From assembly GCF_016862935.1 (NCBI RefSeq), contig NZ_BONX01000007.1, forward strand, positions 310,001 through 374,000: a stretch of DNA of 64,000 nucleotides, given 5' to 3'. A model generated the notes under the pieces. That model saw only the letters and a program-made list of their open reading frames with translations, did not search any database and was not told where the DNA came from. Positions 1 through 64,000 of the stretch are shown here, in pieces. Each line of letters opens with the position of its first letter. Within the stretch, counting starts at the first letter, position 1. Both the position numbers and the translations under genes were made by a program. The DNA comes from Plantactinospora mayteni. Its GTDB lineage: Bacteria; Actinomycetota; Actinomycetes; Mycobacteriales; Micromonosporaceae.

Positions 1-114
1 CCGGACCTGCCGCCCGGTCGCGGTCGGCAGCAGCTCCCGGGCCGGCGGCTCGGCTCCGGTCGTGGCCGGTAGCGGTTCCCGGGCCGGCTGCTCGGCTTCG
101 CCCGGCTCGCTCAT
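1..114 (-). CDS. N-terminus of a second half-ABC transporter (partial)
   Basis: Only the first 38 codons lie in the window; the gene runs off the left edge. The ATG at 114 is preceded by a strong GGAGGAG ribosome site. The visible peptide (MSEPGEAEQPAREPL..., ending TATGRQVR) is a charged, proline-rich leader of the type found before the first membrane helix of actinobacterial siderophore-type ABC half-transporters. The assignment comes mainly from the upstream gene, an ABC half-transporter on the same strand whose nucleotide-binding domain is degenerate and which should need a partner. No domain of this protein itself can be seen, so it could also be another cytoplasmic or membrane protein. 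Confidence 0.5.
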   Translation of the reverse strand, partial: MSEPGEAEQPAREPLPATTGAEPPARELLPTATGRQVR

Positions 115-308
115 CGGCCAACTCCTCCGTCCCGGGCCTCTCGGCCGGCGCCCATGTCGGCGTTGACGCCTGGGCAAGCGTTCCGGACTCTTCGGCCGGC
201 GTTCACCTCGGTGTCGACGCCCGGGGAAGTGTCCTGGACTCCTCGGCCGGCGCTCGCCTCGGCGTCAACGCCCGGGGAGGCGTTCCGGGCTCCTCGGCCG
301 GCGTTCAT
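111..308 (-). CDS. possible 65-residue repeat peptide, translationally coupled
   Basis: This frame starts at an ATG that overlaps the stop of the upstream ABC gene as ATGA and ends in a TGA that overlaps the ATG of the downstream gene, again as ATGA. It encodes three and a half copies of a 17-residue unit of the form AGRxxRNASPGVDAEAS, with conservative differences between copies. No membrane segment or known domain is visible. The double overlap is what a coupled gene would show, but the frame could equally be an in-frame minisatellite that happens to bridge two genes. No independent ribosome site was seen at its start. Confidence 0.3.
   Translation of the reverse strand: MNAGRGARNASPGVDAEASAGRGVQDTSPGVDTEVNAGRRVRNACPGVNADMGAGREARDGGVGR
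141..304. repeat. 51-bp tandem repeat, 3.2 copies
   Basis: The marker TCGGCCGGCG recurs at 141, 192, 243 and 294, an exact 51-bp period. A period divisible by three keeps one frame open on the minus strand. Copies differ by several substitutions each, so the array is not a recent slippage product. It fills the whole gap between the two ABC genes. Confidence 0.9.
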
Positions 309-1999
309 CGCAGCACCGACGCCTGGTAGCTGGTGTCCCGCCGGACCAGGTCCGGATGGCTGCCCTCGGCCCGCACCGCGCCGTCGTCGAGCAGCAGCAC
401 CCGGTCGGTGACCGCGAGCAGCGCCGGGCTGGTGGTCACCAGCAAGGTCGTCCGGCCCTGTCGGAGTTCCCGCAGCCCGGCCGCGATCCGGGCCTCGGTG
501 GCCGCGTCGACCGCGGTGGTCGGATCGTGCAGGACCAGCACCGGCGGCTCGGCGGCGAGCGCCCGGGCCAGGGCCACCCGCTGCCGCTGCCCGCCGGAGA
601 GCGAGCGTCCGCGTTCGGTGAGCAGCGTGTCGATCCCCTGCGGCAGGGCCCGGGCCACCTCCGCCACGTCGGCGGCGGCCAGTGCCCGGCGTACGTCGGT
701 CTCGGCGTTCGCCGGTGCGCCGACGTTGTCCCGCAGGGTGCCCTCGAACAGGTCGGCGTCGTGCGGCGCGACCAGGATCGCGGCGCGCAACCGCTCGGGG
801 TCCAGGGTGTGCAGCCCGGCACCGTCCAGCTCGACGGTGCCGGCCTCCGGGTCGACGTCGCGAGCGAGGCAGCGCAGCAGGTCGTCGGCGACGGCCGGAT
901 CGGTCGCCACGATGCCGACCAGCTCGCCCGGTGCGGCGTGCAGGCTGACGCCGCGCAGCGTGCCGTGCCGGACGTCCCGCAGGTCGACGCGGCCGAGTAC
1001 CGGGGTGTCGGGGGAGCCGCTTCCGGTGGGCGTCGCCGGAGGTGCCCCGAGTACCGAGGCGATCCGGTCGGCGGAGGCGCGGCCCTGGGCGAACTCGGCG
1101 TTCACCCAGCCGAAGATGGAGAGCGGTCCGAGTAGGAAGAGCGCCAGGCCGACCGCCGTGACGAGCTGCCCGACGGTGAGGTCGCCCTGTGCCGCCAGCC
1201 GGCCGCCGAGCAGGCCGACGGCGGCCACGAAGAGTCCGGTGATGGTGAGCAGGGTGCCGTCGTACCAGGCCTGGGCCTGGGCCGCCCGGACCGTGGCGGC
1301 CAGCGACTCCCGGCTGGTCCGCCGGTAGCGCTGGGCCGCGGCCGGGGCTGCGCCGAGACCCTTGAGTACCCGCAGTCCGGCGACCAGGTCCGCGGCCACC
1401 CCGGAGGCGTACGCCGCCCGCTCCTGCTCGGCGTGACTGCGCCGCTCCAGCGGGCGGCCGAGTCGATGGGCGAGCCAGAGCAGCAGTGGTGCGCCGACCA
1501 GCACCAGGAGTCCGAGCGGTACCGAGACGACCAGCAGGGCGACGCCGCCGACCAGTAGACCGGTGGAGGCCCCGATCGCGGTGGCGAAGGCCCGGTTCAC
1601 CGAGCCGACCCGATCGGCGTCACCGGTGGCGGTGGCGACCAGGGCACCGGGCAGCCGACCGGTCTCCGCCCCGCCCCGATGGTCCAGGATCCGTCGGGTG
1701 AGCGAGATCCGGAGCTGGTGTGCGGCCTGCTCGACCGCGCGTTCGCCGGTACGGGCGCTGAGCCGGAAGCTCGTCGACAACACCGCGAACACCACGGCCA
1801 GTACGCCGATCCAGCCGACCAGGTCGACCACTCCGCCCCGGCCGACGGCCCGGTCGATGACCACTCCGATCAGCACCGGTACGAGTGCCTCGCCGGCCTG
1901 GTGACTCGCGCTGAGGCCCGCGCTGGCCAGCACGTGCCGGAGCTGGCCGGTGATGGCGCCGGTCAGTACGGTACGTGCCGTGGGACTGCCGGTCCGCAC
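305..1999 (-). CDS. half-ABC transporter with degenerate ATPase site
   Basis: A 564-residue ABC exporter-fold protein: a six-helix membrane domain (about residues 10-320) followed by a nucleotide-binding domain (about 340-564). The start is a GTG at 1999 behind GGAGGAG. The signature LSGGQ (467-471) is intact, but the P-loop region reads GIVATDPAVADDLL with no GKS/T. Walker B ends in HDPTT, so the catalytic Glu is replaced by Pro, and the switch His is Ser524. It should therefore supply only the composite signature site to a partner, probably the truncated gene downstream. An iron box sits just upstream, so siderophore or iron traffic is the likely role (inference). Export or import cannot be decided from sequence. 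Confidence 0.85.
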   Translation of the reverse strand: MRTGSPTARTVLTGAITGQLRHVLASAGLSASHQAGEALVPVLIGVVIDRAVGRGGVVDLVGWIGVLAVVFAVLSTSFRLSARTGERAVEQAAHQLRISLTRRILDHRGGAETGRLPGALVATATGDADRVGSVNRAFATAIGASTGLLVGGVALLVVSVPLGLLVLVGAPLLLWLAHRLGRPLERRSHAEQERAAYASGVAADLVAGLRVLKGLGAAPAAAQRYRRTSRESLAATVRAAQAQAWYDGTLLTITGLFVAAVGLLGGRLAAQGDLTVGQLVTAVGLALFLLGPLSIFGWVNAEFAQGRASADRIASVLGAPPATPTGSGSPDTPVLGRVDLRDVRHGTLRGVSLHAAPGELVGIVATDPAVADDLLRCLARDVDPEAGTVELDGAGLHTLDPERLRAAILVAPHDADLFEGTLRDNVGAPANAETDVRRALAAADVAEVARALPQGIDTLLTERGRSLSGGQRQRVALARALAAEPPVLVLHDPTTAVDAATEARIAAGLRELRQGRTTLLVTTSPALLAVTDRVLLLDDGAVRAEGSHPDLVRRDTSYQASVLR

Positions 2000-2026
2000 G
2001 CTCGGGCTCCTCCGCTTGACGAAGTT

Positions 2027-2045
2027 GAAGGTTAGGCTAACCTAA
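2027..2045. promoter_or_regulatory. IdeR/DmdR1-type iron box
   Basis: GAAGGTTAGGCTAACCTAA matches 17 of 19 positions of the actinobacterial iron-box consensus TTAGGTTAGGCTAACCTAA. It lies 28 bp upstream of the GTG start of the ABC gene on the minus strand, where a bound Fe-repressor would block the promoter. Confidence 0.85.
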
Positions 2046-2675
2046 ACCATCGTCGGGTCGCGACCCCCTCCGCCCCTGGGAACCGGCGCACGAGCCGTTA
2101 CGCCGCGAGGAGGATCGTGATCCCGACCACCGCGTCGACGACCGGTGCCCGTCGGGCGGGTCTGGGTGCCCGCCGGCCGGGTGCCCGCCGGTGTACTCGT
2201 CCAGCCGGCGGAACATCGCGAGCAGCATGGCCGGCAGCATCAGCACGTGACCGGCCATCATCACGAACTCCCCGCTCACCGCCCCCGCCCAGTACGGCGG
2301 CAGGAAGAGCAGGAACGGTACGTACATCGCCGCGCCCATCTCGGCGACCGGAGCCCAGCCGTGTGCCCGGTGGCGCATCCAGATGGTCATGCCCACTGTC
2401 ATGTTGGTGGCCATCACCAGCGCGCCGATGTCCGGACGGGCGAGCACGTCGGACAGGCCGAGCCCGGTGGCGGCGCCGAGCCCGCTGGCCAGTACCTCCC
2501 ACACCGGGCCGAACAGCAACATTCCGACGACCATCGCGATCGTCATCTCGGCGAAGTGCCGGAGGAAGTGCCGGGCGGCGTGCCGCCGGGGCGTCCCGGA
2601 GCTGTGGAGATGGGTGTGCGGGGTACCGGCGGATTCGGTGTTCCGGACCGTGTTGTCCGGGATCGTGGATGTCAT
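2037..2675 (-). CDS. multi-pass membrane protein, probable 3' frameshift
   Basis: About 145 residues after a polar N-terminus (starting MTSTIPDNTVRN) contain four to five hydrophobic segments, among them a Met-rich stretch beginning at MATNMTVGMT and another beginning with VMMAGHVLML. This resembles small actinobacterial membrane proteins often mislabelled as FliP; I cannot give a function. In this frame the last ~45 residues are low-complexity Ser/Arg and the stop at 2037 falls inside the iron box of the next gene. A second frame shows a hydrophobic end, VVDAVVGITILLAA, with a stop at 2098. A single-base change near 2120-2160 would join them and give a protein of about 190 residues. The true end is probably 2098. 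Confidence 0.6.
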   Translation of the reverse strand: MTSTIPDNTVRNTESAGTPHTHLHSSGTPRRHAARHFLRHFAEMTIAMVVGMLLFGPVWEVLASGLGAATGLGLSDVLARPDIGALVMATNMTVGMTIWMRHRAHGWAPVAEMGAAMYVPFLLFLPPYWAGAVSGEFVMMAGHVLMLPAMLLAMFRRLDEYTGGHPAGGHPDPPDGHRSSTRWSGSRSSSRRNGSCAGSQGRRGSRPDDGLG

Positions 2676-2714
2676 GGCTCAAGGCTGTCGGCATGGCTGG
2701 TCAACCGGCAGGCG

Positions 2715-2765
2715 CGCGCCGCACGGTTCGACCATGCGGATCGCATGGCTGGACCGTGCGGCGCG
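2715..2765 (-). terminator. long hairpin after the M28 peptidase gene
   Basis: CGCGCCGCACGGT (2715-2727) pairs perfectly with ACCGTGCGGCGCG (2753-2765), and an inner stem CCATGCG/CGCATGG (2732-2748) continues it. It lies 50 bp past the stop of the peptidase gene. No T-tract follows, as is usual in high-GC actinomycetes. Confidence 0.7.
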
Positions 2766-2815
2766 GCCGACAGCCGGCGACGCCGGCCCGGTCGTCGCCC
2801 GGGCCGGCGTCGCGG

Positions 2816-4255
2816 TCAGGGCCGTCGAGCCGTGGCGTACGCGGCGGCGCCGATCAGCTCCAGCGACACCTGGAGCCGGGCCACGCTGATGTTCTTCTCG
2901 ATGGTGTCCTCCGGGCTGTGGTACGGCGGCTCCAGCAGGGCCGGAGACTCCTCGCCCCGCCAGGAGAAGTTGGCGCTGGCGATGCCGACCTCCTGGAACG
3001 ACTGGTGGTCGCTGGAACCGCGCAACGTCACCGGCGAGATCCGGGGCTGGTAGCCGAGCCGGGTCGCGGCGGCGGCCACCTCGTCGGTGGCCCGGTTCGC
3101 CAGCCCGTCGAAGGAGAGCAGCCAGTATCGGGTCGCCGGGTCCCAGCTCGTCGCCACCATGTCGTTCTGGTAGACGGCGACGATCCGGTCCCGTTCTGCC
3201 TGCGGCAGTTGGGCGACGTAGTAGCGGGAGCCGATCAGGCCCTGCTCCTCCGAGCCCCACAGTCCGAACCGGACGGTCGCGTCGACCGGCAGGCTGCGCA
3301 GCACCCGGGCCAGTTCGAGGCAGAGCACCGTACCCGAGCCGTCGTCGTTGGCGCCCGGTGCGCCGATCACGGTGTCGTAGTGCGCGCTCACCATCACCAC
3401 CGGGCTGTTCTGCCCGCCCCACCGTGGTGCCCGCTCCGCCAGTACGTTGTGCGAGGTGAGGCCCCGGTGCGCCGAGGTGGCGACGGTCAGGGTCAGCGGG
3501 CGGGTGGCGAGTCGCTCCCGCAGCCGGTGCTTCTGCGCCTGGGCGACACCGACCACCGGGATCGGCACCGGAGAGGTGGCCGAGCCGGGCAGGGTGGGTG
3601 CGAACGCCTGTGCCCGGCGCGGCTCCACGAGGTCGGCCGGCAGGAAGACCACCGCCGCCACCTGCTTGGCCACGGCGGTGGCGACCAGCGTCTCGCGCTG
3701 CGCCGCGACGTAGTCGACGAGTACGACCTTGCCGGCGGCGTCCGCCGGGTAGTTCTCCGGTGCTCCGGCGCCGACGTCCACCACCCGGCCGGTGACCCTG
3801 GTGTCGAGGGCGGCGTGCGGTGATGCCCCGACCTGCCAGTTCAGGTCGTCGGGGAGGCCGGGTCGGGAGCTGAGCTGGCCGAGGAACTTGTCGGCGACGG
3901 TGAACGGCTGAAGCGTCGTCCGGTAGCCGAGGTCGTCGAGTTCGTCGGCGAGGTATTTCGCGGCGGCCCGTTCGGAGGAGGTGCCGCCGATACGCGGTCC
4001 GATCTTCTCGGAGAGATGCCGCAGGTGGTGCAGCGCGCGCCTGGCCGAGACCCGGCCGGCGACCAGCCGGTCGTGCGCGTCCAGGGTCGGCGGACGGACG
4101 GCACCGGGGCGCTGGTCGGTCACCGCCCAGGCCGGGCTGGCGGTGGCGAGGGCAGCCGCACCGCCCAGCCCGAGCGCGAGCGCCCGGCGTCGGGTCACCG
4201 CGGACTTCTCCGGGCTTTCGGCGTCGGCAGTGGGGAACTCAGGGCGACTCTCCAA
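2816..4255 (-). CDS. Tat-exported M28 zinc aminopeptidase
   Basis: A 479-residue secreted peptidase. The TTG at 4255 is chosen because AGGAGG sits six bases upstream; an upstream GTG at 4294 is open but has no such site. The N-terminus carries a Tat motif, TRRRALALGLGG, then a hydrophobic core ending ASPAWA. A protease-associated insert (starting near NYPADAAGKVVLV) precedes the M28 core. Zinc and catalytic residues are visible as SAHYDT, GANDDGSG and WGSEEQG, with a late SSDHQSF motif. The family removes N-terminal residues from peptides outside the cell. It is a single-gene unit with its own terminator hairpin. Substrate preference cannot be read. Confidence 0.9.
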   Translation of the reverse strand: MESRPEFPTADAESPEKSAVTRRRALALGLGGAAALATASPAWAVTDQRPGAVRPPTLDAHDRLVAGRVSARRALHHLRHLSEKIGPRIGGTSSERAAAKYLADELDDLGYRTTLQPFTVADKFLGQLSSRPGLPDDLNWQVGASPHAALDTRVTGRVVDVGAGAPENYPADAAGKVVLVDYVAAQRETLVATAVAKQVAAVVFLPADLVEPRRAQAFAPTLPGSATSPVPIPVVGVAQAQKHRLRERLATRPLTLTVATSAHRGLTSHNVLAERAPRWGGQNSPVVMVSAHYDTVIGAPGANDDGSGTVLCLELARVLRSLPVDATVRFGLWGSEEQGLIGSRYYVAQLPQAERDRIVAVYQNDMVATSWDPATRYWLLSFDGLANRATDEVAAAATRLGYQPRISPVTLRGSSDHQSFQEVGIASANFSWRGEESPALLEPPYHSPEDTIEKNISVARLQVSLELIGAAAYATARRP

Positions 4256-4435
4256 TGTGGTCCTCCTGGTTGCATCGGTCCGGGCCGACATCACCGGCCC
4301 GGACCGCGGGGGTGGTCACCGTCGAAAGAACGTGCTCACGGTGTGGGAGATCGGGGTCACGGTGCAGTGAATGTAGCCCCGGCCACCGATCGAATTCAAG
4401 ATCGATTTACCGGTGCTCGGCTGCGAGGGTCGCCG

Positions 4436-4810
4436 TCAGCTCCTGGTCGATCCGTCTCCGCCGGCCCGCCCCGTGTCGGCGGAGACGGGCTCGTCGGGGC
4501 AGACGGCCGCGTCCAGGTAGGAGTCGACGAGTTCGGTCGGGGCGCCGGCTTCGAGCAGCAGGTCGACGGCGTTGATCGCATACCAGTTGTCGGCGACGGC
4601 GTGCATGGCCGCGGCCTGGGCGAGCAGGTCGGGGTCGGCGGCGAGATCGGCGAGCTCGGCAAGGGCGGTGGCCCGGACCAGACCCTCGCGATAGCCGCCG
4701 GCGTAGTCCGTGGCGATCTGGTGCACCCGGGCGAGGACGAGTCGGCGGTCGGTGGGCTGGTGGGCGGCGAGGCGGGCGTGGCCGCCGGCGTGGTCTCGGC
4801 TGTCGTACAC
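4436..4810 (-). CDS. small helical protein of unknown function
   Basis: A 124-residue, Ala/Leu/Asp-rich protein with a run of amphipathic helices (for example ALAELADLAADPDLLAQAA). No signal peptide, membrane helix or known motif was recognised. The GTG start at 4810 has no ribosome site but lies six bases after a TAGAAT hexamer, the layout of a leaderless actinobacterial gene. Codon use is like its neighbours. The function is unknown. Confidence 0.65.
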   Translation of the reverse strand: MYDSRDHAGGHARLAAHQPTDRRLVLARVHQIATDYAGGYREGLVRATALAELADLAADPDLLAQAAAMHAVADNWYAINAVDLLLEAGAPTELVDSYLDAAVCPDEPVSADTGRAGGDGSTRS

Positions 4811-4816
4811 CTCGAT

Positions 4817-4822
4817 ATTCTA
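4817..4822 (-). promoter_or_regulatory. leaderless promoter -10 (TAGAAT)
   Basis: TAGAAT on the minus strand is followed by six bases and the GTG at 4810, matching the TAnnnT-N6-start pattern of leaderless transcripts. An ACATGT palindrome lies just upstream. Confidence 0.55.
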
Positions 4823-4904
4823 TCGTACATGTGTTCTAATCGTGCGCCCGGGAGGCGGCGACACGAGCCTTGTCCACAGTGCTCGGATGGCGCCGATCCG
4901 CAGG

Positions 4905-5888
4905 TCAGCCCCGCTGGCGCAGCCGGTCGACCAGTCCGGCGAAGCGTTCGAGCGCGGCGACGCCGTCCGTCGCGGCCACCTGGAGGGCCAGCACGTCCGG
5001 GCGGAGCCGGTCGAGCAGCAGTTCGCAGAAGCCGAGGAGGTCCCGGGGCTCGCCGACCCGCCGATACCGGGCCAGGATCGCGTCCCGGCCGAGCCGGTCG
5101 GCCCGCTGGCGCAGCCGGGTCGGGCTCGATGCCGCCAGCCGGCCGGGCGTACGCAACCCGCGCCAGGGCCGCAGCGCCCGGATCGCCTCGTCGTCGCTGT
5201 CGGCGAGTACGACGAAGCTGCTCAGCACCACCCTCGGTGGCGTACGCCCAGCCGCCGAGGCCGCCGCCCGAGCCACATCCACCACCTCCCGGCCGGTCCG
5301 TTCGGGGTCCTTGACCGAGCTGACCACCCCGTCGGCGAGCCGACCGGCGGTGGCCGCCGAGCGGGGACCGGCCGCCGCCAGGTGCACCGGTACGCCGGTC
5401 AGCGGTGGACTGTGCAGCCGGATCGACGAGACCGGATAGTACGCCGCCTCCGGCCGCTGGACGGTCTCGCCGGCCAGCAGCGGCCGGAGCAGTCCGAGCG
5501 CCTCGGTCATCCGGGCCAGCCGCTCGGGGTACGGCGGAAACCGGCCCAGCGGTGCCTCGTTGATGCCCTCCCCGGTGCCGACCCCGAGTTCGAACCGGCC
5601 GCCGGAGAGCCGGTCGAGCGTGGCTGCGGCCTGCGCGACCAGCACCGGATGCTGGCGGAACAGCGGGCAGGCCACCGCGGAGACCAGCGTGGCGCTCCGG
5701 GTCGCCGTGGCGATCGCGCCCAGCGTGGCCCAGCCGTGGCCGGCCGACCCGGCGTCGTCCACCCAGGGTTGCAGGTGGTCGGAGACGAGCACCGCGTCGA
5801 AGCCGGCCTGCTCGGCCCGGCGGGCCTGGGTCACCAGCCGCTCCGGCTGCCACTCCTCGTGGCCGAGGAACCAACCGAACCGCGTCAC
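4905..5888 (-). CDS. LLM-class, probably F420-dependent, oxidoreductase
   Basis: A 327-residue luciferase-like (TIM-barrel) protein. The N-terminal MTRFGWFLGHEEW strand, the AEQAGFDAVLVSDHLQPW segment and the FELGVGTGEG motif are typical of F420-dependent members such as glucose-6-phosphate dehydrogenase relatives. The family transfers hydride between F420H2 or FMNH2 and organic substrates; the substrate here is unknown. The GTG start at 5888 follows AAGGAG at good spacing. It is transcribed away from the LacI gene, from which a 424-bp region separates it. Confidence 0.85.
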   Translation of the reverse strand: MTRFGWFLGHEEWQPERLVTQARRAEQAGFDAVLVSDHLQPWVDDAGSAGHGWATLGAIATATRSATLVSAVACPLFRQHPVLVAQAAATLDRLSGGRFELGVGTGEGINEAPLGRFPPYPERLARMTEALGLLRPLLAGETVQRPEAAYYPVSSIRLHSPPLTGVPVHLAAAGPRSAATAGRLADGVVSSVKDPERTGREVVDVARAAASAAGRTPPRVVLSSFVVLADSDDEAIRALRPWRGLRTPGRLAASSPTRLRQRADRLGRDAILARYRRVGEPRDLLGFCELLLDRLRPDVLALQVAATDGVAALERFAGLVDRLRQRG

Positions 5889-6312
5889 CGGGCTCCTTCG
5901 GTCTCGGTGGTGCCACCTGGCGGATCGGACAGCGCCGGCCCACCACTACCGACGGCCTGCCGGGCAAGCCGCCGGACCAGCGCCGCCGGATCGTCCACTG
6001 TGCTCGGCCGAAGCATCTGCGGTACCCGGATCGACCTGGCCGCCCCCGGCCCGCCGCTACCGAGACGGCCGCTACCGACGAGCTGGCCGCCGCCTGACCT
6101 GCCGCGCCGACGGCCCCGTCCGTCGATGGTCGAACCGGCGACGGGACGGACCGGACGGCCGGGGCCGAAAGCCGGTGGGAAACCATATCATCATCGATGT
6201 AACGACCTCGGTGAGCGGCGCGTCGGCGCGGTGCACCGGCCGGGCAGGGGTCGGTTCGACAGCCGCCTACCCTGGAGCCACCATTGATCAACGCAAGTTC
6301 CGGGAGCAGATC
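5889..6312. other. intergenic control region between LLM oxidoreductase and LacI regulator
   Basis: No supported gene. An AT-rich patch at 6181-6205 in otherwise GC-rich DNA contains TATCAT (6186-6191), and TACCCT lies at 6268-6273; both are possible -10 elements for the LacI gene. No perfect operator palindrome was found. Confidence 0.5.
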
Positions 6313-7356
6313 ATGAGATCCCAGCGCCGCGACCCCGGAAGGCCCACGCTGAGCGAGGTCGCAGCCCGAGCGGGCGTCGGGCGCGGCACCGCCTCCCGGG
6401 TGGTCAACAACTCCTCCCAGGTCAGCCCGACGGTCCGGGCCGCGGTGTGGGCGGCGGTCCGGGAACTCGGGTACGTGCCGAACCGCGCCGCCCGGGCCCT
6501 GGTCACCCAGCGGACCGACTCGGTCGCGCTGGTCATCTCCGAGTCCGGCGAGCGGGCGTTCGGTGAGCCGTTCTTCGCCGGCATCGCCCGGGGCGTCAGC
6601 GCCGGCCTGGCCGACACCCCGCTGCAACTGTGGCTCTCCTGGATCCAGTCGCCGGGCGGGCGGGAGAAGATGGAGCACCAGCTCACCGACCAGCACGTCG
6701 ACGGGGTGATGCTGATCTCGCTGCACGACGCGGATCCACTGCCGGGCCTGCTGATGGAGCGTGGGCTGCCCACTGTCCTCGGTGGACGGCCGGCCCGGAT
6801 GCTCGGCCCGGGCGCGCAGCCGGCGTACTTCGTGGACGTGGACAACGCGGGCGGCGCCCGGCAGGCCGTCGAGTACCTGATCGGGATCGGCCGCCGGGCG
6901 GTCGCCACGGTCGCCGGGCCGCAGGACATGGGCGCCGGGGTGACCCGGTTGGCCGGCTACCGCGAGGCGCTCGCCGCGCACGGCCGGCCGGTCTCCGAGG
7001 ACCTGATCGAGTACGGCGACTTCAGCGCGAACAGCGGCCTCGACGCGATGCGCCGGCTGCTGGACCGGCGCGGCGACCTGGACGCGGTCTTCGCCGCCTC
7101 CGACCTGATGGCGTTGGGGGTCATCCAGGCGCTGCACGAGGCGGGCCGGCGCATCCCGGCCGACGTGGCGGTGGTCGGCTACGAGGACTCCTCGCTGGCG
7201 CTGCACGCCAACCCGCCGCTGACCTCGGTGCACCAACCGGTGATCACGATGGGCACGGAGATGGCCCGGCTGCTGGTCGCACAGATCCGGGGCGACGAGA
7301 TTCCCTCGCCGGCCATCTTCCTGGACACCCACCTGGTCCGCCGACGGTCGGCCTGA
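6313..7356 (+). CDS. LacI-family transcriptional regulator
   Basis: A 347-residue regulator. Residues about 10-60 form the LacI helix-turn-helix and hinge (TLSEVAARAGVGRGTASRVV, then GYVPNRAARAL). Residues 65-345 are a periplasmic-binding-protein-like ligand domain with the usual DVDNAGGARQAVEYL and DVAVVGYEDSSLA segments. The ATG at 6313 follows GGGAG by six bases; the frame stays open far upstream but only as GC-rich background. Members sense sugars. No sugar operon adjoins it, so targets must be elsewhere; the LacI-type palindromes at 19.2 kb and the xylanase gene at 8 kb are candidates (inference). Confidence 0.9.
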   Translation: MRSQRRDPGRPTLSEVAARAGVGRGTASRVVNNSSQVSPTVRAAVWAAVRELGYVPNRAARALVTQRTDSVALVISESGERAFGEPFFAGIARGVSAGLADTPLQLWLSWIQSPGGREKMEHQLTDQHVDGVMLISLHDADPLPGLLMERGLPTVLGGRPARMLGPGAQPAYFVDVDNAGGARQAVEYLIGIGRRAVATVAGPQDMGAGVTRLAGYREALAAHGRPVSEDLIEYGDFSANSGLDAMRRLLDRRGDLDAVFAASDLMALGVIQALHEAGRRIPADVAVVGYEDSSLALHANPPLTSVHQPVITMGTEMARLLVAQIRGDEIPSPAIFLDTHLVRRRSA

Positions 7357-7400
7357 CCGTCCGACCCGGCCTCGGCTGACTCGGACCGGCCCGGGTTGGT

Positions 7401-7406
7401 TACCGT
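7401..7406 (+). promoter_or_regulatory. leaderless promoter -10 (TACCGT)
   Basis: TACCGT is followed by six bases and then the GTG at 7413, and no ribosome site is present, which fits a leaderless transcript. Confidence 0.5.
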
Positions 7407-7412
7407 CGACCC

Positions 7413-8006
7413 GTGATGCCGGATCTCGACGCCTGGGAGCCCTGGCCGCCGTCGGTGGTCGCCGAACGGCTGGCCGGCCTCGACCTGCCCTGGTACGTGG
7501 CGGGCGGCTGGGCCATCGACCTGTGCCGGGGCGTACCCTCCCGGCCGCACGAAGACCTGGAGATCGCGGTTCCGGCGGACCGGTTCGCCGAGGTACGGGA
7601 GCGCTTCGGCGACTGTGAGTTCGCCGTGCCACACGACGGCCGGCTGTTCACGCCGACTCCGGAGTCGATGCGGACCAGCCACCAGACCTGGGCGTACGAG
7701 CGGGTCAGCGGCCGGTGGCGGCTGGACGTGTTCCGGGAGCCGCACGACGGGACGGTCTGGGTCTGTCGGCGCGACGACCGGATCCGTCGCCCGTACGCCG
7801 ACATCGTCCGGCACGACCCGGACGGGATTCCGTACCTGGTGCTGGAGGTGGTACTGCTGTTCAAGGCGAAGGCCGTCCGGGCGAAGGACGAGGCGGACTT
7901 CGCCACCGCGCTGCCGCTACTGGACGACACCGCACGATGCTGGCTCGACGACGCGCTGGCCCTGGTGCACCCGACCCACCCGTGGCGGGCGCGACTGACC
8001 GGTTGA
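7413..8006 (+). CDS. ANT-like nucleotidyltransferase-domain protein
   Basis: A 197-residue protein with the motif YVAGGWAIDLCRGVPSRPHE followed by DLEIAV. The GGWAIDL and H-x-D-x-E pattern is the active-site signature of the aminoglycoside 2''-adenylyltransferase / lincosamide nucleotidyltransferase group within the polymerase-beta superfamily. The family transfers a nucleotide to a hydroxyl group of small molecules; many chromosomal members have no known substrate, so a resistance role is not claimed. The GTG start at 7413 fits a leaderless promoter; an ATG one codon later is an alternative. Confidence 0.75.
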   Translation: MMPDLDAWEPWPPSVVAERLAGLDLPWYVAGGWAIDLCRGVPSRPHEDLEIAVPADRFAEVRERFGDCEFAVPHDGRLFTPTPESMRTSHQTWAYERVSGRWRLDVFREPHDGTVWVCRRDDRIRRPYADIVRHDPDGIPYLVLEVVLLFKAKAVRAKDEADFATALPLLDDTARCWLDDALALVHPTHPWRARLTG

Positions 8007-8091
8007 CCGGCCCCCGCCGGCGATCCCGATACCGGCCGATGTCGCCGGCCGTGCGATGGGGACACCGCACGGCCGGCGAGGGGACGGTCGG

Positions 8092-9501
<1,410 letters not shown>

Positions 9502-9585
9502 TCACGGTGTGGAAACGGCCGGGGCCACCCTGGTCCGCCGCGATTCGATCCCTGACGGACAGCGTGGCGCCAATCGACCTTAATG

Positions 9586-9603
9586 GATGGATAGTGTTCC
9601 ATC
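9586..9603. promoter_or_regulatory. inverted repeat upstream of the xylanase gene
   Basis: GATGGA and TCCATC form a perfect 6-bp inverted repeat with a 6-bp spacer, about 140 bp upstream of the xylanase start. The position and symmetry suit a repressor site; which protein binds is unknown. It does not match the CebR consensus TGGGAGCGCTCCCA. Confidence 0.4.
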
Positions 9604-9769
9604 GCCGGTCCCGGGGGTCAACGGTTTCCGGAACACTCCCGGCGTGCTGCCGCTCGGCTGTCGTCGCCGGAAGCTCGTTGCTGACCAGCTAATGTGGTGA
9701 CGCTCCACGCCGCCGACGATGGCGTCCGAGACGACGGCAGGTCGGAGTCGGACGTGGAGTTCCGAAAAG

Positions 9770-9973
9770 TTACGGAGCTGGCTCCTCGGTCCAGCGGCCT
9801 CCCGGCGGCGCGGCGGTCAACTGGGTCACCGCCAGCACGTAGACCACGTCGAAGAAGAGCTCGGGGTGGTGACCCGGGCGTCGTCCGGCCCACGGAGCAC
9901 GTCCGGTCGGCCGCCAGGGCTGGTCAACCTGCCTCCGCCCCGGGATCGTCCGGCTCGTCGTCACCGCCATCAA
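9770..9973 (-). pseudogene. remnant of a low-temperature-requirement A (LtrA) gene
   Basis: A 67-codon frame contains HPELFFDVVYVLAVTQLTA, the first-helix signature of LtrA-family membrane proteins. These proteins normally run to about 380-400 residues with many helices. Here the frame stops 14 codons after the signature, and nothing resembling the rest was seen before the xylanase promoter region. It is therefore a 5' fragment of a lost gene. Similarity is judged by eye over roughly 20 residues. Confidence 0.6.
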
Positions 9974-9975
9974 GC

Positions 9976-10006
9976 GGATAATGAGGGATAATTCGCCATC
10001 TTATCC
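9976..10006. promoter_or_regulatory. AT-rich promoter patch with GGATAA repeats
   Basis: Two GGATAA copies (9976-9981, 9986-9991) and one TTATCC (10001-10006) give an inverted repeat with a 9-bp spacer in an unusually AT-rich stretch (9970-10030). It lies where the promoter of the lost LtrA gene should be. The remaining gap to 10227 holds no gene that I can support. Confidence 0.4.
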
Positions 10007-10227
10007 TGTTTTGATGCTGTAATACTGCGTATCCGGCGACCGGCGTGATCCGGATGAGCGGTACTCGGGTGGCCGAGCCGACCGGCGGCGCCGGGCCGGT
10101 CCGGCGGGGTCGTTTGCAGGCCGGTCCGGACGGGGATGCGAGCACTCGATCGCCGGAGTGCGCCAGCTCTCGTGAAACCGAGACTCTTGAGGTCGTACGA
10201 GACGGGGGATGCCCCAGCGGAGGAGAC

Positions 10228-10395
10228 ATGCCCGTACTTGCCAAGAAGGTCCTCACCTGGCTGTTCGTGGGTTTCCTGATTTTCTTCGTCGCGTTCCGGC
10301 CGGACGGTGCCGCCGATCTGGTCGAGACGATCGGGGCGGTGCTGATGGCGATCGCCCAGGGGATCGGCGACTTCCTGACCCGACTGATGGCCTGA
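10228..10395 (+). CDS. 55-residue single-helix membrane protein
   Basis: A small protein starting at an ATG four bases after GGAGGAG. It has a basic start (MPVLAKK), a strong hydrophobic helix (VLTWLFVGFLIFFVAF), and a second amphipathic helix ending LTRLMA. Similar short membrane proteins are common in Micromonosporaceae, but I know of no function. The last five codons and the stop fall inside a 17-bp tandem repeat. An inverted repeat TCTCGT/ACGAGA lies 30-60 bp upstream. Confidence 0.7.
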   Translation: MPVLAKKVLTWLFVGFLIFFVAFRPDGAADLVETIGAVLMAIAQGIGDFLTRLMA

Positions 10396-10432
10396 CCCGA
10401 CTGATGGACCTGACCCGACTGATGGCCTGACC
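10374..10432 (+). repeat. 17/18-bp tandem repeat across a stop codon
   Basis: CCTGACCCGACTGATGG occurs at 10374, 10391 (with one extra A) and 10409, followed by a partial fourth copy. The array begins inside the small membrane protein gene and duplicates its LTRLMA-stop end out of frame. Confidence 0.9.
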
Positions 10433-10460
10433 GCTCGCTCGGGCGGCGGGGAGTCGGAGG

Positions 10461-10489
10461 GTGATAAGTACATCAGTTTGATTTAAGAT
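10461..10489 (+). promoter_or_regulatory. promoter with candidate ROK operator
   Basis: GTGATA (10461-10466) and TAAGAT (10484-10489), spaced 17 bp, flank ATCAGTTTGAT (10472-10482). The same element, ATCAAATTGAT directly before TTA, occurs at 13555-13565 between the divergent sugar genes. The ROK gene start lies about 300 bp downstream. Confidence 0.6.
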
Positions 10490-10563
10490 ATGTCCTCCAG
10501 CCCGCGCCGGTGCCGATCGAGGCAGCGTGCGTGCGGCAGCCAGCGGATCCTGGAGGACTTCCC

Positions 10564-10701
10564 GTGGTGGAGGCGCGTGCCCTACAGTCCGCCACGGCGG
10601 TCGGCGTACCGCTGACGTGCCTGCCGGGCGCGATGCTCCGGTCGTCGGGGTGTCCCGCCGGGGGCCCTGTCGCCCTCCGACTGGTCCGGCAGGTCAGGTG
10701 A
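10564..10701 (+). CDS. possible 45-residue leader ORF
   Basis: A GTG seven bases after GGAGG opens a 45-codon frame between the operator-bearing promoter and the ROK gene. The product has no recognisable motif. It may be a short upstream frame in a long leader or chance; composition gives little support either way. Confidence 0.2.
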   Translation: MVEARALQSATAVGVPLTCLPGAMLRSSGCPAGGPVALRLVRQVR

Positions 10702-10792
10702 GGCCCGCACCCGCCGGGCCGGGCGTGCCGTCCGGCACGATCGACGTCCGGTTACGCTCAAGGCACCCCAGACCCGAGCCGGGAGAACGGGC

Positions 10793-11989
10793 GTGACGAT
10801 CGACCAACCGACTGTTCGGCGCGGGACCAACCTTCCCCGGGTGGGCGACTTCAACGAGTCGGTCGTGCTCGACGCGATCCGGCGGGCGCCGGACGGGCTG
10901 AGCCGGGTCGAGCTGGCCGCCGCGACCGGGCTGTCGGCGCAGACCGTCTCCAACATCTGCCGCCGGCTGCTCGACCGGGGACTGGTGGTCGAGGCGGGCA
11001 AGAAGGGCGGCCGGGTCGGCAAGCCCCGCACCGTGTTGCAGGTGAGCCCGGGCGGCAGCTTCGCGATCGGCGTACACCTCGATCCGGCCGTGGTCACCTA
11101 CGTGGTGCTCGACCTGGTCGGCGGGGTGGTGCACAGCATGCGGCAGCCGACGCCGCAGGTCGTCGACCAGGCCGAGACGCTGGCCGACATGAGTACCGCG
11201 GTGCAACGGCTGGTCGACGAGTCCGGCATTCCCCGCGAGCGGATCCTCGGGCTGGGCGTCGCCGTGCCGGGGCCGATCGACCCGGTGGCCGGCGCGGTGG
11301 TCGAGCCGCCGCAGTTGGCGGGCTGGGAGCGGGTGCCGCTGCGGGACCAGTTGTCCCTGGCCACCGGGTGGCCGGTGGTGATGGACAAGGACGTCATCGC
11401 GGCGGCCATCGCCGAGCGGTGGGCGGGTGCGGCCGTACACTCCGGGAACTTCCTCTTCTTCTACCTCGGTACCGGCTCCGGGATGGGCGTGGTGGTCAAC
11501 GACGTCGTGCTGCGTGGAGTCTCCGGAAACGCGGGTGAGATCGGCGGGCTGGACGCCAACTGCACGACGTACGCGCTGGTCGAGGAGGCGATCGAGCGGG
11601 GCGTACTGGGCCGGGAGAAGGCGCCGGTCGGGCCCGGCGAGGCGGAGCGCAGCCTGCTCGACCTGGTGGCGCTCGCCGATGCCGGTGACACCAGCGCGCG
11701 GAGCATCATCGACGGCTGGGCCCGCCGGGTCGGGCTCGGCGTCAGCGCCGCCGCCACCCTGGTCGACTCGGAACTGATCGTCTTCGGCGGCCCGATCTGG
11801 CCGCACCTCGGGCGGCTCTTCCTACCGGTGATCAACCCGATCGTCGCGTCGTCCCCGTTCGTCGGGAAGATGCACGAGACGGCGGTCACCGGTACGGCGC
11901 TCGGCGACGACGTGGGCGCGGTCGGCGCCGCCTGCCTGGTACTCGACCAGACCCTGTCGGCCCGCCCCCAGTCCCTGCTCCTCGCCTAG
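10793..11989 (+). CDS. ROK-family transcriptional regulator
   Basis: A 398-residue repressor-type ROK protein. Residues about 20-80 form a winged helix (LSRVELAAATGLSAQTVSNI), followed by the actin-like ROK fold with DxGxxxxxG-type turns (LGTGSGMGVVVND) and GNAGEIGGLD. The Cys-rich zinc motif usual after that segment in sugar kinases and Mlc/NagC is missing, so this is a divergent regulator rather than a kinase. The GTG at 10793 follows GGGAG; a second possible -10, TACGCT, lies at 10752-10757. It is convergent with the enolase gene and almost certainly controls the sugar genes beside it, probably releasing DNA on binding a sugar acid or sugar phosphate (inference). Confidence 0.9.
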   Translation: MTIDQPTVRRGTNLPRVGDFNESVVLDAIRRAPDGLSRVELAAATGLSAQTVSNICRRLLDRGLVVEAGKKGGRVGKPRTVLQVSPGGSFAIGVHLDPAVVTYVVLDLVGGVVHSMRQPTPQVVDQAETLADMSTAVQRLVDESGIPRERILGLGVAVPGPIDPVAGAVVEPPQLAGWERVPLRDQLSLATGWPVVMDKDVIAAAIAERWAGAAVHSGNFLFFYLGTGSGMGVVVNDVVLRGVSGNAGEIGGLDANCTTYALVEEAIERGVLGREKAPVGPGEAERSLLDLVALADAGDTSARSIIDGWARRVGLGVSAAATLVDSELIVFGGPIWPHLGRLFLPVINPIVASSPFVGKMHETAVTGTALGDDVGAVGAACLVLDQTLSARPQSLLLA

Positions 11990-12036
11990 CCCTCGGCCCG
12001 CGACCGGTGCTCGCCTAGCGCTCGGGGCGCGACCGG
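11981..12036 (+). repeat. 27-bp duplication of the ROK gene stop region
   Basis: CTCGCCTAGC... at 11981-12007 is repeated with three changes at 12010-12036, so the end of the ROK gene including its TAG stop is present twice. Confidence 0.85.
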
Positions 12037-12063
12037 CCCCCGGGCACCACCTCGCCGTACCGC

Positions 12064-12150
12064 CGGACACACGTCCCGCGACGGGCACGGACACACCTCG
12101 GCCGACCGACACCGGACACACCTCGCGCCGACCGGCAACGGACACACCCG
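12064..12150. repeat. degenerate 24-26-bp repeats
   Basis: GGACACAC recurs at 12065, 12089, 12114 and 12140, in units such as GGACACACCTCGGCCGACC. It fills the convergent gap between the ROK and enolase genes; no unique spacers, so not CRISPR. Confidence 0.75.
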
Positions 12151-12179
12151 GCGCGGTGTCGGTCGGCGGGGCCGCGCCG
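12149..12179 (-). terminator. hairpin at the enolase-gene stop
   Basis: CGGCGCGG (12149-12156) pairs with CCGCGCCG (12172-12179), directly after the stop of the minus-strand gene. It may serve as a terminator for that gene. Confidence 0.5.
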
Positions 12180-13490
12180 TCAGGGGCGGTGTGCGCTGCC
12201 GTCGGTCGCGCGGAGCAGGGCCCACCGGTCGTGCTCCAGCGGTGCGGTGACCGGGTGACGACGCGCCGCCGCCTCGTCGAAGTCGACGCCCAGGCCCGGC
12301 GCGTCCGACGGCGGGAACCGGCCGTCGACCGGCACCGGTGCACCCGGGAAGACCTCCAGCGTCGCGTCCCGGAAGGTCGCCGCCTCCTGGACCCCGAAAG
12401 CGGGGGAGGAGATGTCCAGGGCGACGTTCGCGGCCTGTCCGACCGGGCTCACGTCGCCCGGCCCGTGCGGCGCGGTACGCACCCCGAACAGCTCGCAGGC
12501 GGCCACCAGCTTGCGGGTCGGGGTCAGCCCGCCGAGCGTGGGGATCCGGATCCGGGCGAAGTCGATCACCCGCTGCTCCAGCAGGGGCAGGTACTGGGTG
12601 ACCTCCGCGTAGAGTTCGCCGACGGCCAGCGGGGTGCTGCCGGCGGCGCGCAGCCCGGCGAAGTGCGCCGCGTCCTCGGGCGCGAGTGCGTCCTCCAGGA
12701 AGTAGAGCCGGGCCTCCTCGACGGCCCGGACGAACTGCCGGGCCTGTGCCGGGGTCAGCCGCTCGTGCACGTCGTGCAGCAGTTCGACGTCGGGGCCGAC
12801 CCGCTCGCGGATCCGGACCAGTGCCGGCGGGACGTGTCGCAGGTAGGCCAGGCTGTCCCAGGACTCCCGACGCATCCGCCGGTCCGCGGCCTGCCGCTCG
12901 TCGGCCAGGGCGGTGCCGTAGGTGTCCGTCCCGGGTACGGCCACCTGCACCCGTACGTGCCGGTAGCCCCGGTCCCGTGCGGCGAGGACCAGCTCCACCA
13001 CCTGCGCCTCGTCCGCACCGTCGACGTGGGTGTACGCCTCCGCGTGTCCCCGGGCCCGCCCGCCGAGCACCTGGTGCAGGGGGAGACCGGCCACCTTGCC
13101 CTTGATGTCCCAGAGCGCGACGTCGATCGAGGCGAGCGCGTTGTTGGCGATCGAGCCGCCGCGCCAGTAGCCGCTGTTGAGCAGCAGCCGGTGCAGGTCC
13201 TCGATGTCCGCCGGGTCCCGGCCGAGCAGCATCGGGCCGAGGTAGTCGTCCACGACGGACCGGATGGCGAGGGTGCGCTGCGGGTCGCTGGCGCAGCCGA
13301 GGCCGTACAGTCCGGGCTGGTCGGTCTCGACCCGGGTGATCACGTACGGGCAGCCCTGCGGGGCACAGAGGAAGGTGCGTACCCGGGTGACCCGGATGCC
13401 GCCCGGAGCGGTCCACGGCGCGGGGGCGAGGACGGGTGCCTCGACGGGTGCCGGGACCGGGGATTCCGCTGGCGGGGGCGGTGGTATCAC
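12180..13490 (-). CDS. enolase-superfamily sugar-acid dehydratase (mannonate dehydratase-like)
   Basis: A 436-residue enzyme of the ManD/RspA branch. A Pro/Ala-rich N-terminus of about 35 residues precedes the capping domain. The barrel carries LLHDVHERLT (metal Asp plus catalytic His), YFLEDALAPED (metal Glu), AVGELY (metal Glu) and TAPHGPGDVSPVG (His). These are all residues expected for dehydration of D-mannonate or D-gluconate to the 2-keto-3-deoxy acid. The GTG at 13490 follows GAGAGG; open codons upstream run into the promoter. It diverges from the ABC importer operon across one shared operator, so both should respond to the same ligand. Exact substrate is uncertain because ManD-like proteins vary. 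Confidence 0.85.
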   Translation of the reverse strand: MIPPPPPAESPVPAPVEAPVLAPAPWTAPGGIRVTRVRTFLCAPQGCPYVITRVETDQPGLYGLGCASDPQRTLAIRSVVDDYLGPMLLGRDPADIEDLHRLLLNSGYWRGGSIANNALASIDVALWDIKGKVAGLPLHQVLGGRARGHAEAYTHVDGADEAQVVELVLAARDRGYRHVRVQVAVPGTDTYGTALADERQAADRRMRRESWDSLAYLRHVPPALVRIRERVGPDVELLHDVHERLTPAQARQFVRAVEEARLYFLEDALAPEDAAHFAGLRAAGSTPLAVGELYAEVTQYLPLLEQRVIDFARIRIPTLGGLTPTRKLVAACELFGVRTAPHGPGDVSPVGQAANVALDISSPAFGVQEAATFRDATLEVFPGAPVPVDGRFPPSDAPGLGVDFDEAAARRHPVTAPLEHDRWALLRATDGSAHRP

Positions 13491-13542
13491 GGTGCCCTCT
13501 CTGGACTCATGACGGGGACTCATCGCGGACCCGACGACGATG

Positions 13543-13572
13543 TTGACACTATATATCAAATTGATTTACGTT
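13543..13572. promoter_or_regulatory. divergent promoter with palindromic operator
   Basis: For the plus strand, TTGACA (13543-13548) and TACGTT (13567-13572) are spaced 18 bp, and ATCAAATTGAT (13555-13565), a perfect 5-1-5 palindrome, lies between them. On the minus strand TATAGT within the same stretch can serve the enolase gene. A repressor bound here would block both directions. Confidence 0.75.
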
Positions 13573-13642
13573 CTGTTTCGTCGGCGCGACCAGCAAGCCC
13601 CCTGGACCAGCAACCCCACCCTAGGGATGGAAGAGGCGCAGC

Positions 13643-15019
13643 GTGAACCGATACCTACCTCGATCAGCCCGCACCTGTCTCGCACTCGCCACGATCCTCG
13701 CGCTCACCGGCGCGGTCACCGCCTGCGGCCCGGGCGGGGGCGGTGACTCGTCGAGCGGAGACAACCTGACGATGTGGACCTTCAAGCAGTCGCACGTCGC
13801 GGCGCTACAGAAGGCCGCCGAGAGCTTCAAGCAGAAGACCGGCGTCGGAGTGACCGTCGAGGCGATCACCCCGGACGACGCGTTCATCGCCCGGGTCCAG
13901 GCCGCCGCGCAGACCCGCAGCCTGCCGGACATCTTCGAGGTGCACACCAACGGCGACGACTTCACCTTCGGTGCCGCCGGCCTGCTGGAGGACCTCACCG
14001 AGGAGGCCACCTGGACCGACCGCTACCTGCCGTCGGTCGCGGCCGAGGGGACCGTCACCGAGCGGTACTACAAGCAGTCGCAGGAGAAGGGCGCCAAGAG
14101 CGCGGGCATCAAGCTCAACCAGCGGTTCAGCGTACCGCTGACGATCGGCACCTTCGGGATCGTCTACGCCAACAAGGAGCGGCTGACCGCTGCCGGGGTC
14201 ACCGAGTCGCCGAAGACCTGGGAGGACTTCGTCGCCGCGCTGGAGGCGGTCCGCAGGGCGCGACCCCAGGACGGTGGACTGAGCATCGGCTTCCAGGCGC
14301 CGACCACCGGCATGGAGTGGCTGATGCAGCCGATGGCGTACGGCAAGCTGGGCAAGGCCGGGTTCGCCGGGCTCTTCTCCAACGACCCGGCCCGGAACTG
14401 GACCTCCGCCAACGGCAGGTCGGTGCTGGAGAGCTACCACCAGGTGACGCCGTACTGGATGCCGGGCACCCAGACGCTGACCATCGACGACGCGGATCTC
14501 GCGTTCGCGCAGGGCCGCTCCTCGTTCGTCGTCGGCGGTACGTTCACGCTGGCGTTCCTGTCCCAGAACGGGATGAACCCGGAGAACATCGTGACGTTCC
14601 CGGTGCCCTCGCCCCGGGGCGGTACGGTGCCCGAGCTGAGCCTCGCGCCGTTCGCGCTGACCGGACTCTCGGTCTCGGCGACGACGAAGAACAAGGACGG
14701 CGCGGTCAAGTGGCTGGAGCACCTGGCCCAGACCGACGTCGCGAGCCAGTTCGCCAAGGACGCCCTGGACGTCCCGCCGGTCAACCTCGGCGACGACCCG
14801 ACCGGCACCCTCGGCCCGGTGCTCGGCGCGATGATCGGGTCGTTCGGCTCCGGTGTCGAGGCGTACAACCCGGGTGACACGACGCACCAGCCGCCCTCGT
14901 ACGACGCCGCCGTGGTGGCCCGGTCGCTGATGGAACTCACCCCGTTGAAGAAGGCCGACGTGCCGACCGCCGCCGCCGGGCTCCAGAAGATCATCGACGG
15001 CTACTGGGCAGGGAAATGA
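13643..15019 (+). CDS. sugar ABC transporter lipoprotein (solute-binding)
   Basis: A 458-residue extracellular solute-binding protein of the MalE/UgpB-like class. The lipobox LTGAVTAC places the acylated Cys at residue 28, followed by a Gly/Ser linker. The mature part shows the class-1 fold cues NLTMWTFKQSH and GTFGIVYANKERL. It should capture an oligosaccharide or sugar acid and hand it to the two permeases that follow. The GTG start at 13643 follows GAAGAGG. It is the first gene of an operon whose stop overlaps the next start as ATGA. No ATPase is encoded, so a shared MsiK-type ATPase encoded elsewhere is likely (known for actinomycete sugar importers). Confidence 0.93.
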   Translation: MNRYLPRSARTCLALATILALTGAVTACGPGGGGDSSSGDNLTMWTFKQSHVAALQKAAESFKQKTGVGVTVEAITPDDAFIARVQAAAQTRSLPDIFEVHTNGDDFTFGAAGLLEDLTEEATWTDRYLPSVAAEGTVTERYYKQSQEKGAKSAGIKLNQRFSVPLTIGTFGIVYANKERLTAAGVTESPKTWEDFVAALEAVRRARPQDGGLSIGFQAPTTGMEWLMQPMAYGKLGKAGFAGLFSNDPARNWTSANGRSVLESYHQVTPYWMPGTQTLTIDDADLAFAQGRSSFVVGGTFTLAFLSQNGMNPENIVTFPVPSPRGGTVPELSLAPFALTGLSVSATTKNKDGAVKWLEHLAQTDVASQFAKDALDVPPVNLGDDPTGTLGPVLGAMIGSFGSGVEAYNPGDTTHQPPSYDAAVVARSLMELTPLKKADVPTAAAGLQKIIDGYWAGK

Positions 15020-15993
15020 CCACCGACGTACCCACGTCACCCGGTGCGGTCACGGTCAGCCGTGGCCGTACCGGGCGGGGACGCGGCCGGCGGCGCTACC
15101 AGCCCCGGGAGGTCGCCTGGGCGTACGCCTTCGTCGCCCCGGCCATCGTGCTCTTCGCCGTGATGGGCGTCTACACGCTCTTCTGGGGACTGCAACTCTC
15201 CTTCGTACAGTGGAACGGGCTCACCCCGACCTGGCTCTGGGTCGGCCTGCGCAACTACACCGACCTGCTCTGGGCCAGTCCGGTCTTCTCCCCGCCGGTC
15301 CGCGCGGCGGCGCTGAACACCGTCTGGGTGATGATCGCGGCGCCGCTGCTCACCGTCGTGATCTCCTTTCCGCTGGCCCTGGCGCTCAACCGGGCCCGCC
15401 GGTTCGTCGGGCTGCTCCGCTCGGTCTACTTCGTCCCCTACATCACCACCGGGATCGCGGTCTACCTGGCCTGGCAGTACGTCCTGGAGCCGAACGGCGC
15501 GATCAACACGCTGCTCGGCGCGCTCGGCCTCGGCTCGCTCTCCCAGCCGCAGGGCTGGCTCGGCAATCCCGACACCGCGCTGCCGACGCTCATCGTGATC
15601 ATGGTCTGGTCCGCCGTACCGGTCGCGACGCTGCTCTACCTGACCGGGTTGCAGACGATCGACCCGGCGCTGACCGAGGCTGCCCAGATCGACGGCGCGA
15701 GCTGGTGGCGGGTGAACCTCAGCGTGGTCTGGCCGCTGCTGCGCGGCATCACCGCCGTGATCGTGCTGCTCAACCTGCGTGACGCGCTGCAAGGCTTCCA
15801 GATCTTCCTGATCATGACCGACGGCGGTCCGGGCGACCACACCAACGTGCTCGGCCTACAGACCTACCGGCTCGCGTTCCAGTCCGAACTCGCCCCGACG
15901 CTGGGGCTGGCCAGCGCGCTGGGCTGGATGCTCTTCGTCGCCGCCGTGCTGGTGGCCTTCGTCCACCTGCGGGTCACCCGGGAGCGGCGATGA
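15016..15993 (+). CDS. sugar ABC transporter permease 1 (MalF-like)
   Basis: A 325-residue inner-membrane permease with six predicted helices after a basic N-terminus (GRTGRGRGRRRYQPR). The EAA coupling loop reads EAAQIDGASWWRVNLSVVWP, which docks the ATPase. It overlaps the solute-binding gene by four bases (ATGA) and the next permease by four bases, so the three are translated together. Confidence 0.93.
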   Translation: MTTDVPTSPGAVTVSRGRTGRGRGRRRYQPREVAWAYAFVAPAIVLFAVMGVYTLFWGLQLSFVQWNGLTPTWLWVGLRNYTDLLWASPVFSPPVRAAALNTVWVMIAAPLLTVVISFPLALALNRARRFVGLLRSVYFVPYITTGIAVYLAWQYVLEPNGAINTLLGALGLGSLSQPQGWLGNPDTALPTLIVIMVWSAVPVATLLYLTGLQTIDPALTEAAQIDGASWWRVNLSVVWPLLRGITAVIVLLNLRDALQGFQIFLIMTDGGPGDHTNVLGLQTYRLAFQSELAPTLGLASALGWMLFVAAVLVAFVHLRVTRERR

Positions 15994-16892
15994 CGGTCGG
16001 TGCCGCGCCGGCCGCGATCGAGGCCACCGCCCGGCCCGCCCCGCCGACCCGAGGGGTACGCCGCTGGCGGGCGCAGGCCGTCGTCGCCCGCACGGTCGTC
16101 GGGCTACTGCTTGCCGGGTACGCCATGGTGAGCCTCTACCCGTTCCTCTGGATGGTCTCGGCGGCCTTCAAGACCCCGCAGGAGGTCATCGCGGGCGGTC
16201 ACCTGATCCCGCGAGACCCGACGCTGAGCACCCTGGTCGACACCTGGAACCGGCTGCACTTCTTCGACTACTTCGTGAACAGTCTCCAGGTGACCGTGGC
16301 GACCACCCTCGGCGTCGTGGTGATCTACTCGGCCGCCTCGTACGCCTTCGCCGCGCTGCACTTTCCCGGCCGTACCGCGCTGTACCGGCTCTTCGTCGCG
16401 CTGCTCTTCGTGCCCGGCGTGGTCACCCTGCTCCCGATCGTGCTGCTGGAGAACCGGCTGGCGATCCTCGGTACGCACCTCGGTCTGGTCCTGCCGTTCG
16501 TCAACGGCACCGCCCCGTTCGCCGTACTGCTGCTGACCAACGCGTTCCGGGCGGTACCGACCGAACTGCGCGACTCGGCCCGGGTGGACGGTGCCGGTGA
16601 ACTGCGCATCTTCACCCGGGTCTACCTGCCACTGGCCCGCCCCGCGCTGGTCACGATCGCCCTGCTGACCGCGATCCCGACCTGGAACGAGTATCTGCTG
16701 ACCCGGGTGTCGCTCAACGACCCCGCCACCTACACGCTGCCGATCGCGCTCCAGGCGCTGAAGTCGTCGCAGGTGGTGCAGTACAACTCGCTGATGGCCG
16801 GTGCGCTGATCGTGGTCATCCCGGTCGTGATCCTCTTCCTCGCCGCCCAGCGGTACTTCGTGAACGGCCTCACCGGGGCGATCAAGGGCTGA
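15990..16892 (+). CDS. sugar ABC transporter permease 2 (MalG-like)
   Basis: A 300-residue permease with six membrane segments. The coupling loop reads DSARVDGAGELRIFTRVYLP and the end GLTGAIKG is typical of MalG-type subunits. It forms a heterodimer with the preceding permease. The start overlaps the upstream stop as ATGA. The next gene begins 23 bp downstream and belongs to the same transcript. Confidence 0.93.
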   Translation: MTVGAAPAAIEATARPAPPTRGVRRWRAQAVVARTVVGLLLAGYAMVSLYPFLWMVSAAFKTPQEVIAGGHLIPRDPTLSTLVDTWNRLHFFDYFVNSLQVTVATTLGVVVIYSAASYAFAALHFPGRTALYRLFVALLFVPGVVTLLPIVLLENRLAILGTHLGLVLPFVNGTAPFAVLLLTNAFRAVPTELRDSARVDGAGELRIFTRVYLPLARPALVTIALLTAIPTWNEYLLTRVSLNDPATYTLPIALQALKSSQVVQYNSLMAGALIVVIPVVILFLAAQRYFVNGLTGAIKG

Positions 16893-16915
16893 CCGGGGAA
16901 GTAGGGAGAGCGAAC

Positions 16916-17848
16916 ATGTCCCAGCAGGGGATCCGGCACCGGATGCCGGGCGCCGACGCTCCGCGTGGGCGGACCCCAGACGGGTCCGTGGTGCTGGTCA
17001 CCGGAGCGGCCGGGGTGATCGGCGGAGTCGTCGTGCCGTACCTGGCCGGGTCGGGGTTGCGGGTGGTCGCCGTGGACCGGTCGCCGTTCAGCAGCCCGAA
17101 GGCCGAACTGGTGCTGGTCGGCGACGTCCGGGACCGGGCATTCGTCGCGCAGAGCCTGCGCCCGTTCGGCCGGCCGGTCGACGCCGTCGTGCACCTCGCC
17201 GCGATCGCCGCACCCGGCCAGGTACCCGAGGACGAGACTCTCGCCCAGAACGTCCAGGGCGCCTACCTCGTACTCGACGGTGCCGGCCGGGCCGGCGTAC
17301 GGTGCGCGGTCGCGGCGTCCAGCGTCGCCGCGTACGGGTACGCCTGGGCCGGGCGGGACCTGTCCCCGCCGTACGTGCCGGTCGACGAGGCACAGCCGTC
17401 GGTGGCGATCGACTCGTACGGGCTGTCGAAGACGATGACCGAGCAGGTCGGCGCGTTCGCCACCCGGCGGTGGGGGATGCCGACGATCCTGCTGCGCTTC
17501 CCGTTCGTCGGCGACGGCGACCGGTTGGCGGCCCACCTCGACCGGATCCGCCGGGACGTGGCCGCCAACCGGCGGGAGCTGTGGGCCTGGCTCGACACCC
17601 GGGACGCGGCCCGGGCCGTGCACGCCGCCCTGACCTCGGGGCTGACCGGCCACCACGTCTTCAACATCGCCGCGCCGGACACCTCGACAGCGGTGCCGAC
17701 CGCCGAGCTGCTGGCCCGGTTCCATCCGGATACCCGGCTCCGGGCGCCGCTGGACGGCTTCGACTCGCCGCTGGACAGTTCGGCCGCGCGCCGGCTGCTC
17801 GGCTTCGAGACCCGGCACGGCTGGCGGGACGGCGCCGGGAACGACTGA
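16916..17848 (+). CDS. NAD-dependent extended SDR (uronate dehydrogenase-like)
   Basis: A 310-residue Rossmann-fold enzyme. The cofactor loop is VTGAAGVIGG, Asp at the end of strand two (VAVDRS) favours NAD over NADP, and the catalytic set is SSVAAYG plus YGLSK. These match the NAD-dependent epimerase/dehydratase family, including uronate dehydrogenases that oxidise glucuronate or galacturonate to aldarolactones. Its place as the last gene of a sugar importer operon, next to a sugar-acid dehydratase under the same operator, supports a catabolic dehydrogenase role (inference). A sugar-nucleotide epimerase is less likely. Good ribosome site GGGGAAGTAGGGAG upstream. Confidence 0.8.
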   Translation: MSQQGIRHRMPGADAPRGRTPDGSVVLVTGAAGVIGGVVVPYLAGSGLRVVAVDRSPFSSPKAELVLVGDVRDRAFVAQSLRPFGRPVDAVVHLAAIAAPGQVPEDETLAQNVQGAYLVLDGAGRAGVRCAVAASSVAAYGYAWAGRDLSPPYVPVDEAQPSVAIDSYGLSKTMTEQVGAFATRRWGMPTILLRFPFVGDGDRLAAHLDRIRRDVAANRRELWAWLDTRDAARAVHAALTSGLTGHHVFNIAAPDTSTAVPTAELLARFHPDTRLRAPLDGFDSPLDSSAARRLLGFETRHGWRDGAGND

Positions 17849-17920
17849 GCCGGGGCGGCGCGACACCGCGAGCACCATCTCCACCACGGGCTCGGGGTGA
17901 TGCCGACCTCTCCAGGCCGC

Positions 17921-19045
17921 TCAGCCCAGCGCGGCGAGGGTCTCGGCGGCGACCTGGAGATCCTCCCGGGGCTCGACGACCAGCACCGGCACCCGGGCGT
18001 CGGGGGCCGAGACCACCGCGTCGGTCTCCCGGTTGCCGCCCTGCGGCGGCGTGACGCCGAGCAGGCCGAGCCCGGCGCAGACGTCGTGCCGTACCTCGGG
18101 CTGGTCCCAGCCGATCTCGCCGGTGAAGACCAGCGCGTCGAGCCGGTCCAGGCTGGTGGCCGCGGCGGCCAGTTCCCGGCGTACCCGGTGGGCGTAGACG
18201 TCGAGGGCCAGCGCCGCCAGCGGGTCCTCCGGGGCGGCGGCGACCAGGTCACGGGTGTCGTCGGAGCGGCCACCGGAGAGCCCGAGCAGCCCGGACCGGG
18301 AGTTGAGTCCCTCGGACAGCTCGGCCAGGCTGAGCCGGTCGTCTTCGAGCAGCCAGAGCAGCATGCCCGGGTCGACCGCACCGGAGCGCTTCGACATCGG
18401 GATGCCGTCCAGCGGGGTGAAACCCATCGAGGTGTCGACGCTGCGGCCGTCCCGGACCGCGCAGACCGAGGCACCGCCGCCGAGGTGCGCCAGCAGGAGC
18501 TGGAGTCCGCCGGCCGGCCGGCGGAGCAGCTCGGCGGTACGGCGCAGGGCGTACGCGTACGACAGGCCGTGGAAGCCGTACCGGCGTAGCCCCCAGCGTC
18601 GGCGCCACTGTGCGGGTAGCGGGTAGGTGGCGGCGGCGGCCGGCAGGTGGGCGTGGAACGCGGTGTCCGGGCAGAGCACCTGTGGTACCTCGGGAAGCTG
18701 CTCCCGGATCCGGTCCAGCAGGTGCAGGGCGGGCGGCAGGTGCAGCGGGGCCAGCGTGCCCAGCCGGTCGAGTGCGGACCGGAGGGCCTCGTCCACCCGG
18801 GTCGGGGCGCGGACCAGGTCGCCACCGTGCACCAGCCGATGGCCGACGGCGTCGGGCGGCTGGTGGGCGGCGAGGAAGTCGCGTACCGCCCGATCCGCCT
18901 CGGCCGACCCGGGCGGCTCGGTCCGGGCCAGCGCGTCGGTGACCTCGCCCGCCCGGACGTAATCGAGCCGGAGGCTGGCCGAACCCGCGTTGACGGTCAG
19001 TACGACCGGCGGGCCGGGTGCGCGCCCGTTCGTCCCGGTCGCCAT
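17921..19045 (-). CDS. ackA: divergent acetate kinase
   Basis: A 374-residue ASKHA-fold kinase. Recognisable acetate/propionate-kinase blocks are LTVNAGSASLRLDYV, HRLVHGG, YGFHGLSY, LAHLGGGASVCA, TPLDGIPMSKRSG and VFTGEIG. Several depart from the consensus (NAGSASLRL for NSGSSSIK, FTGEIG for FTAGIGEN), so activity or acyl specificity may differ. The ATG at 19045 follows GGAGGAGG; open codons upstream have no ribosome site. No phosphotransacetylase gene adjoins it. It diverges from the secreted arabinoside locus across a 366-bp region rich in operator-like palindromes, so its control may be linked to polysaccharide use. Confidence 0.85.
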   Translation of the reverse strand: MATGTNGRAPGPPVVLTVNAGSASLRLDYVRAGEVTDALARTEPPGSAEADRAVRDFLAAHQPPDAVGHRLVHGGDLVRAPTRVDEALRSALDRLGTLAPLHLPPALHLLDRIREQLPEVPQVLCPDTAFHAHLPAAAATYPLPAQWRRRWGLRRYGFHGLSYAYALRRTAELLRRPAGGLQLLLAHLGGGASVCAVRDGRSVDTSMGFTPLDGIPMSKRSGAVDPGMLLWLLEDDRLSLAELSEGLNSRSGLLGLSGGRSDDTRDLVAAAPEDPLAALALDVYAHRVRRELAAAATSLDRLDALVFTGEIGWDQPEVRHDVCAGLGLLGVTPPQGGNRETDAVVSAPDARVPVLVVEPREDLQVAAETLAALG

Positions 19046-19178
19046 CCGCGCCTCCTCCGCCCGTCCCCGTCGGACCTGTCCCGTCCGCGCGTTCCATCGT
19101 CCGCCGGCTTCCGTCGGCGACGCTGGGGGCCTTACCCGGCCCGTCGGGATCCACGCCCGCCAACCTGCCGCTACGGCC

Positions 19179-19211
19179 GTTCCGAAAGCGTTTCGAGAAC
19201 CTTTTCGGAAC
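19179..19211. promoter_or_regulatory. LacI-type operator cluster (site A)
   Basis: CGAAAGCGTTTCG (19183-19195) is a 5-3-5 palindrome. It sits within a wider inverted repeat, GTTCCGAAA (19179-19187) to TTTCGGAAC (19203-19211). The half-site pattern matches LacI-family operators of actinomycete polysaccharide genes. Confidence 0.6.
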
Positions 19212-19289
19212 AACCATGAAGATCAACCGCTGTTCTTCGCGATGGATCGGGCTCAGCGTTACGTCCTCGTAATATGCGCAACACCTTGC

Positions 19290-19303
19290 CGAAAACCTTT
19301 TCG
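19290..19303. promoter_or_regulatory. LacI-type operator (site B)
   Basis: CGAAAACCTTTTCG has perfect 6-bp arms around CC. It shares AACCTTTTCG with site A (19198-19207), so the region holds at least two related binding sites upstream of the metalloprotease gene. Confidence 0.6.
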
Positions 19304-19372
19304 TACGCCATCGTGTGCTGAACGCCGAAACCCACCACCCCGCCGATCCTCCGGCGGACCCGGCGCCAAGAA

Positions 19373-19388
19373 ATTGATCATCATCAAT
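19373..19388 (+). promoter_or_regulatory. ATTGAT/ATCAAT inverted repeat before the metalloprotease gene
   Basis: ATTGAT-CATC-ATCAAT lies 10 bp before the AAGGAGGAG ribosome site of the 19412 gene. It could be an operator or a weak leader hairpin. Its half-sites are those of the 13555 operator in the opposite order. Confidence 0.4.
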
Positions 19389-19411
19389 CACTTGAGCGAA
19401 GGAGGAGTCCG

Positions 19412-20704
19412 ATGAGGCGATGGTGGCCGGCCCTCGCGCCGTTGCTGGCGCTGGGCCTGGTGTTCACCGGGATGGGAGTGGCGAAGGCCGCCCCCGGGGA
19501 CAACCTGGCCTGGACCGCGACCGCGAGCGCGTCCTACACCTCACCCTGGGAGAGCGTCGCGGCGATCCGCGACGGCATCGACCCGACCACCTCGAACGAC
19601 ACCCAGAACCCGCGCTGGGGCACCTGGCCCAACACGGGCGAGCAGTGGGTGCTGCTCACCTGGACCTCGCCGCAGACCATCCGGGCTGCCGAGGTCTACT
19701 TCTTCGACGACAACGGCGGAGTACGCCTGCCGGCCTCCTGGCGGGTGCAGAGCTGGAACGGCAGCGGCTACGTCGACGTCGCCGGAGCCAGCGGCTACCC
19801 GATCGCGGCCAACCGCTACAACCTGGTCACCTTCAACGCGGTCAGCACCACCCAGTTGCGGGTGCTGATGCAGAGCGGGACGGCCTCGGTCGGCCTGCTG
19901 GAGGTCAAGGCGCACGCCCAGCCGCCCGGCCCCACCCCGCCGACCACGCCACCGTCCACCGGCTGGAACCCGCCGTCCAACCTGGTCACCGCGCTGGACG
20001 AGGTCTGGCGGCACCAGGAGCAGACCTACAACAACGGCAACCTGTACGCCTTCCGCAACTACGGCTGGGATCAGCTCTTCGCCAACCGGGGCTACATCAA
20101 CTACTGCGTCCGCTGGGACTCCTCGGCCAACGTCACCGCCGCCCAGCGCGACCAGATCCACGCCTCGCTGGCCCGGCAGTACAAGAAGTGGATGGACGTG
20201 ATGGTCGGGCACAACGCGTTCCCGTACACCGACGTGCCGATCCGGGTCGTCGGCTGGGCGGTACGCAACCGGTCCCAGCTCCAGTGGTCGGACACCTCGG
20301 TCGACATCTACGTGGGCGACATCCGGGAGAACGCGCCACAGTGTGCGGCGCCGTGCGGCCGGTTCTTCAACCAGAACGGCCAGTACCCGAACTGTCCCGG
20401 CGGGGCATCCCGGCACTACGACCAGTCGCTCTGGCTGACCGACGGCTTCGGCGGCGGTGCCGGCGGTGACTGGGGTCAACGGATGGGCCGCGAGTACTTC
20501 ATGAACAGCATCAACGCGGAGAACATGACCATCCTGCTGCACGAGATCGGCCATACCTACGGGTTGGACGACTTCTACGACTGGACGCCGACCGGCGTGA
20601 GCGGCTTCATCATGAAGGCCGGCAGCGCCAGCTCGATCACCGAGTTCGACCGCTGGATGTTCCGGGACTGGTGGCGGCACCTGAAGAACCGCTACGGCTA
20701 CTGA
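19412..20704 (+). CDS. secreted zinc metalloprotease with N-terminal carbohydrate-binding-like module
   Basis: A 430-residue secreted protein. A Sec signal (1-26) is followed by a discoidin/CBM-like module (about 29-168), a Pro/Thr linker (PPGPTPPTTPPSTGW), and a catalytic domain (about 188-430). The catalytic motif HEIGHTYGLDD gives zinc ligands His377 and His381, catalytic Glu378 and probably Asp387. HExxHxxGxxD with an Asp third ligand is the snapalysin-type pattern, and GFIMKAGS (Met401) looks like a Met-turn. No prodomain is evident. It is the first gene of the GH127-GH43 locus, with a near-perfect ribosome site AAGGAGGAG. A protease carrying the same module as the glycosidases suggests a glycoprotein target (inference). 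Confidence 0.8.
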   Translation: MRRWWPALAPLLALGLVFTGMGVAKAAPGDNLAWTATASASYTSPWESVAAIRDGIDPTTSNDTQNPRWGTWPNTGEQWVLLTWTSPQTIRAAEVYFFDDNGGVRLPASWRVQSWNGSGYVDVAGASGYPIAANRYNLVTFNAVSTTQLRVLMQSGTASVGLLEVKAHAQPPGPTPPTTPPSTGWNPPSNLVTALDEVWRHQEQTYNNGNLYAFRNYGWDQLFANRGYINYCVRWDSSANVTAAQRDQIHASLARQYKKWMDVMVGHNAFPYTDVPIRVVGWAVRNRSQLQWSDTSVDIYVGDIRENAPQCAAPCGRFFNQNGQYPNCPGGASRHYDQSLWLTDGFGGGAGGDWGQRMGREYFMNSINAENMTILLHEIGHTYGLDDFYDWTPTGVSGFIMKAGSASSITEFDRWMFRDWWRHLKNRYGY

Positions 20705-20780
20705 CCTGGTCGCTCGAACCCACATCCGGGGTCGCCCGGCCACGTCGCCGGGCGACCCCCGCCCCCGGAGGTGACCACCC

Positions 20781-23261
20781 ATGCCCCAACCTGCCCTGTC
20801 CCGCCGATCCCTGTTGCAGACCGGCGCCGCCGTCGCGGTCGGCACCGCCGTCGCCGGCACCCTGCCCGCCGCGCCGGCCGCCGCGGCCCGGACCGACATC
20901 GGGGTCTCCGCGTATGCCTTTCCGCTGACCGCGGTCACCCTGCTGGCCGGGCCGTTCCAGGCGAACGCCGGCCGTACCCAGTCCTATCTGAACTTCATCG
21001 ACGCCGACCGGCTGCTGCACACCTTCCGGCTCAACTACGGGCTCTCCTCCTCGGCGACCGCCTGCGGAGGCTGGGAGTCGCCGACCACCGAACTGCGCGG
21101 CCACTCCACCGGGCACGTGCTGACCGCGCTGGCCCAGGCGTACGCGAACACCGGGCAGGCGGCGTTCAAGACCAAGGGCGACTATCTGGTGGCGCAGTTG
21201 GCGATCTGCCAGAACCGGGCCAGCACGGCCGGCTACAACACCGGCTACCTGTCGGCGTACCCGGAGAGCTTCATCGACCGGGTGGAGGCCCGGCAGCAGG
21301 TCTGGGCGCCGTACTACACGCTGCACAAGATCATGGCCGGGCTGCTCGACATGCACCTGCTGGCCGGCAACGCCCAGGCGCTCGACGTGCTGACCCGGAT
21401 GGCGGCCTGGGTGAAGTTCCGCAACGACCGGCTGAGCCAGACCCAGCGGCAGAACATGCTGGACACCGAGTTCGGCGGGATGAACGAGGTATTGACCAAC
21501 CTCTACCAGCTCACCGAGAACCCGGACCACCTGACCACGGCCCGCTACTTCGACCACGCGGAGATCTTCGACCCGCTGGCCGCGAACACCGACGCGCTGA
21601 ACAACTACCACGCGAACACCCAGATCCCGAAGATCCTCGGCGCGATCCGCGAATACCACGCCACCGGCACCACGCGATATCGCGACATCGCAGTCAACTT
21701 CTGGGACATCGTGGTCAACCGGCACAGCTACGCGATCGGCGGCAACTCCAACGGGGAGTACTTCAAGGCGCCGAACCGGATCGCCAGCGAGCTGTCGGAC
21801 AGCACCTGCGAGTGCTGCAACACCTACAACATGCTGAAGCTGACCCGGCAGCTCTTCTTCACCAACCCGAGTCGGCTGGACTATCTCGACTACTACGAGC
21901 GGGCGCTCTGGAACCACCTGATCGGTGCGCAGAACCCCAGCTCGTCGCATGGCTTCCACTGCTACTACGTGCCGCTGCGGGCCGGCGGGACCAAGACGTA
22001 CAGCAACGACTACAGCAACTTCACCTGCTGCCACGGCACCGGGATGGAGACCCACACCAAGCTCGTCGACAGCATCTACTTCCACAACGGCGACATCCTC
22101 TACGTCAACCTCTTCGCCGCCTCCCGGCTGGTCTGGCCGGGGCGGGGGATCACGGTGCAGCAGGACACCACGTTCCCGGAGTCGTCGACCAGCCGGCTCA
22201 CCGTCACCGGCTCCGGCGCGATCGACCTGCGGATCCGGATCCCCGGCTGGGCCACCGGCGCCGAGGTACGGCTGAACGGCACGGTGCAGTCCGGGGTCAC
22301 ATCCGGCAGCTTCGCCCGGATCAACCGGACCTGGGCCTCCGGCGACGTGGTCGAGATCAGCCTGCCGATGGCGCTGACCCGGGAGGCCACCCCGGACAAC
22401 AGCACGGTGCAGGCGGTCAAGCACGGGCCGATCGTGCTCGCCGGGGCGTACGGCAGCACCAACCTCTCGGCGCTGCCGACGCTGAACCCGGCCACCATCA
22501 CGCCGACCTCGACCCCGATGCAGTACACCGCGACGGCCAGCACCGGCACCGTGACCCTGCTGCCGTTCTACAAGATGCACGGGCAGCGCTACACGGTCTA
22601 CTGGACGGTGACCGGGGCGCCGCCGGCCCCGTTCGTCGCGCACTACCGGTTCGACGAGACCGCCGGCACCAGCGCCGCCGACGCCACCGGCAACGGCAAG
22701 ACCGGCACCCTGACCGGCGGCGCCGGCTGGACCAGCGGCCGGACCGGCAACGCGGTCAACCTCAACGGCACCAGCGCGCACGTCAGCCTGCCGGCCGGGC
22801 TGCTCGCCGGCGCCACCGCGTTCACCGTGGCGACCTGGGTACGCCGGACCGCCGCCACGGCCTGGGCGCGGGTCTTCGACTTCGGCACCGGGACCGGGGC
22901 GTACCTCTTCCTCACCCCGCAGAGCAGCGCCGGGACGATCCGGTTCGCCATCACCAGCGGGGGAGCCGGGTCGGAACAGCAGATCAACGGGCCGGCGGCG
23001 ATCCCGGTCAACACCTGGACGCACGTCGCGGTCACCCAGACCGGCAACACCGGGGTGCTCTACGTGAACGGCGTCGAGGTGGCCCGGAACACCGCCATGA
23101 CCACCCGGCCCTCCGCGCTCGGCTCGACCACCAACAACTGGGTGGGCCGGTCGCAGTACTCCGGCGACCCCTACCTGACCGGCGCGGTGGACGGCTTCCG
23201 GGTCTACGCCCGGGCGCTGAGCGCGGCCGAGATCGCAGACCTGAACTCGACCGGTCTGTGA
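20781..23261 (+). CDS. Tat-secreted GH127 beta-L-arabinofuranosidase with LamG domain
   Basis: An 826-residue enzyme. A Tat signal (SRRSLLQTGAAVAVG) ends near residue 36. The (alpha/alpha)6 barrel (about 45-430) holds the GH127 zinc-thiolate site: Glu344 and Cys346 in STCECCNTYN, and Cys416-Cys417 in FTCCHGTGME. In this family a Cys acts as the nucleophile on beta-L-arabinofuranosides. Beta-sandwich domains follow to about 615, then a LamG-like concanavalin fold (about 617-826). The known substrate class is beta-linked L-arabinofuranose on hydroxyproline-rich plant glycoproteins. GGAGG lies nine bases before the ATG. The gap to the upstream gene is 76 bp with no terminator, so co-transcription is likely. 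Confidence 0.92.
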   Translation: MPQPALSRRSLLQTGAAVAVGTAVAGTLPAAPAAAARTDIGVSAYAFPLTAVTLLAGPFQANAGRTQSYLNFIDADRLLHTFRLNYGLSSSATACGGWESPTTELRGHSTGHVLTALAQAYANTGQAAFKTKGDYLVAQLAICQNRASTAGYNTGYLSAYPESFIDRVEARQQVWAPYYTLHKIMAGLLDMHLLAGNAQALDVLTRMAAWVKFRNDRLSQTQRQNMLDTEFGGMNEVLTNLYQLTENPDHLTTARYFDHAEIFDPLAANTDALNNYHANTQIPKILGAIREYHATGTTRYRDIAVNFWDIVVNRHSYAIGGNSNGEYFKAPNRIASELSDSTCECCNTYNMLKLTRQLFFTNPSRLDYLDYYERALWNHLIGAQNPSSSHGFHCYYVPLRAGGTKTYSNDYSNFTCCHGTGMETHTKLVDSIYFHNGDILYVNLFAASRLVWPGRGITVQQDTTFPESSTSRLTVTGSGAIDLRIRIPGWATGAEVRLNGTVQSGVTSGSFARINRTWASGDVVEISLPMALTREATPDNSTVQAVKHGPIVLAGAYGSTNLSALPTLNPATITPTSTPMQYTATASTGTVTLLPFYKMHGQRYTVYWTVTGAPPAPFVAHYRFDETAGTSAADATGNGKTGTLTGGAGWTSGRTGNAVNLNGTSAHVSLPAGLLAGATAFTVATWVRRTAATAWARVFDFGTGTGAYLFLTPQSSAGTIRFAITSGGAGSEQQINGPAAIPVNTWTHVAVTQTGNTGVLYVNGVEVARNTAMTTRPSALGSTTNNWVGRSQYSGDPYLTGAVDGFRVYARALSAAEIADLNSTGL

Positions 23262-23318
23262 CCACTCTTCGTTCCGCCTGACCACCGCTCCCACACCGAA
23301 CAGGAGAGCAGACAGTGG

Positions 23319-23404
23319 ACCTTTCTCAACCTGAACCGGGCGGCGTGTGCGCCCCGACTTCCGCCTGCGGCCACCACAGACCGCAAGGGGAGGTTGAGAA
23401 AGGT
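23319..23404 (+). promoter_or_regulatory. 14-bp inverted repeat that can hide the GH43 ribosome site
   Basis: ACCTTTCTCAACCT (23319-23332) is perfectly complementary to AGGTTGAGAAAGGT (23391-23404), with a 58-nt loop. The right arm contains AAAGG, the likely Shine-Dalgarno four bases before the GTG at 23408. In mRNA the stem would block it. Confidence 0.6.
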
Positions 23405-23407
23405 TCA

Positions 23408-24859
23408 GTGCGCAGCAGGCGATGGTTCCGGGTCGCGGCCGGCGGGGTCGCCGGACTGCTGGCCGGTGTCGGCCTGGCGATCCCGGCCGGACCGGCCTCG
23501 GCGGCGAACCCGATCATCACCAGCATCTACACCGCCGACCCGGCGCCGCTGGTGGTCGGCAACACCATGTACATCTACGCCGGGCGGGACGAGGCGCCGA
23601 CCGGGGACAACAACTTCCGGATGCGGGAGTGGCACGTCCTCTCCTCGACCGACGCCAACACCTGGACGCACCATGGCGCCCGGGCCTCGATCGCCACCTT
23701 CCCATGGGCCGGTGCGGACGCCTGGGCCAGCGAGGTCGAGCCGCGCAACGGCAAGTACTACTGGTACACCTCGGTCAACGGCCGGGGCGCCGGCTGGATG
23801 GACATCGGGGTCGCGGTCGGGGACAGCCCGCTCGGCCCGTTCACCGACGCCAAGGGCGGGCCGCTGATCAGCGACAGCACCCCGAACTCCTCCGGGCTGA
23901 ACATCGACCCGACCGTCTTCGTCGACGACGACGGGCAGGCGTACATCTACTGGGGCGGTTACTGGGGTGCCCGGGCGGCCCGGCTGAAGTCGAACATGAT
24001 CGAGCTGGACGGCCCGGTGGTCACCCCGAGCGGGCTGAGCAACTTCTGGGAGGCCCCGTGGATGTTCAAGCGCAACGGCCTCTACTACATGATGTACGCC
24101 GCCAACGACACCAACGGCTGCGTCACCTCGTCCAGCTACGCCTGCCAGCGGTATGCCACCGCCACCAACCCGATGGGGCCGTGGACGCACCGGGGCATCG
24201 TGCTCGGCCAGGTCTCCTCGACCACCAACCACGCCGGAGTGGTGGAGCTGAACGGGCAGTGGTACATGGTCTACCACACCGCCAACGCCCCCGGTGGCGG
24301 TAACTTCCGCCGCTCGGTGGCGGTCGACCGGCTCTACTTCAACGCCGACGGCACGATGCAGCGGGTGGTGCAGACCAGCACCGGCCCCGGCCCTGGTCCC
24401 GGCCCCGGTCCGGGCGGTCCACCGGCCGGTACCAACCTGGCCACCTCGGCGACCGCCTCCACCTCGTACGTCTCGGCCTGGGAGAGCATCGCGGCGCTGA
24501 ACAACGGCGGCGTACCGGCGAACTCGGCCGACAAGAGCAACCTGGCGTACGGCAACTGGCCCGAGCAGGGCACCCAGTGGGTCGAGTACACCTGGCCGTC
24601 GGCCCGGACGCTGAACCGGATCGCGACCTACTGGTTCGACGACGACCAGGGCATCGACCTGCCCGCCTCCTGCCAGGTGCAGTACTGGACCGGCAGCGCG
24701 TACGCCAACGTGCCCGGCCAGTCGAGCTGCGGGGTGGCCGGCAACACCTACAACGTCACCACCTTCAACTCCGTGAACACCACCCGGCTGCGGCTGAACA
24801 TCACCTCCCGGTCCGGCTTCTCCACCGGCCTGCTGGAGTGGCTCGCCTACCAGCCCTGA
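23408..24859 (+). CDS. secreted GH43 arabinan/arabinofuranoside hydrolase with C-terminal module
   Basis: A 483-residue secreted protein. Signal peptide 1-33 starts MRSRRWFRVAAGG and ends ASAA. The five-bladed propeller (about 34-345) has the GH43 triad: Asp44 in TADPAP, Asp167 in NIDPTVF and Glu215 in FWEAPWMF. A Gly-Pro linker (GPGPGPGPGG) joins a module (about 355-483) homologous to those in the neighbouring protease and hydrolase. The family includes alpha-L-arabinofuranosidases, arabinanases and beta-xylosidases. A GTG at 23315 with AGGAG is an alternative start that would add 31 residues before the signal, which is less plausible. The 14-bp inverted repeat upstream may gate translation. 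Confidence 0.88.
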   Translation: MRSRRWFRVAAGGVAGLLAGVGLAIPAGPASAANPIITSIYTADPAPLVVGNTMYIYAGRDEAPTGDNNFRMREWHVLSSTDANTWTHHGARASIATFPWAGADAWASEVEPRNGKYYWYTSVNGRGAGWMDIGVAVGDSPLGPFTDAKGGPLISDSTPNSSGLNIDPTVFVDDDGQAYIYWGGYWGARAARLKSNMIELDGPVVTPSGLSNFWEAPWMFKRNGLYYMMYAANDTNGCVTSSSYACQRYATATNPMGPWTHRGIVLGQVSSTTNHAGVVELNGQWYMVYHTANAPGGGNFRRSVAVDRLYFNADGTMQRVVQTSTGPGPGPGPGPGGPPAGTNLATSATASTSYVSAWESIAALNNGGVPANSADKSNLAYGNWPEQGTQWVEYTWPSARTLNRIATYWFDDDQGIDLPASCQVQYWTGSAYANVPGQSSCGVAGNTYNVTTFNSVNTTRLRLNITSRSGFSTGLLEWLAYQP

Positions 24860-24947
24860 CGACCCCGGTCTGTCGCGGGGCAGACCCCCTCCGCCCCGCG
24901 ACGGGCCGGTCCATCCCCCACCACCGAACCCCCTTGGAGGTGACCCG

Positions 24948-27900
24948 ATGCGTTTCGCCCCGGGTAGGAAGCGGAGAGCCTGGGCCGCCGGGCTCGCGGT
25001 CGTGCTGGCCACCGGTGCCCTGGTGGCGCCCGGTACGCCGGCCACGGCCGCGCAGACCATCGGCTTTCCCACGTTCTCCGGACCGGCTGTCCCGGCCCCG
25101 CCGGTCGGCTACAGCACCGGCAACACGATGCAGGCGATCTACGACGCCGAGAGCGGCGGCACCGACTTCTGGATGGACCGGCTGCTCGCCCGGCCGGGCA
25201 ACGACCCGGCCGGTACCTGGCTGATGACCCGGGGCCGGGGCATGTTCATGTACACCCACAACCCGTCGGTGATCGGCTTCGGCGGCAACGCCGCCTACTG
25301 GGACAACATCAGCAGCCAGGCCGCGTACACGGTCGCGGTCACCCCGGGCACCTTCACCGAGCAGGTCTCCAGCCGGTGGCAGTCGCCGAGCCACTGGCGG
25401 GGCGTCTACACCAGCGGTTCCGTCCGGGTCGAGGTGTCGAAGTTCATCACCGCGCAGAACGTCGCGGTGACCAACCTGAACGTGGTGAACACCGGCTCCG
25501 GCTCGGCCACCGTGCAACTGCGGGCCACCTCGCCGTACGCCGCCTCGGGCAGCGGCAGCGAGCTGACCGGTACCCGGGCGGTGAAGAACGGGCTGACCAC
25601 GCTCTATCCCCGGCTGTCGGGAGACGGGTTCACGGTCAGTTCCGGCGGGCTGGACCGGTCGGTGACGCTGGCCGCCGGGCAGTCGCTCAGCACGAAGGTG
25701 CAGCTCGGGTTCGTCGCCAACGAGATTCCGGAGTCGCTGACCGAGTACAACGCCTATCGCGGTTACACCCCGGCGACGGCGTTCGCCACGCACGTGCGGG
25801 CGTACAACCGGTGGTGGGCGGAGAACATCCCGTACATCGACGTGCCGGACGCGGCGATCAAGAAGAACGTCTACTACCGCTGGTGGCTGATGCGCTTCAA
25901 CTATCTCGACGTGGACATCCCCGGCCAGGACTTCCAGTTCCCGACCTCGGTCGAGGGGGCGCTCGGCTACAACAACGCGATCGTACTGACCCAGCCGATG
26001 CACATCGACGACCTGAAGTACCTGCGCAACCCGATCTACTCGTACGGGCCGTGGACCTCGATCGGGCAGGTCTCCCGGAACGGCCGGTTCATGGACAACC
26101 CCGGTGACCCGGAGAACTGGTCGAACTCCTACACCCAGTACGTCTCCGAGGCGGCCTGGCGCAGCTACCAGATCCACGGTGGGCAGCCGGCGATCGCGGC
26201 GAACCTGGCCCGCTATGCCGAGCAGGACGTCAAGGGGCAGCTCGCCACCTACGACACCAACAACAACGGCGTGATCGAGTACGACTGGGGCGCGATGACC
26301 GGCAACGACGCCGACGCGGTGTCGTTCCACTGGCGTGCCGGCAACCTGGACCGGGCCGAGGGGGCGTACGTCTGGAGCAACGCGATGGCGGCGGTGCAGG
26401 CGTACACGCTGCTCGGCAACACGGCCAAGGCGAACGAGATGCAGACGATCGCCGACCGGATCCGGAACGGCATCATCAACACGCTGTGGAATCCGTCCCG
26501 GCAACTGCTGGAGCACAAGCACGTCTCGACGAACACGCACGTACCGTGGAAGGAGATCAACAACTACTACCCGTACTCGGTCGGGCTGATGCCGAACACC
26601 GACCAGTACCGGCAGGCGTTGCGGCTCTACGACGACCCGGCGGAGTACCCGATCTTCCCGTTCTTCACCGCCAACCAGCGCGACAAGGCCGCGGCGGCCG
26701 CCGCCGGCCAGCCGGGCAGCAACAACTTCTCCACCATCAACTCGACCGTGCAGTTCCGGCTCTACTCCTCGGTGTTGCGCAACTATCCCAACCAGTGGAT
26801 GACGGCGGAGAACTACAAGCAGCTCCTCTACTGGAACGCCTGGGCGCAGTACATCGGCGGCAACACCCAGTGGCCGGACGCGAACGAGTTCTGGGCGGAC
26901 TGGAGCGGGTCGAGCCGGACGATCAACTACCGGTCCTGGATCCACCACAACATCCTGGGCAGCAGCAACTGGACGGTGGTCGAGGACGTCGCCGGGCTCC
27001 GGCCGCGCACCGACAACACCATCGAGCTGTCCCCGATCAACATCAACTGGTCGCACTTCGCCGTGAACAACCTGCGGTACCGCAACATGGACCTCAGCGT
27101 GGTCTGGGACGACCCGGCCGACGGGGTGACCAGGTATTCCGGCGTCCCGCAGGGCTACTCGGTCTATCTCAACGGCACCCGGGCGTTCACCGTGGACCGG
27201 CTGACCCGGGTGCTCTACAACCCGGCGACCGGCGCGGTCACCCTGCCGGCCGGCGGCACGACCAACTTCAGCACCGCCGTCTCCGGGCTGCAACTGCCGC
27301 AGCAGGTGGTGCAGAACAGCACCCGGATGGTGGACCTCTTCGCCAAGGCCGGCGCCGACCTCACCTCGACCACGCCGAACCTGGCGTCGGGGTCGACGGC
27401 GACCGCCTCGTACACCGCGTCGGGCACCTCCACCGGGGCGGCGATCGACGGCTTCCCGATCAACGAACCGATCTGGGGCGCCTACGGCTCACCGAACGCC
27501 ACCGACTCCTACGAGCTGAACTTCGGCCAGGCCCGGGCGGTCGACGAGGTACGGCTGTGGTTCCGCAACGACCGGGCGACGAACCGGTACCGGCCACCGG
27601 CCTCGTACAACGTGCAGTACTGGAACGGCAGCGCCTGGGTGAACGCGGCCTCCCAGGCGAAGTCCCCGGGCACGCCGCAGTCCAACTACAACCGGGTCAC
27701 CTTCACTGCGGTCAGCACCCAGCGGCTGCGGGTGCAGTTCACCCACGCCTCCGGCTCGGCGAAGACCGGGCTGACCGAGATCAAGGTCTACAACCGGGGC
27801 GGCACCAACCCGGATCCCGATCCCGATCCCGACCCCGAGCCGGGTGGCAACGTGGCGGGGGCGGCGACGCCGTCCGCGTCGTACACCTCCGCCTGGGAGA

Positions 27901-28271
27901 GCGTGGCGGCGATCAACGACGGGATCGACCCGCCGAGTTCCAACGACACCGTCAACCCGCGCTGGGGCACCTGGCCGAACACCGGCGCGCAGTGGGCCGA
28001 GCTGACCTGGCCGACCAGCCGCACGCTGAACGCCGCCGAGGTCTACTTCTTCGACGACAACGGCGGGGTACGCGTACCGGCCTCCTGGAAGCTCCAGTAC
28101 TGGACCGGCAGCGCGTACGCCGACGTGCCCGGGGCCAGCGGCTATCCGATCGCGGTCAACCAGTACAACCGGGCGACCTTCCCCAACGTCGGCACCACCC
28201 GGTTGCGGGTGGCGCTGACCAGCGGCCAGGGCTCGGTGGGGCTGTTGGAGGTGAAGGCGTTCAGCCCCTGA
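24948..28271 (+). CDS. large secreted (alpha/alpha)6-type glycoside hydrolase with two binding modules
   Basis: A 1107-residue secreted protein. Signal peptide 1-35 is followed by a beta-sandwich domain (about 40-285) and an (alpha/alpha)6-type region (about 290-700) with acidic motifs (VIEYDWGAMTGNDAD, DANEFWADWSG). A beta domain (about 700-800), an F5/8C-like module (about 805-950), a PDPDPDPDPEP linker and a final module (about 970-1107) complete it. The order resembles clan GH-G / MGH1-like hydrolases, but I cannot assign a CAZy family or catalytic pair. The last module is very close to that of the metalloprotease at 19412. GGAGG precedes the ATG by eight bases and a strong hairpin follows the stop. 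Confidence 0.8.
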   Translation: MRFAPGRKRRAWAAGLAVVLATGALVAPGTPATAAQTIGFPTFSGPAVPAPPVGYSTGNTMQAIYDAESGGTDFWMDRLLARPGNDPAGTWLMTRGRGMFMYTHNPSVIGFGGNAAYWDNISSQAAYTVAVTPGTFTEQVSSRWQSPSHWRGVYTSGSVRVEVSKFITAQNVAVTNLNVVNTGSGSATVQLRATSPYAASGSGSELTGTRAVKNGLTTLYPRLSGDGFTVSSGGLDRSVTLAAGQSLSTKVQLGFVANEIPESLTEYNAYRGYTPATAFATHVRAYNRWWAENIPYIDVPDAAIKKNVYYRWWLMRFNYLDVDIPGQDFQFPTSVEGALGYNNAIVLTQPMHIDDLKYLRNPIYSYGPWTSIGQVSRNGRFMDNPGDPENWSNSYTQYVSEAAWRSYQIHGGQPAIAANLARYAEQDVKGQLATYDTNNNGVIEYDWGAMTGNDADAVSFHWRAGNLDRAEGAYVWSNAMAAVQAYTLLGNTAKANEMQTIADRIRNGIINTLWNPSRQLLEHKHVSTNTHVPWKEINNYYPYSVGLMPNTDQYRQALRLYDDPAEYPIFPFFTANQRDKAAAAAAGQPGSNNFSTINSTVQFRLYSSVLRNYPNQWMTAENYKQLLYWNAWAQYIGGNTQWPDANEFWADWSGSSRTINYRSWIHHNILGSSNWTVVEDVAGLRPRTDNTIELSPININWSHFAVNNLRYRNMDLSVVWDDPADGVTRYSGVPQGYSVYLNGTRAFTVDRLTRVLYNPATGAVTLPAGGTTNFSTAVSGLQLPQQVVQNSTRMVDLFAKAGADLTSTTPNLASGSTATASYTASGTSTGAAIDGFPINEPIWGAYGSPNATDSYELNFGQARAVDEVRLWFRNDRATNRYRPPASYNVQYWNGSAWVNAASQAKSPGTPQSNYNRVTFTAVSTQRLRVQFTHASGSAKTGLTEIKVYNRGGTNPDPDPDPDPEPGGNVAGAATPSASYTSAWESVAAINDGIDPPSSNDTVNPRWGTWPNTGAQWAELTWPTSRTLNAAEVYFFDDNGGVRVPASWKLQYWTGSAYADVPGASGYPIAVNQYNRATFPNVGTTRLRVALTSGQGSVGLLEVKAFSP

Positions 28272-28302
28272 GTCCGGCCGCCCCCGAACCGACCCCGCAC
28301 AG

Positions 28303-28341
28303 GGCCGTCCGGATGCTCGCCCGGGGCGTCCGGACGGCCCG
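28303..28341 (+). terminator. hairpin ending the arabinoside locus
   Basis: GGGCCGTCCGGA (28303-28314) and TCCGGACGGCCC (28330-28341) form a perfect 12-bp stem with a 15-nt loop, 31 bp after the stop. No T-tract. Confidence 0.8.
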
Positions 28342-28346
28342 CGGGG

Positions 28347-29271
28347 GCGGGGCGCTCCCCACCAACACTGGAAAGTTGCAGTACATCAAGGACCGGGACG
28401 GGCTGGCGATGTTCAACCGGATCTGGAACGAGGCCCGCAACACCGAACACCCGCTGGAGGTGTACCGGCGGATCACCGGGATCAGCCAGGCCGAACTGAA
28501 CCGCCGGGTGGGCGAGTACGCCCAGCACAACGTCACCTGGGACTACTCGAACCGGGCCGACTTCATGCCCTTCGTCAACCGGCTGTACCCGTTCGTCACC
28601 GCGTACAACGGGGTGGCGGTGGAGGCGGTCAACGCTGCCGCCGGGCACTTCCGGATCTCCGACGCGGTGACCCCGTCCGACTACGGGTACAACAAGATCA
28701 AGCTGGTGCCGGCCTCGGACGGCGCGCTGATCCGGCTCCGGCTGCGCGGACACGTCAACTCGGCCGCCCAGTCCGGCTGGACCTTCGGCTTCGTCGCGGT
28801 CCGCAACGGCGCCCCCGGTACGGCCCGCTGCTCACCAGCACCGACGGCCAACTCACCTTCCAGACCCAGCCGGGGGAGCGCAAGGTCTACCTGGTGGTGA
28901 CCGGCACCCCGGGCGTGGTGCACAAGTACGCCTTCCTGGACGGGTGTCCCAAGAACTACCGCTACCCGTACCAGTTCCGGCTGACCGGCGCGACGCCGTC
29001 CGGCTTCGAGCCCGGCTACGTCCGGCCGGCGGCGCCGGGCGGCGGACGCTGGCACAGCAACGGCGGTGGCTGGGTCGACAGCCGGGCCACCGTCGCGGCC
29101 GGCGCCTACGTCGGCCCCCGCGCCGCCGTCTACGGCCGCTCCACCGTCAACGGCAACGCCCGGATCGAGGACCTGGCCTGGGTCAACGAGGGCGCCACGG
29201 TCGGCGGCAACGCGATCGTCCGGCAGAGCGCCCTGGTCCAGACCGGGGTCAACCTGGCGATCACCGGCTGA
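28347..29271 (+). pseudogene. 5'-truncated, frameshifted AvrXca/Svx-like (DUF6055) gene
   Basis: Two overlapping frames encode the C-terminal half of a DUF6055 protein. The first runs from LQYIKDRDGLAMFNRIWNEA, the part that normally follows the HExxH region. The second carries YGPLLTSTDGQLTFQ through KYAFLDGCPKNYRYPYQF to a Gly/Asn-rich end (VGPRAAVYGRSTVNGNA). The join is in a run of five C at 28811-28815; a sixth C would restore NGAPRYGPLL. The N-terminal half is missing and the remnant begins just after the terminator of the preceding gene. Its own terminator at 29295 is intact. The family is known from plant-associated bacteria. Confidence 0.75.
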
Positions 29272-29294
29272 CCGCCGGCCGCTACCAGCCCGAC

Positions 29295-29334
29295 CCCTGG
29301 TGCCGGCCGCCGATCCGCGCGGCCGGCACCAGGG
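29295..29334 (+). terminator. 16-bp perfect hairpin after the DUF6055 remnant
   Basis: CCCTGGTGCCGGCCGC (29295-29310) pairs perfectly with GCGGCCGGCACCAGGG (29319-29334) around an 8-nt loop. Confidence 0.85.
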
Positions 29335-29399
29335 CGGGTAAGCCGGGGTACGAGTTTGTCGGCCGGTCCAGCCCATGTGACCATTGCCCAAGGAGGCGC

Positions 29400-29500
29400 A
29401 CCTTAACGCTTCCCCACGGTTGAGAGCCGGGGAACTTCTGGCTCGGACCGCACGAGAGCACCGTCGCGGAAGGAGGTGATCGCATGTCTCACGTCGTCGG
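29400..29500 (-). ncRNA. candidate omega (guide) RNA at the tnpB 3' end
   Basis: In TnpB elements the guide RNA overlaps the 3' end of tnpB and runs through the right end into flanking DNA. Here the minus-strand transcript passes through GAAGTTCCCCGGCTC and CGTGGGGAAGCG to about 29400. The guide would then be read from host sequence below 29400. The exact ends are not determinable by eye. Confidence 0.35.
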
Positions 29501-30608
29501 CACCAGCACGGCCGCGTTCTGCCGTGGCGAGGATCGTCCTCGCGGCGTTCCGGTCCCGACCCGCGGTGTACCCGCAGGTGTCGCACCGGAAGACTCTGAC
29601 ACCCAGCCCGAGACGGTGCTTGGCTCTCGTACCGCACTGCGAGCAGGTCATCGTGGTGTAGGCGGGCGGTACCAACACCACCTTCCGGCCCGCCCGCATG
29701 CCACGATCGATCAACTCCCGCTTCGCCGCACCGATCGCCGCATCAGCGGCCTTGCGCGCCATCCGGGATCTGGTCAGGAATGTGGGTTGGAAGTCCTCGA
29801 CGGCGATCGTCGCGTGGTTGTCGATGATCTTCTTCGCCCAGACGCGGGCGTCGTGGGTGTTCTGCCGGGCCGCCTTCTTCGCGACCTTCGCCGCCTGGCG
29901 TTTGGCCCGCAGGTAGCCGTTCGACGGCGTGACGTTCTTCGCCCTGCGACGCCGGGCCATCCGGCGCTGCGCCCTGGCCAGTTCGGCGGCGCACCGTTTC
30001 CGGTGGCCGAGGTACGGCAGGTCGTAGGTCGCATCCGTCGTTGTCGCGGTCGTCGTGACACCCCAGTCGACACCGATCGCACCCTCAACGTCGGGCGCGG
30101 GCGGGGTCTCGCGACGGACGACGAAGGAGGCGTACCAGTGCCCGATCGTGTCCTGGTAGACGCGGACGCTGGTTGGGGCGGAGGACAGCTCGCGGGACCA
30201 GACAACGGGAATGGCAACACCGCCGGGCAGCCGCAGCCGGCGGTCGCGGATCGAGAACCCGCGCACCGTGTATTCGAGGCTGGGCAGAGTATCCTTCCGT
30301 CGCTTCGGTCTCGGCCGGCCGCGTCCCTTCACCTTGAAGGAGTGCTGGAGAGCGAGGGCGTAGGTACGCAGCGTCTGCTGTTGGGCGACCTGGGACCCGT
30401 CACGGAGCCACGACGAGCGGGCCCGCGCCTCGGTCAGCAGCTTCGACAGCTTGCCGAAGGTGGGTTTACGGCCGGTCTTGTACTGGTGGACGGCCTCGTT
30501 CCACAGCCAACGGCACCGGCCCCACTCGGCCAACAGCGCGGCCCGCGCGGTCGCGCCGGGACGCAACCGGTAGGTGTACCGCACCGTCTCGTCCACACCT
30601 GGAAGCAT
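29403..30608 (-). CDS. tnpB: TnpB RNA-guided nuclease
   Basis: A 401-residue TnpB. The N-terminal wedge domain begins VRYTYRLRPGATAR. The RuvC residues are all present: Asp181 (GVDWGV), Glu271 (AVEDFQP) and Asp352 (GRDRNAA). The zinc ribbon has Cys322, Cys325, Cys342 and Cys345 (CSQCGT, CDTCGY). The length is usual, with no frameshift. It therefore looks catalytically intact. The protein cuts DNA at sites matching its omega RNA next to a short adjacent motif, and helps retain the element. The ATG at 30608 is used; GTG codons a few residues later are alternatives and no clear ribosome site distinguishes them. Confidence 0.92.
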   Translation of the reverse strand: MLPGVDETVRYTYRLRPGATARAALLAEWGRCRWLWNEAVHQYKTGRKPTFGKLSKLLTEARARSSWLRDGSQVAQQQTLRTYALALQHSFKVKGRGRPRPKRRKDTLPSLEYTVRGFSIRDRRLRLPGGVAIPVVWSRELSSAPTSVRVYQDTIGHWYASFVVRRETPPAPDVEGAIGVDWGVTTTATTTDATYDLPYLGHRKRCAAELARAQRRMARRRRAKNVTPSNGYLRAKRQAAKVAKKAARQNTHDARVWAKKIIDNHATIAVEDFQPTFLTRSRMARKAADAAIGAAKRELIDRGMRAGRKVVLVPPAYTTMTCSQCGTRAKHRLGLGVRVFRCDTCGYTAGRDRNAARTILATAERGRAGADDVRHAITSFRDGALVRSEPEVPRLSTVGKR

Positions 30609-30730
30609 CCCAGCCGCATCCGACAGTTCCGCCCACCCGGAGGAGTCGACGCCATGCCGACAACCAACACCACGCCTGACCGCCCGTTCCGCCCCATGGC
30701 TGAAGCCAGGGACTTCTCGGGCGGCTCTTG

Positions 30731-31156
30731 ATGCACGAGCCGGACGCGGAGGCCGGCCCTAAGCCGGACGCCGACAGGGGGCGTGCGGCCTGTTCCGGTG
30801 ACCACGTCCGGGCCTGCACCGTTCGCGAGGTCCTGGACCGGGTGGGCGGGAAGTGGAGCATCGGGATCATCATCGAGGCGAGCCGGGGACCGATCCGCTT
30901 CACCGAACTGGAACGCTCGGTCGAGGGGATCAGCCGACGGATGCTCACCCTCACCCTGCGCAACCTGGAACGCGACGGACTACTGGTCCGGACCACCTAT
31001 CCCACCGTCCCGCCCCGAGTCGAGTACGTCGCCACCGAGATGGCCCGGGAACTCTACGACTCGCTGCTCGTGCTGACCGGCTGGGCGGAACGGCACCGGC
31101 AGGCGATCGCCGCCGCCCGGGAGGCGTACGACCGCCGCAGCGCCGGCACGGACTGA
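30731..31156 (+). CDS. HxlR-family transcriptional regulator
   Basis: A 141-residue winged-helix protein. The HxlR core is clear: CTVREVLDRVGGKWSIGII, RFTELERSVEGISRRMLTLT and LRNLERDGLLVRTTYPTVPPRVEY. Members of this family respond to reactive carbonyls or redox via an N-terminal Cys; Cys22 and Cys30 are present. The ATG at 30731 lies only about nine bases beyond the left end of the TnpB element and has no ribosome site, so insertion may have replaced the native leader or the first codons. No divergent target gene remains next to it. Confidence 0.85.
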   Translation: MHEPDAEAGPKPDADRGRAACSGDHVRACTVREVLDRVGGKWSIGIIIEASRGPIRFTELERSVEGISRRMLTLTLRNLERDGLLVRTTYPTVPPRVEYVATEMARELYDSLLVLTGWAERHRQAIAAAREAYDRRSAGTD

Positions 31157-31177
31157 TTCCGTTCGGCCGGCGGGTCG

Positions 31178-32773
31178 TCAGCGCTCGTTCGGGTCGATCC
31201 GGGCGCGTACCTCGGCGTGCTCGGCGAGCAGGTGCAGCAGGTTGGAGCCGTCGATCAGCTCCAGCGGCTTGCCGGAGGCGAACTCGAACGAGTCCGGGCC
31301 GTAGCCGCTGGTCGTCACGAGGATGCCCTTGGTCGCCCCCTCGCCCAGCACCGTGCCGAAGAGGTCCCGCACCGCCGAGACGTCCATGGTGCCCCGATCC
31401 CGGCGGGCCTGGATCACCACCTTGCCGCCGAAGATCGGGCGGGGGTCGAACGCCACGCAGTCGATGCCGCCGTCCGGCGCCGTCCGGGTGGTCCGGGTCT
31501 CCAGGCCGAGCTTGCCGAAGAGGTTCCGGATCAGGTCCTCGAACTCGGTCCGGCTCAACTTGTGCAGGTTCGGGCGCTGGTCCAGGTCGGCCAGTACGTC
31601 CACCTCGTCGACGAAGCGCTTGTCGACCACGTCGAACTCCAGCACCGGGTGTACCGCGACCAGCTCCTCGGGCCGGGGCGACTGGGTGGCCCGGAGGTGC
31701 CGCAGGCAGGCCGCCGGATCGACCTTGGCCAGGTTGATCGCGACGAAGGGGTCCCGGCTGGTCCGCAGGGTCACCAGGCAGGGCCGGACCGCCTGCCCTG
31801 TACCCGGGTGCGTGGTCTCGACGATGCCGTTGAAGACGATCGTCTCCACCAGCCGGGTACGGTCGGCCTCGAAGAGCTCGTGCACGGTACGCAGCGCCAC
31901 CTGGGTGATCAGGTCGGCGTACCGCTCCCGGATCTCGTCCGCCGAGCGGGGCACTGTCTGCACCTCGTCGCCGGCCTTGACGTAGCGGTATTCCCGGACC
32001 TTCGGCACCACCGCGACGGTCGGCAGCAGGTATTCCACAACGATCAGCCGGGAGTCCGGGACGTAGGCGAGCCGGTAGCGCTGCGGAAAGTCCTCCGGAT
32101 AGACCGAGTTGCCGAGCACCAGGCCGAAGTATTTCACCACGGCGTTCGGTTCGGCGGCGGCCAGTGCGGTGCCGAACCTGTCGATCTCGGTGTTGTGGCT
32201 GGCGACCTCGGCGTCGAGCTGCTGGCAGTGCTGGTCGTACTTGCGCCGTGCCTGGGCGAGCCGCTGCTGCCGGGCCGTCTCGCCGGCCGCGTGCTTGGCC
32301 TTGGCCTTCTCGAACGCCTGCTCCGCCTCGGTCAGCAACTGCTGGTAGCGGGCCTCGCCGCCGAACATCTTGCCGAGCGCGTTCGGTTCGGGCGGCGCGA
32401 ACCGTCGCCAGTCCGGCGCCCGCAGCGGCGTGCCCAGCTCACCCGGCTTGAACTCCGGGTAACTGGCCGCCTTCTTCAGCCGCTCCAGGTCGATGTGGTC
32501 GTCGATGGCCAGGGTGGTCTGGAGCAGGTTGTCCAGCTCGTCCAACTGGGACTGGAGGCTGGCGTTGGCGGACCTGACCCGGGCGGTCCGGGCCTCGACG
32601 TAGAGCCGCCGGCGCTCCCGCTCGTCCGCCTCCGCCGCCCGCTCGGCGGCCCGCCGGGCATGCTCGGCCTCCCAGAGCATCTGCTGGTGCTGTTGGTACG
32701 GGGTGGTCGATGCCCGTTGCCGTGCGTGCACCTGTTGCGCGTGCGCCCGCTGCATCTGCCCCATGATGCCCAT
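31178..32773 (-). CDS. Mrr-like restriction-endonuclease-fold protein with coiled coil
   Basis: A 531-residue protein. Residues 20-85 and 135-210 are Ala/Glu/Arg/Gln-rich and strongly predicted as coiled coil (MLWEAEHARRAAERAAEA). The C-terminal Mrr_cat domain (406-520) carries LSRTEFEDLI, GGID (Asp438), VVIQARRDR and VDxSAVRDLFGTV-type motifs. The usual Q-x-K catalytic triplet reads Gln455-Ala-Arg457, so the catalytic Lys is replaced by Arg. Mrr-type enzymes cut modified foreign DNA; this one could be inactive, altered, or a DNA-binding sensor. No methylase gene adjoins it. The ATG at 32773 follows GGGGAC. Confidence 0.8.
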   Translation of the reverse strand: MGIMGQMQRAHAQQVHARQRASTTPYQQHQQMLWEAEHARRAAERAAEADERERRRLYVEARTARVRSANASLQSQLDELDNLLQTTLAIDDHIDLERLKKAASYPEFKPGELGTPLRAPDWRRFAPPEPNALGKMFGGEARYQQLLTEAEQAFEKAKAKHAAGETARQQRLAQARRKYDQHCQQLDAEVASHNTEIDRFGTALAAAEPNAVVKYFGLVLGNSVYPEDFPQRYRLAYVPDSRLIVVEYLLPTVAVVPKVREYRYVKAGDEVQTVPRSADEIRERYADLITQVALRTVHELFEADRTRLVETIVFNGIVETTHPGTGQAVRPCLVTLRTSRDPFVAINLAKVDPAACLRHLRATQSPRPEELVAVHPVLEFDVVDKRFVDEVDVLADLDQRPNLHKLSRTEFEDLIRNLFGKLGLETRTTRTAPDGGIDCVAFDPRPIFGGKVVIQARRDRGTMDVSAVRDLFGTVLGEGATKGILVTTSGYGPDSFEFASGKPLELIDGSNLLHLLAEHAEVRARIDPNER

Positions 32774-33023
32774 GTACGTCCCCGATCAGCGTCCAGCACC
32801 GTCCACCAATGGGTGACCGGTGGCGTCCCGTCCCCCCGAGCTGACGTCCCTTCCTCCCGGCATGCCGTCGACCGTCATCGCTCGATGCACATTTTGGTCC
32901 CAAGACGACGGGTGCGTCCAGCGGGGACCCCAGGGTAGCGTGCGGGGCGAACTGCCGGTCGGGGCCGGAAACGCCGCTGGTGACCGCGGGGGTGGCCGGA
33001 CTACCGGCCCGGTCGGGCGGTGC

Positions 33024-33029
33024 TAGGGT
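33024..33029 (+). promoter_or_regulatory. leaderless promoter -10 (TAGGGT)
   Basis: TAGGGT is followed by seven bases and the ATG at 33037, with no ribosome site in between. The rest of the 32774-33036 gap shows no gene. Confidence 0.5.
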
Positions 33030-33036
33030 GCCCCGG

Positions 33037-33546
33037 ATGACCGACGCAGATGTGCACCTCGCCGCCCAGCCACGCCTCGACACCGTCGTGACGGAGTTCT
33101 CCACCGACGCGCGGCGGCTGCGCAGCGACTACGCCGGGATGGCCTGGATCGGCGACCGGCCGGATCCGGAGAGCGGCCAGTTGGGGCCCGACTACCGGCA
33201 GCGGACCGTGGACTCGCAGCTCTTCCTGCCCGACACCCACTGGTATGACGTGGACGGGCTCGACGACGTCGAGGTGCAGGTCAGCGCGGGTCTGCTCCAG
33301 GTGGCCAGCACCGCGCTGCGGACCCAGGGCCTGGTCGGGGTCGTCGCCGAGCCGGTGGTCGAGTTCTTCGAGCATCCCGAGGGGCTCCCGGGGGTGGGGC
33401 TCTGCCTCGGCCTGCGCGGCCAGATCTTCTCCAACCTCGGCGTCTCCTACAGGGTGACCGTGATCTGCGCCCCCGAGGCCGTACTCCGGCGCGGCGAGAC
33501 CGCCCACCCCGACGAGCAGGCCGAGGAGACCGACACCACCGACTGA
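33037..33546 (+). CDS. conserved-looking cytoplasmic protein of unknown function
   Basis: A 169-residue acidic protein with no signal or membrane segment. It contains TVDSQLFLPDTHWYDVDGLD and a predicted alternation of strands and helices through VEFFEHPEGLPGVGLCLGLR. I do not recognise the family. The start fits a leaderless promoter at 33024. A 9-bp hairpin follows the stop. Confidence 0.65.
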   Translation: MTDADVHLAAQPRLDTVVTEFSTDARRLRSDYAGMAWIGDRPDPESGQLGPDYRQRTVDSQLFLPDTHWYDVDGLDDVEVQVSAGLLQVASTALRTQGLVGVVAEPVVEFFEHPEGLPGVGLCLGLRGQIFSNLGVSYRVTVICAPEAVLRRGETAHPDEQAEETDTTD

Positions 33547-33560
33547 GCCGGCCGCCACCG

Positions 33561-33584
33561 CCGGCCCGCACGACTGCGGGCCGG
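33561..33584 (+). terminator. short GC hairpin
   Basis: CCGGCCCGC (33561-33569) pairs perfectly with GCGGGCCGG (33576-33584) around six bases, 15 bp after the stop of the upstream gene. Confidence 0.7.
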
Positions 33585-33587
33585 CCC

Positions 33588-33730
33588 GAGTGACTCGGCA
33601 GGCCCGAGTGCGGCCCGCGTGACTCGGCAGGCCCCGCGTGACTTGGCCGGCCCACCCGCTCGGTCAACCCGCGTGCTCGGTCAACCCGCGCCCCGTGTGC
33701 TCGGTCAACCCGCGTGTTCGGCCAGCCCGG
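33588..33730. repeat. two interleaved short tandem-repeat arrays
   Basis: GTGACTCGGCAGGCCC-like units occur about three times (33590-33650), then GCTCGGTCAACCCGCGT-like units about four times (33659-33725). They fill the convergent gap before the YcnI-like gene. Confidence 0.8.
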
Positions 33731-33739
33731 CGGCAGGGC

Positions 33740-34621
33740 TCACTCGCGAAGCCGCCAGGCGCGTCCACCGCTCGTCGCCCGCTCGCCGGACGCCGCGTTC
33801 GAGGCCGCTGCCGGTTCGGCGGGCGTGTCGGACCCCGGCTCCGCCGAGGAGGCGTCACCGTCCGACCCGTTCGACGGGGTGTCCGCCCGGTCGGTGCCGG
33901 TGGCCGCCGACCGGGGGCGGCGGAGGTACAGCCAGGCGGCGACGGTCAGTCCGAGGATCAGCCCGACGACCAGGCCGGTGGTCAGCGAGCCGATGCCCTG
34001 GTCCGCGTCGTCCGCCGCCGCGTCGCTGTTCGGCGGCTCCGCGCCGGGCGCCGCCGGAGCGGTCGGGCCGGGCGCGGCGGCCGGCGGGGCCAGGGTCAGC
34101 ACCGGAGCCGGGAAGTCCGGCTGCGGCACCTCGGCCGAGGGCGGCTGGTTCCAGTTCGTCACGTGGCCGTCCGAGTACGTCTGCACCACCGCGAAGGTCA
34201 TCTGGTCGGTCTGCGGCATCGGGCCGAGCGAGACGACCAACTCGGCCGGGCCGCTGCCCGCCGGAGGCGCACCAGCCCGGGTCCAGACGATGCTGCCGAC
34301 CACCTCGGTGACCTGCCCGTGGTGGATCCCGCCGAGCGTCTGGTCGACCTTCCGCATGGTCATCCGGGGCGCCCACTGCGGGTCCGACATCGGGTACGTC
34401 TCCGCGACCGGAGCCGACTCCGGCATCAGCAGCTCCACCTTGGTGGTGTACGCCGGTGCCCGGTCCTCGGTGACCCGGAAGGTCAGCTTCGCCGCGTCAC
34501 CCTGTACGGCCTGCCCCGGCGTCACGGTCACGTCGGCGGTCGCGGCCCCGGCACCGAGGGTGGTACCCGCGATGGTGGCGGTGACCAGGGCGACGACCCA
34601 GCACATTGCCCTGCGACGCAC
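33740..34621 (-). CDS. YcnI-like (DUF1775) membrane-anchored copper protein
   Basis: A 293-residue protein. The GTG at 34621 follows AAAGGA. Signal peptide ends ATA, so the mature chain begins DVTVTPGQAV. The DUF1775 beta-domain (about 32-175) is followed by a Pro/Ala linker, a membrane helix (LTTGLVVGLILGLTVAAWLY) and a Ser/Ala-rich tail. Classical YcnI starts with His (HVTV) that forms a mono-histidine copper site; here that His is Asp, so copper binding may be weak or different. It diverges from a copper monooxygenase-like lipoprotein gene, which supports a copper-related role (inference). Confidence 0.8.
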   Translation of the reverse strand: MRRRAMCWVVALVTATIAGTTLGAGAATADVTVTPGQAVQGDAAKLTFRVTEDRAPAYTTKVELLMPESAPVAETYPMSDPQWAPRMTMRKVDQTLGGIHHGQVTEVVGSIVWTRAGAPPAGSGPAELVVSLGPMPQTDQMTFAVVQTYSDGHVTNWNQPPSAEVPQPDFPAPVLTLAPPAAAPGPTAPAAPGAEPPNSDAAADDADQGIGSLTTGLVVGLILGLTVAAWLYLRRPRSAATGTDRADTPSNGSDGDASSAEPGSDTPAEPAAASNAASGERATSGGRAWRLRE

Positions 34622-34747
34622 AGCGAAGTCCTTTCGTCCGGCCGATACTCCTGTAGTTCGGCTGTCGAGCGAAAAAGGTTCAACCAACGGGCCGGTATGT
34701 TACGCCGCCCGCTCGGCGTGTCTTCGCCCGTCGGTCGCGAGTTATCC

Positions 34748-34776
34748 TTGAAAGCGACGATTGTCGCGGATAGTTA
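34748..34776 (+). promoter_or_regulatory. promoter with inverted repeat for the copper lipoprotein gene
   Basis: TTGAAA (34748-34753) and TAGTTA (34771-34776) are spaced 17 bp. Between them GCGAC-GATT-GTCGC (34754-34767) is a perfect inverted repeat, well placed for repressor binding. Confidence 0.5.
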
Positions 34777-34811
34777 CCGGTCGCCCGGATCCTGCCTGGA
34801 GGTCCGACGTT

Positions 34812-36011
34812 ATGAAGAACGTGCATCCACGCGTACGCCCACTCGCCATCGTGGCCGCCTCGGTGGCTGCCGTCCTCCTCACCACCTCCTGTGGAGCCGA
34901 CCCGGACGCCGACCCGGCGCCAGCGGCGGCCTCCGCCTCCGCCTCCGCCGGCACGCACGGCGGACTGCACGGCACGGTCGACGTCCCACCGGCCGCGCCG
35001 CTGCGCTCCGGGGAGCGGTTCGTCAACCTGAACATGGCGCAGCCGTACCGGCCGTCGGCGCCGAACGGCGGCACCGACGAATACCGGTGCTTCCTGGTCG
35101 ATCCCGGGTTGACCGAGTCCGCGTTCCTGACCGGCAGCCAGTTCCTGCCGCAGAACGGCGACATGGTGCACCACGCCATCTTCTTCCGGCTCGACCCGGC
35201 GGAGGTGGCGCCGGCCCGCAAACTCGACGCGGAGACCCCCGGCGACGGCTGGACCTGCTTCGGAAACGCCGGGGTCGGCGACGCGGCCTGGGTGGCGCAC
35301 TGGGCGCCCGGCGTGAACGAGACACTGCTCGCACCCGGCCTCGGCTATCCGATGCCGCCGGGTGCCCAACTGGTGATGCAGGTGCACTACAACCTGATGG
35401 ACGTCCGGCCCGGCACCGACACCGACCAGTCCGGCATCCGGCTGCGCCTCGTCGGCGGCTCCGAGGAGGTGAAGCCGCTCTCCACCGTGCTGCTGCCGGC
35501 CCCGGTCGAGCTGCCCTGCGCAGCCAACGAGCGTGGCGAACTCTGCCAGCGCGAGGCGGCGGTCCGGGACGTGCAGCACCGGTTCGGCGCCGAGGCCGGT
35601 GCGCAGGCGGGGCAGCTCAACCAGCTCTGCAACCAGGGGCGTGCGCCGGCCGCCGGCAGCACCCAGCGCTGCGACTACCAGGTCAGAAGGGCCGGTGTGG
35701 TGCAGGCGGTCGCCGGCCACATGCACCTGCTGGGCAGCGCGATCAAGATCGAACTCAACCCCGGCACCCCGAAGGCGCGTACGCTGCTCGACATCCCGAC
35801 GTACAACTTCGACGAGCAGGCCAACCGGCCGCTGCCGCAACCGGTCGCGGTCAAGCCCGGCGACGTCTACCGCGTCACCTGCACCCACGACGTGACGCTG
35901 CGGCAGCGCCTGCCCCAACTGCGCAACCTGCCGCCCCGCTACGTCGTCTGGGGCGAGGGCACCAGCGACGAGATGTGCCTCGGCATCGTCGTCATGTCCC
36001 GGCCTGCCTGA
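34812..36011 (+). CDS. PHM/DBM-like copper type II monooxygenase lipoprotein
   Basis: A 399-residue lipoprotein with lipobox LTTSC (Cys27) and an Ala/Ser linker. Both copper sites of the peptidylglycine/dopamine monooxygenase family can be traced. His120 and His121 (MVHHAIFF) with His192 (MQVHYN) form one site; His303 and His305 (AGHMHLLG) with Met388 (SDEMCLG) form the other. In animals these enzymes hydroxylate peptides or amines with ascorbate; bacterial substrates are unknown. GGAGG lies about ten bases before the ATG. It diverges from the YcnI-like gene, and the promoter carries an inverted repeat. The protein would act outside the membrane. Confidence 0.85.
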   Translation: MKNVHPRVRPLAIVAASVAAVLLTTSCGADPDADPAPAAASASASAGTHGGLHGTVDVPPAAPLRSGERFVNLNMAQPYRPSAPNGGTDEYRCFLVDPGLTESAFLTGSQFLPQNGDMVHHAIFFRLDPAEVAPARKLDAETPGDGWTCFGNAGVGDAAWVAHWAPGVNETLLAPGLGYPMPPGAQLVMQVHYNLMDVRPGTDTDQSGIRLRLVGGSEEVKPLSTVLLPAPVELPCAANERGELCQREAAVRDVQHRFGAEAGAQAGQLNQLCNQGRAPAAGSTQRCDYQVRRAGVVQAVAGHMHLLGSAIKIELNPGTPKARTLLDIPTYNFDEQANRPLPQPVAVKPGDVYRVTCTHDVTLRQRLPQLRNLPPRYVVWGEGTSDEMCLGIVVMSRPA

Positions 36012-36083
36012 CCCTGCTCCGGTCCCGCCGGACGGTGCTCCGGCGGGACCCCTGTGGCCCGGCGACGGACAGCCGCGACCGGC

Positions 36084-39000
36084 TCAGGTCATCGTGACGT
36101 CGAGGGCGGCCGACCGGACGTCCGGCACCGGGTGCCGGCGCAGCCGGTGCAGCAGGTCCCGCCACGGTCGGCTCCAGCCGTACCGGCCGCCGGCCCGGGC
36201 CAGCGCCAGCGCGAAGAGCGCACCGGCCGGGTCGGGCCGGTCGGCGAGCCGGGCCGCCGCATCGAGCAGTACCGCCGCGGACCAGGTGCCCCCGCCGGTC
36301 GTCACCCGCCCGCCGAGGTGCGTGGCGAGCCGATCGGCCAGCGCCGGCCGGTCGGCGAGCAGTCCGGCCAACGCGGCGAGGTCCGCGACGAGTTCGTCGG
36401 GTACGGCGGTCTCCAGCCGGACGAGCTGCTCGAACAGCCAGCCGGCCGCCGGTACGAACTCCGGCTCGGCCGCGAGCAGCCGCGCGGCGGCCCGGACGTG
36501 CTCCCGATCCCGCTCCGGTCCCGCCGAGGCGGCCCAGCGGACCGCCGCCCGCACCAGCGTCTCGACCCGCCGCCGGGCCGGCCGGTCGGCGGCCGGTCCA
36601 CCCGGATCGGAATCCGCGCCGTCCAACCTGACCAGGGCCGCCAGCGCGGCGACCAGCGGATCGGCCGTCGGTGTGTCGAGCAGCCGGCCGACGGTGCCGG
36701 CCACGGTCGGCCAGATCTGCTCGCTGTCCAGGTCGGACACGGCCGCGACGACCACCGGGACGAGGTCGCCGGCCCAGGGCGCCCAGTCCGGCAGCCCGGC
36801 CCAGGCCGCCCTCGCCACGATCCGGTCGGGATGGCCGCAGGCCCGCACCACCAGGGCGGCGTACCGGCGGCGGTGCATCGTGGCGGTCGCCTCGGCCGGC
36901 TGGGCCAGCACGGCGAGCAGATCCTCCCGGCTACCGTCGGCGGCCTGCTCGACGATCTGCCAACACTCCGGCTGGTCCAGTCGCAGCCGGGCGGCGGAGA
37001 CGACGGCGGCCCGGACGTCGCGATGCTGGCCGTCCTGCCGCCAGGCGTCGTGCAGCGGTCCCATCGACTCCGGTCCGCCGAACCGGGCCAGCAGCCGGAG
37101 CGCCTCCTTGCGACCGGTCACCTTGCCGCGCCCGGTCGCGATCCCGCCGAGTATGCCCGGCAGCAGCGACGGCGCGACGAACCGTACGGCCCGACCGGCG
37201 GCGTACGTGGCGACCCGGGCTCGGTCGCCGTCGGCGTGGGCGAGCAGGATCGGCAGCGTCTCGGCGGGCCGGTCCGTCCAGGGCAGCGCCCCGAGCGCCG
37301 CCTCGGCGAGCCTGACGTTCGACGAGTCGACCCAGCCCGCGACGAACCGGTGGCCGTGTTCGGGCACCCGGGCGGCGGTGGCGATCGCGTGTGCACGGCT
37401 GTGTACCGGAGTTCCGGCGTCGGCGGCGACCCGGCTCAGCAGTTCCACCAGGGCACGTTGCTGACGCGGCAGCCAGCGCCCGGCGTACCGGGTCGACGGA
37501 GGTGTCCAGCGGGTGCCGGCGCTGAGGAACTTCCCGACGGGTACCGGGCCGGGCAGCACCAGGTCGAGCAGGTCGGTCCGACTGGCGGCGAGGACCTGCC
37601 ACACCTCGTCGATCAGTACCGTGGACAGGTCGACCCGGAGCACCTCGGCCACCCGGTCCGACCGGGTCGCCGGATCGTCGAGCCAGAGCTGCACCGCGTC
37701 CCGGAAGTCGGTCGAGACCACCTTCGGGTCGATCGCGCGGCGCAGCAGCCGTTGCAGTTCCGGCACGTGCCGGGCGCGCCGGCCCAGCATCCGGGCGACG
37801 GCGGCAACCGGCTGGTGGTTGCCGCGCTCGACGGCGCTGTCCAGCCAGGGCCGGATCGTCGTGACGAAGTCATGTTCCTGTCCCCGGCGCAGGCCGGCGT
37901 CGAGCTTCCCGAGCCACGGCAGCCGGCGGTCGCCGAAGAGCCGCTCGAGGGTGCGCAACGACCACTCGACCAGCGCCGGTCGGTCCGAATGGTGCCTCAG
38001 CACCGCGACCGCCAACTGGCTGAGCGCGTGGTGACTGGCCCCCGAGGCGTCCCGGGCCTCGGTGGTGTCCCGCACGATCCGGTCGAGCGTCCCGGCCGAT
38101 TCGGGGGTGAGCAGTCGAGGCATCGCGGCCAGCGCCAGCAGGGCTCGGGCCCGGACCGGATCCTGCTCGTTGCGGAGCAGGACCAATCGGTCGACGGCGT
38201 CGGCGACGGCGTTCGGGTCGCCGCTGCGCGCGGCGGCGGCCAGCAGTAGTTCGTAGCCGGTGGCCCGGTCGTCGGCGTCGGCCCGCCGCAGCGCCGCCGA
38301 CAGCGCCGGCTCGGCCTCCGGCCAGGGCAGGTACGCCGTGTACCGCAGCGTCTCGGCCTCGTTCTCGGCGATCTTCGGCAGCGCCAGGATGCGCCGCGCC
38401 TCCCGGTGCCGCCACCGGTGCGGTAGGACCGTCATCACCCGGTCGGAGATGACCAGGTGGGCGCTGTCCACCTGTGCCGTCGCGGCGTCGTAGAGCGTTC
38501 CCCGGTGCCGCGGCGGCAGTGCCGCCAACAGTTGGGCGAACGGGCCGTCGTCGTCCCGGAGCCGCTCGGCGAGCACGACCAGTTCGGCCGGGTCGCGTCG
38601 GCCCAGCCGGTCGAGCAGGGCGGCCGGCAGCGAGGCGCGCCGGAGCCATCTCGCCCGGGCGGGATCGGTGAGCAGCCGGAGCACCCGGGCCGGGTCGGCG
38701 GCGGCGAGCACGCCGTAGTCGGCGAGGTCGCCGGGGAGCCAGCCGGCCGGGGCGTACCGGTCGAGCAGGTCGAGGATCCGCCGTGGAGCGCGATCGGCAC
38801 ACCGGAGCACCTGGTCGCCGTCACGCCGCCACCACCGTTCCCGGGCCGGCGGGTCGAGCCCGGCCAGCACCTGGTCCGCGTAGCTGAGCACGATCTCCCG
38901 GTGCCGGCGGAGCAGACCGGACCAGTTGTCGATCGCGTGGTCGAGTTCGGGCAGCAGTCGCCGTACGGTCTCCGCACCGCAGCCGGGCAGCAGCCGGGCC

Positions 39001-39425
39001 GCCTCGATGTCGCCGTAGCGGCTGCGGACCACGTCGAGCAACGCCTCGGCCTCGCCGGTCCGGGACGACCGGGCGAGCGTCCGGCCGACCAGCCGGCGGG
39101 TCTGGGCCGACGCGTCGGCGACGAGCGCGGCCAGGCCGTCGGCATCGAGCCAGCCGGCCCGCAGTGTGGCCCGGATCGCGGTGGCGCGGATCGCCGGATC
39201 GGGGTCGACGAGCGCGACGGTGGTGCCGGCCCTGTCTCGACTGATCAGCGCCATCGTCAGCGCCAGGTGGCGCTGGTAGCGGTCTCCGTCGCGCAGTTCG
39301 GCCAGTACGCCGGCGAGGGTGCCGTCGCCGGCCAACGCCCGGACGGCCGGGGCCAGCCGACGGAGCCGTTCCGGGTACGGCAACGGATCCAGTTCGCGGA
39401 GCAACCGCTCGGTGGGAGTGGACAC
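36084..39425 (-). CDS. 1113-residue HEAT-repeat-like protein
   Basis: A very large alpha-helical protein made of repeated 30-40-residue helix pairs rich in Ala, Leu, Arg and Asp (for example VDPDPAIRATAIRATLRAGW, DVRAAVVSAARLRLDQPE). This is typical of HEAT/armadillo-like solenoids that act as scaffolds. No enzymatic domain, signal or membrane helix was seen. The GTG at 39425 is preferred because the deduced protein becomes well-behaved there; the frame continues upstream as Arg/Ser-rich background. It diverges from a DUF2726 protein over about 300 bp. The function is unknown; a partnership with that protein is inference. Confidence 0.75.
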   Translation of the reverse strand: MSTPTERLLRELDPLPYPERLRRLAPAVRALAGDGTLAGVLAELRDGDRYQRHLALTMALISRDRAGTTVALVDPDPAIRATAIRATLRAGWLDADGLAALVADASAQTRRLVGRTLARSSRTGEAEALLDVVRSRYGDIEAARLLPGCGAETVRRLLPELDHAIDNWSGLLRRHREIVLSYADQVLAGLDPPARERWWRRDGDQVLRCADRAPRRILDLLDRYAPAGWLPGDLADYGVLAAADPARVLRLLTDPARARWLRRASLPAALLDRLGRRDPAELVVLAERLRDDDGPFAQLLAALPPRHRGTLYDAATAQVDSAHLVISDRVMTVLPHRWRHREARRILALPKIAENEAETLRYTAYLPWPEAEPALSAALRRADADDRATGYELLLAAAARSGDPNAVADAVDRLVLLRNEQDPVRARALLALAAMPRLLTPESAGTLDRIVRDTTEARDASGASHHALSQLAVAVLRHHSDRPALVEWSLRTLERLFGDRRLPWLGKLDAGLRRGQEHDFVTTIRPWLDSAVERGNHQPVAAVARMLGRRARHVPELQRLLRRAIDPKVVSTDFRDAVQLWLDDPATRSDRVAEVLRVDLSTVLIDEVWQVLAASRTDLLDLVLPGPVPVGKFLSAGTRWTPPSTRYAGRWLPRQQRALVELLSRVAADAGTPVHSRAHAIATAARVPEHGHRFVAGWVDSSNVRLAEAALGALPWTDRPAETLPILLAHADGDRARVATYAAGRAVRFVAPSLLPGILGGIATGRGKVTGRKEALRLLARFGGPESMGPLHDAWRQDGQHRDVRAAVVSAARLRLDQPECWQIVEQAADGSREDLLAVLAQPAEATATMHRRRYAALVVRACGHPDRIVARAAWAGLPDWAPWAGDLVPVVVAAVSDLDSEQIWPTVAGTVGRLLDTPTADPLVAALAALVRLDGADSDPGGPAADRPARRRVETLVRAAVRWAASAGPERDREHVRAAARLLAAEPEFVPAAGWLFEQLVRLETAVPDELVADLAALAGLLADRPALADRLATHLGGRVTTGGGTWSAAVLLDAAARLADRPDPAGALFALALARAGGRYGWSRPWRDLLHRLRRHPVPDVRSAALDVTMT

Positions 39426-39531
39426 GGTGATCCATTCTGCCGACCCGCCCCGCCGGGCCGCGCCTGTATTTCCCGGTCCGCACGCTCGGCGACGAGCGCG
39501 GATCCGCCGGAACCGGGCCCGGCGCGACAAC

Positions 39532-39576
39532 GTCCACGATCCCGTGCGGTTCCTGGTCCACGATCCCGTGCGGTTC
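39532..39576. repeat. 21-bp direct repeat
   Basis: GTCCACGATCCCGTGCGGTT plus C occurs at 39532-39552 and again at 39556-39576, in the region between the HEAT and DUF2726 genes. Confidence 0.9.
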
Positions 39577-39726
39577 GCGCAGTTCCTGACCACGACGAGC
39601 GGGCGCGATCCCGGACGCACCTTCGTCGCCTCGAGGTGACCCGGACCGGCGACGCGCGGCCGGCGGCGGGTTCTTAGCATGGTGGGGATCTGCCGCCGGA
39701 CGGGCGGTGTCGGAGGCGGCGAGCGG

Positions 39727-40650
39727 ATGTTACGGACCAAGGGACAGATGGCAGAGACCGGTAGCGGCGGACGTCCGTCGACGCGATCCACCCGGCTTCC
39801 GGCCGAGCCGGCGGCACCCGGCGGGATCATCGAGCGGGCCGGTCGGATCGTCCGGCCCGACCAGCGGCTCGGCCAACTCGTGCCGCGCCGTCCCGAGGGG
39901 ATCACCGGCAACCAGTGGAACGCGGCCAGCCGGGGTCTCTTCGACTTCGTGGTCTCCGACCCGGGCGGCCAGGCGACGCCGTTCGCGGTGGAGTTGGTCG
40001 ACGCCAGCGTGCAGACCGCGCAGACGCAGCGGGACGACCGGATGAAGCACGCCGTCTGCGACGCGGTCGGCCTGGAACTGCTCCGGGTCGAGTCGGCGAC
40101 GTTGCAGCCGGGCACGCACGGCCGGCGGATCGTCGAGTACGTCATCGACGCCCGCGCCTTCCTGGCGGCGACCGGCGACCCCGCCGAGTACGCCGAACTC
40201 GCCCCGGACGCCCCGCGCAGCTACCGCGACATCATCGGTCGGCTGCCGGACGGCAACAGCGGGCACGTCAACGACCTCGGGGCGGTCGCCCGGTCGATCG
40301 CGGTGGACGCGTACGTCAACCGGGAGTTGGTCGACCCGATCCTGCGCAGCCTGCATCTGGACTGGAAGGACGGTCCGGCCGAGGGCTGGGCCTGGCTCCA
40401 GGTGCGCCCCGGGGCGTACCTCTTCGAGCGGGTCCGGATCTGGCAGCACCGCTTCTCCTGCGGGGTCGAGCCGGGCCGGCTCGCCGAGGACCTGGCGACG
40501 ATGGCGGTGGGGGAGCGGCTCCGGCTGCGCGAGAGCGTCGAGTTGCCGCTGACCGGCCGGGACCGGCTGGCCGGCGAACTCGACGGGGTGCGCGGGCGCC
40601 GGGACGAGCTGCTCAACCCGTACGCCTTCGAGCACGTCTCGTTCGACTAG
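39727..40650 (+). CDS. DUF2726 (PD-(D/E)xK-like) protein
   Basis: A 307-residue protein. The segment LFDFVVSD, then PFAVELVD, then DDRMKHAVCDAVGLELLRVE is the DUF2726 pattern, with Asp, Glu and Lys placed as in Vsr/PD-(D/E)xK nuclease folds. The rest (about 150-307) is an unassigned domain with WAWLQVRPGAYLFERVRIWQ. The ATG at 39727 follows GGAGG at seven bases; an ATG at 39679 is open but sits on a TAGCAT -10-like hexamer. It may bind or cut DNA, but no experiment-backed function is known to me. Confidence 0.7.
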   Translation: MLRTKGQMAETGSGGRPSTRSTRLPAEPAAPGGIIERAGRIVRPDQRLGQLVPRRPEGITGNQWNAASRGLFDFVVSDPGGQATPFAVELVDASVQTAQTQRDDRMKHAVCDAVGLELLRVESATLQPGTHGRRIVEYVIDARAFLAATGDPAEYAELAPDAPRSYRDIIGRLPDGNSGHVNDLGAVARSIAVDAYVNRELVDPILRSLHLDWKDGPAEGWAWLQVRPGAYLFERVRIWQHRFSCGVEPGRLAEDLATMAVGERLRLRESVELPLTGRDRLAGELDGVRGRRDELLNPYAFEHVSFD

Positions 40651-40759
40651 GTTCCGTTGTCCCACCCGACCCCTGTCCCGACAGCGGGTGCGTCAGTCGG
40701 CGGGGGTCTTGTCGCCATTGACTACCGTGGAGCCGAGACGATCAAGAGAGGTGTCGGTC

Positions 40760-41701
40760 GTGGCGGAGCGGACAGGGGACGACGAACCCGCCGAGCCGGC
40801 GGAGCCGGAACCGAGGAACGGCGGCGACGGTGGACGTCGTACCCGATCGGTCGGCGCCACTCTCGGCGCCGCGTTCATCGTGCTCGCCTCGGTCGCGACC
40901 TGGTATATCGACCACCGGGCCGGGTCGTTGGACGCCGAGCAGCAGGCGCGGGAGCGGACCCTGTTCGCGGAGGTCTGCGACGACCCCGTCCAGGCCGCCG
41001 CGCTCGTCATGAACACCCCGTCGCTCGCCAGCACCTGTCCGGCGGGCCTGCGTCACCTGCTGTCGATACCGGCGGACGAGGTCGATCCGGGACCGGAACT
41101 CCTGGACGCCTATCTGGACCGGCTCTTCACGTTGCTGGACGCGCGGATTCCCAGTGACGTCACGCCGTACCTCGACGCGCTGCACCGCGACGACGCCTAC
41201 CGCACCGGCCTCGACGAGCTGCACCGCAACGCCCGGCGGTGCGAGGTGCTCCTGCCGAGCGGCACTCCGCCACCGGCGGACCCTCGCCCGACCGGGAACT
41301 TCTGGGACGACTGGCAGCGGATCGAGGTCGTCCCGCAACCCCGGTCGGTACGGGCGACCGAGGCGCCGGACGGGCACGTCGTCGTCACGGCCCGGGTGGT
41401 CGACACGACGCCGGCCTGCCTGACCCGGCCCGGCCTCGAGCCGTCCCCGCCGCCCCGGTACGTCGGAACCACGGCGCTGACCCTGTCGTTCAGTACCGGC
41501 ACCGGCCCGAGCGGCGAACGGGTGTGGCTGCTCGACCGCCTCGACGCCTGCCCGGTCCGGCCGGATCCGCTGGCCGCGGAACCAGTGGTCGGCACGTACT
41601 CACTGACCCGGCGCCAGTCGATCCGGAACGACGTCTCCGACTCCCTCTTCCGCTACGCCGGCAGCACCTGTCCTGCGGCAACTCCCTCGGCCAGTAACTG
41701 A
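40760..41701 (+). CDS. single-pass membrane protein of unknown function
   Basis: A 313-residue protein with an acidic, Glu/Pro-rich start, one membrane helix (GATLGAAFIVLASVATWYI) near residue 35, and an exported domain of about 260 residues. Four or more Cys (for example FAEVCDDP, ASTCPAG, ARRCEVL, TPACLTR) may form disulfides outside. No enzyme motif was recognised. The GTG at 40760 follows GAGAGG; another GTG nine bases upstream is possible. Downstream gene is convergent. Confidence 0.65.
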   Translation: MAERTGDDEPAEPAEPEPRNGGDGGRRTRSVGATLGAAFIVLASVATWYIDHRAGSLDAEQQARERTLFAEVCDDPVQAAALVMNTPSLASTCPAGLRHLLSIPADEVDPGPELLDAYLDRLFTLLDARIPSDVTPYLDALHRDDAYRTGLDELHRNARRCEVLLPSGTPPPADPRPTGNFWDDWQRIEVVPQPRSVRATEAPDGHVVVTARVVDTTPACLTRPGLEPSPPPRYVGTTALTLSFSTGTGPSGERVWLLDRLDACPVRPDPLAAEPVVGTYSLTRRQSIRNDVSDSLFRYAGSTCPAATPSASN

Positions 41702-41716
41702 GCGGGAGCCGCAGCA

Positions 41717-42175
41717 TCATCGGGCCGCCGTCCGGGCCGCCGTCCGGGCCGCCCAGGGCAGTCCGACGACCAGCACGACCGCCGGCACCAGATGCAGGAC
41801 GGCGAGCCCGAGCCGCGCGGCCGGGTCGACGCCGCCGGCCGGCCCGAGCAACGAGATCCCGAAGGCGCCGACCGCGACGACGGTCCAGATCAGTCGCGCC
41901 CGGGTGGTGAACCGTTCCAGCAGGGCCAGCAGGCCCCAAGCGGCCAGCGCGGCGAGCACTGCGGTGACCGCGACGGCGACCGGGCCGACCTGGGTGACCG
42001 TGCCGCCGTTGCGGGCCGCGAGGTCGATGCCGGCGCCGTCGCGCAGTACGAAGAAGGCGGCCTCGGTGACGACGACGGCCGCGCCCACCACCCCGAGCCG
42101 ACGGGCACGGCGGGCGCGGCTGGCGCCCGGGTTCGCGGTGTGCTCGGTCCTGACGTTCGTACGGGTCTCTGTCAT
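41717..42175 (-). CDS. DUF6069-like four-helix membrane protein
   Basis: A 152-residue protein with a polar basic start (TETRTNVRTEHTANPGAS) and four hydrophobic helices, including GVVGAAVVVTEAAFFVL and VGPVAVAVTAVLAALAAW. This layout is that of the small actinobacterial DUF6069 membrane family. The ATG at 42175 is chosen over upstream open codons because the upstream part overlaps the promoter of the divergent kinase. The 3' end lies in a GCCGCCGTCCGG repeat. Function unknown. Confidence 0.7.
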   Translation of the reverse strand: MTETRTNVRTEHTANPGASRARRARRLGVVGAAVVVTEAAFFVLRDGAGIDLAARNGGTVTQVGPVAVAVTAVLAALAAWGLLALLERFTTRARLIWTVVAVGAFGISLLGPAGGVDPAARLGLAVLHLVPAVVLVVGLPWAARTAARTAAR

Positions 42176-42270
42176 GCCGTCGAGTTTGCGGACGGGCCGC
42201 CGGGCCGACATCGGTCCGGCCGTCTCCCGGCCTACGACTTTGGTCGGTGGTCGAGATCCCCACCCCGCTC

Positions 42271-42276
42271 TAGCCT
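42271..42276 (+). promoter_or_regulatory. leaderless promoter -10 (TAGCCT)
   Basis: TAGCCT is followed by exactly six bases and the ATG at 42283, with no ribosome site: a classic leaderless start. Confidence 0.65.
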
Positions 42277-42282
42277 GGCCGC

Positions 42283-43461
42283 ATGGGGGTGAGCGGGGCG
42301 GGTGACGAGGGACGACGGCCGGTGCCGCGGCCACCCCGGCTGGTCATGCTCGGCTCCACGATCGCCATCAGCCTGCTCGTCGGGTCGGTGGTCTGGACCA
42401 CGGTCACTTCGGGACCGGCGCCCTGGCTCCGGCTCGACATCGCGGCGGCCGTGGTCGCCTGCACTCTCGTGCCGGTGGCGGTCACCTGGCCGGTCGCCGG
42501 TGGGCTCGCGCTGGCCGCCCTGGCGGCGGTGTCCCCGGTGGCGACCCCGGCGGCCACCTTCGCCGCCATCAACGCGGCCCGGCAGCGCCCGTTCCCCACC
42601 GCCGTCGCGGTGGCGGTCGCCGGGCTCGCCGGGCACGCCCTGCAGGGCCGGTGGCGACCGTTGACCGGCCTGTCGTACGGCTGGTGGCTGCTGCTGATGG
42701 CCGCCGCCTACGCGGCACTGCTCGGCTGGGGTACCTGGGCGCGGGCCCGGCAGGCGCTGGTGATGTCGCTGCGCGAACGCGCCCGGCGGGCCGAGGCCGA
42801 GCAGGGCCGCCGGGTCACCGAGGCCCGGATCGCCGAGCGGACCCGGATCGCCCAGGAGATGCACGACGTACTGGCCCACCGGCTGTCCCTGCTCGCCGTC
42901 TACGCGGGTGCGTTGGAGTACCGCCCCGACTCGTCGCCGGAGCGGCTCGCGGCGGCGGCCGGGGTCATCCGGGGCGGCGTGCACCAGGCCCTCGACGAAC
43001 TCCGCGAGGTGGTCACGGTACTCCGGCAGGAGCCGGCCGGCGCCGATCCGGACAGCCCGCCCGGGCCCGAGCTGCGGGACGTGCCGCGCCTGGTCGGGGA
43101 GGCTCGGGAGGCCGGCCTCACCGTGTCGTTCGAGGACCGGACCGACCCGAACCTGGCGGAGGCGGCGGTGGCTCCGGTGACCGGGCGGACGGCGTACCGG
43201 GTGGTGCAGGAGGCCCTCACCAACGCGCGGAAGCACGCGGCGGGCCAGCCGGTACGGGTACACCTCGCCGGCTCCCCCGGCGGTACGCTGGTCGTCGACG
43301 TCCGCAACCCGCTCTCGTACCAGTTGCCCGAACTGCCCGGGGCCGGGATCGGACTGGTCGGGCTCACCGAACGGGTGAGCCTGGCCGGCGGGCGGCTCGA
43401 CCACGCGGTGAACGTGGCCGGCGAGTTCCATCTCCGGGCGGAGCTGCCGTGGCGGACCTGA
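42283..43461 (+). CDS. NarL-type sensor histidine kinase
   Basis: A 392-residue kinase with four or five membrane helices (about 20-150), then a HisKA_3 dimerisation domain with the phosphorylated His194 in QEMHDVLAHRLSLL, and an HATPase_c domain ending GAGIGLVGLTERVSLAGG. The sensor part is short and mostly buried, as in kinases that sense membrane stress. It overlaps the response regulator by 13 bp, so the two form one operon from a leaderless promoter. The signal is unknown. Confidence 0.93.
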   Translation: MGVSGAGDEGRRPVPRPPRLVMLGSTIAISLLVGSVVWTTVTSGPAPWLRLDIAAAVVACTLVPVAVTWPVAGGLALAALAAVSPVATPAATFAAINAARQRPFPTAVAVAVAGLAGHALQGRWRPLTGLSYGWWLLLMAAAYAALLGWGTWARARQALVMSLRERARRAEAEQGRRVTEARIAERTRIAQEMHDVLAHRLSLLAVYAGALEYRPDSSPERLAAAAGVIRGGVHQALDELREVVTVLRQEPAGADPDSPPGPELRDVPRLVGEAREAGLTVSFEDRTDPNLAEAAVAPVTGRTAYRVVQEALTNARKHAAGQPVRVHLAGSPGGTLVVDVRNPLSYQLPELPGAGIGLVGLTERVSLAGGRLDHAVNVAGEFHLRAELPWRT

Positions 43462-44114
43462 ACCCACCCGTGGTGCGGGTGATCGTCGTCGACGACGATC
43501 CGCTGGTCCGGACCGCCCTCACGATGATGCTCGACGGGGCACCCGGGATCAGCGTGGTCGGCACGCTCGCCGACGGTGACGAGGTGCCCGGGGCCGTCGA
43601 CCGGCACGGGGTCGACGTGGCGCTGATGGACATCCGGATGCCCCGGGTCAACGGCATCCTGGCGACCCGCCGGTTGCGGGCCCGGCACAACCCGCCCGAG
43701 GTCATCATGCTGACCACCTTCGACACCGACGACCACGTCGTACGCGCGCTGCGGGCCGGGGCGAGCGGCTTCCTGCTCAAGGACACCCCGCCGGAGCGCA
43801 TCGTCGACGCGATCCGGAAGGTGGCCGCCGGCGAACCGATCCTGTCGCCAGCGGTGACCCGGCGGTTGATGGAACGGATCACCACCGGCGCCGACGCCTA
43901 CGAGCGGGCCCGGTCGGCGCTGGCGACGTTGAGTCCCCGGGAACGTGAGGTCGCGCTGGCGGTCGCGCAGGGGCGGACCAACGCGGAGATCGCGTCGAGT
44001 CTCGCGATGAGCGTGGCCACCGTCAAGGCACACCTCACGCACATCCTGACCAAGCTCGACCTGGGCAACCGTACCCAGGTCGCGATGCTCGCCCACGACG
44101 CCGGACTGATCTGA
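43449..44114 (+). CDS. NarL/LuxR-type response regulator
   Basis: A 221-residue regulator. The receiver domain has the acidic pocket VVDDDP, phospho-acceptor Asp61 (ALMDIRMP) and Lys in FLLKDTPP. The C-terminal LuxR helix-turn-helix reads LSPREREVALAVAQGRTNAE, then VKAHLTHIL. The GTG at 43449 follows GGAG inside the kinase 3' end. It is the partner of the preceding kinase. A 17-bp hairpin follows the gene. Targets are not evident nearby. Confidence 0.93.
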   Translation: MADLNPPVVRVIVVDDDPLVRTALTMMLDGAPGISVVGTLADGDEVPGAVDRHGVDVALMDIRMPRVNGILATRRLRARHNPPEVIMLTTFDTDDHVVRALRAGASGFLLKDTPPERIVDAIRKVAAGEPILSPAVTRRLMERITTGADAYERARSALATLSPREREVALAVAQGRTNAEIASSLAMSVATVKAHLTHILTKLDLGNRTQVAMLAHDAGLI

Positions 44115-44173
44115 CAGTGCGGCTGGCCGGTCGGACGGCTGCCACGGATTGGTCACCCCGGCGGTCTCTAGGT

Positions 44174-44225
44174 CGGACGCGGCCCCTTCCTGCCACCCGG
44201 TGACGCTGGGAAGGGGCCGCGTCCG
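44174..44225. terminator. bidirectional 17-bp hairpin
   Basis: CGGACGCGGCCCCTTCC (44174-44190) and GGAAGGGGCCGCGTCCG (44209-44225) form a perfect stem with an 18-nt loop between the convergent response regulator and LPMO genes. Confidence 0.85.
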
Positions 44226-44229
44226 GCTG

Positions 44230-45378
44230 TCAGGCGGCGGCGCAGCTCAGCGACGGTACGGCGTTGCTGCCGGTCTGTGACGCGAGGAAGCCGAAGGTGG
44301 TGCTGGCCCCGGCGCCGAGACTGCCGTTGTAGTCGGTGTTCCGGGCGGTGACGCTGGATCCGCTGCTGGTGATCGTCGCGCCCCAGGAGTTGCTGACCTG
44401 TTGCCCGTTGGCGAATGTCCAGGTCACCGTCCAGCCGCTGATCGCGGCGCTTCCGGCGGTGACCCGTACGTCCGCCTGGAAGCCACCCGACCAGCTACCG
44501 GTGACGGTGTACGTCGCCGAGCAGCTACCCGAGCCGCCGGGCGGCGGGGTACGGGTCGGCGTGGTCGTCGGCGGCGGGGTGGTGCGGGTCGGCGTCGGGG
44601 TGGGGGTACGGGTCGGCGTGGCGGTCGGCTGCGGGTTGCCGCTGCCGCCGAAGTTGACGTCGCTGCACCAGTAGTAGTTCTGGTCGGCGTGGCTGGCCTT
44701 CCAGATCACGAAGACGATGTGCCGGCCGGTCCGCCCCGGCGCGCTGATCGGGATCGTGTTGGAGACGCCGTTCAGCACCGGGTCGCCGGGCTCCCGGGTG
44801 CCCGCGCCCGGCGCGTACCGGCCGGTTTCCCGGAGCAGTTCGAGGTTGCTCCAGCCGAGCCGTTGGGTGAGCGGGTTGAAGCCCTGCCGGGTGACGTAGA
44901 TCAGGAAGTAGTCCGCCCCGTGCAGCGCCTGGTCGTGGATGGTGACGTTGAAGTTGGTGCCGACGTTGGCGGCCTGCCAGTTGCCCGGGTTGTCCAGCGC
45001 GGCGTACCGGACGCCGCCGGTCTCGCCGGCACTGCACAGTTGGCCGCTCGGCACGGCGGCCTGGTGGTTGCCGTTCACGCCCTCCCGGTAGAGGCCGTTC
45101 CAGTTCCACATGGCGTTCGGGTCGGCCTGCCAGGCCTGCCAGCACATCGGGTCCTGGGTGGCCATCGCCGGGTTCTGGAAGTCGTTGCCCCAGCGCTTCC
45201 AGCAGCCGTAGTTACGGGAGGCGGGGTTGATCGTCGAGCCGTGCCCGCTCGCGGTGTCCCGGGAGACCGCGAGGGCGCTGGCGAGGAGGACGACCGCGGT
45301 CGCCGCGACCGCGAGGATCCGCAGGACCATCGGGGCGCGGCGCCGGGCCGGGTGCAGGGGTTGGGCGAGTGAAGACAT
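44230..45378 (-). CDS. secreted AA10 lytic polysaccharide monooxygenase with CBM2
   Basis: A 382-residue copper enzyme. After the signal peptide the mature chain should begin at His46 (HGSTINPASRNYGCWK), the N-terminal residue of the histidine brace. The second brace His lies in the AA10 core, probably HDQALHGADYFLIY. The core ends near SDVNFGG. A Pro/Thr linker (TPTRTPTPTPTRTTPPP) joins a C-terminal CBM2 with bracketing Cys residues. It oxidatively cuts crystalline cellulose or chitin; the CBM2 and the Trp-rich core favour cellulose. The ATG at 45378 follows GGGGA. A TTGACA promoter lies 100 bp upstream, directly against a truncated phosphoesterase gene. Confidence 0.95.
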   Translation of the reverse strand: MSSLAQPLHPARRRAPMVLRILAVAATAVVLLASALAVSRDTASGHGSTINPASRNYGCWKRWGNDFQNPAMATQDPMCWQAWQADPNAMWNWNGLYREGVNGNHQAAVPSGQLCSAGETGGVRYAALDNPGNWQAANVGTNFNVTIHDQALHGADYFLIYVTRQGFNPLTQRLGWSNLELLRETGRYAPGAGTREPGDPVLNGVSNTIPISAPGRTGRHIVFVIWKASHADQNYYWCSDVNFGGSGNPQPTATPTRTPTPTPTRTTPPPTTTPTRTPPPGGSGSCSATYTVTGSWSGGFQADVRVTAGSAAISGWTVTWTFANGQQVSNSWGATITSSGSSVTARNTDYNGSLGAGASTTFGFLASQTGSNAVPSLSCAAA

Positions 45379-45477
45379 GGGATCCCCAGACGTCGATTGC
45401 ACGAGTGAGTACGCGGGAGGCTTGCCCGGCGCTCCCGCACCATCCACCCGGCTCCGGCGGCGGTGTCCCTGGAGAGA

Positions 45478-45506
45478 GATTCACATCGCTGAATGGTGCT
45501 TGTCAA
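45478..45506 (-). promoter_or_regulatory. promoter of the LPMO gene
   Basis: On the minus strand TTGACA (45506-45501) and TGAATC (45483-45478) are spaced 17 bp. The -35 is perfect, the -10 weak, which suggests activator dependence. Confidence 0.5.
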
Positions 45507-45515
45507 TAGTTTAGG

Positions 45516-45704
45516 GTGCCAACAAAGGAGGATGTCGGGCCCGGCGAGAACCACGGCAGGCGCGTGGATAGGGTGGTTCCGTCCGCCGCCCGGTTCGCCG
45601 ACTGCGACCTGCTGGTCTTCGGCCACTCCCACCTTCCGTGGCACAGCGAGGCGCCGGGCGGGCTGCGGTTGCTCAACCCCGGCTCGCCGACCGAGAGGAA
45701 GTGA
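45516..45704 (+). pseudogene. C-terminal remnant of a YfcE-like metallophosphoesterase
   Basis: The frame encodes DCDLLVFGHSHLPWH followed by GGLRLLNPGSPTERK and a stop. This is the last metal-binding motif (GHSH) and the typical end of YfcE-type phosphoesterases, which are about 160-250 residues long. The N-terminal metal motifs (DxH, GDxxD, GNHD) are absent; the sequence upstream is the LPMO promoter. The stop sits two bases before the next ATG, so the remnant was once coupled to the phosphotransferase gene. Confidence 0.75.
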
Positions 45705-45706
45705 CC

Positions 45707-46561
45707 ATGCGTGCCGAGCTGACCGGGTACGCGCGGCAGGTGCTCGGCTCGGGGCAGGTGGTCGCGGACCGGTCCTGGGGGCACGGTGTCGCGGGCGTGC
45801 TGGAGCTGCGGGACGACGACGGGGCCGTCTGGTTCGTGAAGGGACACGGCGACCCGGAGCGCTACCGGCGGGAGCTGTCGGCGTACCGGCGTTGGGTGCC
45901 GGGGCTCGGCGGGCGCGCACCGAGGCTGCGGGCGTACGACGACGAACGGCTCGCGCTGGTGCTGTCGGCGGTGCCGGGCGAGGCCGGTCTGTCGTACGCG
46001 ACGGATCCGGAGGTGCAGCGCGAGGCGGGGATACTGCTGCGCCGGCTGCACGACACCGAGACGCTGTCGCCCTGGACCGATCTGGTCGCCGAGAAGCTCG
46101 ACGAACTGGACCGGCTCTCGGTCCGGGCGAGCCGGCTGCTCGAACCCCGGGAACTCGACTTCGTCCGGGCCGAGCTGCGGAACCTCTCCGGCGTTCCGGC
46201 GCCGGCCCGGGTGCCGTGCCATCTCGACTACAGCCCGCGCAACTGGCTGGTCGACCGGGAGGACGGACACGGCGTCGAGGGGCGGGTGCACGTCATCGAC
46301 TTCGAGTGGGCCGGGCCGGAGGTCTGGGTCAACGACCTGAACCGGCTCTACTTCGGCCCGTGGCGGGACCGGCCGGACCTCGGGGACGCGTTCCTGGCCG
46401 GCTACGGTCGTACCCTCGACGACGCCGACCGGGCGGTGCTGCACGCCTGCGGGGCGCTGACCGCGGTCTTCATCGTGGTCTGGGCGCACGGGCGCGGCGA
46501 GCCCGGTTTCGCCGAGGCGTGGCGGCAGAACCTGCGCGGGTTGATGGACGGGTGGCGGTGA
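45707..46561 (+). CDS. APH-family phosphotransferase
   Basis: A 284-residue kinase-fold protein. The ATP-binding N-lobe has WFVKGHGDPERYRREL; the catalytic loop reads CHLDYSPRNWLV (HxDxxxxN) and the metal Asp lies in VIDFEWAGP. These are the residues of the aminoglycoside/choline/homoserine kinase group. The substrate is unknown. GAGAGGAAG precedes the ATG. It lies directly downstream of the phosphoesterase remnant and may have lost its original promoter when that gene was truncated. Confidence 0.85.
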   Translation: MRAELTGYARQVLGSGQVVADRSWGHGVAGVLELRDDDGAVWFVKGHGDPERYRRELSAYRRWVPGLGGRAPRLRAYDDERLALVLSAVPGEAGLSYATDPEVQREAGILLRRLHDTETLSPWTDLVAEKLDELDRLSVRASRLLEPRELDFVRAELRNLSGVPAPARVPCHLDYSPRNWLVDREDGHGVEGRVHVIDFEWAGPEVWVNDLNRLYFGPWRDRPDLGDAFLAGYGRTLDDADRAVLHACGALTAVFIVVWAHGRGEPGFAEAWRQNLRGLMDGWR

Positions 46562-46633
46562 ACCGGTGACCGCGCCCGGTAACCGGCCGATCGGCCCGGC
46601 GCGGTCCGATCACCCGCCTGCCAGACTGTAGGG

Positions 46634-48037
46634 GTGCATGACTTCGACGTGCTCGTGGTGGGTTCGGGGCCGGGCGGGCAGAAGGCCGCGATCGCGGCGG
46701 CCAAGCTCGGCAGCCGGGTGGCGGTGGTGGAACGGCAGCACATGGTCGGCGGGGTGTGCATCAACACCGGTACGGTCCCGTCGAAGACGCTGCGCGAGGC
46801 GGTGCTCTATCTGACCGGGCTGAGCCAGCGGGAGGTGTACGGCCAGAGCTACCGGCTCAAGGACGACATCACCGTCGCCGACCTGACGGCGCGGACCCAG
46901 CACGTCATCGGCCGGGAGATCGACGTGGTGCGCAGCCAGTTGGCGCGCAACCGGGTACGGCTGATCACCGGTAACGCCCGGTTCACCGACCCGCACACCG
47001 TCACCGTGACCGATCCGGTCGGGCACGAGTCGAAGGTGACCGCGGACAAGATCATCATCGCCGTGGGTACCCGGCCGGCGCGACCGGCCAGTGTGGACTT
47101 CGACGAGCGTACGATCATCGACTCGGACGGCATCATCAACCTGGAACGGGTGCCGAACTCCATGGTCGTGGTCGGTGCCGGGGTGATCGGCATCGAGTAC
47201 GCCTCGATGTTCGCCGCGCTGGGCACCAAGGTCACCGTGGTCGAGCGGCGGGACCGGATGCTCGAATTCTGCGACCTGGAGATCGTGGAGGCGCTGAAAT
47301 ACCACCTCCGGGACCTGGCGGTGACCTTCCGGTTCAGCGAGGCGGTGGCGGCGGTGGAGCGGCACGCCCGGGGTGCCATCGCGGTGCTGGAGAGCGGCAA
47401 GCGGATCGCCGCCGACACCGTGATGTATTCCGCCGGCCGGCAGGGGCTGGGCAGCGAACTCGACCTGGAGAACGCCGGCCTGGCCGCCGACGCCCGGGGC
47501 CGGATCGAGGTCGACGCGGAGTTCCGGACCTCGGTGCCGCACATCTACGCGGTCGGTGACGTGATCGGCTTTCCCGCCCTCGCCTCCACCTCGATGGAGC
47601 AGGGCCGGGTGGCGGCGCACCACGCCTGCGCCGAACCGGTGCGGGCCCTGTCGGAGGCGCAGCCGATCGGCATCTACACGATCCCGGAGATCAGCTTCAT
47701 CGGCCGTACCGAGGACGAACTCACCCGGGACAAGGTGCCGTTCGAGGTCGGCATCTCCCGCTACCGGGAACTCGCCCGGGGCGCGATCAGCGGCGACTCC
47801 TACGGCATGCTGAAGCTGTTGGTCGCCCCGGACACCGGTCGGCTGCTCGGGGTGCACATCTTCGGCACCGGGGCCACCGAACTCGTGCACATCGGACAGG
47901 CCGTGATGGGCTGCCAGGGTACCGTCGACTACCTGGTCGACGCGGTCTTCAACTATCCGACGCTGGCCGAGGCGTACAAGGTCGCCGCGCTGGACGCGAT
48001 GAACAAGATGCGGCACCTCGCCCGGCTGCGGGACTGA
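46634..48037 (+). CDS. sthA: soluble pyridine nucleotide transhydrogenase
   Basis: A 467-residue flavoprotein. The FAD loop is [19 protein letters not shown]. The position of the redox-active disulfide reads [16 protein letters not shown], with only one Cys, as in SthA and unlike dihydrolipoamide dehydrogenases. The NAD loop [19 protein letters not shown], the second FAD motif [10 protein letters not shown] and the C-terminal dimer domain are complete. SthA equilibrates NADH and NADPH in the cytoplasm. The GTG at 46634 has no convincing ribosome site; AGGGG is too close. Confidence 0.92.
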
Positions 48038-48161
48038 CACCGCCAGGGCGGTCCGTGGACGGTCGGATAGCGTGAGGGGTCTGTTACGGTCGATGACGTA
48101 GCGCGACCCATCCGCAACCGCCACTGCTCCGAAGCATCCGCGACGGAGAGGAACCGCATCG

Positions 48162-49307
48162 ATGAGTGCACTGTTCAACGCCCTGCGGGAGCGGGTCGAG
48201 GTCAACGCGCGGCACGCGGTCGAGACGTACACCAACGAGGTCAGTGAATACCAGGCGATGGCGCCCGGCGTCGACGGCCAGATCGGGATGTACGACTTCG
48301 CGGTACTCATCCGGCGCCGGTCGCTCGATCTCGCCGCGGTCGAGCTGCCGCTGAAGGAGCAGGACCTGGCCGCCATCGCGGCGGTCGGCCGCCAGCGGGC
48401 CGAGGTGGGCCTGTCGGTGCCGTCCCAGCAGCAGGTGCTGGGCCTGCACACCGCGATGATGGTGCGCGAGGTGCACGATCTGGCCCGCCCCGAGGACGTC
48501 ACCGACCTGCTGCGGATGGTCGGCTGGCTCGGCACCCAGGGCGTCCGGGCTCGAAGCGCCTACCTGCGCGGTTACACCCGTGGCGTGGGTACCGCCCGGG
48601 TGTTGTCGACCCGGCTGGAGATCCTGGCCCGGGCCCTGCTCGCGGACGAGCCGGTGGAGCCGTTCGTCGCCGACCTGCGCCTCGCCGGGCGGTACCATAT
48701 CTCGATCTTGAAAATGGCGCGGCCGGCGACGCCGGAGACGCAGTCCGAGGTGGTCGCCGCGCTCGCACCGGACCGGATTCCGGTGACCTGGCTCGCCGCC
48801 GACGAGGTCGCCGTGCTCACGCCCGGCAACGCCGCCAGAGCGAAGACCCTTCAGTGGGTACGCCACGCGACGGCGCTGATCGGGCAGCCCTGCGGGATAG
48901 GCACGGCCGAGGGTGTGGTGGGCGGACTGGCCGAGACGCTGGCCTGGGCCCGCGAGGCGAGCCGGGTGGCGCCGCCACAGGATCGTCCGGAGCGGCTGCC
49001 GGAGATCGCGGACCTCTTCGTGGAGATGGCGGTGGCACGCACGCCGGCGGTCGACGGGTGGCTGCGCAGCTACGCGAAGGCGCTGGCCACCGGCCCGGAC
49101 CTGGTGGCGACGCTGCGTGCCTACTATGCCAGCGACATGAACCGGACGGGCGCCGCCGCCGCGCTGCACATCCACCCGCGCACGCTGGACTATCGGCTGC
49201 GCCGGGTACGCGAGGTCACCGGCATCGATCCCGGCTCGACCGTCGGTGTCCGGCTGCTGAGCGCGACGGTAGCGCGGACGCTCGCCGTGCGGCACTACGC
49301 GGACTGA
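48162..49307 (+). CDS. PucR-type transcriptional regulator
   Basis: A 381-residue regulator. Residues about 1-160 form an all-helical N-terminal domain of the kind common in streptomycete PucR proteins. A middle GGDEF-like domain (about 170-290) follows, and the C-terminal PucR helix-turn-helix is clear: LRAYYASDMNRTGAAAALHI then HPRTLDYRLRRVREVTG. GGAGAGG precedes the ATG by eleven bases. It is followed after 70 bp by two secreted-protein genes on the same strand, which may be its targets (inference). Confidence 0.88.
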   Translation: MSALFNALRERVEVNARHAVETYTNEVSEYQAMAPGVDGQIGMYDFAVLIRRRSLDLAAVELPLKEQDLAAIAAVGRQRAEVGLSVPSQQQVLGLHTAMMVREVHDLARPEDVTDLLRMVGWLGTQGVRARSAYLRGYTRGVGTARVLSTRLEILARALLADEPVEPFVADLRLAGRYHISILKMARPATPETQSEVVAALAPDRIPVTWLAADEVAVLTPGNAARAKTLQWVRHATALIGQPCGIGTAEGVVGGLAETLAWAREASRVAPPQDRPERLPEIADLFVEMAVARTPAVDGWLRSYAKALATGPDLVATLRAYYASDMNRTGAAAALHIHPRTLDYRLRRVREVTGIDPGSTVGVRLLSATVARTLAVRHYAD

Positions 49308-49377
49308 CAAACGTCACCGCGGACTTACGCACGGTTCACGAAGACGGGCAACGTCCGGTGCCGAGAAACTCTCTGCC

Positions 49378-50157
49378 ATGTGGAGGAGACGTATACATGG
49401 CATCGCGGCGTCGGCCGTCGCGCTCGCGATGCTGCTGACCGGGACCGCACAACCGGCCCGGGCCAACGCAGACGGCGGCCTCAGCAGCCCGATCGTGGAC
49501 GCGGCACTGATCGCCTTCAACATCTACCGGTCGGGCAGCGCGACGCCGGACCAGATCGTCGAGTTCATCCGGGTCATCACCGGCGCACTCACCGGCCTGG
49601 AGAACGAGGTGAAGGATCACGCCGACGGCCTCGAGGCGGCCGAGGTGCTCGGGCACGCCAGCCAGGTCCGGGCCGACGTGTTCGATTACCACAACATGCG
49701 GGACAACGAGGTCACGGCGGAAGTGTTCGCCATGCGGGTCGGCGGCTTCGCGGCGAACGCGAACTACAAGTACCGGGTGGTCGGGCGGAAGGCCAAGGAC
49801 CAGATCGGCCTCGGCGCGCAGACGCTCTACCCGGTCGCCATAGCCGTGCGCGTCGACATCAAGTGGACCGGCGGGCTCGGCGAGATCGAGGCCGCGTACC
49901 GCGCACTCAACCAGCGGATCGTGGCCGACCTGGAACCGACGTGCACCCGCGTCAGCGACCCCGAACCCATCCCGGGCCGGATCTACGTCCGACACGAGTG
50001 CGTGGCGGCCAACGGCGAGACGGCCGTCGCCGTCGACCACAAGGTCGGCGACACCTGGCGCAGCGGGCCGGTCAACCTGGAGAACCTCAAGCTCGAAGCC
50101 GCCAGGAACTCGAGCTGGGCGGCGGCCAAACGCATCCTCGCCGGACAGGGACAGTAG
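49378..50157 (+). CDS. secreted helical protein A (paralogue of the next gene)
   Basis: A 259-residue protein with a signal peptide ending QPARA (about residue 29). The mature part begins with long helices (SPIVDAALIAFNIYR, IVEFIRVITGALTGLENEV) and a region ENEVKDHADGLEAAEVLGHA followed by NM. The C-terminal half is beta-like with two Cys (PTCTRV, RHECVA). The pattern NxVxxHxDxLxAAxV...Q...D..NM recurs in the next gene, so the two are paralogues. No family was recognised. The ATG at 49378 has a weak ribosome site; GGAGGAG lies just inside the frame but serves no in-frame start. Confidence 0.7.
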   Translation: MWRRRIHGIAASAVALAMLLTGTAQPARANADGGLSSPIVDAALIAFNIYRSGSATPDQIVEFIRVITGALTGLENEVKDHADGLEAAEVLGHASQVRADVFDYHNMRDNEVTAEVFAMRVGGFAANANYKYRVVGRKAKDQIGLGAQTLYPVAIAVRVDIKWTGGLGEIEAAYRALNQRIVADLEPTCTRVSDPEPIPGRIYVRHECVAANGETAVAVDHKVGDTWRSGPVNLENLKLEAARNSSWAAAKRILAGQGQ

Positions 50158-50165
50158 GAGGAAAC

Positions 50166-50951
50166 GTGAGGAAACAACTGCGCAACTGCCTGATCGCCGC
50201 CGGCCTGGCCGTCGCGATCACGGTGGTCCCCAGTACCGCACCGGCCCAGGCCGCGCCGCGCACCGAAGGGGTGCAGGCGATGGCGTTCGACTGGGTCAGC
50301 CTCGTGGTCGCGGTCGCCGGGCACCTGCTGAACGGCGGCGGCTCCGAGGACGCCTCGCTGAAGGCGGCCGTCCAGCAGATCGTCGCCGCCGTCGAGGCCG
50401 CGAAGAACGACATCATCGCGCACACCGACGCGATCGCCGCAGCCGACGTGCAGGCCTGCGCCCGCCAGCACACCATCGAGTTCACCGACATCGAGAACAT
50501 GTCGAACACGGTGCGGCAGCTCTGGGCGCAGAACGCGACGGGCTGCGCGACGCTGGCGACCGCGTACGTCAACGCCGTCCAGACCCCACAGGCGGTCGAC
50601 AACATCGGCCACGTCCTGCCCGCGCTGTTCGCCATCGTGATCGCCGCGCGCGGTCGTGCCGGCCTCACCAACGGCATCAACCTGGTGATCCAGGACCAGA
50701 TCCGCAGCTACGAGGCGGTCGTCGCCAAGCTCACCCCGACGAACTGCGTGAAGAAGGGCAACAAGGAACCGGGCTCCCCGCGCGAGAAGTGGTGGGAGTG
50801 CACCGCCTACAACGGCGACTGGGGCCAGTCCGGTTGGGTCACCGCCCCGGCCGAACCCGTGCGCGCCGAGGCAGAGTACGCCGCCACCCGCAACACCAGC
50901 CGACCCGCAGCCCTGTCCGGGCTACCCCAACTCCGCTCGCTGGGAGTCTGA
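50166..50951 (+). CDS. secreted helical protein B (paralogue of the preceding gene)
   Basis: A 261-residue protein whose GTG follows AGGAGG eight bases after the upstream stop. Signal peptide ends PAQAA. A hydrophobic helix (FDWVSLVVAVAGHLL) is followed by a long amphipathic helix (LKAAVQQIVAAVEAAKNDII) and AHTDAIAAADVQACARQ...NM, which aligns with protein A. A second hydrophobic stretch (IGHVLPALFAIVIAA) and two C-terminal Cys (NCVKKG, WECTAY) follow. Long helices with two hydrophobic hairpins recall alpha-helical pore-forming proteins, but there is no family match and this is only a suggestion. Confidence 0.75.
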   Translation: MRKQLRNCLIAAGLAVAITVVPSTAPAQAAPRTEGVQAMAFDWVSLVVAVAGHLLNGGGSEDASLKAAVQQIVAAVEAAKNDIIAHTDAIAAADVQACARQHTIEFTDIENMSNTVRQLWAQNATGCATLATAYVNAVQTPQAVDNIGHVLPALFAIVIAARGRAGLTNGINLVIQDQIRSYEAVVAKLTPTNCVKKGNKEPGSPREKWWECTAYNGDWGQSGWVTAPAEPVRAEAEYAATRNTSRPAALSGLPQLRSLGV

Positions 50952-50958
50952 CCAGTTC

Positions 50959-51000
50959 GTCCGCGCCGCATGATGTCGATCGACACCATGCGGCGCGGAC
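50959..51000. terminator. 42-bp near-perfect palindrome
   Basis: GTCCGCGCCGCATG (50959-50972) and CATGCGGCGCGGAC (50987-51000) are perfect arms, and the centre TGTCGATCGACA is itself palindromic, leaving one A/C mismatch in 42 bp. It lies directly after the secreted pair. Confidence 0.8.
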
Positions 51001-51129
51001 GGGCAGACCACTCTGTCGTCAACTACTCTCTGTCCACGATCCGTCACCTGGTTGTCGTTCCCCGGCTGGTGTCCGCCCCGTTGAACCGGGTGACGGGCAT
51101 TGGCCGGAGCGGACTGGGGAGGCGCGACG

Positions 51130-51696
51130 ATGATGATCCGACGATGGTATGGCGCGGTGGCCTCCGTGGTCGCCCTGCTGGCCGCCGGGGCGGGAACGGT
51201 CCGGATCGCGTACGGGAACGCCGACCGCAACGACGACGACCGGGAGCGCTGGGGCGTCGTACGGGAACGGCTGACCGGCCACCAGGAGGATCCGTTGGCG
51301 ATCTCGACCAGCGGCGACGGCGGGTTCAGCCTCACCGTCAACGAGGAGGGGCAGGAGCTGACCTACCGGCTCAGCTACCAGGGGCTGGAGGGGAACGTCA
51401 CCCAGGCGCACATCCACCTCGGCGGCCGGGCCCAGAGCGGCGGGATCAGCACCTTCCTCTGCACCAACCTCGGCAACGGACCGGCGGGCACCCAGTCCTG
51501 CCCGGCCGCGCCGGCCACGGTCAGCGGGACGATCCGACCGGTCGACGTGATCGGCCCGACCGCACAGGGAGTCGCGCCGGGGCAGTTCGGCGAGCTGGTC
51601 GCGGCCGTACGGGCCGGTGCCGCGTACGTGAACGTGCACAGCTCGCTCTATCCCGGCGGCGAGATCCGGGCCCAGCTCGGGCGGCACTGGCACTGA
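51130..51696 (+). CDS. secreted CHRD-domain protein
   Basis: A 188-residue protein with a signal peptide (1-29, ending RIAYGNA) and one CHRD domain. The domain shows LTGHQEDPLAISTSGDGGFS, TYRLSYQGLEGNVTQAHIHL and AYVNVHSSLYPGGEIRAQLG, the usual His-bearing strands. CHRD domains bind proteins or metals outside the cell; their role in bacteria is unclear. GGGGAGG lies six bases before the ATG. The gene end abuts the remnant of an opposing gene. Confidence 0.88.
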   Translation: MMIRRWYGAVASVVALLAAGAGTVRIAYGNADRNDDDRERWGVVRERLTGHQEDPLAISTSGDGGFSLTVNEEGQELTYRLSYQGLEGNVTQAHIHLGGRAQSGGISTFLCTNLGNGPAGTQSCPAAPATVSGTIRPVDVIGPTAQGVAPGQFGELVAAVRAGAAYVNVHSSLYPGGEIRAQLGRHWH

Positions 51697-52067
51697 CCGG
51701 AGATGATCGCCGCCTGGGCCGTGACGCTGGCCTCGTCCGGTTTCCCGGCGGCGACCAGGGCCAGGCCGAGATCCAGTTGAGCCGACGCGGTACGCCGTGG
51801 CCGAGTGGTCCCGTTCAGGTCCGCGACCGCCGCCCGGGCGTAGTCCTCGGCAGCCGGGTCGCCGGCGCACGGGAGCGTCGTCGCGGTGTACGAGAGCGCC
51901 TTCGCCGGGTCGTACCGGTAGTGGTGCTCGGGCCGGTCCGGCACCGGCAGCGGCGACACCAGCCGGGACAGCCGGCCGAGCGTCCGTCGCGTCTCCCGCT
52001 GGTCACCCATCCGGGCCCACGCCCGCCCTTCCTGCGCGGTCGTTTGGATGTACGCCGAGCTGCCGCG
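51696..52067 (-). pseudogene. C-terminal remnant of an XRE/TPR-type regulator
   Basis: The minus frame reads AYIQTTAQEGRAWARMGDQR, then PDRPEHHYRYDPAKALSYTA and AAEDYARAAVADLNGT, the tail of actinobacterial XRE regulators with TPR-like repeats. The helix-turn-helix and most repeats are missing upstream, and the end runs into the CHRD gene. It is a gene fragment with no start of its own. Similarity was judged by eye. Confidence 0.6.
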
Positions 52068-52216
52068 CCGCGCCACCTCGGACACGACCCGACGTCCGGA
52101 GATCGCCAGCCCGAGAGATACCCGGAAGCAACGGCCCGCGAGTCCACAAGGGATGGTGACCGGTACGCCCAGCCTCCATCGATGTGGCGGAATCGGCACT
52201 CTTAGCACCGATGCTC

Positions 52217-52245
52217 TTGACGGAACGTTGCGCCGTGGTTAATGT
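52217..52245 (+). promoter_or_regulatory. promoter of the Liv-type operon
   Basis: TTGACG (52217-52222) and TAATGT (52240-52245) are spaced 17 bp, giving transcription from about 52252 and a leader of about 40 nt before the ATG at 52293. Confidence 0.7.
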
Positions 52246-52292
52246 CCGGTAACTTTGTGAGCCGCGCCACAATCGAGAGCCGGGGTTCCCGG

Positions 52293-53084
52293 ATGCTTCA
52301 GGTGCGCAATCTCGAGGTCGTCTACGACGACGTGATGCTGGTGCTGCGCGGGGTGAGCCTCGCCGTACCGCCCGGCGGGATCGTCGCGCTGCTCGGCGCG
52401 AACGGCGCCGGCAAGACCACTCTGCTGCGGGCGATCAGTGGCCTGCTAGACGTACACGACGGCGCGGTCACCAAGGGCACGGTCACGCTCGACGGGGAAC
52501 CGATCCACCGGCTCCGCCCGGCCGCCGTGGTGCGTCGGGGCGTCTGCCAGGTGATGGAGGGACGCCGGATCTTCGCCGAGTTGACCGTGGAGGAGAACCT
52601 GCGGCTCGGCGGCCACACGGCGTACCGGCAGATCCCGGCCCGGCTGGCGCACGTCTTCGGACTCTTCCCGGTGCTGGCCCGGCGGCGCCGGGACACCGCC
52701 GGCTATCTCTCCGGCGGCGAGCAGCAGATGCTCGCGATGGGCCGGGCGCTGATGGCGCAGCCCCGCTACCTGCTGCTCGACGAGCCCAGCCTCGGCCTGG
52801 CCCCCCGGCTGGTCGACCAGGTACGCGAGCTGATCGTGGCGATCAACTCCACCGGTGCCGGAGTACTGCTGGTCGAGCAGAACGCCACGATGGCGCTCTC
52901 GCTGGCCACCCACGGCTACGTACTGGAGACCGGCCAGGTGGTGCTGGACAAGCCGGCCGAACAGTTGTTGGCCGACGACGACATCCGGGAGTTCTATCTC
53001 GGTCTTGGTGCCGCGGCGGGTGCCGGTCGGCGGTCGTTCCGGGAGGTCAAGCACTACCGGCGGCGCAAGCGGTGGTTGTCGTGA
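52293..53084 (+). CDS. Liv-type ABC transporter ATPase (LivF-like)
   Basis: A 263-residue ATPase. Walker A GANGAGKTT, signature LSGGEQQMLAMGRALM, Walker B LLLDEPSLGLAP and the switch region VEQNATMAL are those of LivF. The ATG at 52293 is used because an upstream ATG at 52242 lies within the -10 hexamer. It is the first gene of a six-gene operon and energises uptake through the two permeases downstream. The start of the next gene overlaps its stop. Confidence 0.93.
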   Translation: MLQVRNLEVVYDDVMLVLRGVSLAVPPGGIVALLGANGAGKTTLLRAISGLLDVHDGAVTKGTVTLDGEPIHRLRPAAVVRRGVCQVMEGRRIFAELTVEENLRLGGHTAYRQIPARLAHVFGLFPVLARRRRDTAGYLSGGEQQMLAMGRALMAQPRYLLLDEPSLGLAPRLVDQVRELIVAINSTGAGVLLVEQNATMALSLATHGYVLETGQVVLDKPAEQLLADDDIREFYLGLGAAAGAGRRSFREVKHYRRRKRWLS

Positions 53085-53977
53085 CGGCCGTGGCGGGAGC
53101 CGAGCGGGCGGCGGGCCGGGGCGAGGACGACCCGATCCTGCGGTTCGAGGACGTCCGGCTGCACTTCGCGGGCGTACGGGCCATCGACGGGGTGACCTTC
53201 ACGGTCGGCCGGCACGAACTCTTCGCCATCATCGGGCCGAACGGCTCGGGCAAGACCTCGATCTTCAACGTCCTCTCCGGGGTCTACCGGCCGCAGACCG
53301 GTCGGGTCGTCTTCGACGGCGTGGACCTGGTCGGCCGCCGGCCGCACACCATCGCGGCGCTGGGCATGGCCCGGACCTTCCAGAACGTCGAACTCTTCGG
53401 CAACCTCACCGTGCTGGACAACCTGCTGCTCGGCCGGCACCACCACATCGGCTACGGCCCGCTCGCCGCGATCGGCTGGCTGGGCCGGGCCCGACGGGCC
53501 GAGATCGCCAACCGGGCCGCGGTCGAGGAGATCGTGGACTTCCTCGAACTGGAACGGTGGCGGCGGATGCCGGTCGGCCTGCTGCCGTACGGGGTGCAGA
53601 AGCGGGTCGAGCTGGGCCGGGCGCTGGCGATGGAGCCCAAACTGCTGCTGCTGGACGAGCCGGTCGCCGGGATGAACCTGGAGGAGACCGAGGACATGGC
53701 CCGGTTCGTCCTCGACATCCGCGACGAGCTGGACATCCCGATCGTACTGGTCGAGCACGACATGGGTCTGGTGATGGACCTGGCCGACCGGGTACTGGTG
53801 GTCGACTTCGGCCAGGTCGTCGCGACCGGCAGCCCGGCCGAGATCCCGCACCACCCGGACGTCGTGCGGGCCTACCTCGGCGGCAGCGCCTCCGAGCCGC
53901 CTGGTCGGGCTGGCCCGGATGGTCGGGGCGATCCGCCGCGACCGGGCGACGACCCGCGACGGGAGGACCCGCGATGA
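53081..53977 (+). CDS. Liv-type ABC transporter ATPase (LivG-like)
   Basis: A 298-residue ATPase with Walker A GPNGSGKTS, FQNVELFGNLTVLDNLLLGR typical of LivG, and Walker B LLLDEPVAGMNLEET. The usual LSGGQ signature is replaced by LLPYGVQKRVELGRAL, the LPYGxQ variant seen in this subfamily. The start is taken as the GTG overlapping the upstream stop (GTGA); a GTG nine bases earlier is possible. A Pro/Arg/Asp-rich tail precedes the ATGA overlap with the next gene. Confidence 0.9.
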   Translation: MTAVAGAERAAGRGEDDPILRFEDVRLHFAGVRAIDGVTFTVGRHELFAIIGPNGSGKTSIFNVLSGVYRPQTGRVVFDGVDLVGRRPHTIAALGMARTFQNVELFGNLTVLDNLLLGRHHHIGYGPLAAIGWLGRARRAEIANRAAVEEIVDFLELERWRRMPVGLLPYGVQKRVELGRALAMEPKLLLLDEPVAGMNLEETEDMARFVLDIRDELDIPIVLVEHDMGLVMDLADRVLVVDFGQVVATGSPAEIPHHPDVVRAYLGGSASEPPGRAGPDGRGDPPRPGDDPRREDPR

Positions 53978-56007
53978 GCGAACCCGTGGCCGACACCGCG
54001 CCGGCCGGCGACCCGGCCGACCTCGCCGCTGCCGCGACCGCCAGCACCGCAGCCGCGTCCACCGCCGCCAGCACCGCTGCCGGCCCGCCGGCCAGGGCCG
54101 TCCCGGCCAGCACCATCGCGGTACGGGTCCGCGACCGTGCCCTCGGCACCCCGGACGCGGTGGCGATGCGGGAGAAGGATCGGGGCATCTGGCAGGAGGT
54201 GACCTGGGCGGGCTACTGGGACACCGTGCAGACCGTGGCGCACGGGCTGCTGGCGCTCGGCGTACAGCCCGGCGACCGGGTGGCGATCCACGCGGAGAAC
54301 CGTCGGGAGTGGCTCTTCACCGACGTGGCGGCCGTGGCGGTGCGGGCGATGACGGTCGGGCTCTATCCGACCAACCCGGCGCCGGAGGTCGGCTACCTGC
54401 TGTCGCACTCCGGCGCCCGGGTGCTGATCGCCGAGGACCAGGAGCAGGTCGACAAGGCGCTGGAGGTGCTCGACACGTGCCCGGAGCTTGAGCGGATCGT
54501 CTATCTCGAACCGCGCGGCATCCGGCACCGCTACCGGCACCCCGCCCTGCTCGGCTGGGACGAACTGCTGGCGATCGGCGCCGAGCACCGGGCGGCCGAG
54601 CCGGGGGCGGTCGCCGCGCGGATGGCGGCGGCGACCGCCGAGGACATCGCCACGCTGATCTACACCTCCGGGACCACCGGCCCGGCCAAGGGCGCGATGC
54701 TGACCGTCGCCAACGTGGACTTCGCGATCCGGGTACTGGTCGACGGTGGCGGGTTCACCGATCCACCGCCGGGGCCGTACGACGTGCTGCTGTCGTACCT
54801 GCCGCTCTGTCATGTCGCGGAACGGATCTTCACCACCTGGTTCAACGCCGGTGCCGGGGTGCAGGTGGCGTTCGCCGAGTCGATCGACACCGTGCAGGCG
54901 AACCTGCGGGAGGTGCAGCCGACGATCCTGTTCGGAGTACCCCGGATCTGGGAGAAGATCCTTGCCGGGGTGACCATCCGGCTGGCCAACGCCTCCCCGG
55001 TCAAGCGCTGGAACGCCCGGCTGTGGCTCGGGGTCGCCGACCGGATCGCCGGCACACTGGTCCGGAGCGGTGGCCGGCACACCGCCGGCACCCGACTGGC
55101 GTACGCGGCCGGCTGGCTGTTCTGCTACCGCGCGCTGCGGGTGCGGATCGGGATGCGTCGGGTCCGGTACGCCGCCTCCGGTGCCGCCCCGATCGCCCCG
55201 GACGTGCTGCGCTTCTTCATGGGCATCGGCATCCGGATGCACGAGGTGTACGGGATGACCGAGAACACGGCGGTGGCCACCGGAAACCGGCCGGGCCGGG
55301 TCCGGCTCGGCACCGTCGGCGAGCCGCACCCCGGCGTCGAGCTGCGGATCGACGAGGAGACCGGGGAGATCCTGACCCGGCACGGGGGTGTCTTCGCCGG
55401 CTACTACCGGGATCCGGCGGCAACCGCGGCGGCGTTCGACGCCGACGGCTGGTTGCGGACCGGGGACGTCGGCGAGTGGGTCGACGGTACCCACGTGCGG
55501 ATCACCGACCGGGCCAGGGACATCATGATCACGGCGGGTGGCAAGAACATCGGCCCCTCCGAGATCGAGAACGCGCTGAAGGCGTCGCCGTACGTCAAGG
55601 AGGCGATCCTGGTCGGCGACCGCCGGCCGTACCTGACCGCGCTGGTCGGGATCGAGCTGGAGACCGTGGGGGAGTGGGCGCAGCGCCGGGGGCTGCCGTA
55701 CACCACCTATCGGGACCTGGCCGGCAAACCCGAGGTCCGGACCCTGGTCGAGGGGCTGGTCGCGGCGGTGAACGCCGGGCGGGCCCCGGTCGAGCAGATC
55801 CGGCGGTTCACGCTGCTGCCCAAGGAACTCGACCACGACGACGGCGAGCTGACCGCCACCCAGAAGGTACGCCGGGCCGCCGTCGCCGCACGCTTCGCCG
55901 ACCTGATCGACGAGCTGTACGCCCGCCGCCCCGCGAACACCGACTCGGACGGGAGCGGCCGGGACGGGAGCGACCGGAGCGGGACCGGGCCGGGGGAGGC
56001 GGGATGA
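53974..56007 (+). CDS. long-chain acyl-CoA synthetase-like AMP-binding enzyme
   Basis: A 677-residue ANL-family enzyme. An Ala/Thr-rich N-terminal extension of about 50 residues precedes the fold. The P-loop is TLIYTSGTTGPAKGAM, the A5 motif YGMTENTAV, the hinge and A7 region LRTGDVGEWVDG, and the C-terminal Lys lies in TATQKVRR. These mark a FadD15-like acyl-CoA synthetase. Lying between the ATPase and permease genes, with ATGA overlaps on both sides, it most likely activates the imported acid to its CoA thioester (inference). The acyl chain could be fatty or aromatic. Confidence 0.9.
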   Translation: MSEPVADTAPAGDPADLAAAATASTAAASTAASTAAGPPARAVPASTIAVRVRDRALGTPDAVAMREKDRGIWQEVTWAGYWDTVQTVAHGLLALGVQPGDRVAIHAENRREWLFTDVAAVAVRAMTVGLYPTNPAPEVGYLLSHSGARVLIAEDQEQVDKALEVLDTCPELERIVYLEPRGIRHRYRHPALLGWDELLAIGAEHRAAEPGAVAARMAAATAEDIATLIYTSGTTGPAKGAMLTVANVDFAIRVLVDGGGFTDPPPGPYDVLLSYLPLCHVAERIFTTWFNAGAGVQVAFAESIDTVQANLREVQPTILFGVPRIWEKILAGVTIRLANASPVKRWNARLWLGVADRIAGTLVRSGGRHTAGTRLAYAAGWLFCYRALRVRIGMRRVRYAASGAAPIAPDVLRFFMGIGIRMHEVYGMTENTAVATGNRPGRVRLGTVGEPHPGVELRIDEETGEILTRHGGVFAGYYRDPAATAAAFDADGWLRTGDVGEWVDGTHVRITDRARDIMITAGGKNIGPSEIENALKASPYVKEAILVGDRRPYLTALVGIELETVGEWAQRRGLPYTTYRDLAGKPEVRTLVEGLVAAVNAGRAPVEQIRRFTLLPKELDHDDGELTATQKVRRAAVAARFADLIDELYARRPANTDSDGSGRDGSDRSGTGPGEAG

Positions 56008-56894
56008 CCGAGTTCGCCGAGAGCCTGCTGCGTGGCCTGGGCACCGGCAGCGTCTACGCCCTGCTCGCCCTCGGTTTCGTCATCATCTACAAGGCGACCC
56101 GGGTGATCAGCTTCGCCCAGCCCGCCTTCATGCTTGCCGGCGCGGTACTGGTCACCTACCTGGCCGGGCCGGTCGGCTTCTGGGGCGCGGTGCCGGTGGC
56201 CGCCGTACTCACCGCCGGGCTGGCGCTCGGGGTGGAACGGGTGGCGGTGCGGCCGATGGTCGGCCGGCCGGCGTTCGCGGTCGCCATCATCACCCTCGGG
56301 GTCGACGTCGCCGTCCGGGTGGTGGTCAACGGGTTCATCGGGCTGGACGTCCGGCACGTCGGCGACCCGTGGGGCCTGCGTACCGTCACGGTCCCCGGCA
56401 CCGGGATCGACCTGCAACAGCGGCACCTCGCCGCGCTGCTCGCCACCACCGTGCTGATCGTCGGGCTCTTCGCCTTCTTCCGCTACACCCGGATGGGCCT
56501 GGCGATGCGGGCCGCCGCCTACGACCAGGAGGCGGCGCTGGCCCAGGGTGTCTCGGTCGGCGCGGTCTTCGCCCTCTCCTGGTGGCTGGCCGGTGGCCTG
56601 GCGGCGGTGGCCGGTACCTTCGCCGCCGCCGGAGCCAGCGTCGACGCGGCGCTCTGGCTGATCGCGCTGACCGCCCTGCCGGTGATCATCCTCGGTGGAC
56701 TCGACTCGCTGCCCGGTGCGGTGGTCGGCGGGCTGGCCGTCGGGACGATCCAGGAACTCACCGCCAGCTACCAGCAGCACGCGCCCTGGCTCGGCGGCAA
56801 CGTCTCGGTGATCAGCCCGTACGTGCTGATGCTGCTGGTCCTGCTGGTCCGCCCGTACGGGCTGTTCGGCACCCGGGAGGTGGAACGGGTATGA
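56004..56894 (+). CDS. Liv-type ABC permease (LivH-like)
   Basis: A 296-residue permease with about eight helices. GLGTGSVYALLALGFVIIYK at the N-terminus and RYTRMGLAMRAAAYDQEAA before the coupling helix are diagnostic of LivH. The ATG overlaps the synthetase stop (ATGA) and its own stop overlaps the next start. It pairs with the LivM-like permease to form the channel. Confidence 0.93.
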   Translation: MTEFAESLLRGLGTGSVYALLALGFVIIYKATRVISFAQPAFMLAGAVLVTYLAGPVGFWGAVPVAAVLTAGLALGVERVAVRPMVGRPAFAVAIITLGVDVAVRVVVNGFIGLDVRHVGDPWGLRTVTVPGTGIDLQQRHLAALLATTVLIVGLFAFFRYTRMGLAMRAAAYDQEAALAQGVSVGAVFALSWWLAGGLAAVAGTFAAAGASVDAALWLIALTALPVIILGGLDSLPGAVVGGLAVGTIQELTASYQQHAPWLGGNVSVISPYVLMLLVLLVRPYGLFGTREVERV

Positions 56895-58018
56895 CGATCC
56901 CGGGACGGCGTACCCGGCTGCGCGGGCGGCCGGAACTGCACACCTCGTACGCCAGCGAACTGGCCCTCTTCGACACCCGGGCGAAGCGGGTGGCGGTGGC
57001 CGGGCTGCTGGTCGGCGCGCTCGCGCTGCCCTTCCTGCTCACCGACGAGGTGCTGCAACTGCTGGCGCTCTGCTGCGTGGCGGCGATCGGGGCGATCGGG
57101 CTGGGCCTGGTCACCGGGTACGCCGGCCAGGTCTCGCTGGGGCACGCGTTCTTCCTCGCCGTCGGCGCCTACACGGCGGCGGCGATCAGCGGCGATCCGG
57201 ACGGCCGGGTGATCGGGTTCGGGGTCACCAACATCGCGGTCTGGCTGCCCGCCGCCGGCCTGGTCGCCGGGCTGGCCGGGGTGCTCGTCGCCCCGCTCGC
57301 CACCCGGCTGCGCGGGCTCTACCTGGCGATCGTCACCCTCGGCCTGGTCTTCATCGGGCAGCACGTGTTCAGCGAGTGGTCGGCGCTGACCGGCGGCGCC
57401 GGGGTCGGCCGACCGGCGGCCACCCTGGAGTTCTTCGGTCAGCCGATCGCCGCCACCGGCCCGTTCGGCACCCGGGACCAGAAGCTCTACTGGCTGATGC
57501 TGCTGCTCCTGCTCGGCTTCGCGCTGGCCGCCGCCAACCTGGCCCGGTCGAAGGTGGGGCGGGCGTTCACCGCGATCCGGGACCGGGACATCGCGGCCGG
57601 GGTGATCGGGGTGAACCTGGCCCGCTACAAGACGATCGCCTTCGCCGTCTCGTCGGCGTACGCCGGCTGTGCGGGGGCGCTGCTCTACACCGTCACCGGG
57701 TTCTTCGACCCGGGCTCGTTCAGCCTGCTGCTTTCGGTGCAGTACATCGCGATGGTGCTGATCGGCGGTGCGGGCACCATCTCCGGCGCGATCGCCGGGG
57801 CGTTCTTCATCACCCTGCTGCCCCGGTTCACCCGGGAACTACAGGCGTGGGTGCCGTTCCTCAGCGCCCAGCCGAACGAGGTGCCGAACGTCTTCCAGGT
57901 GGAGACGATCCTCTACGGCGTACTTCTCGTCGTCTTCCTCATCTTCGAGCCCCGGGGCCTGTTCGGGCTCTGGGTACGGGTCCGCAACTACTGGAAAGCC
58001 TGGCCGTTCTCCTACTGA
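56891..58018 (+). CDS. Liv-type ABC permease (LivM-like)
   Basis: A 375-residue permease with a polar N-terminus and about ten helices. Family marks are GYAGQVSLGHAFFLAVGAYT and the coupling loop KVGRAFTAIRDRDIAAGVIG. The C-terminal YWKAWPFSY is often seen in this transporter type. The start overlaps the upstream stop as ATGA. Confidence 0.93.
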   Translation: MTIPGRRTRLRGRPELHTSYASELALFDTRAKRVAVAGLLVGALALPFLLTDEVLQLLALCCVAAIGAIGLGLVTGYAGQVSLGHAFFLAVGAYTAAAISGDPDGRVIGFGVTNIAVWLPAAGLVAGLAGVLVAPLATRLRGLYLAIVTLGLVFIGQHVFSEWSALTGGAGVGRPAATLEFFGQPIAATGPFGTRDQKLYWLMLLLLLGFALAAANLARSKVGRAFTAIRDRDIAAGVIGVNLARYKTIAFAVSSAYAGCAGALLYTVTGFFDPGSFSLLLSVQYIAMVLIGGAGTISGAIAGAFFITLLPRFTRELQAWVPFLSAQPNEVPNVFQVETILYGVLLVVFLIFEPRGLFGLWVRVRNYWKAWPFSY

Positions 58019-58052
58019 TCCGCTCCTGCTTTCACCGACCTGTGAGGTAGCC

Positions 58053-59369
58053 ATGGGAAGGAACAGACCGTCCGGCTCCGGACCGCGCCGGGTCGCCGCC
58101 GCGACCGCCGCCCTGCTGCTCTGCGCCGCGCTCGCCGCCTGTCGCGGCGGGGACACCGAGACCGACGCGTCCGGGGTGAAGACCGACGTCGGGGTCACCG
58201 CCGAGCCGTGCCCGGAGGCGGTGGACCGGAACAAGGGCTGCATCTATCTCGGCATCATCTCGGACCTGACCGAGGGACCGTTCCGGGCGTTGGCGGTGCC
58301 GATCACCGACGCCCAGAAGGCGTTCTGGAAGCGGGTGAACACCGCTGGCGGGATCGGCGACTACGAGGTCGACGTGACCCGCTGGATCCGGGACAACAAA
58401 TACAACCCGCAGACGCACAACCAGGTGTACCAGGAGATGAAGCCGCACGTGCTGGCCCTGGCCCAGACCCTCGGCTCACCGACCACCGCCGCCATCCTGG
58501 CCGACATGAAGGCCGGCAGCGTGGTCGCGGCCCCGGCCGCCTGGACCTCGGCGTACGCCTTCGAGGACGTGATCGTCGAGTCCGGCGCCAACTACTGCCT
58601 GGAGTCGATGAACGCGCTGGACTACGCCCGGGAGGCGCACGGGGTGAAGTCGGTGCTGGCCGTACACCTGGCCGGTGACTACGGCGACGACGCGGCGGCC
58701 GGCGCCAAGCTCGGCGCGCAGAGCCTCGGGCTGGACTTCAACGCGGTGAAGACGGACACCGGGGCGGACAAGCAGGCCGGCGCCATCCAGGCGATCCTCT
58801 CCGGCCGACCCGACCTGGTGATCCTGACCATGGGACCGGCCGACGCGGCGGCGATCGTGGGCCAGGCGGCGGCCCGGGGCTTCACCGGTCGGTTCATCGG
58901 GACCAGCCCGACCTGGAATCCGGCGCTGTTGCAGAGCGCCGCCGCCCCCGCCCTGCTGGCCCGCTACGAGCAGACCGCGCCATGGGGCGCGTGGGGCACC
59001 GACACTCCCGGGCACCAGGCGTTGCGCGCGGCGCTGGGCCAGATCACCCCGAACGACGGGTACACCGCCGGCTGGGTGTGGTCGTATCCGATGAAGGCCG
59101 CGCTGACCAAGGCGGTGGCCGACGGCGACCTGACCCGGGCCGGGCTGCTGGCCGCGGTCAAGTCGCTGACCTCGGTCGACTACGAGGGCATGCTGCCGGC
59201 CGGTGCCGGCAACTACGCCGCCGGCCCGAACGACGGCGCGGTCCGGGTCACCGCGGTGTACCGGCCGGACCGGGCCGCCCCGACCGGGGTGACCCAGGTG
59301 CGGCCGTTGACCGCCGGCCCGACCGCCCAGGCGTACACCCTGGACCGGCCCTGCTACGAGAAGCTCTGA
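58053..59369 (+). CDS. Liv-type substrate-binding lipoprotein
   Basis: A 438-residue type-I periplasmic-binding-fold lipoprotein. The lipobox ALAAC gives an acylated Cys30. The mature domain opens with CIYLGIISDLTEGPF and contains VLAVHLAGDYGDDAAAGAKL, as in receptors for amino acids, aromatic acids or amides. Several Cys may form disulfides. GAGG lies a few bases upstream; a 34-bp gap separates it from the permease. As last gene of the operon it defines substrate choice, which cannot be read here. Confidence 0.92.
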   Translation: MGRNRPSGSGPRRVAAATAALLLCAALAACRGGDTETDASGVKTDVGVTAEPCPEAVDRNKGCIYLGIISDLTEGPFRALAVPITDAQKAFWKRVNTAGGIGDYEVDVTRWIRDNKYNPQTHNQVYQEMKPHVLALAQTLGSPTTAAILADMKAGSVVAAPAAWTSAYAFEDVIVESGANYCLESMNALDYAREAHGVKSVLAVHLAGDYGDDAAAGAKLGAQSLGLDFNAVKTDTGADKQAGAIQAILSGRPDLVILTMGPADAAAIVGQAAARGFTGRFIGTSPTWNPALLQSAAAPALLARYEQTAPWGAWGTDTPGHQALRAALGQITPNDGYTAGWVWSYPMKAALTKAVADGDLTRAGLLAAVKSLTSVDYEGMLPAGAGNYAAGPNDGAVRVTAVYRPDRAAPTGVTQVRPLTAGPTAQAYTLDRPCYEKL

Positions 59370-59423
59370 CCAGCGCGGACCGGCCACCCGGGCGATCCGG
59401 GGTGGGCCGGGGTTGAGCAGGCC

Positions 59424-59459
59424 GCGGTCGACCGGTCAACGGGCCAGCCGGTCGACCGC
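59424..59459. terminator. 12-bp hairpin between convergent genes
   Basis: GCGGTCGACCGG (59424-59435) and CCGGTCGACCGC (59448-59459) form a perfect stem; it overlaps the last codons of the glycosyltransferase gene. A second, imperfect stem lies at about 59381-59411. Confidence 0.6.
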
Positions 59460-60683
59460 GGCCACCACCGCGCCGGCACCGTCCTCGGCGGCCAGCCGGT
59501 CGGCGAGGGCCTGGGCCCGGCGCCGGAGGATCGGCTCGGTCGCCGCGGCCCGGATCGCGGCGGCCAGCCCGGCCTCGTCGAGCCGACGGAACGGCAGCAC
59601 CGCCGGGCCGACCCCGAGCGCGGCCAGCCGGGCGGCCCAGAACGGCTGGTCGGCGAGGATCGGCACCGGCACCGCCGGCACCCCGGCCCGGAGTCCCGCT
59701 GCCGTGGTGCCGGAACCGGCGTGGTGGACCAGCGCGGCCATCCGGGGAAAGAGCCAGTCGTGCGGTACGTCCCCGACGGCGATCAGGTCGTCATCGGGTC
59801 CCGGCCCGGTGCCGGTCAGCCCCTGGATCACGCCGCGTACGCCGGCCCGGCGCAGCGCACCGGTGACCAGGCTGTGCAGTCCGTCCCCGCTGTCGGCCAG
59901 GCTGCCGAAGCCGACGTAGACCGGGGGTGGGCCGGCGGCGAGGAAGTCGACCAGTTCGGCCGGCGGGCGCCAGCCGGGGTGGGCCAGCGGCCACCAGTAG
60001 CCGACCACGTCCAGCCCGGCGGGCCAGTCCGGTGGCCGGGGCAGCACGGCCGGGCTGAACCCGTGCAGCACCGCCCACCCGTCGGCGTCGGCCCGGTGCT
60101 CCAGCCGGGCGAGTCCGACCGGCGGCAGGCCGAGTTGTCCGCGCAGCCGCCGGGAGGCGTCGGCGTACACCCGGTGGGCGAGTCGCCGGCCGAGCCGCCC
60201 GGCGAGTCGGTTGCCCCAGCCGCCGAGCGAGCGCAGGCCGAGCACGATCGGCGGAAACGCGCTGGTGGGAGCGGTCGGCTGGAGGAAGACGCCGAGGCTC
60301 GGGATGCCGTGGTACTGCGCTACCGAGTACCCCAGCGGCGCGGTGGTGCTGGACAGCAGCAGTACGTCGGTGTCCGCCCCGGCCGCCGTCGCGATGCCGG
60401 TGCCGAGGTCGCCGACGAACCGGCCGCCGAGCCGGACGAAGTCGACCAGCCCGGGGGCGCCCGGCACGGTCCAGGACCGGTGCTGCCCGGCGGTGGCGGC
60501 CCGGATCGCCGACAGGTCCCCGCCGATCGGCCGGTACTCCAGGCCGGCCCCGGTGACCAGGTCGGCGTACGGGACCGGGGCGGCGACCGCCACCCGGTGG
60601 CCGGCGGCCCGTAACCGGGCACCGAGGCCGGTGTAGGGCGCCACGTCACCGAGGGAGCCGGCGGTGACGATCAGGACCCGCAT
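59436..60683 (-). CDS. GT1/GT28-fold glycosyltransferase (sterol/macrolide type)
   Basis: A 415-residue GT-B enzyme. The N-domain starts MRVLIVTAGSLGDVAPYTGL, the acceptor-side pattern of UGT-like enzymes. The C-domain has YVGFGSLADSG and the donor motif LVHHAGSGTTAAGLRAGVP followed by PILADQPFWAARLAALGVGP. The family adds sugars to sterols, macrolides or other lipids. Its place beside a squalene-synthase-like gene raises hopanoid or triterpenoid glycosylation as an option (inference). GGGAGG lies five bases before the ATG. Confidence 0.88.
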   Translation of the reverse strand: MRVLIVTAGSLGDVAPYTGLGARLRAAGHRVAVAAPVPYADLVTGAGLEYRPIGGDLSAIRAATAGQHRSWTVPGAPGLVDFVRLGGRFVGDLGTGIATAAGADTDVLLLSSTTAPLGYSVAQYHGIPSLGVFLQPTAPTSAFPPIVLGLRSLGGWGNRLAGRLGRRLAHRVYADASRRLRGQLGLPPVGLARLEHRADADGWAVLHGFSPAVLPRPPDWPAGLDVVGYWWPLAHPGWRPPAELVDFLAAGPPPVYVGFGSLADSGDGLHSLVTGALRRAGVRGVIQGLTGTGPGPDDDLIAVGDVPHDWLFPRMAALVHHAGSGTTAAGLRAGVPAVPVPILADQPFWAARLAALGVGPAVLPFRRLDEAGLAAAIRAAATEPILRRRAQALADRLAAEDGAGAVVAAVDRLAR

Positions 60684-60913
60684 GGCGACCTCCCGGTGGG
60701 CCGGGGCTCCGGCCAGCGGCGCGGAGCCGCGCGTCGGCCGGCTGTCGCGGGGTACCCGGAGTCTACGTCCTCCGCAGGTGTCCGGGCCGGGGCGTTCGGG
60801 GAGAAGTCGGGGCCTTCGCGGGGAAGCGGCCTCGGAAAGGGCCCGGTCCCGCCCTCCGGAAGCCGGTGTGGTGTTCCGAGGATTCTTCGCACCTCCTGCG
60901 GGTAGATGGCCGG

Positions 60914-62365
60914 ATGACGTTCAGATCCGGGCGGCACGACGCGAACCGCAAGGAGGCGTCCGAGCCGCCCGCCAGCGGCGTCGGTGAGCGGCGTCCGCGC
61001 GTAATGATCATCTACGCCAGCGCGGGAGCCGGGCACGACGGCGCGAGCCGGGAACTGGCCAGCCGGCTGCGTGAACGCGGCCTGCTGGCGGACTGCGTGG
61101 ACCTGGCCGACATCTTCCCGTGGGGACTGGGCCGGCTGCTGCGCGGCACCTACCACGGAATGCTGAGCCGCCTGCCGTGGATCTACGGGCTGCTCTTCGC
61201 GATCGGCGGCAACTTCAGCCGGGCCGCGCCGATCACCCGGGCGCTGCTCCGGCCGGTGTGGCCCCGGGTGCTCCGGATGCTGCCCCCGGACACCCGGGCG
61301 GTGGTGTCGACGTACCCGGTGGTCAGCCAGATCATCGGGCCGCTGCGCCGGGAGGGGCGGCTCGCCGTACCGGTGATCACCTATCTGACCGACTTCGCGG
61401 TGAACCCGATCTGGGTGTCGCCCGGCATCGACGTGCACTGCGCCGCGCACCGCACCACCCGTACCGAGGCCCGGGCGCTCGGTGCCGGCGAGGTACGGGT
61501 GGCCGGGCGGCTGGTCTCGGCCGGTTTCCGTCCGGGCTCGGCGGCGGAGAAGCGCCGTGTCCGGGAGCGCCTCGGTCTGCCCGTCGACGCTCGGCTCGCG
61601 CTGCTGGTCGCCGGCTCCTGGGGGGTCGGCGCGGTGGCGCGGACGGCGGCTGAGATCGCGCGTACCGGGGCGGCGGTCCCGGTGGTGGTCTGCGGTCGGA
61701 ACGAGGCGCTGTTCCGCCGGCTGGAACGGCGACGTACCGGATACGTCTTCGGCTGGGTCGACGACATGCCGGAGCTGCTGCGCGCCGCCGACGTGCTGGT
61801 GGAGAACGCCGGTGGGCTGACCGCGCTGGAGGCGATGGCCTGCGGCCTGCCGGTGGCCACCTACCGGCCGATCCCGGGGCACGGCCGGGCGAACGCGGCC
61901 ACCATGGCCCGGGCCGGGGTGGCGACCTGGGTACGCCGGGCCGGCGACCTGGGCCCGACCCTGGTCCGGCTCGCCGACGGTACGGCCGGCGAGCGGCAGC
62001 GGGCCGCCGGGCTGGCCCTCTTCGAGACCGATCCCGCCACGGTGGTCGCCGACGTCGCCCGGGGCGGTGCCCTGGCCGGACCGGCGACCGAGGGGCGGGC
62101 ACCGGCGTTCGACGCGGCGGGTCCGGCCGCCGCCCCGGCCCTGGTCGACGAGCCGCTCGACGCCCCCGGCCTGGTCGAGGGTGCGGCGCCGGCCGATCCG
62201 GAGGTAGCGGCCGAGGTCCCGGCCGGGGTGGCCGCGGCGCCGTCCCGCCGGACGCTGACCCGCTGGGTGGGGCTGCGGGCCGGCGTGGCGAGGTTGCGGA
62301 TCGGTGCCGACCAGCCACGGACCGACGGCACCCACCCGGCGAACCATCCGGACCGGCAAGGCTGA
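60914..62365 (+). CDS. MGDG-synthase/MurG-like glycosyltransferase
   Basis: A 483-residue GT-B enzyme. RVMIIYASAGAGHDGASREL is the N-terminal motif of diacylglycerol glycosyltransferases (MGDG synthase, YpfP). The C-domain carries VFGWVDDMPELLRAADVLVE and NAGGLTALEAMACGLPV. A long Ala/Pro/Glu-rich tail (about 390-483) is unlike the enzymes known to me. A lipid acceptor at the membrane is likely. The ATG at 60914 has no clear ribosome site; the leader could be very short. Confidence 0.85.
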   Translation: MTFRSGRHDANRKEASEPPASGVGERRPRVMIIYASAGAGHDGASRELASRLRERGLLADCVDLADIFPWGLGRLLRGTYHGMLSRLPWIYGLLFAIGGNFSRAAPITRALLRPVWPRVLRMLPPDTRAVVSTYPVVSQIIGPLRREGRLAVPVITYLTDFAVNPIWVSPGIDVHCAAHRTTRTEARALGAGEVRVAGRLVSAGFRPGSAAEKRRVRERLGLPVDARLALLVAGSWGVGAVARTAAEIARTGAAVPVVVCGRNEALFRRLERRRTGYVFGWVDDMPELLRAADVLVENAGGLTALEAMACGLPVATYRPIPGHGRANAATMARAGVATWVRRAGDLGPTLVRLADGTAGERQRAAGLALFETDPATVVADVARGGALAGPATEGRAPAFDAAGPAAAPALVDEPLDAPGLVEGAAPADPEVAAEVPAGVAAAPSRRTLTRWVGLRAGVARLRIGADQPRTDGTHPANHPDRQG

Positions 62366-62467
62366 GGTGCGGTCCACACATCGTGCCGCCCGATCCGTCG
62401 CGGGGGCGGTACCCGGACGGCCCGGCAGCGGAGCGGTCCGGCGGGCCCGATCCGGAGGTACGACCCG

Positions 62468-63310
62468 GTGAACGGCCTCGCCATCCTGCTCGGACTCGCC
62501 TCGGCCGCCTGCTTCGCGGTGAGTTCGGTAATGGAGCAGCACGCCGCCAAACAGGAACGGCCGACCCGGACCATCGACCCGCGGCTGCTGATCCGGCTGC
62601 TGCACCGCCGGCTGTGGCTGCTCGGCTGGCTGCCGGACGCGGTCGGCACCTTCCTACAGGCGCTGGCGCTGCGCGTCGGCGCGCTTGCCCTGGTCGAACC
62701 GCTCCTGGTCAGCGGGCTCTTCATGGCGATTCCACTGGAGGCGGCGATCGAGCGGCGCCGGCCGCACCGCCGGGACATGCTGGTGGTGGTGGTCGGGGTC
62801 GTCGGGCTGACCGGTTTCCTGCTCGCCGCGAACCCGCGCGGCGGGGTGGCGGAGCCGAAGGCGTGGGCCTGGATCCTCGTCGGAGCCGCGATCGGCGCGC
62901 TGGTCACCATCTGCCTGCTGGTGGCCTGGCGGACCCAGGACGCGACCCGGGGCCTGATGCTGGGCATCGCCACCGGACTGCTGTACGCGATGGCCGCCGC
63001 CCTGGTGAAGAGCGTGACCGAGAAGCTGCCGGACCACCCGGCCGAGGTCTTCACGGACTGGCACCTCTACGTCCTCATCCTGGTCGGCGGTACCGCGCTG
63101 ACGCTGAACCAGAACGCCTTCCAGGGCGGCCCGATCGCCGCCCCGTTGACCGCGATCGCGCTGCTCGACCCGTTCACCAGCGTGCTGATCGGGGTCTTCG
63201 CCTTCGAGGAGCAACTGTCCCTGGAGGGGCCCCGGCTCTTTCTCGGCCTGCTCGCGGTGGCGGCGATGAGCATCGGCATCTGGCTGGCCCGGCGTACCCG
63301 GTCAAGCTGA
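62468..63310 (+). CDS. DMT/EamA-like multi-pass membrane protein
   Basis: A 280-residue protein with nine or ten hydrophobic helices in two halves. It begins NGLAILLGLASAACFAVSSV, and a second-half helix starts with GLMLGIATGLLYAMAAALVK. This matches the DMT-family (EamA/magnesium-transporter-like) proteins common in actinomycetes. Substrate unknown. The GTG at 62468 follows GGAGG by nine bases. It may share a transcript with the glycosyltransferase 102 bp upstream. Confidence 0.85.
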   Translation: MNGLAILLGLASAACFAVSSVMEQHAAKQERPTRTIDPRLLIRLLHRRLWLLGWLPDAVGTFLQALALRVGALALVEPLLVSGLFMAIPLEAAIERRRPHRRDMLVVVVGVVGLTGFLLAANPRGGVAEPKAWAWILVGAAIGALVTICLLVAWRTQDATRGLMLGIATGLLYAMAAALVKSVTEKLPDHPAEVFTDWHLYVLILVGGTALTLNQNAFQGGPIAAPLTAIALLDPFTSVLIGVFAFEEQLSLEGPRLFLGLLAVAAMSIGIWLARRTRSS

Positions 63311-63538
63311 CACGCCGCCCCGCGACCGTCGATCCACCGGGCCGTTCCGGCCGCCGGGGGTACGCCGCGACGGGCCGCCGAACACGCCGAGAGGAATTCG
63401 GCAGGCCGCACCGCCGAGCGTGGGAATTTGGGTACTCTCGGTGAAGATTACTTAGCGCGAGCGGTGGGTTACAACCAATCCGGCGCGGCGGTCTGGCGCG
63501 GCCCCGCTGAGCCGGCTGGACCTCGCGAGAGGCGGCAG
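63311..63538 (+). other. intergenic region before the squalene-synthase gene
   Basis: An AT-richer stretch at 63425-63460 (GGGAATTTGGGTACTCTC, then GAAGATTACTTAGCG) interrupts GC-rich DNA and probably holds the promoter. No other gene seen. Confidence 0.45.
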
Positions 63539-64000
63539 TGTGCTTCATCTGACCGACGACGCTCCCGACCATCCGTCCGCGGATCGGCCGGGTGGGCGCC
63601 GGCAGCCGGACACCGTACTGGCCGGCGAGAACTTCCCGGTCGCGCTCCGCGTCCTGCCGGCACGGATCCGCCGGCACCTGCTCGCCCTCTACTGGTACGC
63701 CCGCTACGTCGACGACCTCGGCGACGAGCCGGACGAGACCGGCCGGGACGAGACACCGGCCATCCGGCTCGCCCGGCTGGACCGGTTCGACCGCGAGGTA
63801 CGCGCCCTCTACCACGGCCGGCTGCCCCGGCACCCGGTACTGGTCAGACTCGCGCCCACCGTGGTCGACTGCCGGCTCCCGATCGACCCGCTGCTCCGGC
63901 TGATCGAGGCGAACCGGCGCGACCAGGTGGTGACCCGCTACCCGACCTTCGGCGCCCTGGTCGACTACTGCCACCTCTCCGCCGACCCGGTCGGCGAGCT
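63539..64000 (+). CDS. hpnC: squalene synthase HpnC-like (partial, runs off right edge)
   Basis: The first 154 residues of an isoprenyl-synthase-fold protein. VLAGENFPVALRVLPARIRR, then HLLALYWYARYVDDLGDE, gives the first Asp-rich motif, and FGALVDYCHLSADPVG follows as in squalene/phytoene synthases. AGENFPVA near the start is characteristic of HpnC rather than HpnD. In hopanoid pathways HpnC works with HpnD and HpnE to convert two farnesyl diphosphates to squalene. The GTG at 63539 follows GAGAGG. The following hpn genes would lie beyond the window. Confidence 0.85.

Follow-up and report, generated by a model that had tools for sequence, protein, structure and literature searches.

Removal of Hyp-arabinosides by microbes has been described, but the portions of the literature available to this analysis do not settle which enzyme subsequently cleaves the backbone of extensin. 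A locus of the soil actinobacterium Plantactinospora mayteni, within the 64-kb stretch of DNA analysed here (the window, 64,000 nucleotides), raises the question of whether the two activities have been brought together in an actinomycete. The features concerned are as follows.

17921-19213, - strand: divergent acetate kinase ORF, start tentative
19183-19195, no strand: upper operator-like palindrome CGAAAGCGTTTCG, first of the site pair
19290-19303, no strand: operator-like palindrome CGAAAACCTTTTCG, about 110 bp upstream of the gene A ATG
19412-20704, + strand: gene A, ORF of 430 aa, with an F5/8C-like module (about aa 28-170) and a catalytic domain (about aa 182-430) containing HEIGHTYGLDD
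20781-23261, + strand: gene B, ORF of 826 aa
23315-24859, + strand: gene C, ORF of 514 aa, start codon tentative
24948-28271, + strand: gene D, ORF of 1107 aa
28376-29259, + strand: decayed gene for a DUF6055 protein with HExxH, lacking its front part, in two blocks that differ in frame

Genes A to D lie on one strand, with intergenic gaps of 76, 53 and 88 bp in the ORF list, and a Sec- or Tat-like signal sequence was recognized by eye at each N-terminus, which upholds the description in an earlier note of four consecutive secreted proteins at 19412-28271. These ends hold for the genes; the unit itself extends further, with two palindromes upstream and the decayed DUF6055 gene downstream. The remnant is 92% identical to residues 253-547 of a 601-aa ORF in a P. 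endophytica locus (L079), and its family, PF19527, was assigned through a homologue at locus L140. The CGAAAGCGTTTCG site overlaps the first codons of the acetate kinase ORF. A scan for sigma-70 promoters and terminators returned nothing exceeding chance. An ABC importer at 13643-16892 was considered as the beta-Ara2 importer and rejected: its permeases share only about 30% identity with the permeases in the Asanoa operon, its binding protein has no match at 1e-3, and between 9 and 31 kb palindromes are present only before gene A (two).

By its family, gene D is the HRGP-specific member of the unit. Previously described as a large unassigned (alpha/alpha)6-type hydrolase, it can be assigned to GH121, based on matches to the HypBA2 model NF041578 (E = 2e-264, 880.9 bits, the best stretch covering positions 19-1033 of the 1709 in the full model) and to PDB chain 6m5a_A (E = 2.5e-196, two stretches across aa 85-805). 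Because 880.9 bits is below the curated cut-off of 3200 bits, gene D is regarded as a GH121 member and not as an NF041578 equivalog. The motifs TSVEGALGYNN, GNDADAVSF, and NEFW, around Glu336, Asp454, and Glu647, match Glu383, Asp515, and Glu713 of HypBA2, three acids given as conserved in the excerpt of PMC7263609. Gene D is thus predicted to be a GH121 beta-L-arabinobiosidase of the HypBA2 type; no C-terminal membrane anchor was found in it by eye. Both tested GH121 members act on Ara3-Hyp, according to the excerpt of PMC6085000.

Gene B contains a PF07944 beta-L-arabinofuranosidase domain (2.4e-116) and a C-terminal LamG domain (1e-35) in Pfam. In the PDB it matches 5opj, which we take to be BT0349 of GH146, with 333 bits and 8k7y, presumably Bll3HypBA1 of GH146, with 202 bits, against 70 bits for the GH127 structure 4qjy; HypBA1 (3wkw) is absent from its eight PDB matches at 0.001. 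Residues E344, C346, C416, and C417 align with the Glu-Cys-Cys-Cys zinc-site motif of 5opj. Judged through these PDB matches rather than a reference tree, gene B is placed nearer to GH146 than to GH127. The earlier assignment to GH127 is therefore withdrawn, together with the argument for HRGPs that had been drawn from that family. A HypBA1 homologue is encoded at locus L126, where an intracellular protein matches 3wkw at 1.1e-72. The GH43 enzyme reported previously is present in gene C (PF04616, 3.3e-44 in Pfam), with 3qed as its best solved relative (3.8e-80); by sequence this is GH43 membership, and gene C is HypAA-like by position only.

In addition, a binding module is common to the protease and two of the glycosidases, as had been proposed. 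One F5/8C-like module is N-terminal in gene A, one is C-terminal in gene C, and two are found in gene D, scoring above the Pfam curated cut-off in D and below it in A and C. The gene A module is 71% identical to the second module of D, 49% to that of C, and 37% to the first module of D. Homogenization of the modules within the locus was considered and rejected; the gene A module shares 83% identity with the corresponding module in Asanoa and 71% with the second module of D.

Metzincins are defined by the motif HExxHxxGxx(H/D) with a downstream Met. The HEIGHTYGLDD motif noted earlier is indeed in the gene A product, and the residues H196, E197, H200, G203, and D206 of this site, as well as M220, do not vary in any of the 51 homologues aligned. 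The motif HEXXHXXGXXD is also given in the excerpt of PMC3890501. A fold search with gene A has metzincins in its top rows, the clans compared being those listed by the search. In its metal-site motif, downstream Met, and top rows of the fold search, gene A is like the ADAMTS, MMP, venom, and related bacterial metzincins, but it differs from them in matching no solved chain significantly and in exceeding no Pfam cut-off. A single-sequence search of the PDB gave one chance-level match (E 1.3), and a profile search of the PDB gave none. Among the Pfam M6, M7, M10, M12, and M66 families only Reprolysin_5 was matched, with 13.4 bits against a cut-off of 27, and the best Pfam E-value among the 51 family members is 9.2e-5, also for Reprolysin_5. 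The sole match among NCBIfam peptidases is an M6 domain model (18.5 bits, cut-off 110.8). The available portions of the literature contain no actinobacterial metalloprotease that is directed at extensin and paired with such glycosidases. Based on these Pfam, NCBIfam, PDB, and literature searches, gene A appears to belong to an undescribed metzincin-like family.

The neighbourhoods of the protease were collected by a scan of genome contigs, 80 of 324 loci being taken in, and the counts that follow refer to these 80. A GH121 relative of gene D is encoded no more than 10 kb from the protease in 30 loci at a 400-bit cut (31 with L122, a 66-aa fragment) and a gene B relative is present in 19, so that the genome-neighbourhood search suggested in the earlier note does find the protease beside glycosidases in relatives. 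This linkage is seen in Micromonosporaceae, Pseudonocardiaceae, and Streptosporangiaceae, in several gene orders, and in 11 of the 30 linked loci the genes follow one another as intracellular GH127, binding protein, two permeases, protease, GH146, GH43, and GH121, the first of these being a HypBA1 homologue (as at L126). On the protease tree the change count is 12, with 14 of 81 rows left out for flanks too short to label. In a sample of 300 genomes of the family, the GH121 group (group 1, cut at about 60% identity) is present, among the matches listed, in 88 of 112 genomes with the protease and in 12 of 188 others. Stratified by genus, with labels entered by hand and the largest genus by exclusion, the association has an odds ratio of 33 (p = 1.5e-14). 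Each of two samples of the phylum (396 and 346) gave a single match to the protease, in both cases the P. mayteni genome, and was too thin to reveal the family outside Micromonosporaceae, where the later contig scan did find it.

The regulatory evidence is stronger than the linkage evidence. A LacI-type palindrome, CGAAAA(C/G)(C/G)TTTTCG, was spotted by eye before gene A and in relatives and was tested genome-wide afterwards. Both CGAAAGCGTTTCG and CGAAAACCTTTTCG have a sole match in the window, with 0.01 and 0.00 expected, respectively, the former in shuffles. The 9.84 Mb genome has seven sites of the CGAAAGCGTTTCG type and none for the reversed-pattern control. The strict form, CGAAAASSTTTTCG, has four sites in this genome, each before pathway or metallopeptidase-like genes, and 16 in the genus, confined to four of seven genomes, which are the four that have both the protease and GH121. 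Of the matched genes, the one closest to each of these 16 sites is the protease (four), AraA or the importer (four), LacI (four, once with GH127), a secreted HELGHALGLPD protein (two), an HEYGH protein followed by GH121 (one), or GH43 (one). Two further, differing metallopeptidase-like proteins are thus behind the palindrome; an AlphaFold model of the HELGHALGLPD protein, made from three sequences, had a mean pLDDT of 33 and was unusable. Of the 300 family genomes, 140 have the protease or GH121, and 112 of these contain the palindrome; it is present in 4 of the 160 that have neither, the reversed pattern matching once in each of six genomes (counted by eye) and nowhere in the genus.

The palindrome is also shared where the genes are apart. 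In 13 genomes with unlinked loci, those of 20 that have protease locus sequence, it accompanies 9 of the 13 protease genes and all 13 GH121 loci. Upstream and downstream flanks were compared for 74 of the 80 protease loci (80 of 324): sites are upstream of 13 of 30 GH121-linked, 10 of 36 unlinked (stand-alone), and 3 of 8 unlabelled loci, and downstream of 0 of 30, 0 of 36, and 1 of 8. In P. mayteni the gene A-D unit, an operon on C4 (AraA, importer, GH127, GH121, and GH43), and LacI/GH127 on C40 are each behind a palindrome pair, and a LacI protein gene adjoins the palindrome. The parts of a HypBA-type system, namely GH121, importer, intracellular GH127, LacI, and one control sequence, are therefore all found in this genome.

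Genes A to D probably form the secreted part of a BauR-like system, under LacI control, for using HRGPs such as extensins. The GH43 (C) would take the terminal alpha-1,3-arabinose off Ara4-Hyp, the GH121 (D) would free the disaccharide beta-Ara2 out of Ara3-Hyp, and the GH146 (B) would take the last Araf off hydroxyproline, with the metzincin (A) cleaving the backbone once exposed. The F5/8C-like modules may tether A, C, and D to a common wall ligand. Import and use of the sugar would fall to the ABC importer, intracellular GH127, and L-arabinose isomerase encoded elsewhere in the genome with the same palindrome, to which, as a putative operator, the LacI protein would bind. One control sequence for arabinosidases and proteases suggests that sugar and protein are eaten together, and removal of Hyp-linked arabinosides is most likely coupled to proteolysis of the exposed backbone within this regulon. 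Such coupling, as proposed in the earlier note, is more strongly supported than first thought, because to the linkage are added co-occurrence in genomes, also within genera, and a palindrome common even to unlinked genes.

The metzincin could alternatively be a general plant-wall protease, used with many polysaccharidases and present here only because the hosts degrade plant biomass. Three observations would fit this: some stand-alone copies have a CBM2 or ricin module (a scan of six proteins, picked after reading N-termini), 92 of 120 copies in the family sample are without demonstrated GH121 linkage, and a GH10 xylanase is present in all 112 protease genomes (checked row by row). However, GH10 is also present in 149 of the 188 protease-free genomes, a far less selective distribution than that of the GH121 group, stand-alone copies have the palindrome upstream and not downstream, and all 16 strict genus sites are nearest to an arabinoside, LacI, or metallopeptidase-like gene; a general role is therefore unlikely. 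Slightly less unlikely is that the palindrome serves as a response element for L-arabinose, which would place the protease in a broad response to arabinan, arabinoxylan, and AGP and not in an HRGP system. L-arabinose isomerase is the first gene of one palindrome-headed operon, and GH146, the family of gene B, takes in enzymes for arabinan and AGP (PMC10850190, in excerpt). Yet at the 16 strict genus sites, judged by the nearest match, no arabinanase or xylanase is seen, and GH121, with its two tested members active on Ara3-Hyp, recurs with intracellular GH127. The likelihoods of the readings do not sum to one, because these two explanations overlap each other and, in part, the HRGP reading.

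Maturation of the co-secreted glycosidases by the protease, in place of feeding on plant protein, is improbable. The genes are closely spaced, the protease is 5′ of the glycosidases in 21 of the 30 linked loci (80 of 324), and the F5/8C-like module is common to both; but stand-alone copies have wall-binding modules of their own, two other metallopeptidase-like proteins are behind the same palindrome, and Asanoa and Micromonospora operons contain the glycosidases without the protease. Chance adjacency of unrelated secreted hydrolases is very improbable: linkage is not demonstrated for most protease copies, but where present it spans three families and several gene orders, and both the stratified association and the common palindrome speak against it.

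The GH121, GH43, and beta-arabinofuranosidase set is already known from Bifidobacterium and Xanthomonas. Bifidobacterium longum, itself an actinobacterium, carries a HypAA/HypBA1/HypBA2 cluster (PMC7263609, in excerpt), and in its BauR1 system, too, a single locus or regulon unites GH121, GH43, intracellular GH127, an ABC importer, and a regulator of the LacI family (excerpts of PMC7263609 and PMC5928203). Its extracellular enzymes are membrane-anchored in these excerpts, unlike gene D as judged by eye. The available part of the BauR1 regulon entry has no peptidase, whereas Plantactinospora adds GH146 and metalloproteases and has L-arabinose isomerase behind the same palindrome. In the AGP cluster of B. 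longum, Bll3HypBA1 has a GH146 catalytic domain and LamG, as gene B does, but its substrate is Araf-beta1,3-Araf in AGP and arabinan, and neither GH121 nor a protease is mentioned in the excerpt (PMC10850190). Xanthomonas euvesicatoria xehypBA1/BA2/AA is alike in its freely secreted GH121 and GH43 and in a peptidase gene beside xehypAA (PMC6085000, in excerpt), and its extracellular HypBA1 is of GH146 (family per the excerpt of PMC10850190). The Xanthomonas peptidase, a prolyl oligopeptidase by prediction, is reported as a pseudogene, whereas the Plantactinospora protease is metzincin-like, conserved, and palindrome-linked; in the same excerpt of PMC6085000 the authors expected proteases after deglycosylation and pointed to this one broken gene. 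The earlier statement that no described actinobacterial locus pairs these activities is only partly right, given the glycosidase cluster of B. longum and the peptidase gene noted in Xanthomonas; what appears to be new is the metzincin-like protease with its conserved place beside these glycosidases.

A bolder proposal, with chances somewhat short of even, is that this is a dedicated actinobacterial extensin-digesting regulon, in which the undescribed metzincin-like family is wired into a Hyp-arabinoside LacI regulon along with two or more further metallopeptidase-like proteins that are secreted, one signal leading to stripping and proteolysis of the same glycoprotein, and that these are the first known bacterial proteases specialized for deglycosylated Hyp-rich backbones. 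The locus and regulon name candidate proteases, the palindrome is an operator-like handle for finding more, and in soil-dwelling and endophytic actinomycetes that can be cultured the coupling of deglycosylation and proteolysis is now open to direct testing.

With a looser pattern, single sites are seen in the P. mayteni genome at C18:30970, C4:118441, C9:11971, and C23:436278, two of which adjoin other LacI-type ORFs (by eye, from ORF listings). Separately, HEYGH-type proteins often have the same F5/8C module.

The ORF listing bears out the four consecutive genes of the earlier note, which lie at 19412-28271 in the same direction with small gaps. The host genome is 9.84 Mb, and the closest named relative in this analysis is Plantactinospora endophytica (Micromonosporaceae), in which the protease catalytic domain is 96% identical. 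The unit and its surroundings in the window are as follows.

8092-9480, minus strand, GH10 xylanase
10793-16892, ROK regulator with ABC sugar importer, a short distance upstream of the unit
19183-19195 and 19290-19303, palindrome pair upstream of gene A, CGAAAGCGTTTCG and CGAAAACCTTTTCG
19412-20704, plus strand, gene A, F5/8C-like module and catalytic domain with HEIGHTYGLDD
20781-23261, plus strand, gene B, Pfam domain GH127/GH146 and LamG
23315-24859, plus strand, gene C, GH43 and F5/8C-like module
24948-28271, plus strand, gene D, large hydrolase with two F5/8C-like modules
28376-29259, decayed DUF6055 gene, directly after gene D
29403-30608, minus strand, IS605-type TnpB gene, adjoining the DUF6055 remnant
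31178-32773, minus strand, protein with Mrr-type restriction endonuclease domain
44230-45447, minus strand, LPMO (PF03067) with CBM2

Two of the family names need revision. Gene D, previously left unassigned, belongs to GH121 and is a predicted beta-L-arabinobiosidase, with matches to the NCBIfam HypBA2 model (2e-264, yet under the full-length cut-off of that model) and to PDB 6m5a (2.5e-196); the three acids reported as essential in HypBA2 by mutagenesis (PMC7263609) are all found in it by sequence comparison. Gene B had been labelled GH127, whereas structure-sequence comparison places it nearer to GH146. Members of that family from Xanthomonas and B. longum are reported to cleave Araf-beta-Hyp on the backbone, others having AGP or arabinan as targets (PMC10850190). 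GH127 homologues of the intracellular HypBA1 are found elsewhere in the genome and within the operon of several relatives.

Based on the specificities reported for GH43 HypAA, GH121 and GH146 relatives (PMC6085000; PMC7263609; PMC10850190), stepwise stripping of Ara4-Hyp is proposed. The secreted glycosidases would take down Ara4-Hyp step by step, releasing beta-Ara2 to an importer and leaving a bare hydroxyproline backbone as substrate for the protease, while the F5/8C-like modules common to genes A, C and D may anchor them on one wall ligand. We infer the cleavage and its substrate, the LacI binding and the specificity of gene C. The sugar importer upstream of the unit is unlike the one in the Asanoa operon, which is of the beta-Ara2 type, and has no palindrome sites. 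The GH10 xylanase and LPMO are further plant-wall enzymes in the window. The DUF6055 remnant has lost its front part, where the homologue has an HExxH motif; P. endophytica (L079 and L038, evidently one contig) and genome G032 (L040) have a longer copy at the corresponding position.

The protease encoded in the window matches no Pfam or NCBIfam family over cut-off, and single and profile searches against PDB sequences gave no significant match. Its metal-site residues and downstream Met are invariant across 51 aligned homologues, and metzincins are the best but modest fold matches of its AlphaFold model (pLDDT 84.8). Scanning 84,980 species genomes gave 324 coding stretches, 80 of which were kept as named loci; these 80 are from Micromonosporaceae, Streptosporangiaceae, Pseudonocardiaceae, Kribbella and Herpetosiphon, with one short contig filed as Streptomyces. 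Six full-length proteins were scanned for added modules: CBM2 is present in three (L048, L054 and L046, the last of these near GH121) and a ricin-type module in L049, while L044 has no extra domain and L042, near GH121, has an F5/8C-like module with a score below cut-off. The copy in Herpetosiphon (Chloroflexota; L129:9308-10753) has an N-terminal module that is CBM2-like by eye, GH121 being absent within 10 kb.

GH121 is within 10 kb of the protease in 30 of the 80 named loci. Counting any pathway glycosidase (GH121, GH146, GH43 or intracellular GH127) inside that distance gives 38 of the 80, or 37 of the 65 loci that are 17 kb or longer. Gene order in the 30 linked loci falls out thus.

11 loci: intracellular GH127, binding protein, two permeases, protease, GH146, GH43, GH121
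5 loci: protease, GH146, GH43, GH121 (the order in the window)
4 loci: protease, GH43, GH121
5 loci: GH43 and GH121 ahead of the protease
3 loci: divergent
2 loci: other arrangements

Linkage to GH121 requires 12 changes of state over the 67 labelled rows of the protease tree and extends across three families. Across 300 Micromonosporaceae genomes, 28 of 120 protease copies share a contig with the GH121 group and are no more than 20 kb from it; the group is present in 88 of 112 protease genomes versus 12 of 188 protease-free genomes (stratified by genus, odds ratio 33, p = 1.5e-14). GH10, the plant-biomass control, is in all 112 protease genomes and also in 149 of the 188 others. In Virgisporangium (L122:9237-9434, and L053), a GH121 fragment of only 66 residues is upstream of the protease.

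In the host genome there are 7 sites for each palindrome pattern (three or four free bases) and none for the reversed patterns used as control. Ten of these 14 sites are in close pairs, at five places.

Pair 1: the window, before gene A
Pair 2: contig C4, about 141-155 kb (L166 and L210), before the L-arabinose isomerase heading an operon that also encodes an importer (binding protein and two permeases), an intracellular GH127, another GH121 with about 40% identity to gene D, and GH43
Pair 3: flanked by the genes of a LacI protein and an intracellular GH127
Pair 4: before the gene of a secreted HELGHALGLPD protein, with an FAD-linked oxidase gene on the opposite side
Pair 5, less perfect: contig C18 (L209), just after GH43-CBM2, preceding an ORF without Pfam match, DUF6055-CBM2 close by

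The GH43-CBM2 and DUF6055-CBM2 genes on C18 are divergent. Within the genus, 16 sites match the strict form, CGAAAASSTTTTCG. They are spread over four of the seven genomes, which are also the ones with protease and GH121, and at all 16 the nearest matched gene is pathway, LacI or metallopeptidase-like. The strict form is present in 112 of 140 family genomes with protease or GH121 versus 4 of 160 with neither (n=300; the four are G117, G177, G261 and G288). Where protease and GH121 are unlinked (13 genomes), a site is found at nine of 13 protease genes and all 13 GH121 loci, and 16 of 20 unlinked GH121 loci fetched have one. Upstream sites are found at 10/36 stand-alone, 13/30 linked and 3/8 unlabelled protease genes (downstream controls 0/36, 0/30 and 1/8), and 27 of the 30 linked loci have a site somewhere; in operons headed by intracellular GH127, the palindrome is usually ahead of that gene. 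It is this regulatory evidence that argues for the protease often belonging to the arabinoside regulon, even where it is not adjacent to arabinoside genes. Genome G259 exceeds every other genome listed, with 12 strict palindromes and five match rows for the protease (three full copies plus two pieces on one contig), and perhaps has an expanded regulon. The acetate kinase gene (17921-19213, minus strand) is divergent from gene A and its annotated start overlaps the upper palindrome, therefore the control region could be common to both if the true start is further in.

Coupling of sugar removal to backbone cleavage, as the earlier note suggested, is opposed by the absence of the protease from three otherwise complete operons, and by 20 protease genomes without GH121, 14 of which are also without the strict palindrome. 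Likewise, the site is absent at four GH121 loci (L181-L184) and upstream of 26 of the 36 stand-alone protease genes. It is possible that this is a general wall protease, the CBM2-bearing copies pointing to a wider wall role, and possible too that the palindromes mark a broad arabinose regulon.

In bifidobacteria, the glycosidase system and its LacI regulator are already known, BauR1 being described over bauR, hypBA1, hypBA2 and bauABC (PMC5928203). Homologues were listed earlier for actinomycetes, Streptosporangium, Actinosynnema and Micromonospora among them, and a prolyl oligopeptidase gene adjoining xehypAA in Xanthomonas is noted as a pseudogene (PMC6085000). The literature searched yielded no description of the metzincin-like protease family, of the position it keeps or of its being behind the palindrome, and these are what appears new here; the glycosidase system itself is known.

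Other metallopeptidase-like proteins were seen. The HELGHALGLPD protein (L208:7965-8681, 239 aa), behind a perfect palindrome pair, has relatives 92% and 82% identical in L223 and L127 and metzincin matches below threshold only; across the sites are the oxidase gene and then a subtilase. A secreted HEYGH family (L116, L124, L133, L144, L147, L152, L155 and L227; motif read in L133 and L144) has no Pfam peptidase family, and several members have the same F5/8C-like module. In Streptosporangiaceae and at one Paractinoplanes locus its genes adjoin the protease, whose place is taken in L227 by GH121, behind a palindrome. At L219:1517-1657, a short L-arabinose isomerase remnant lies between a palindrome and importer genes.
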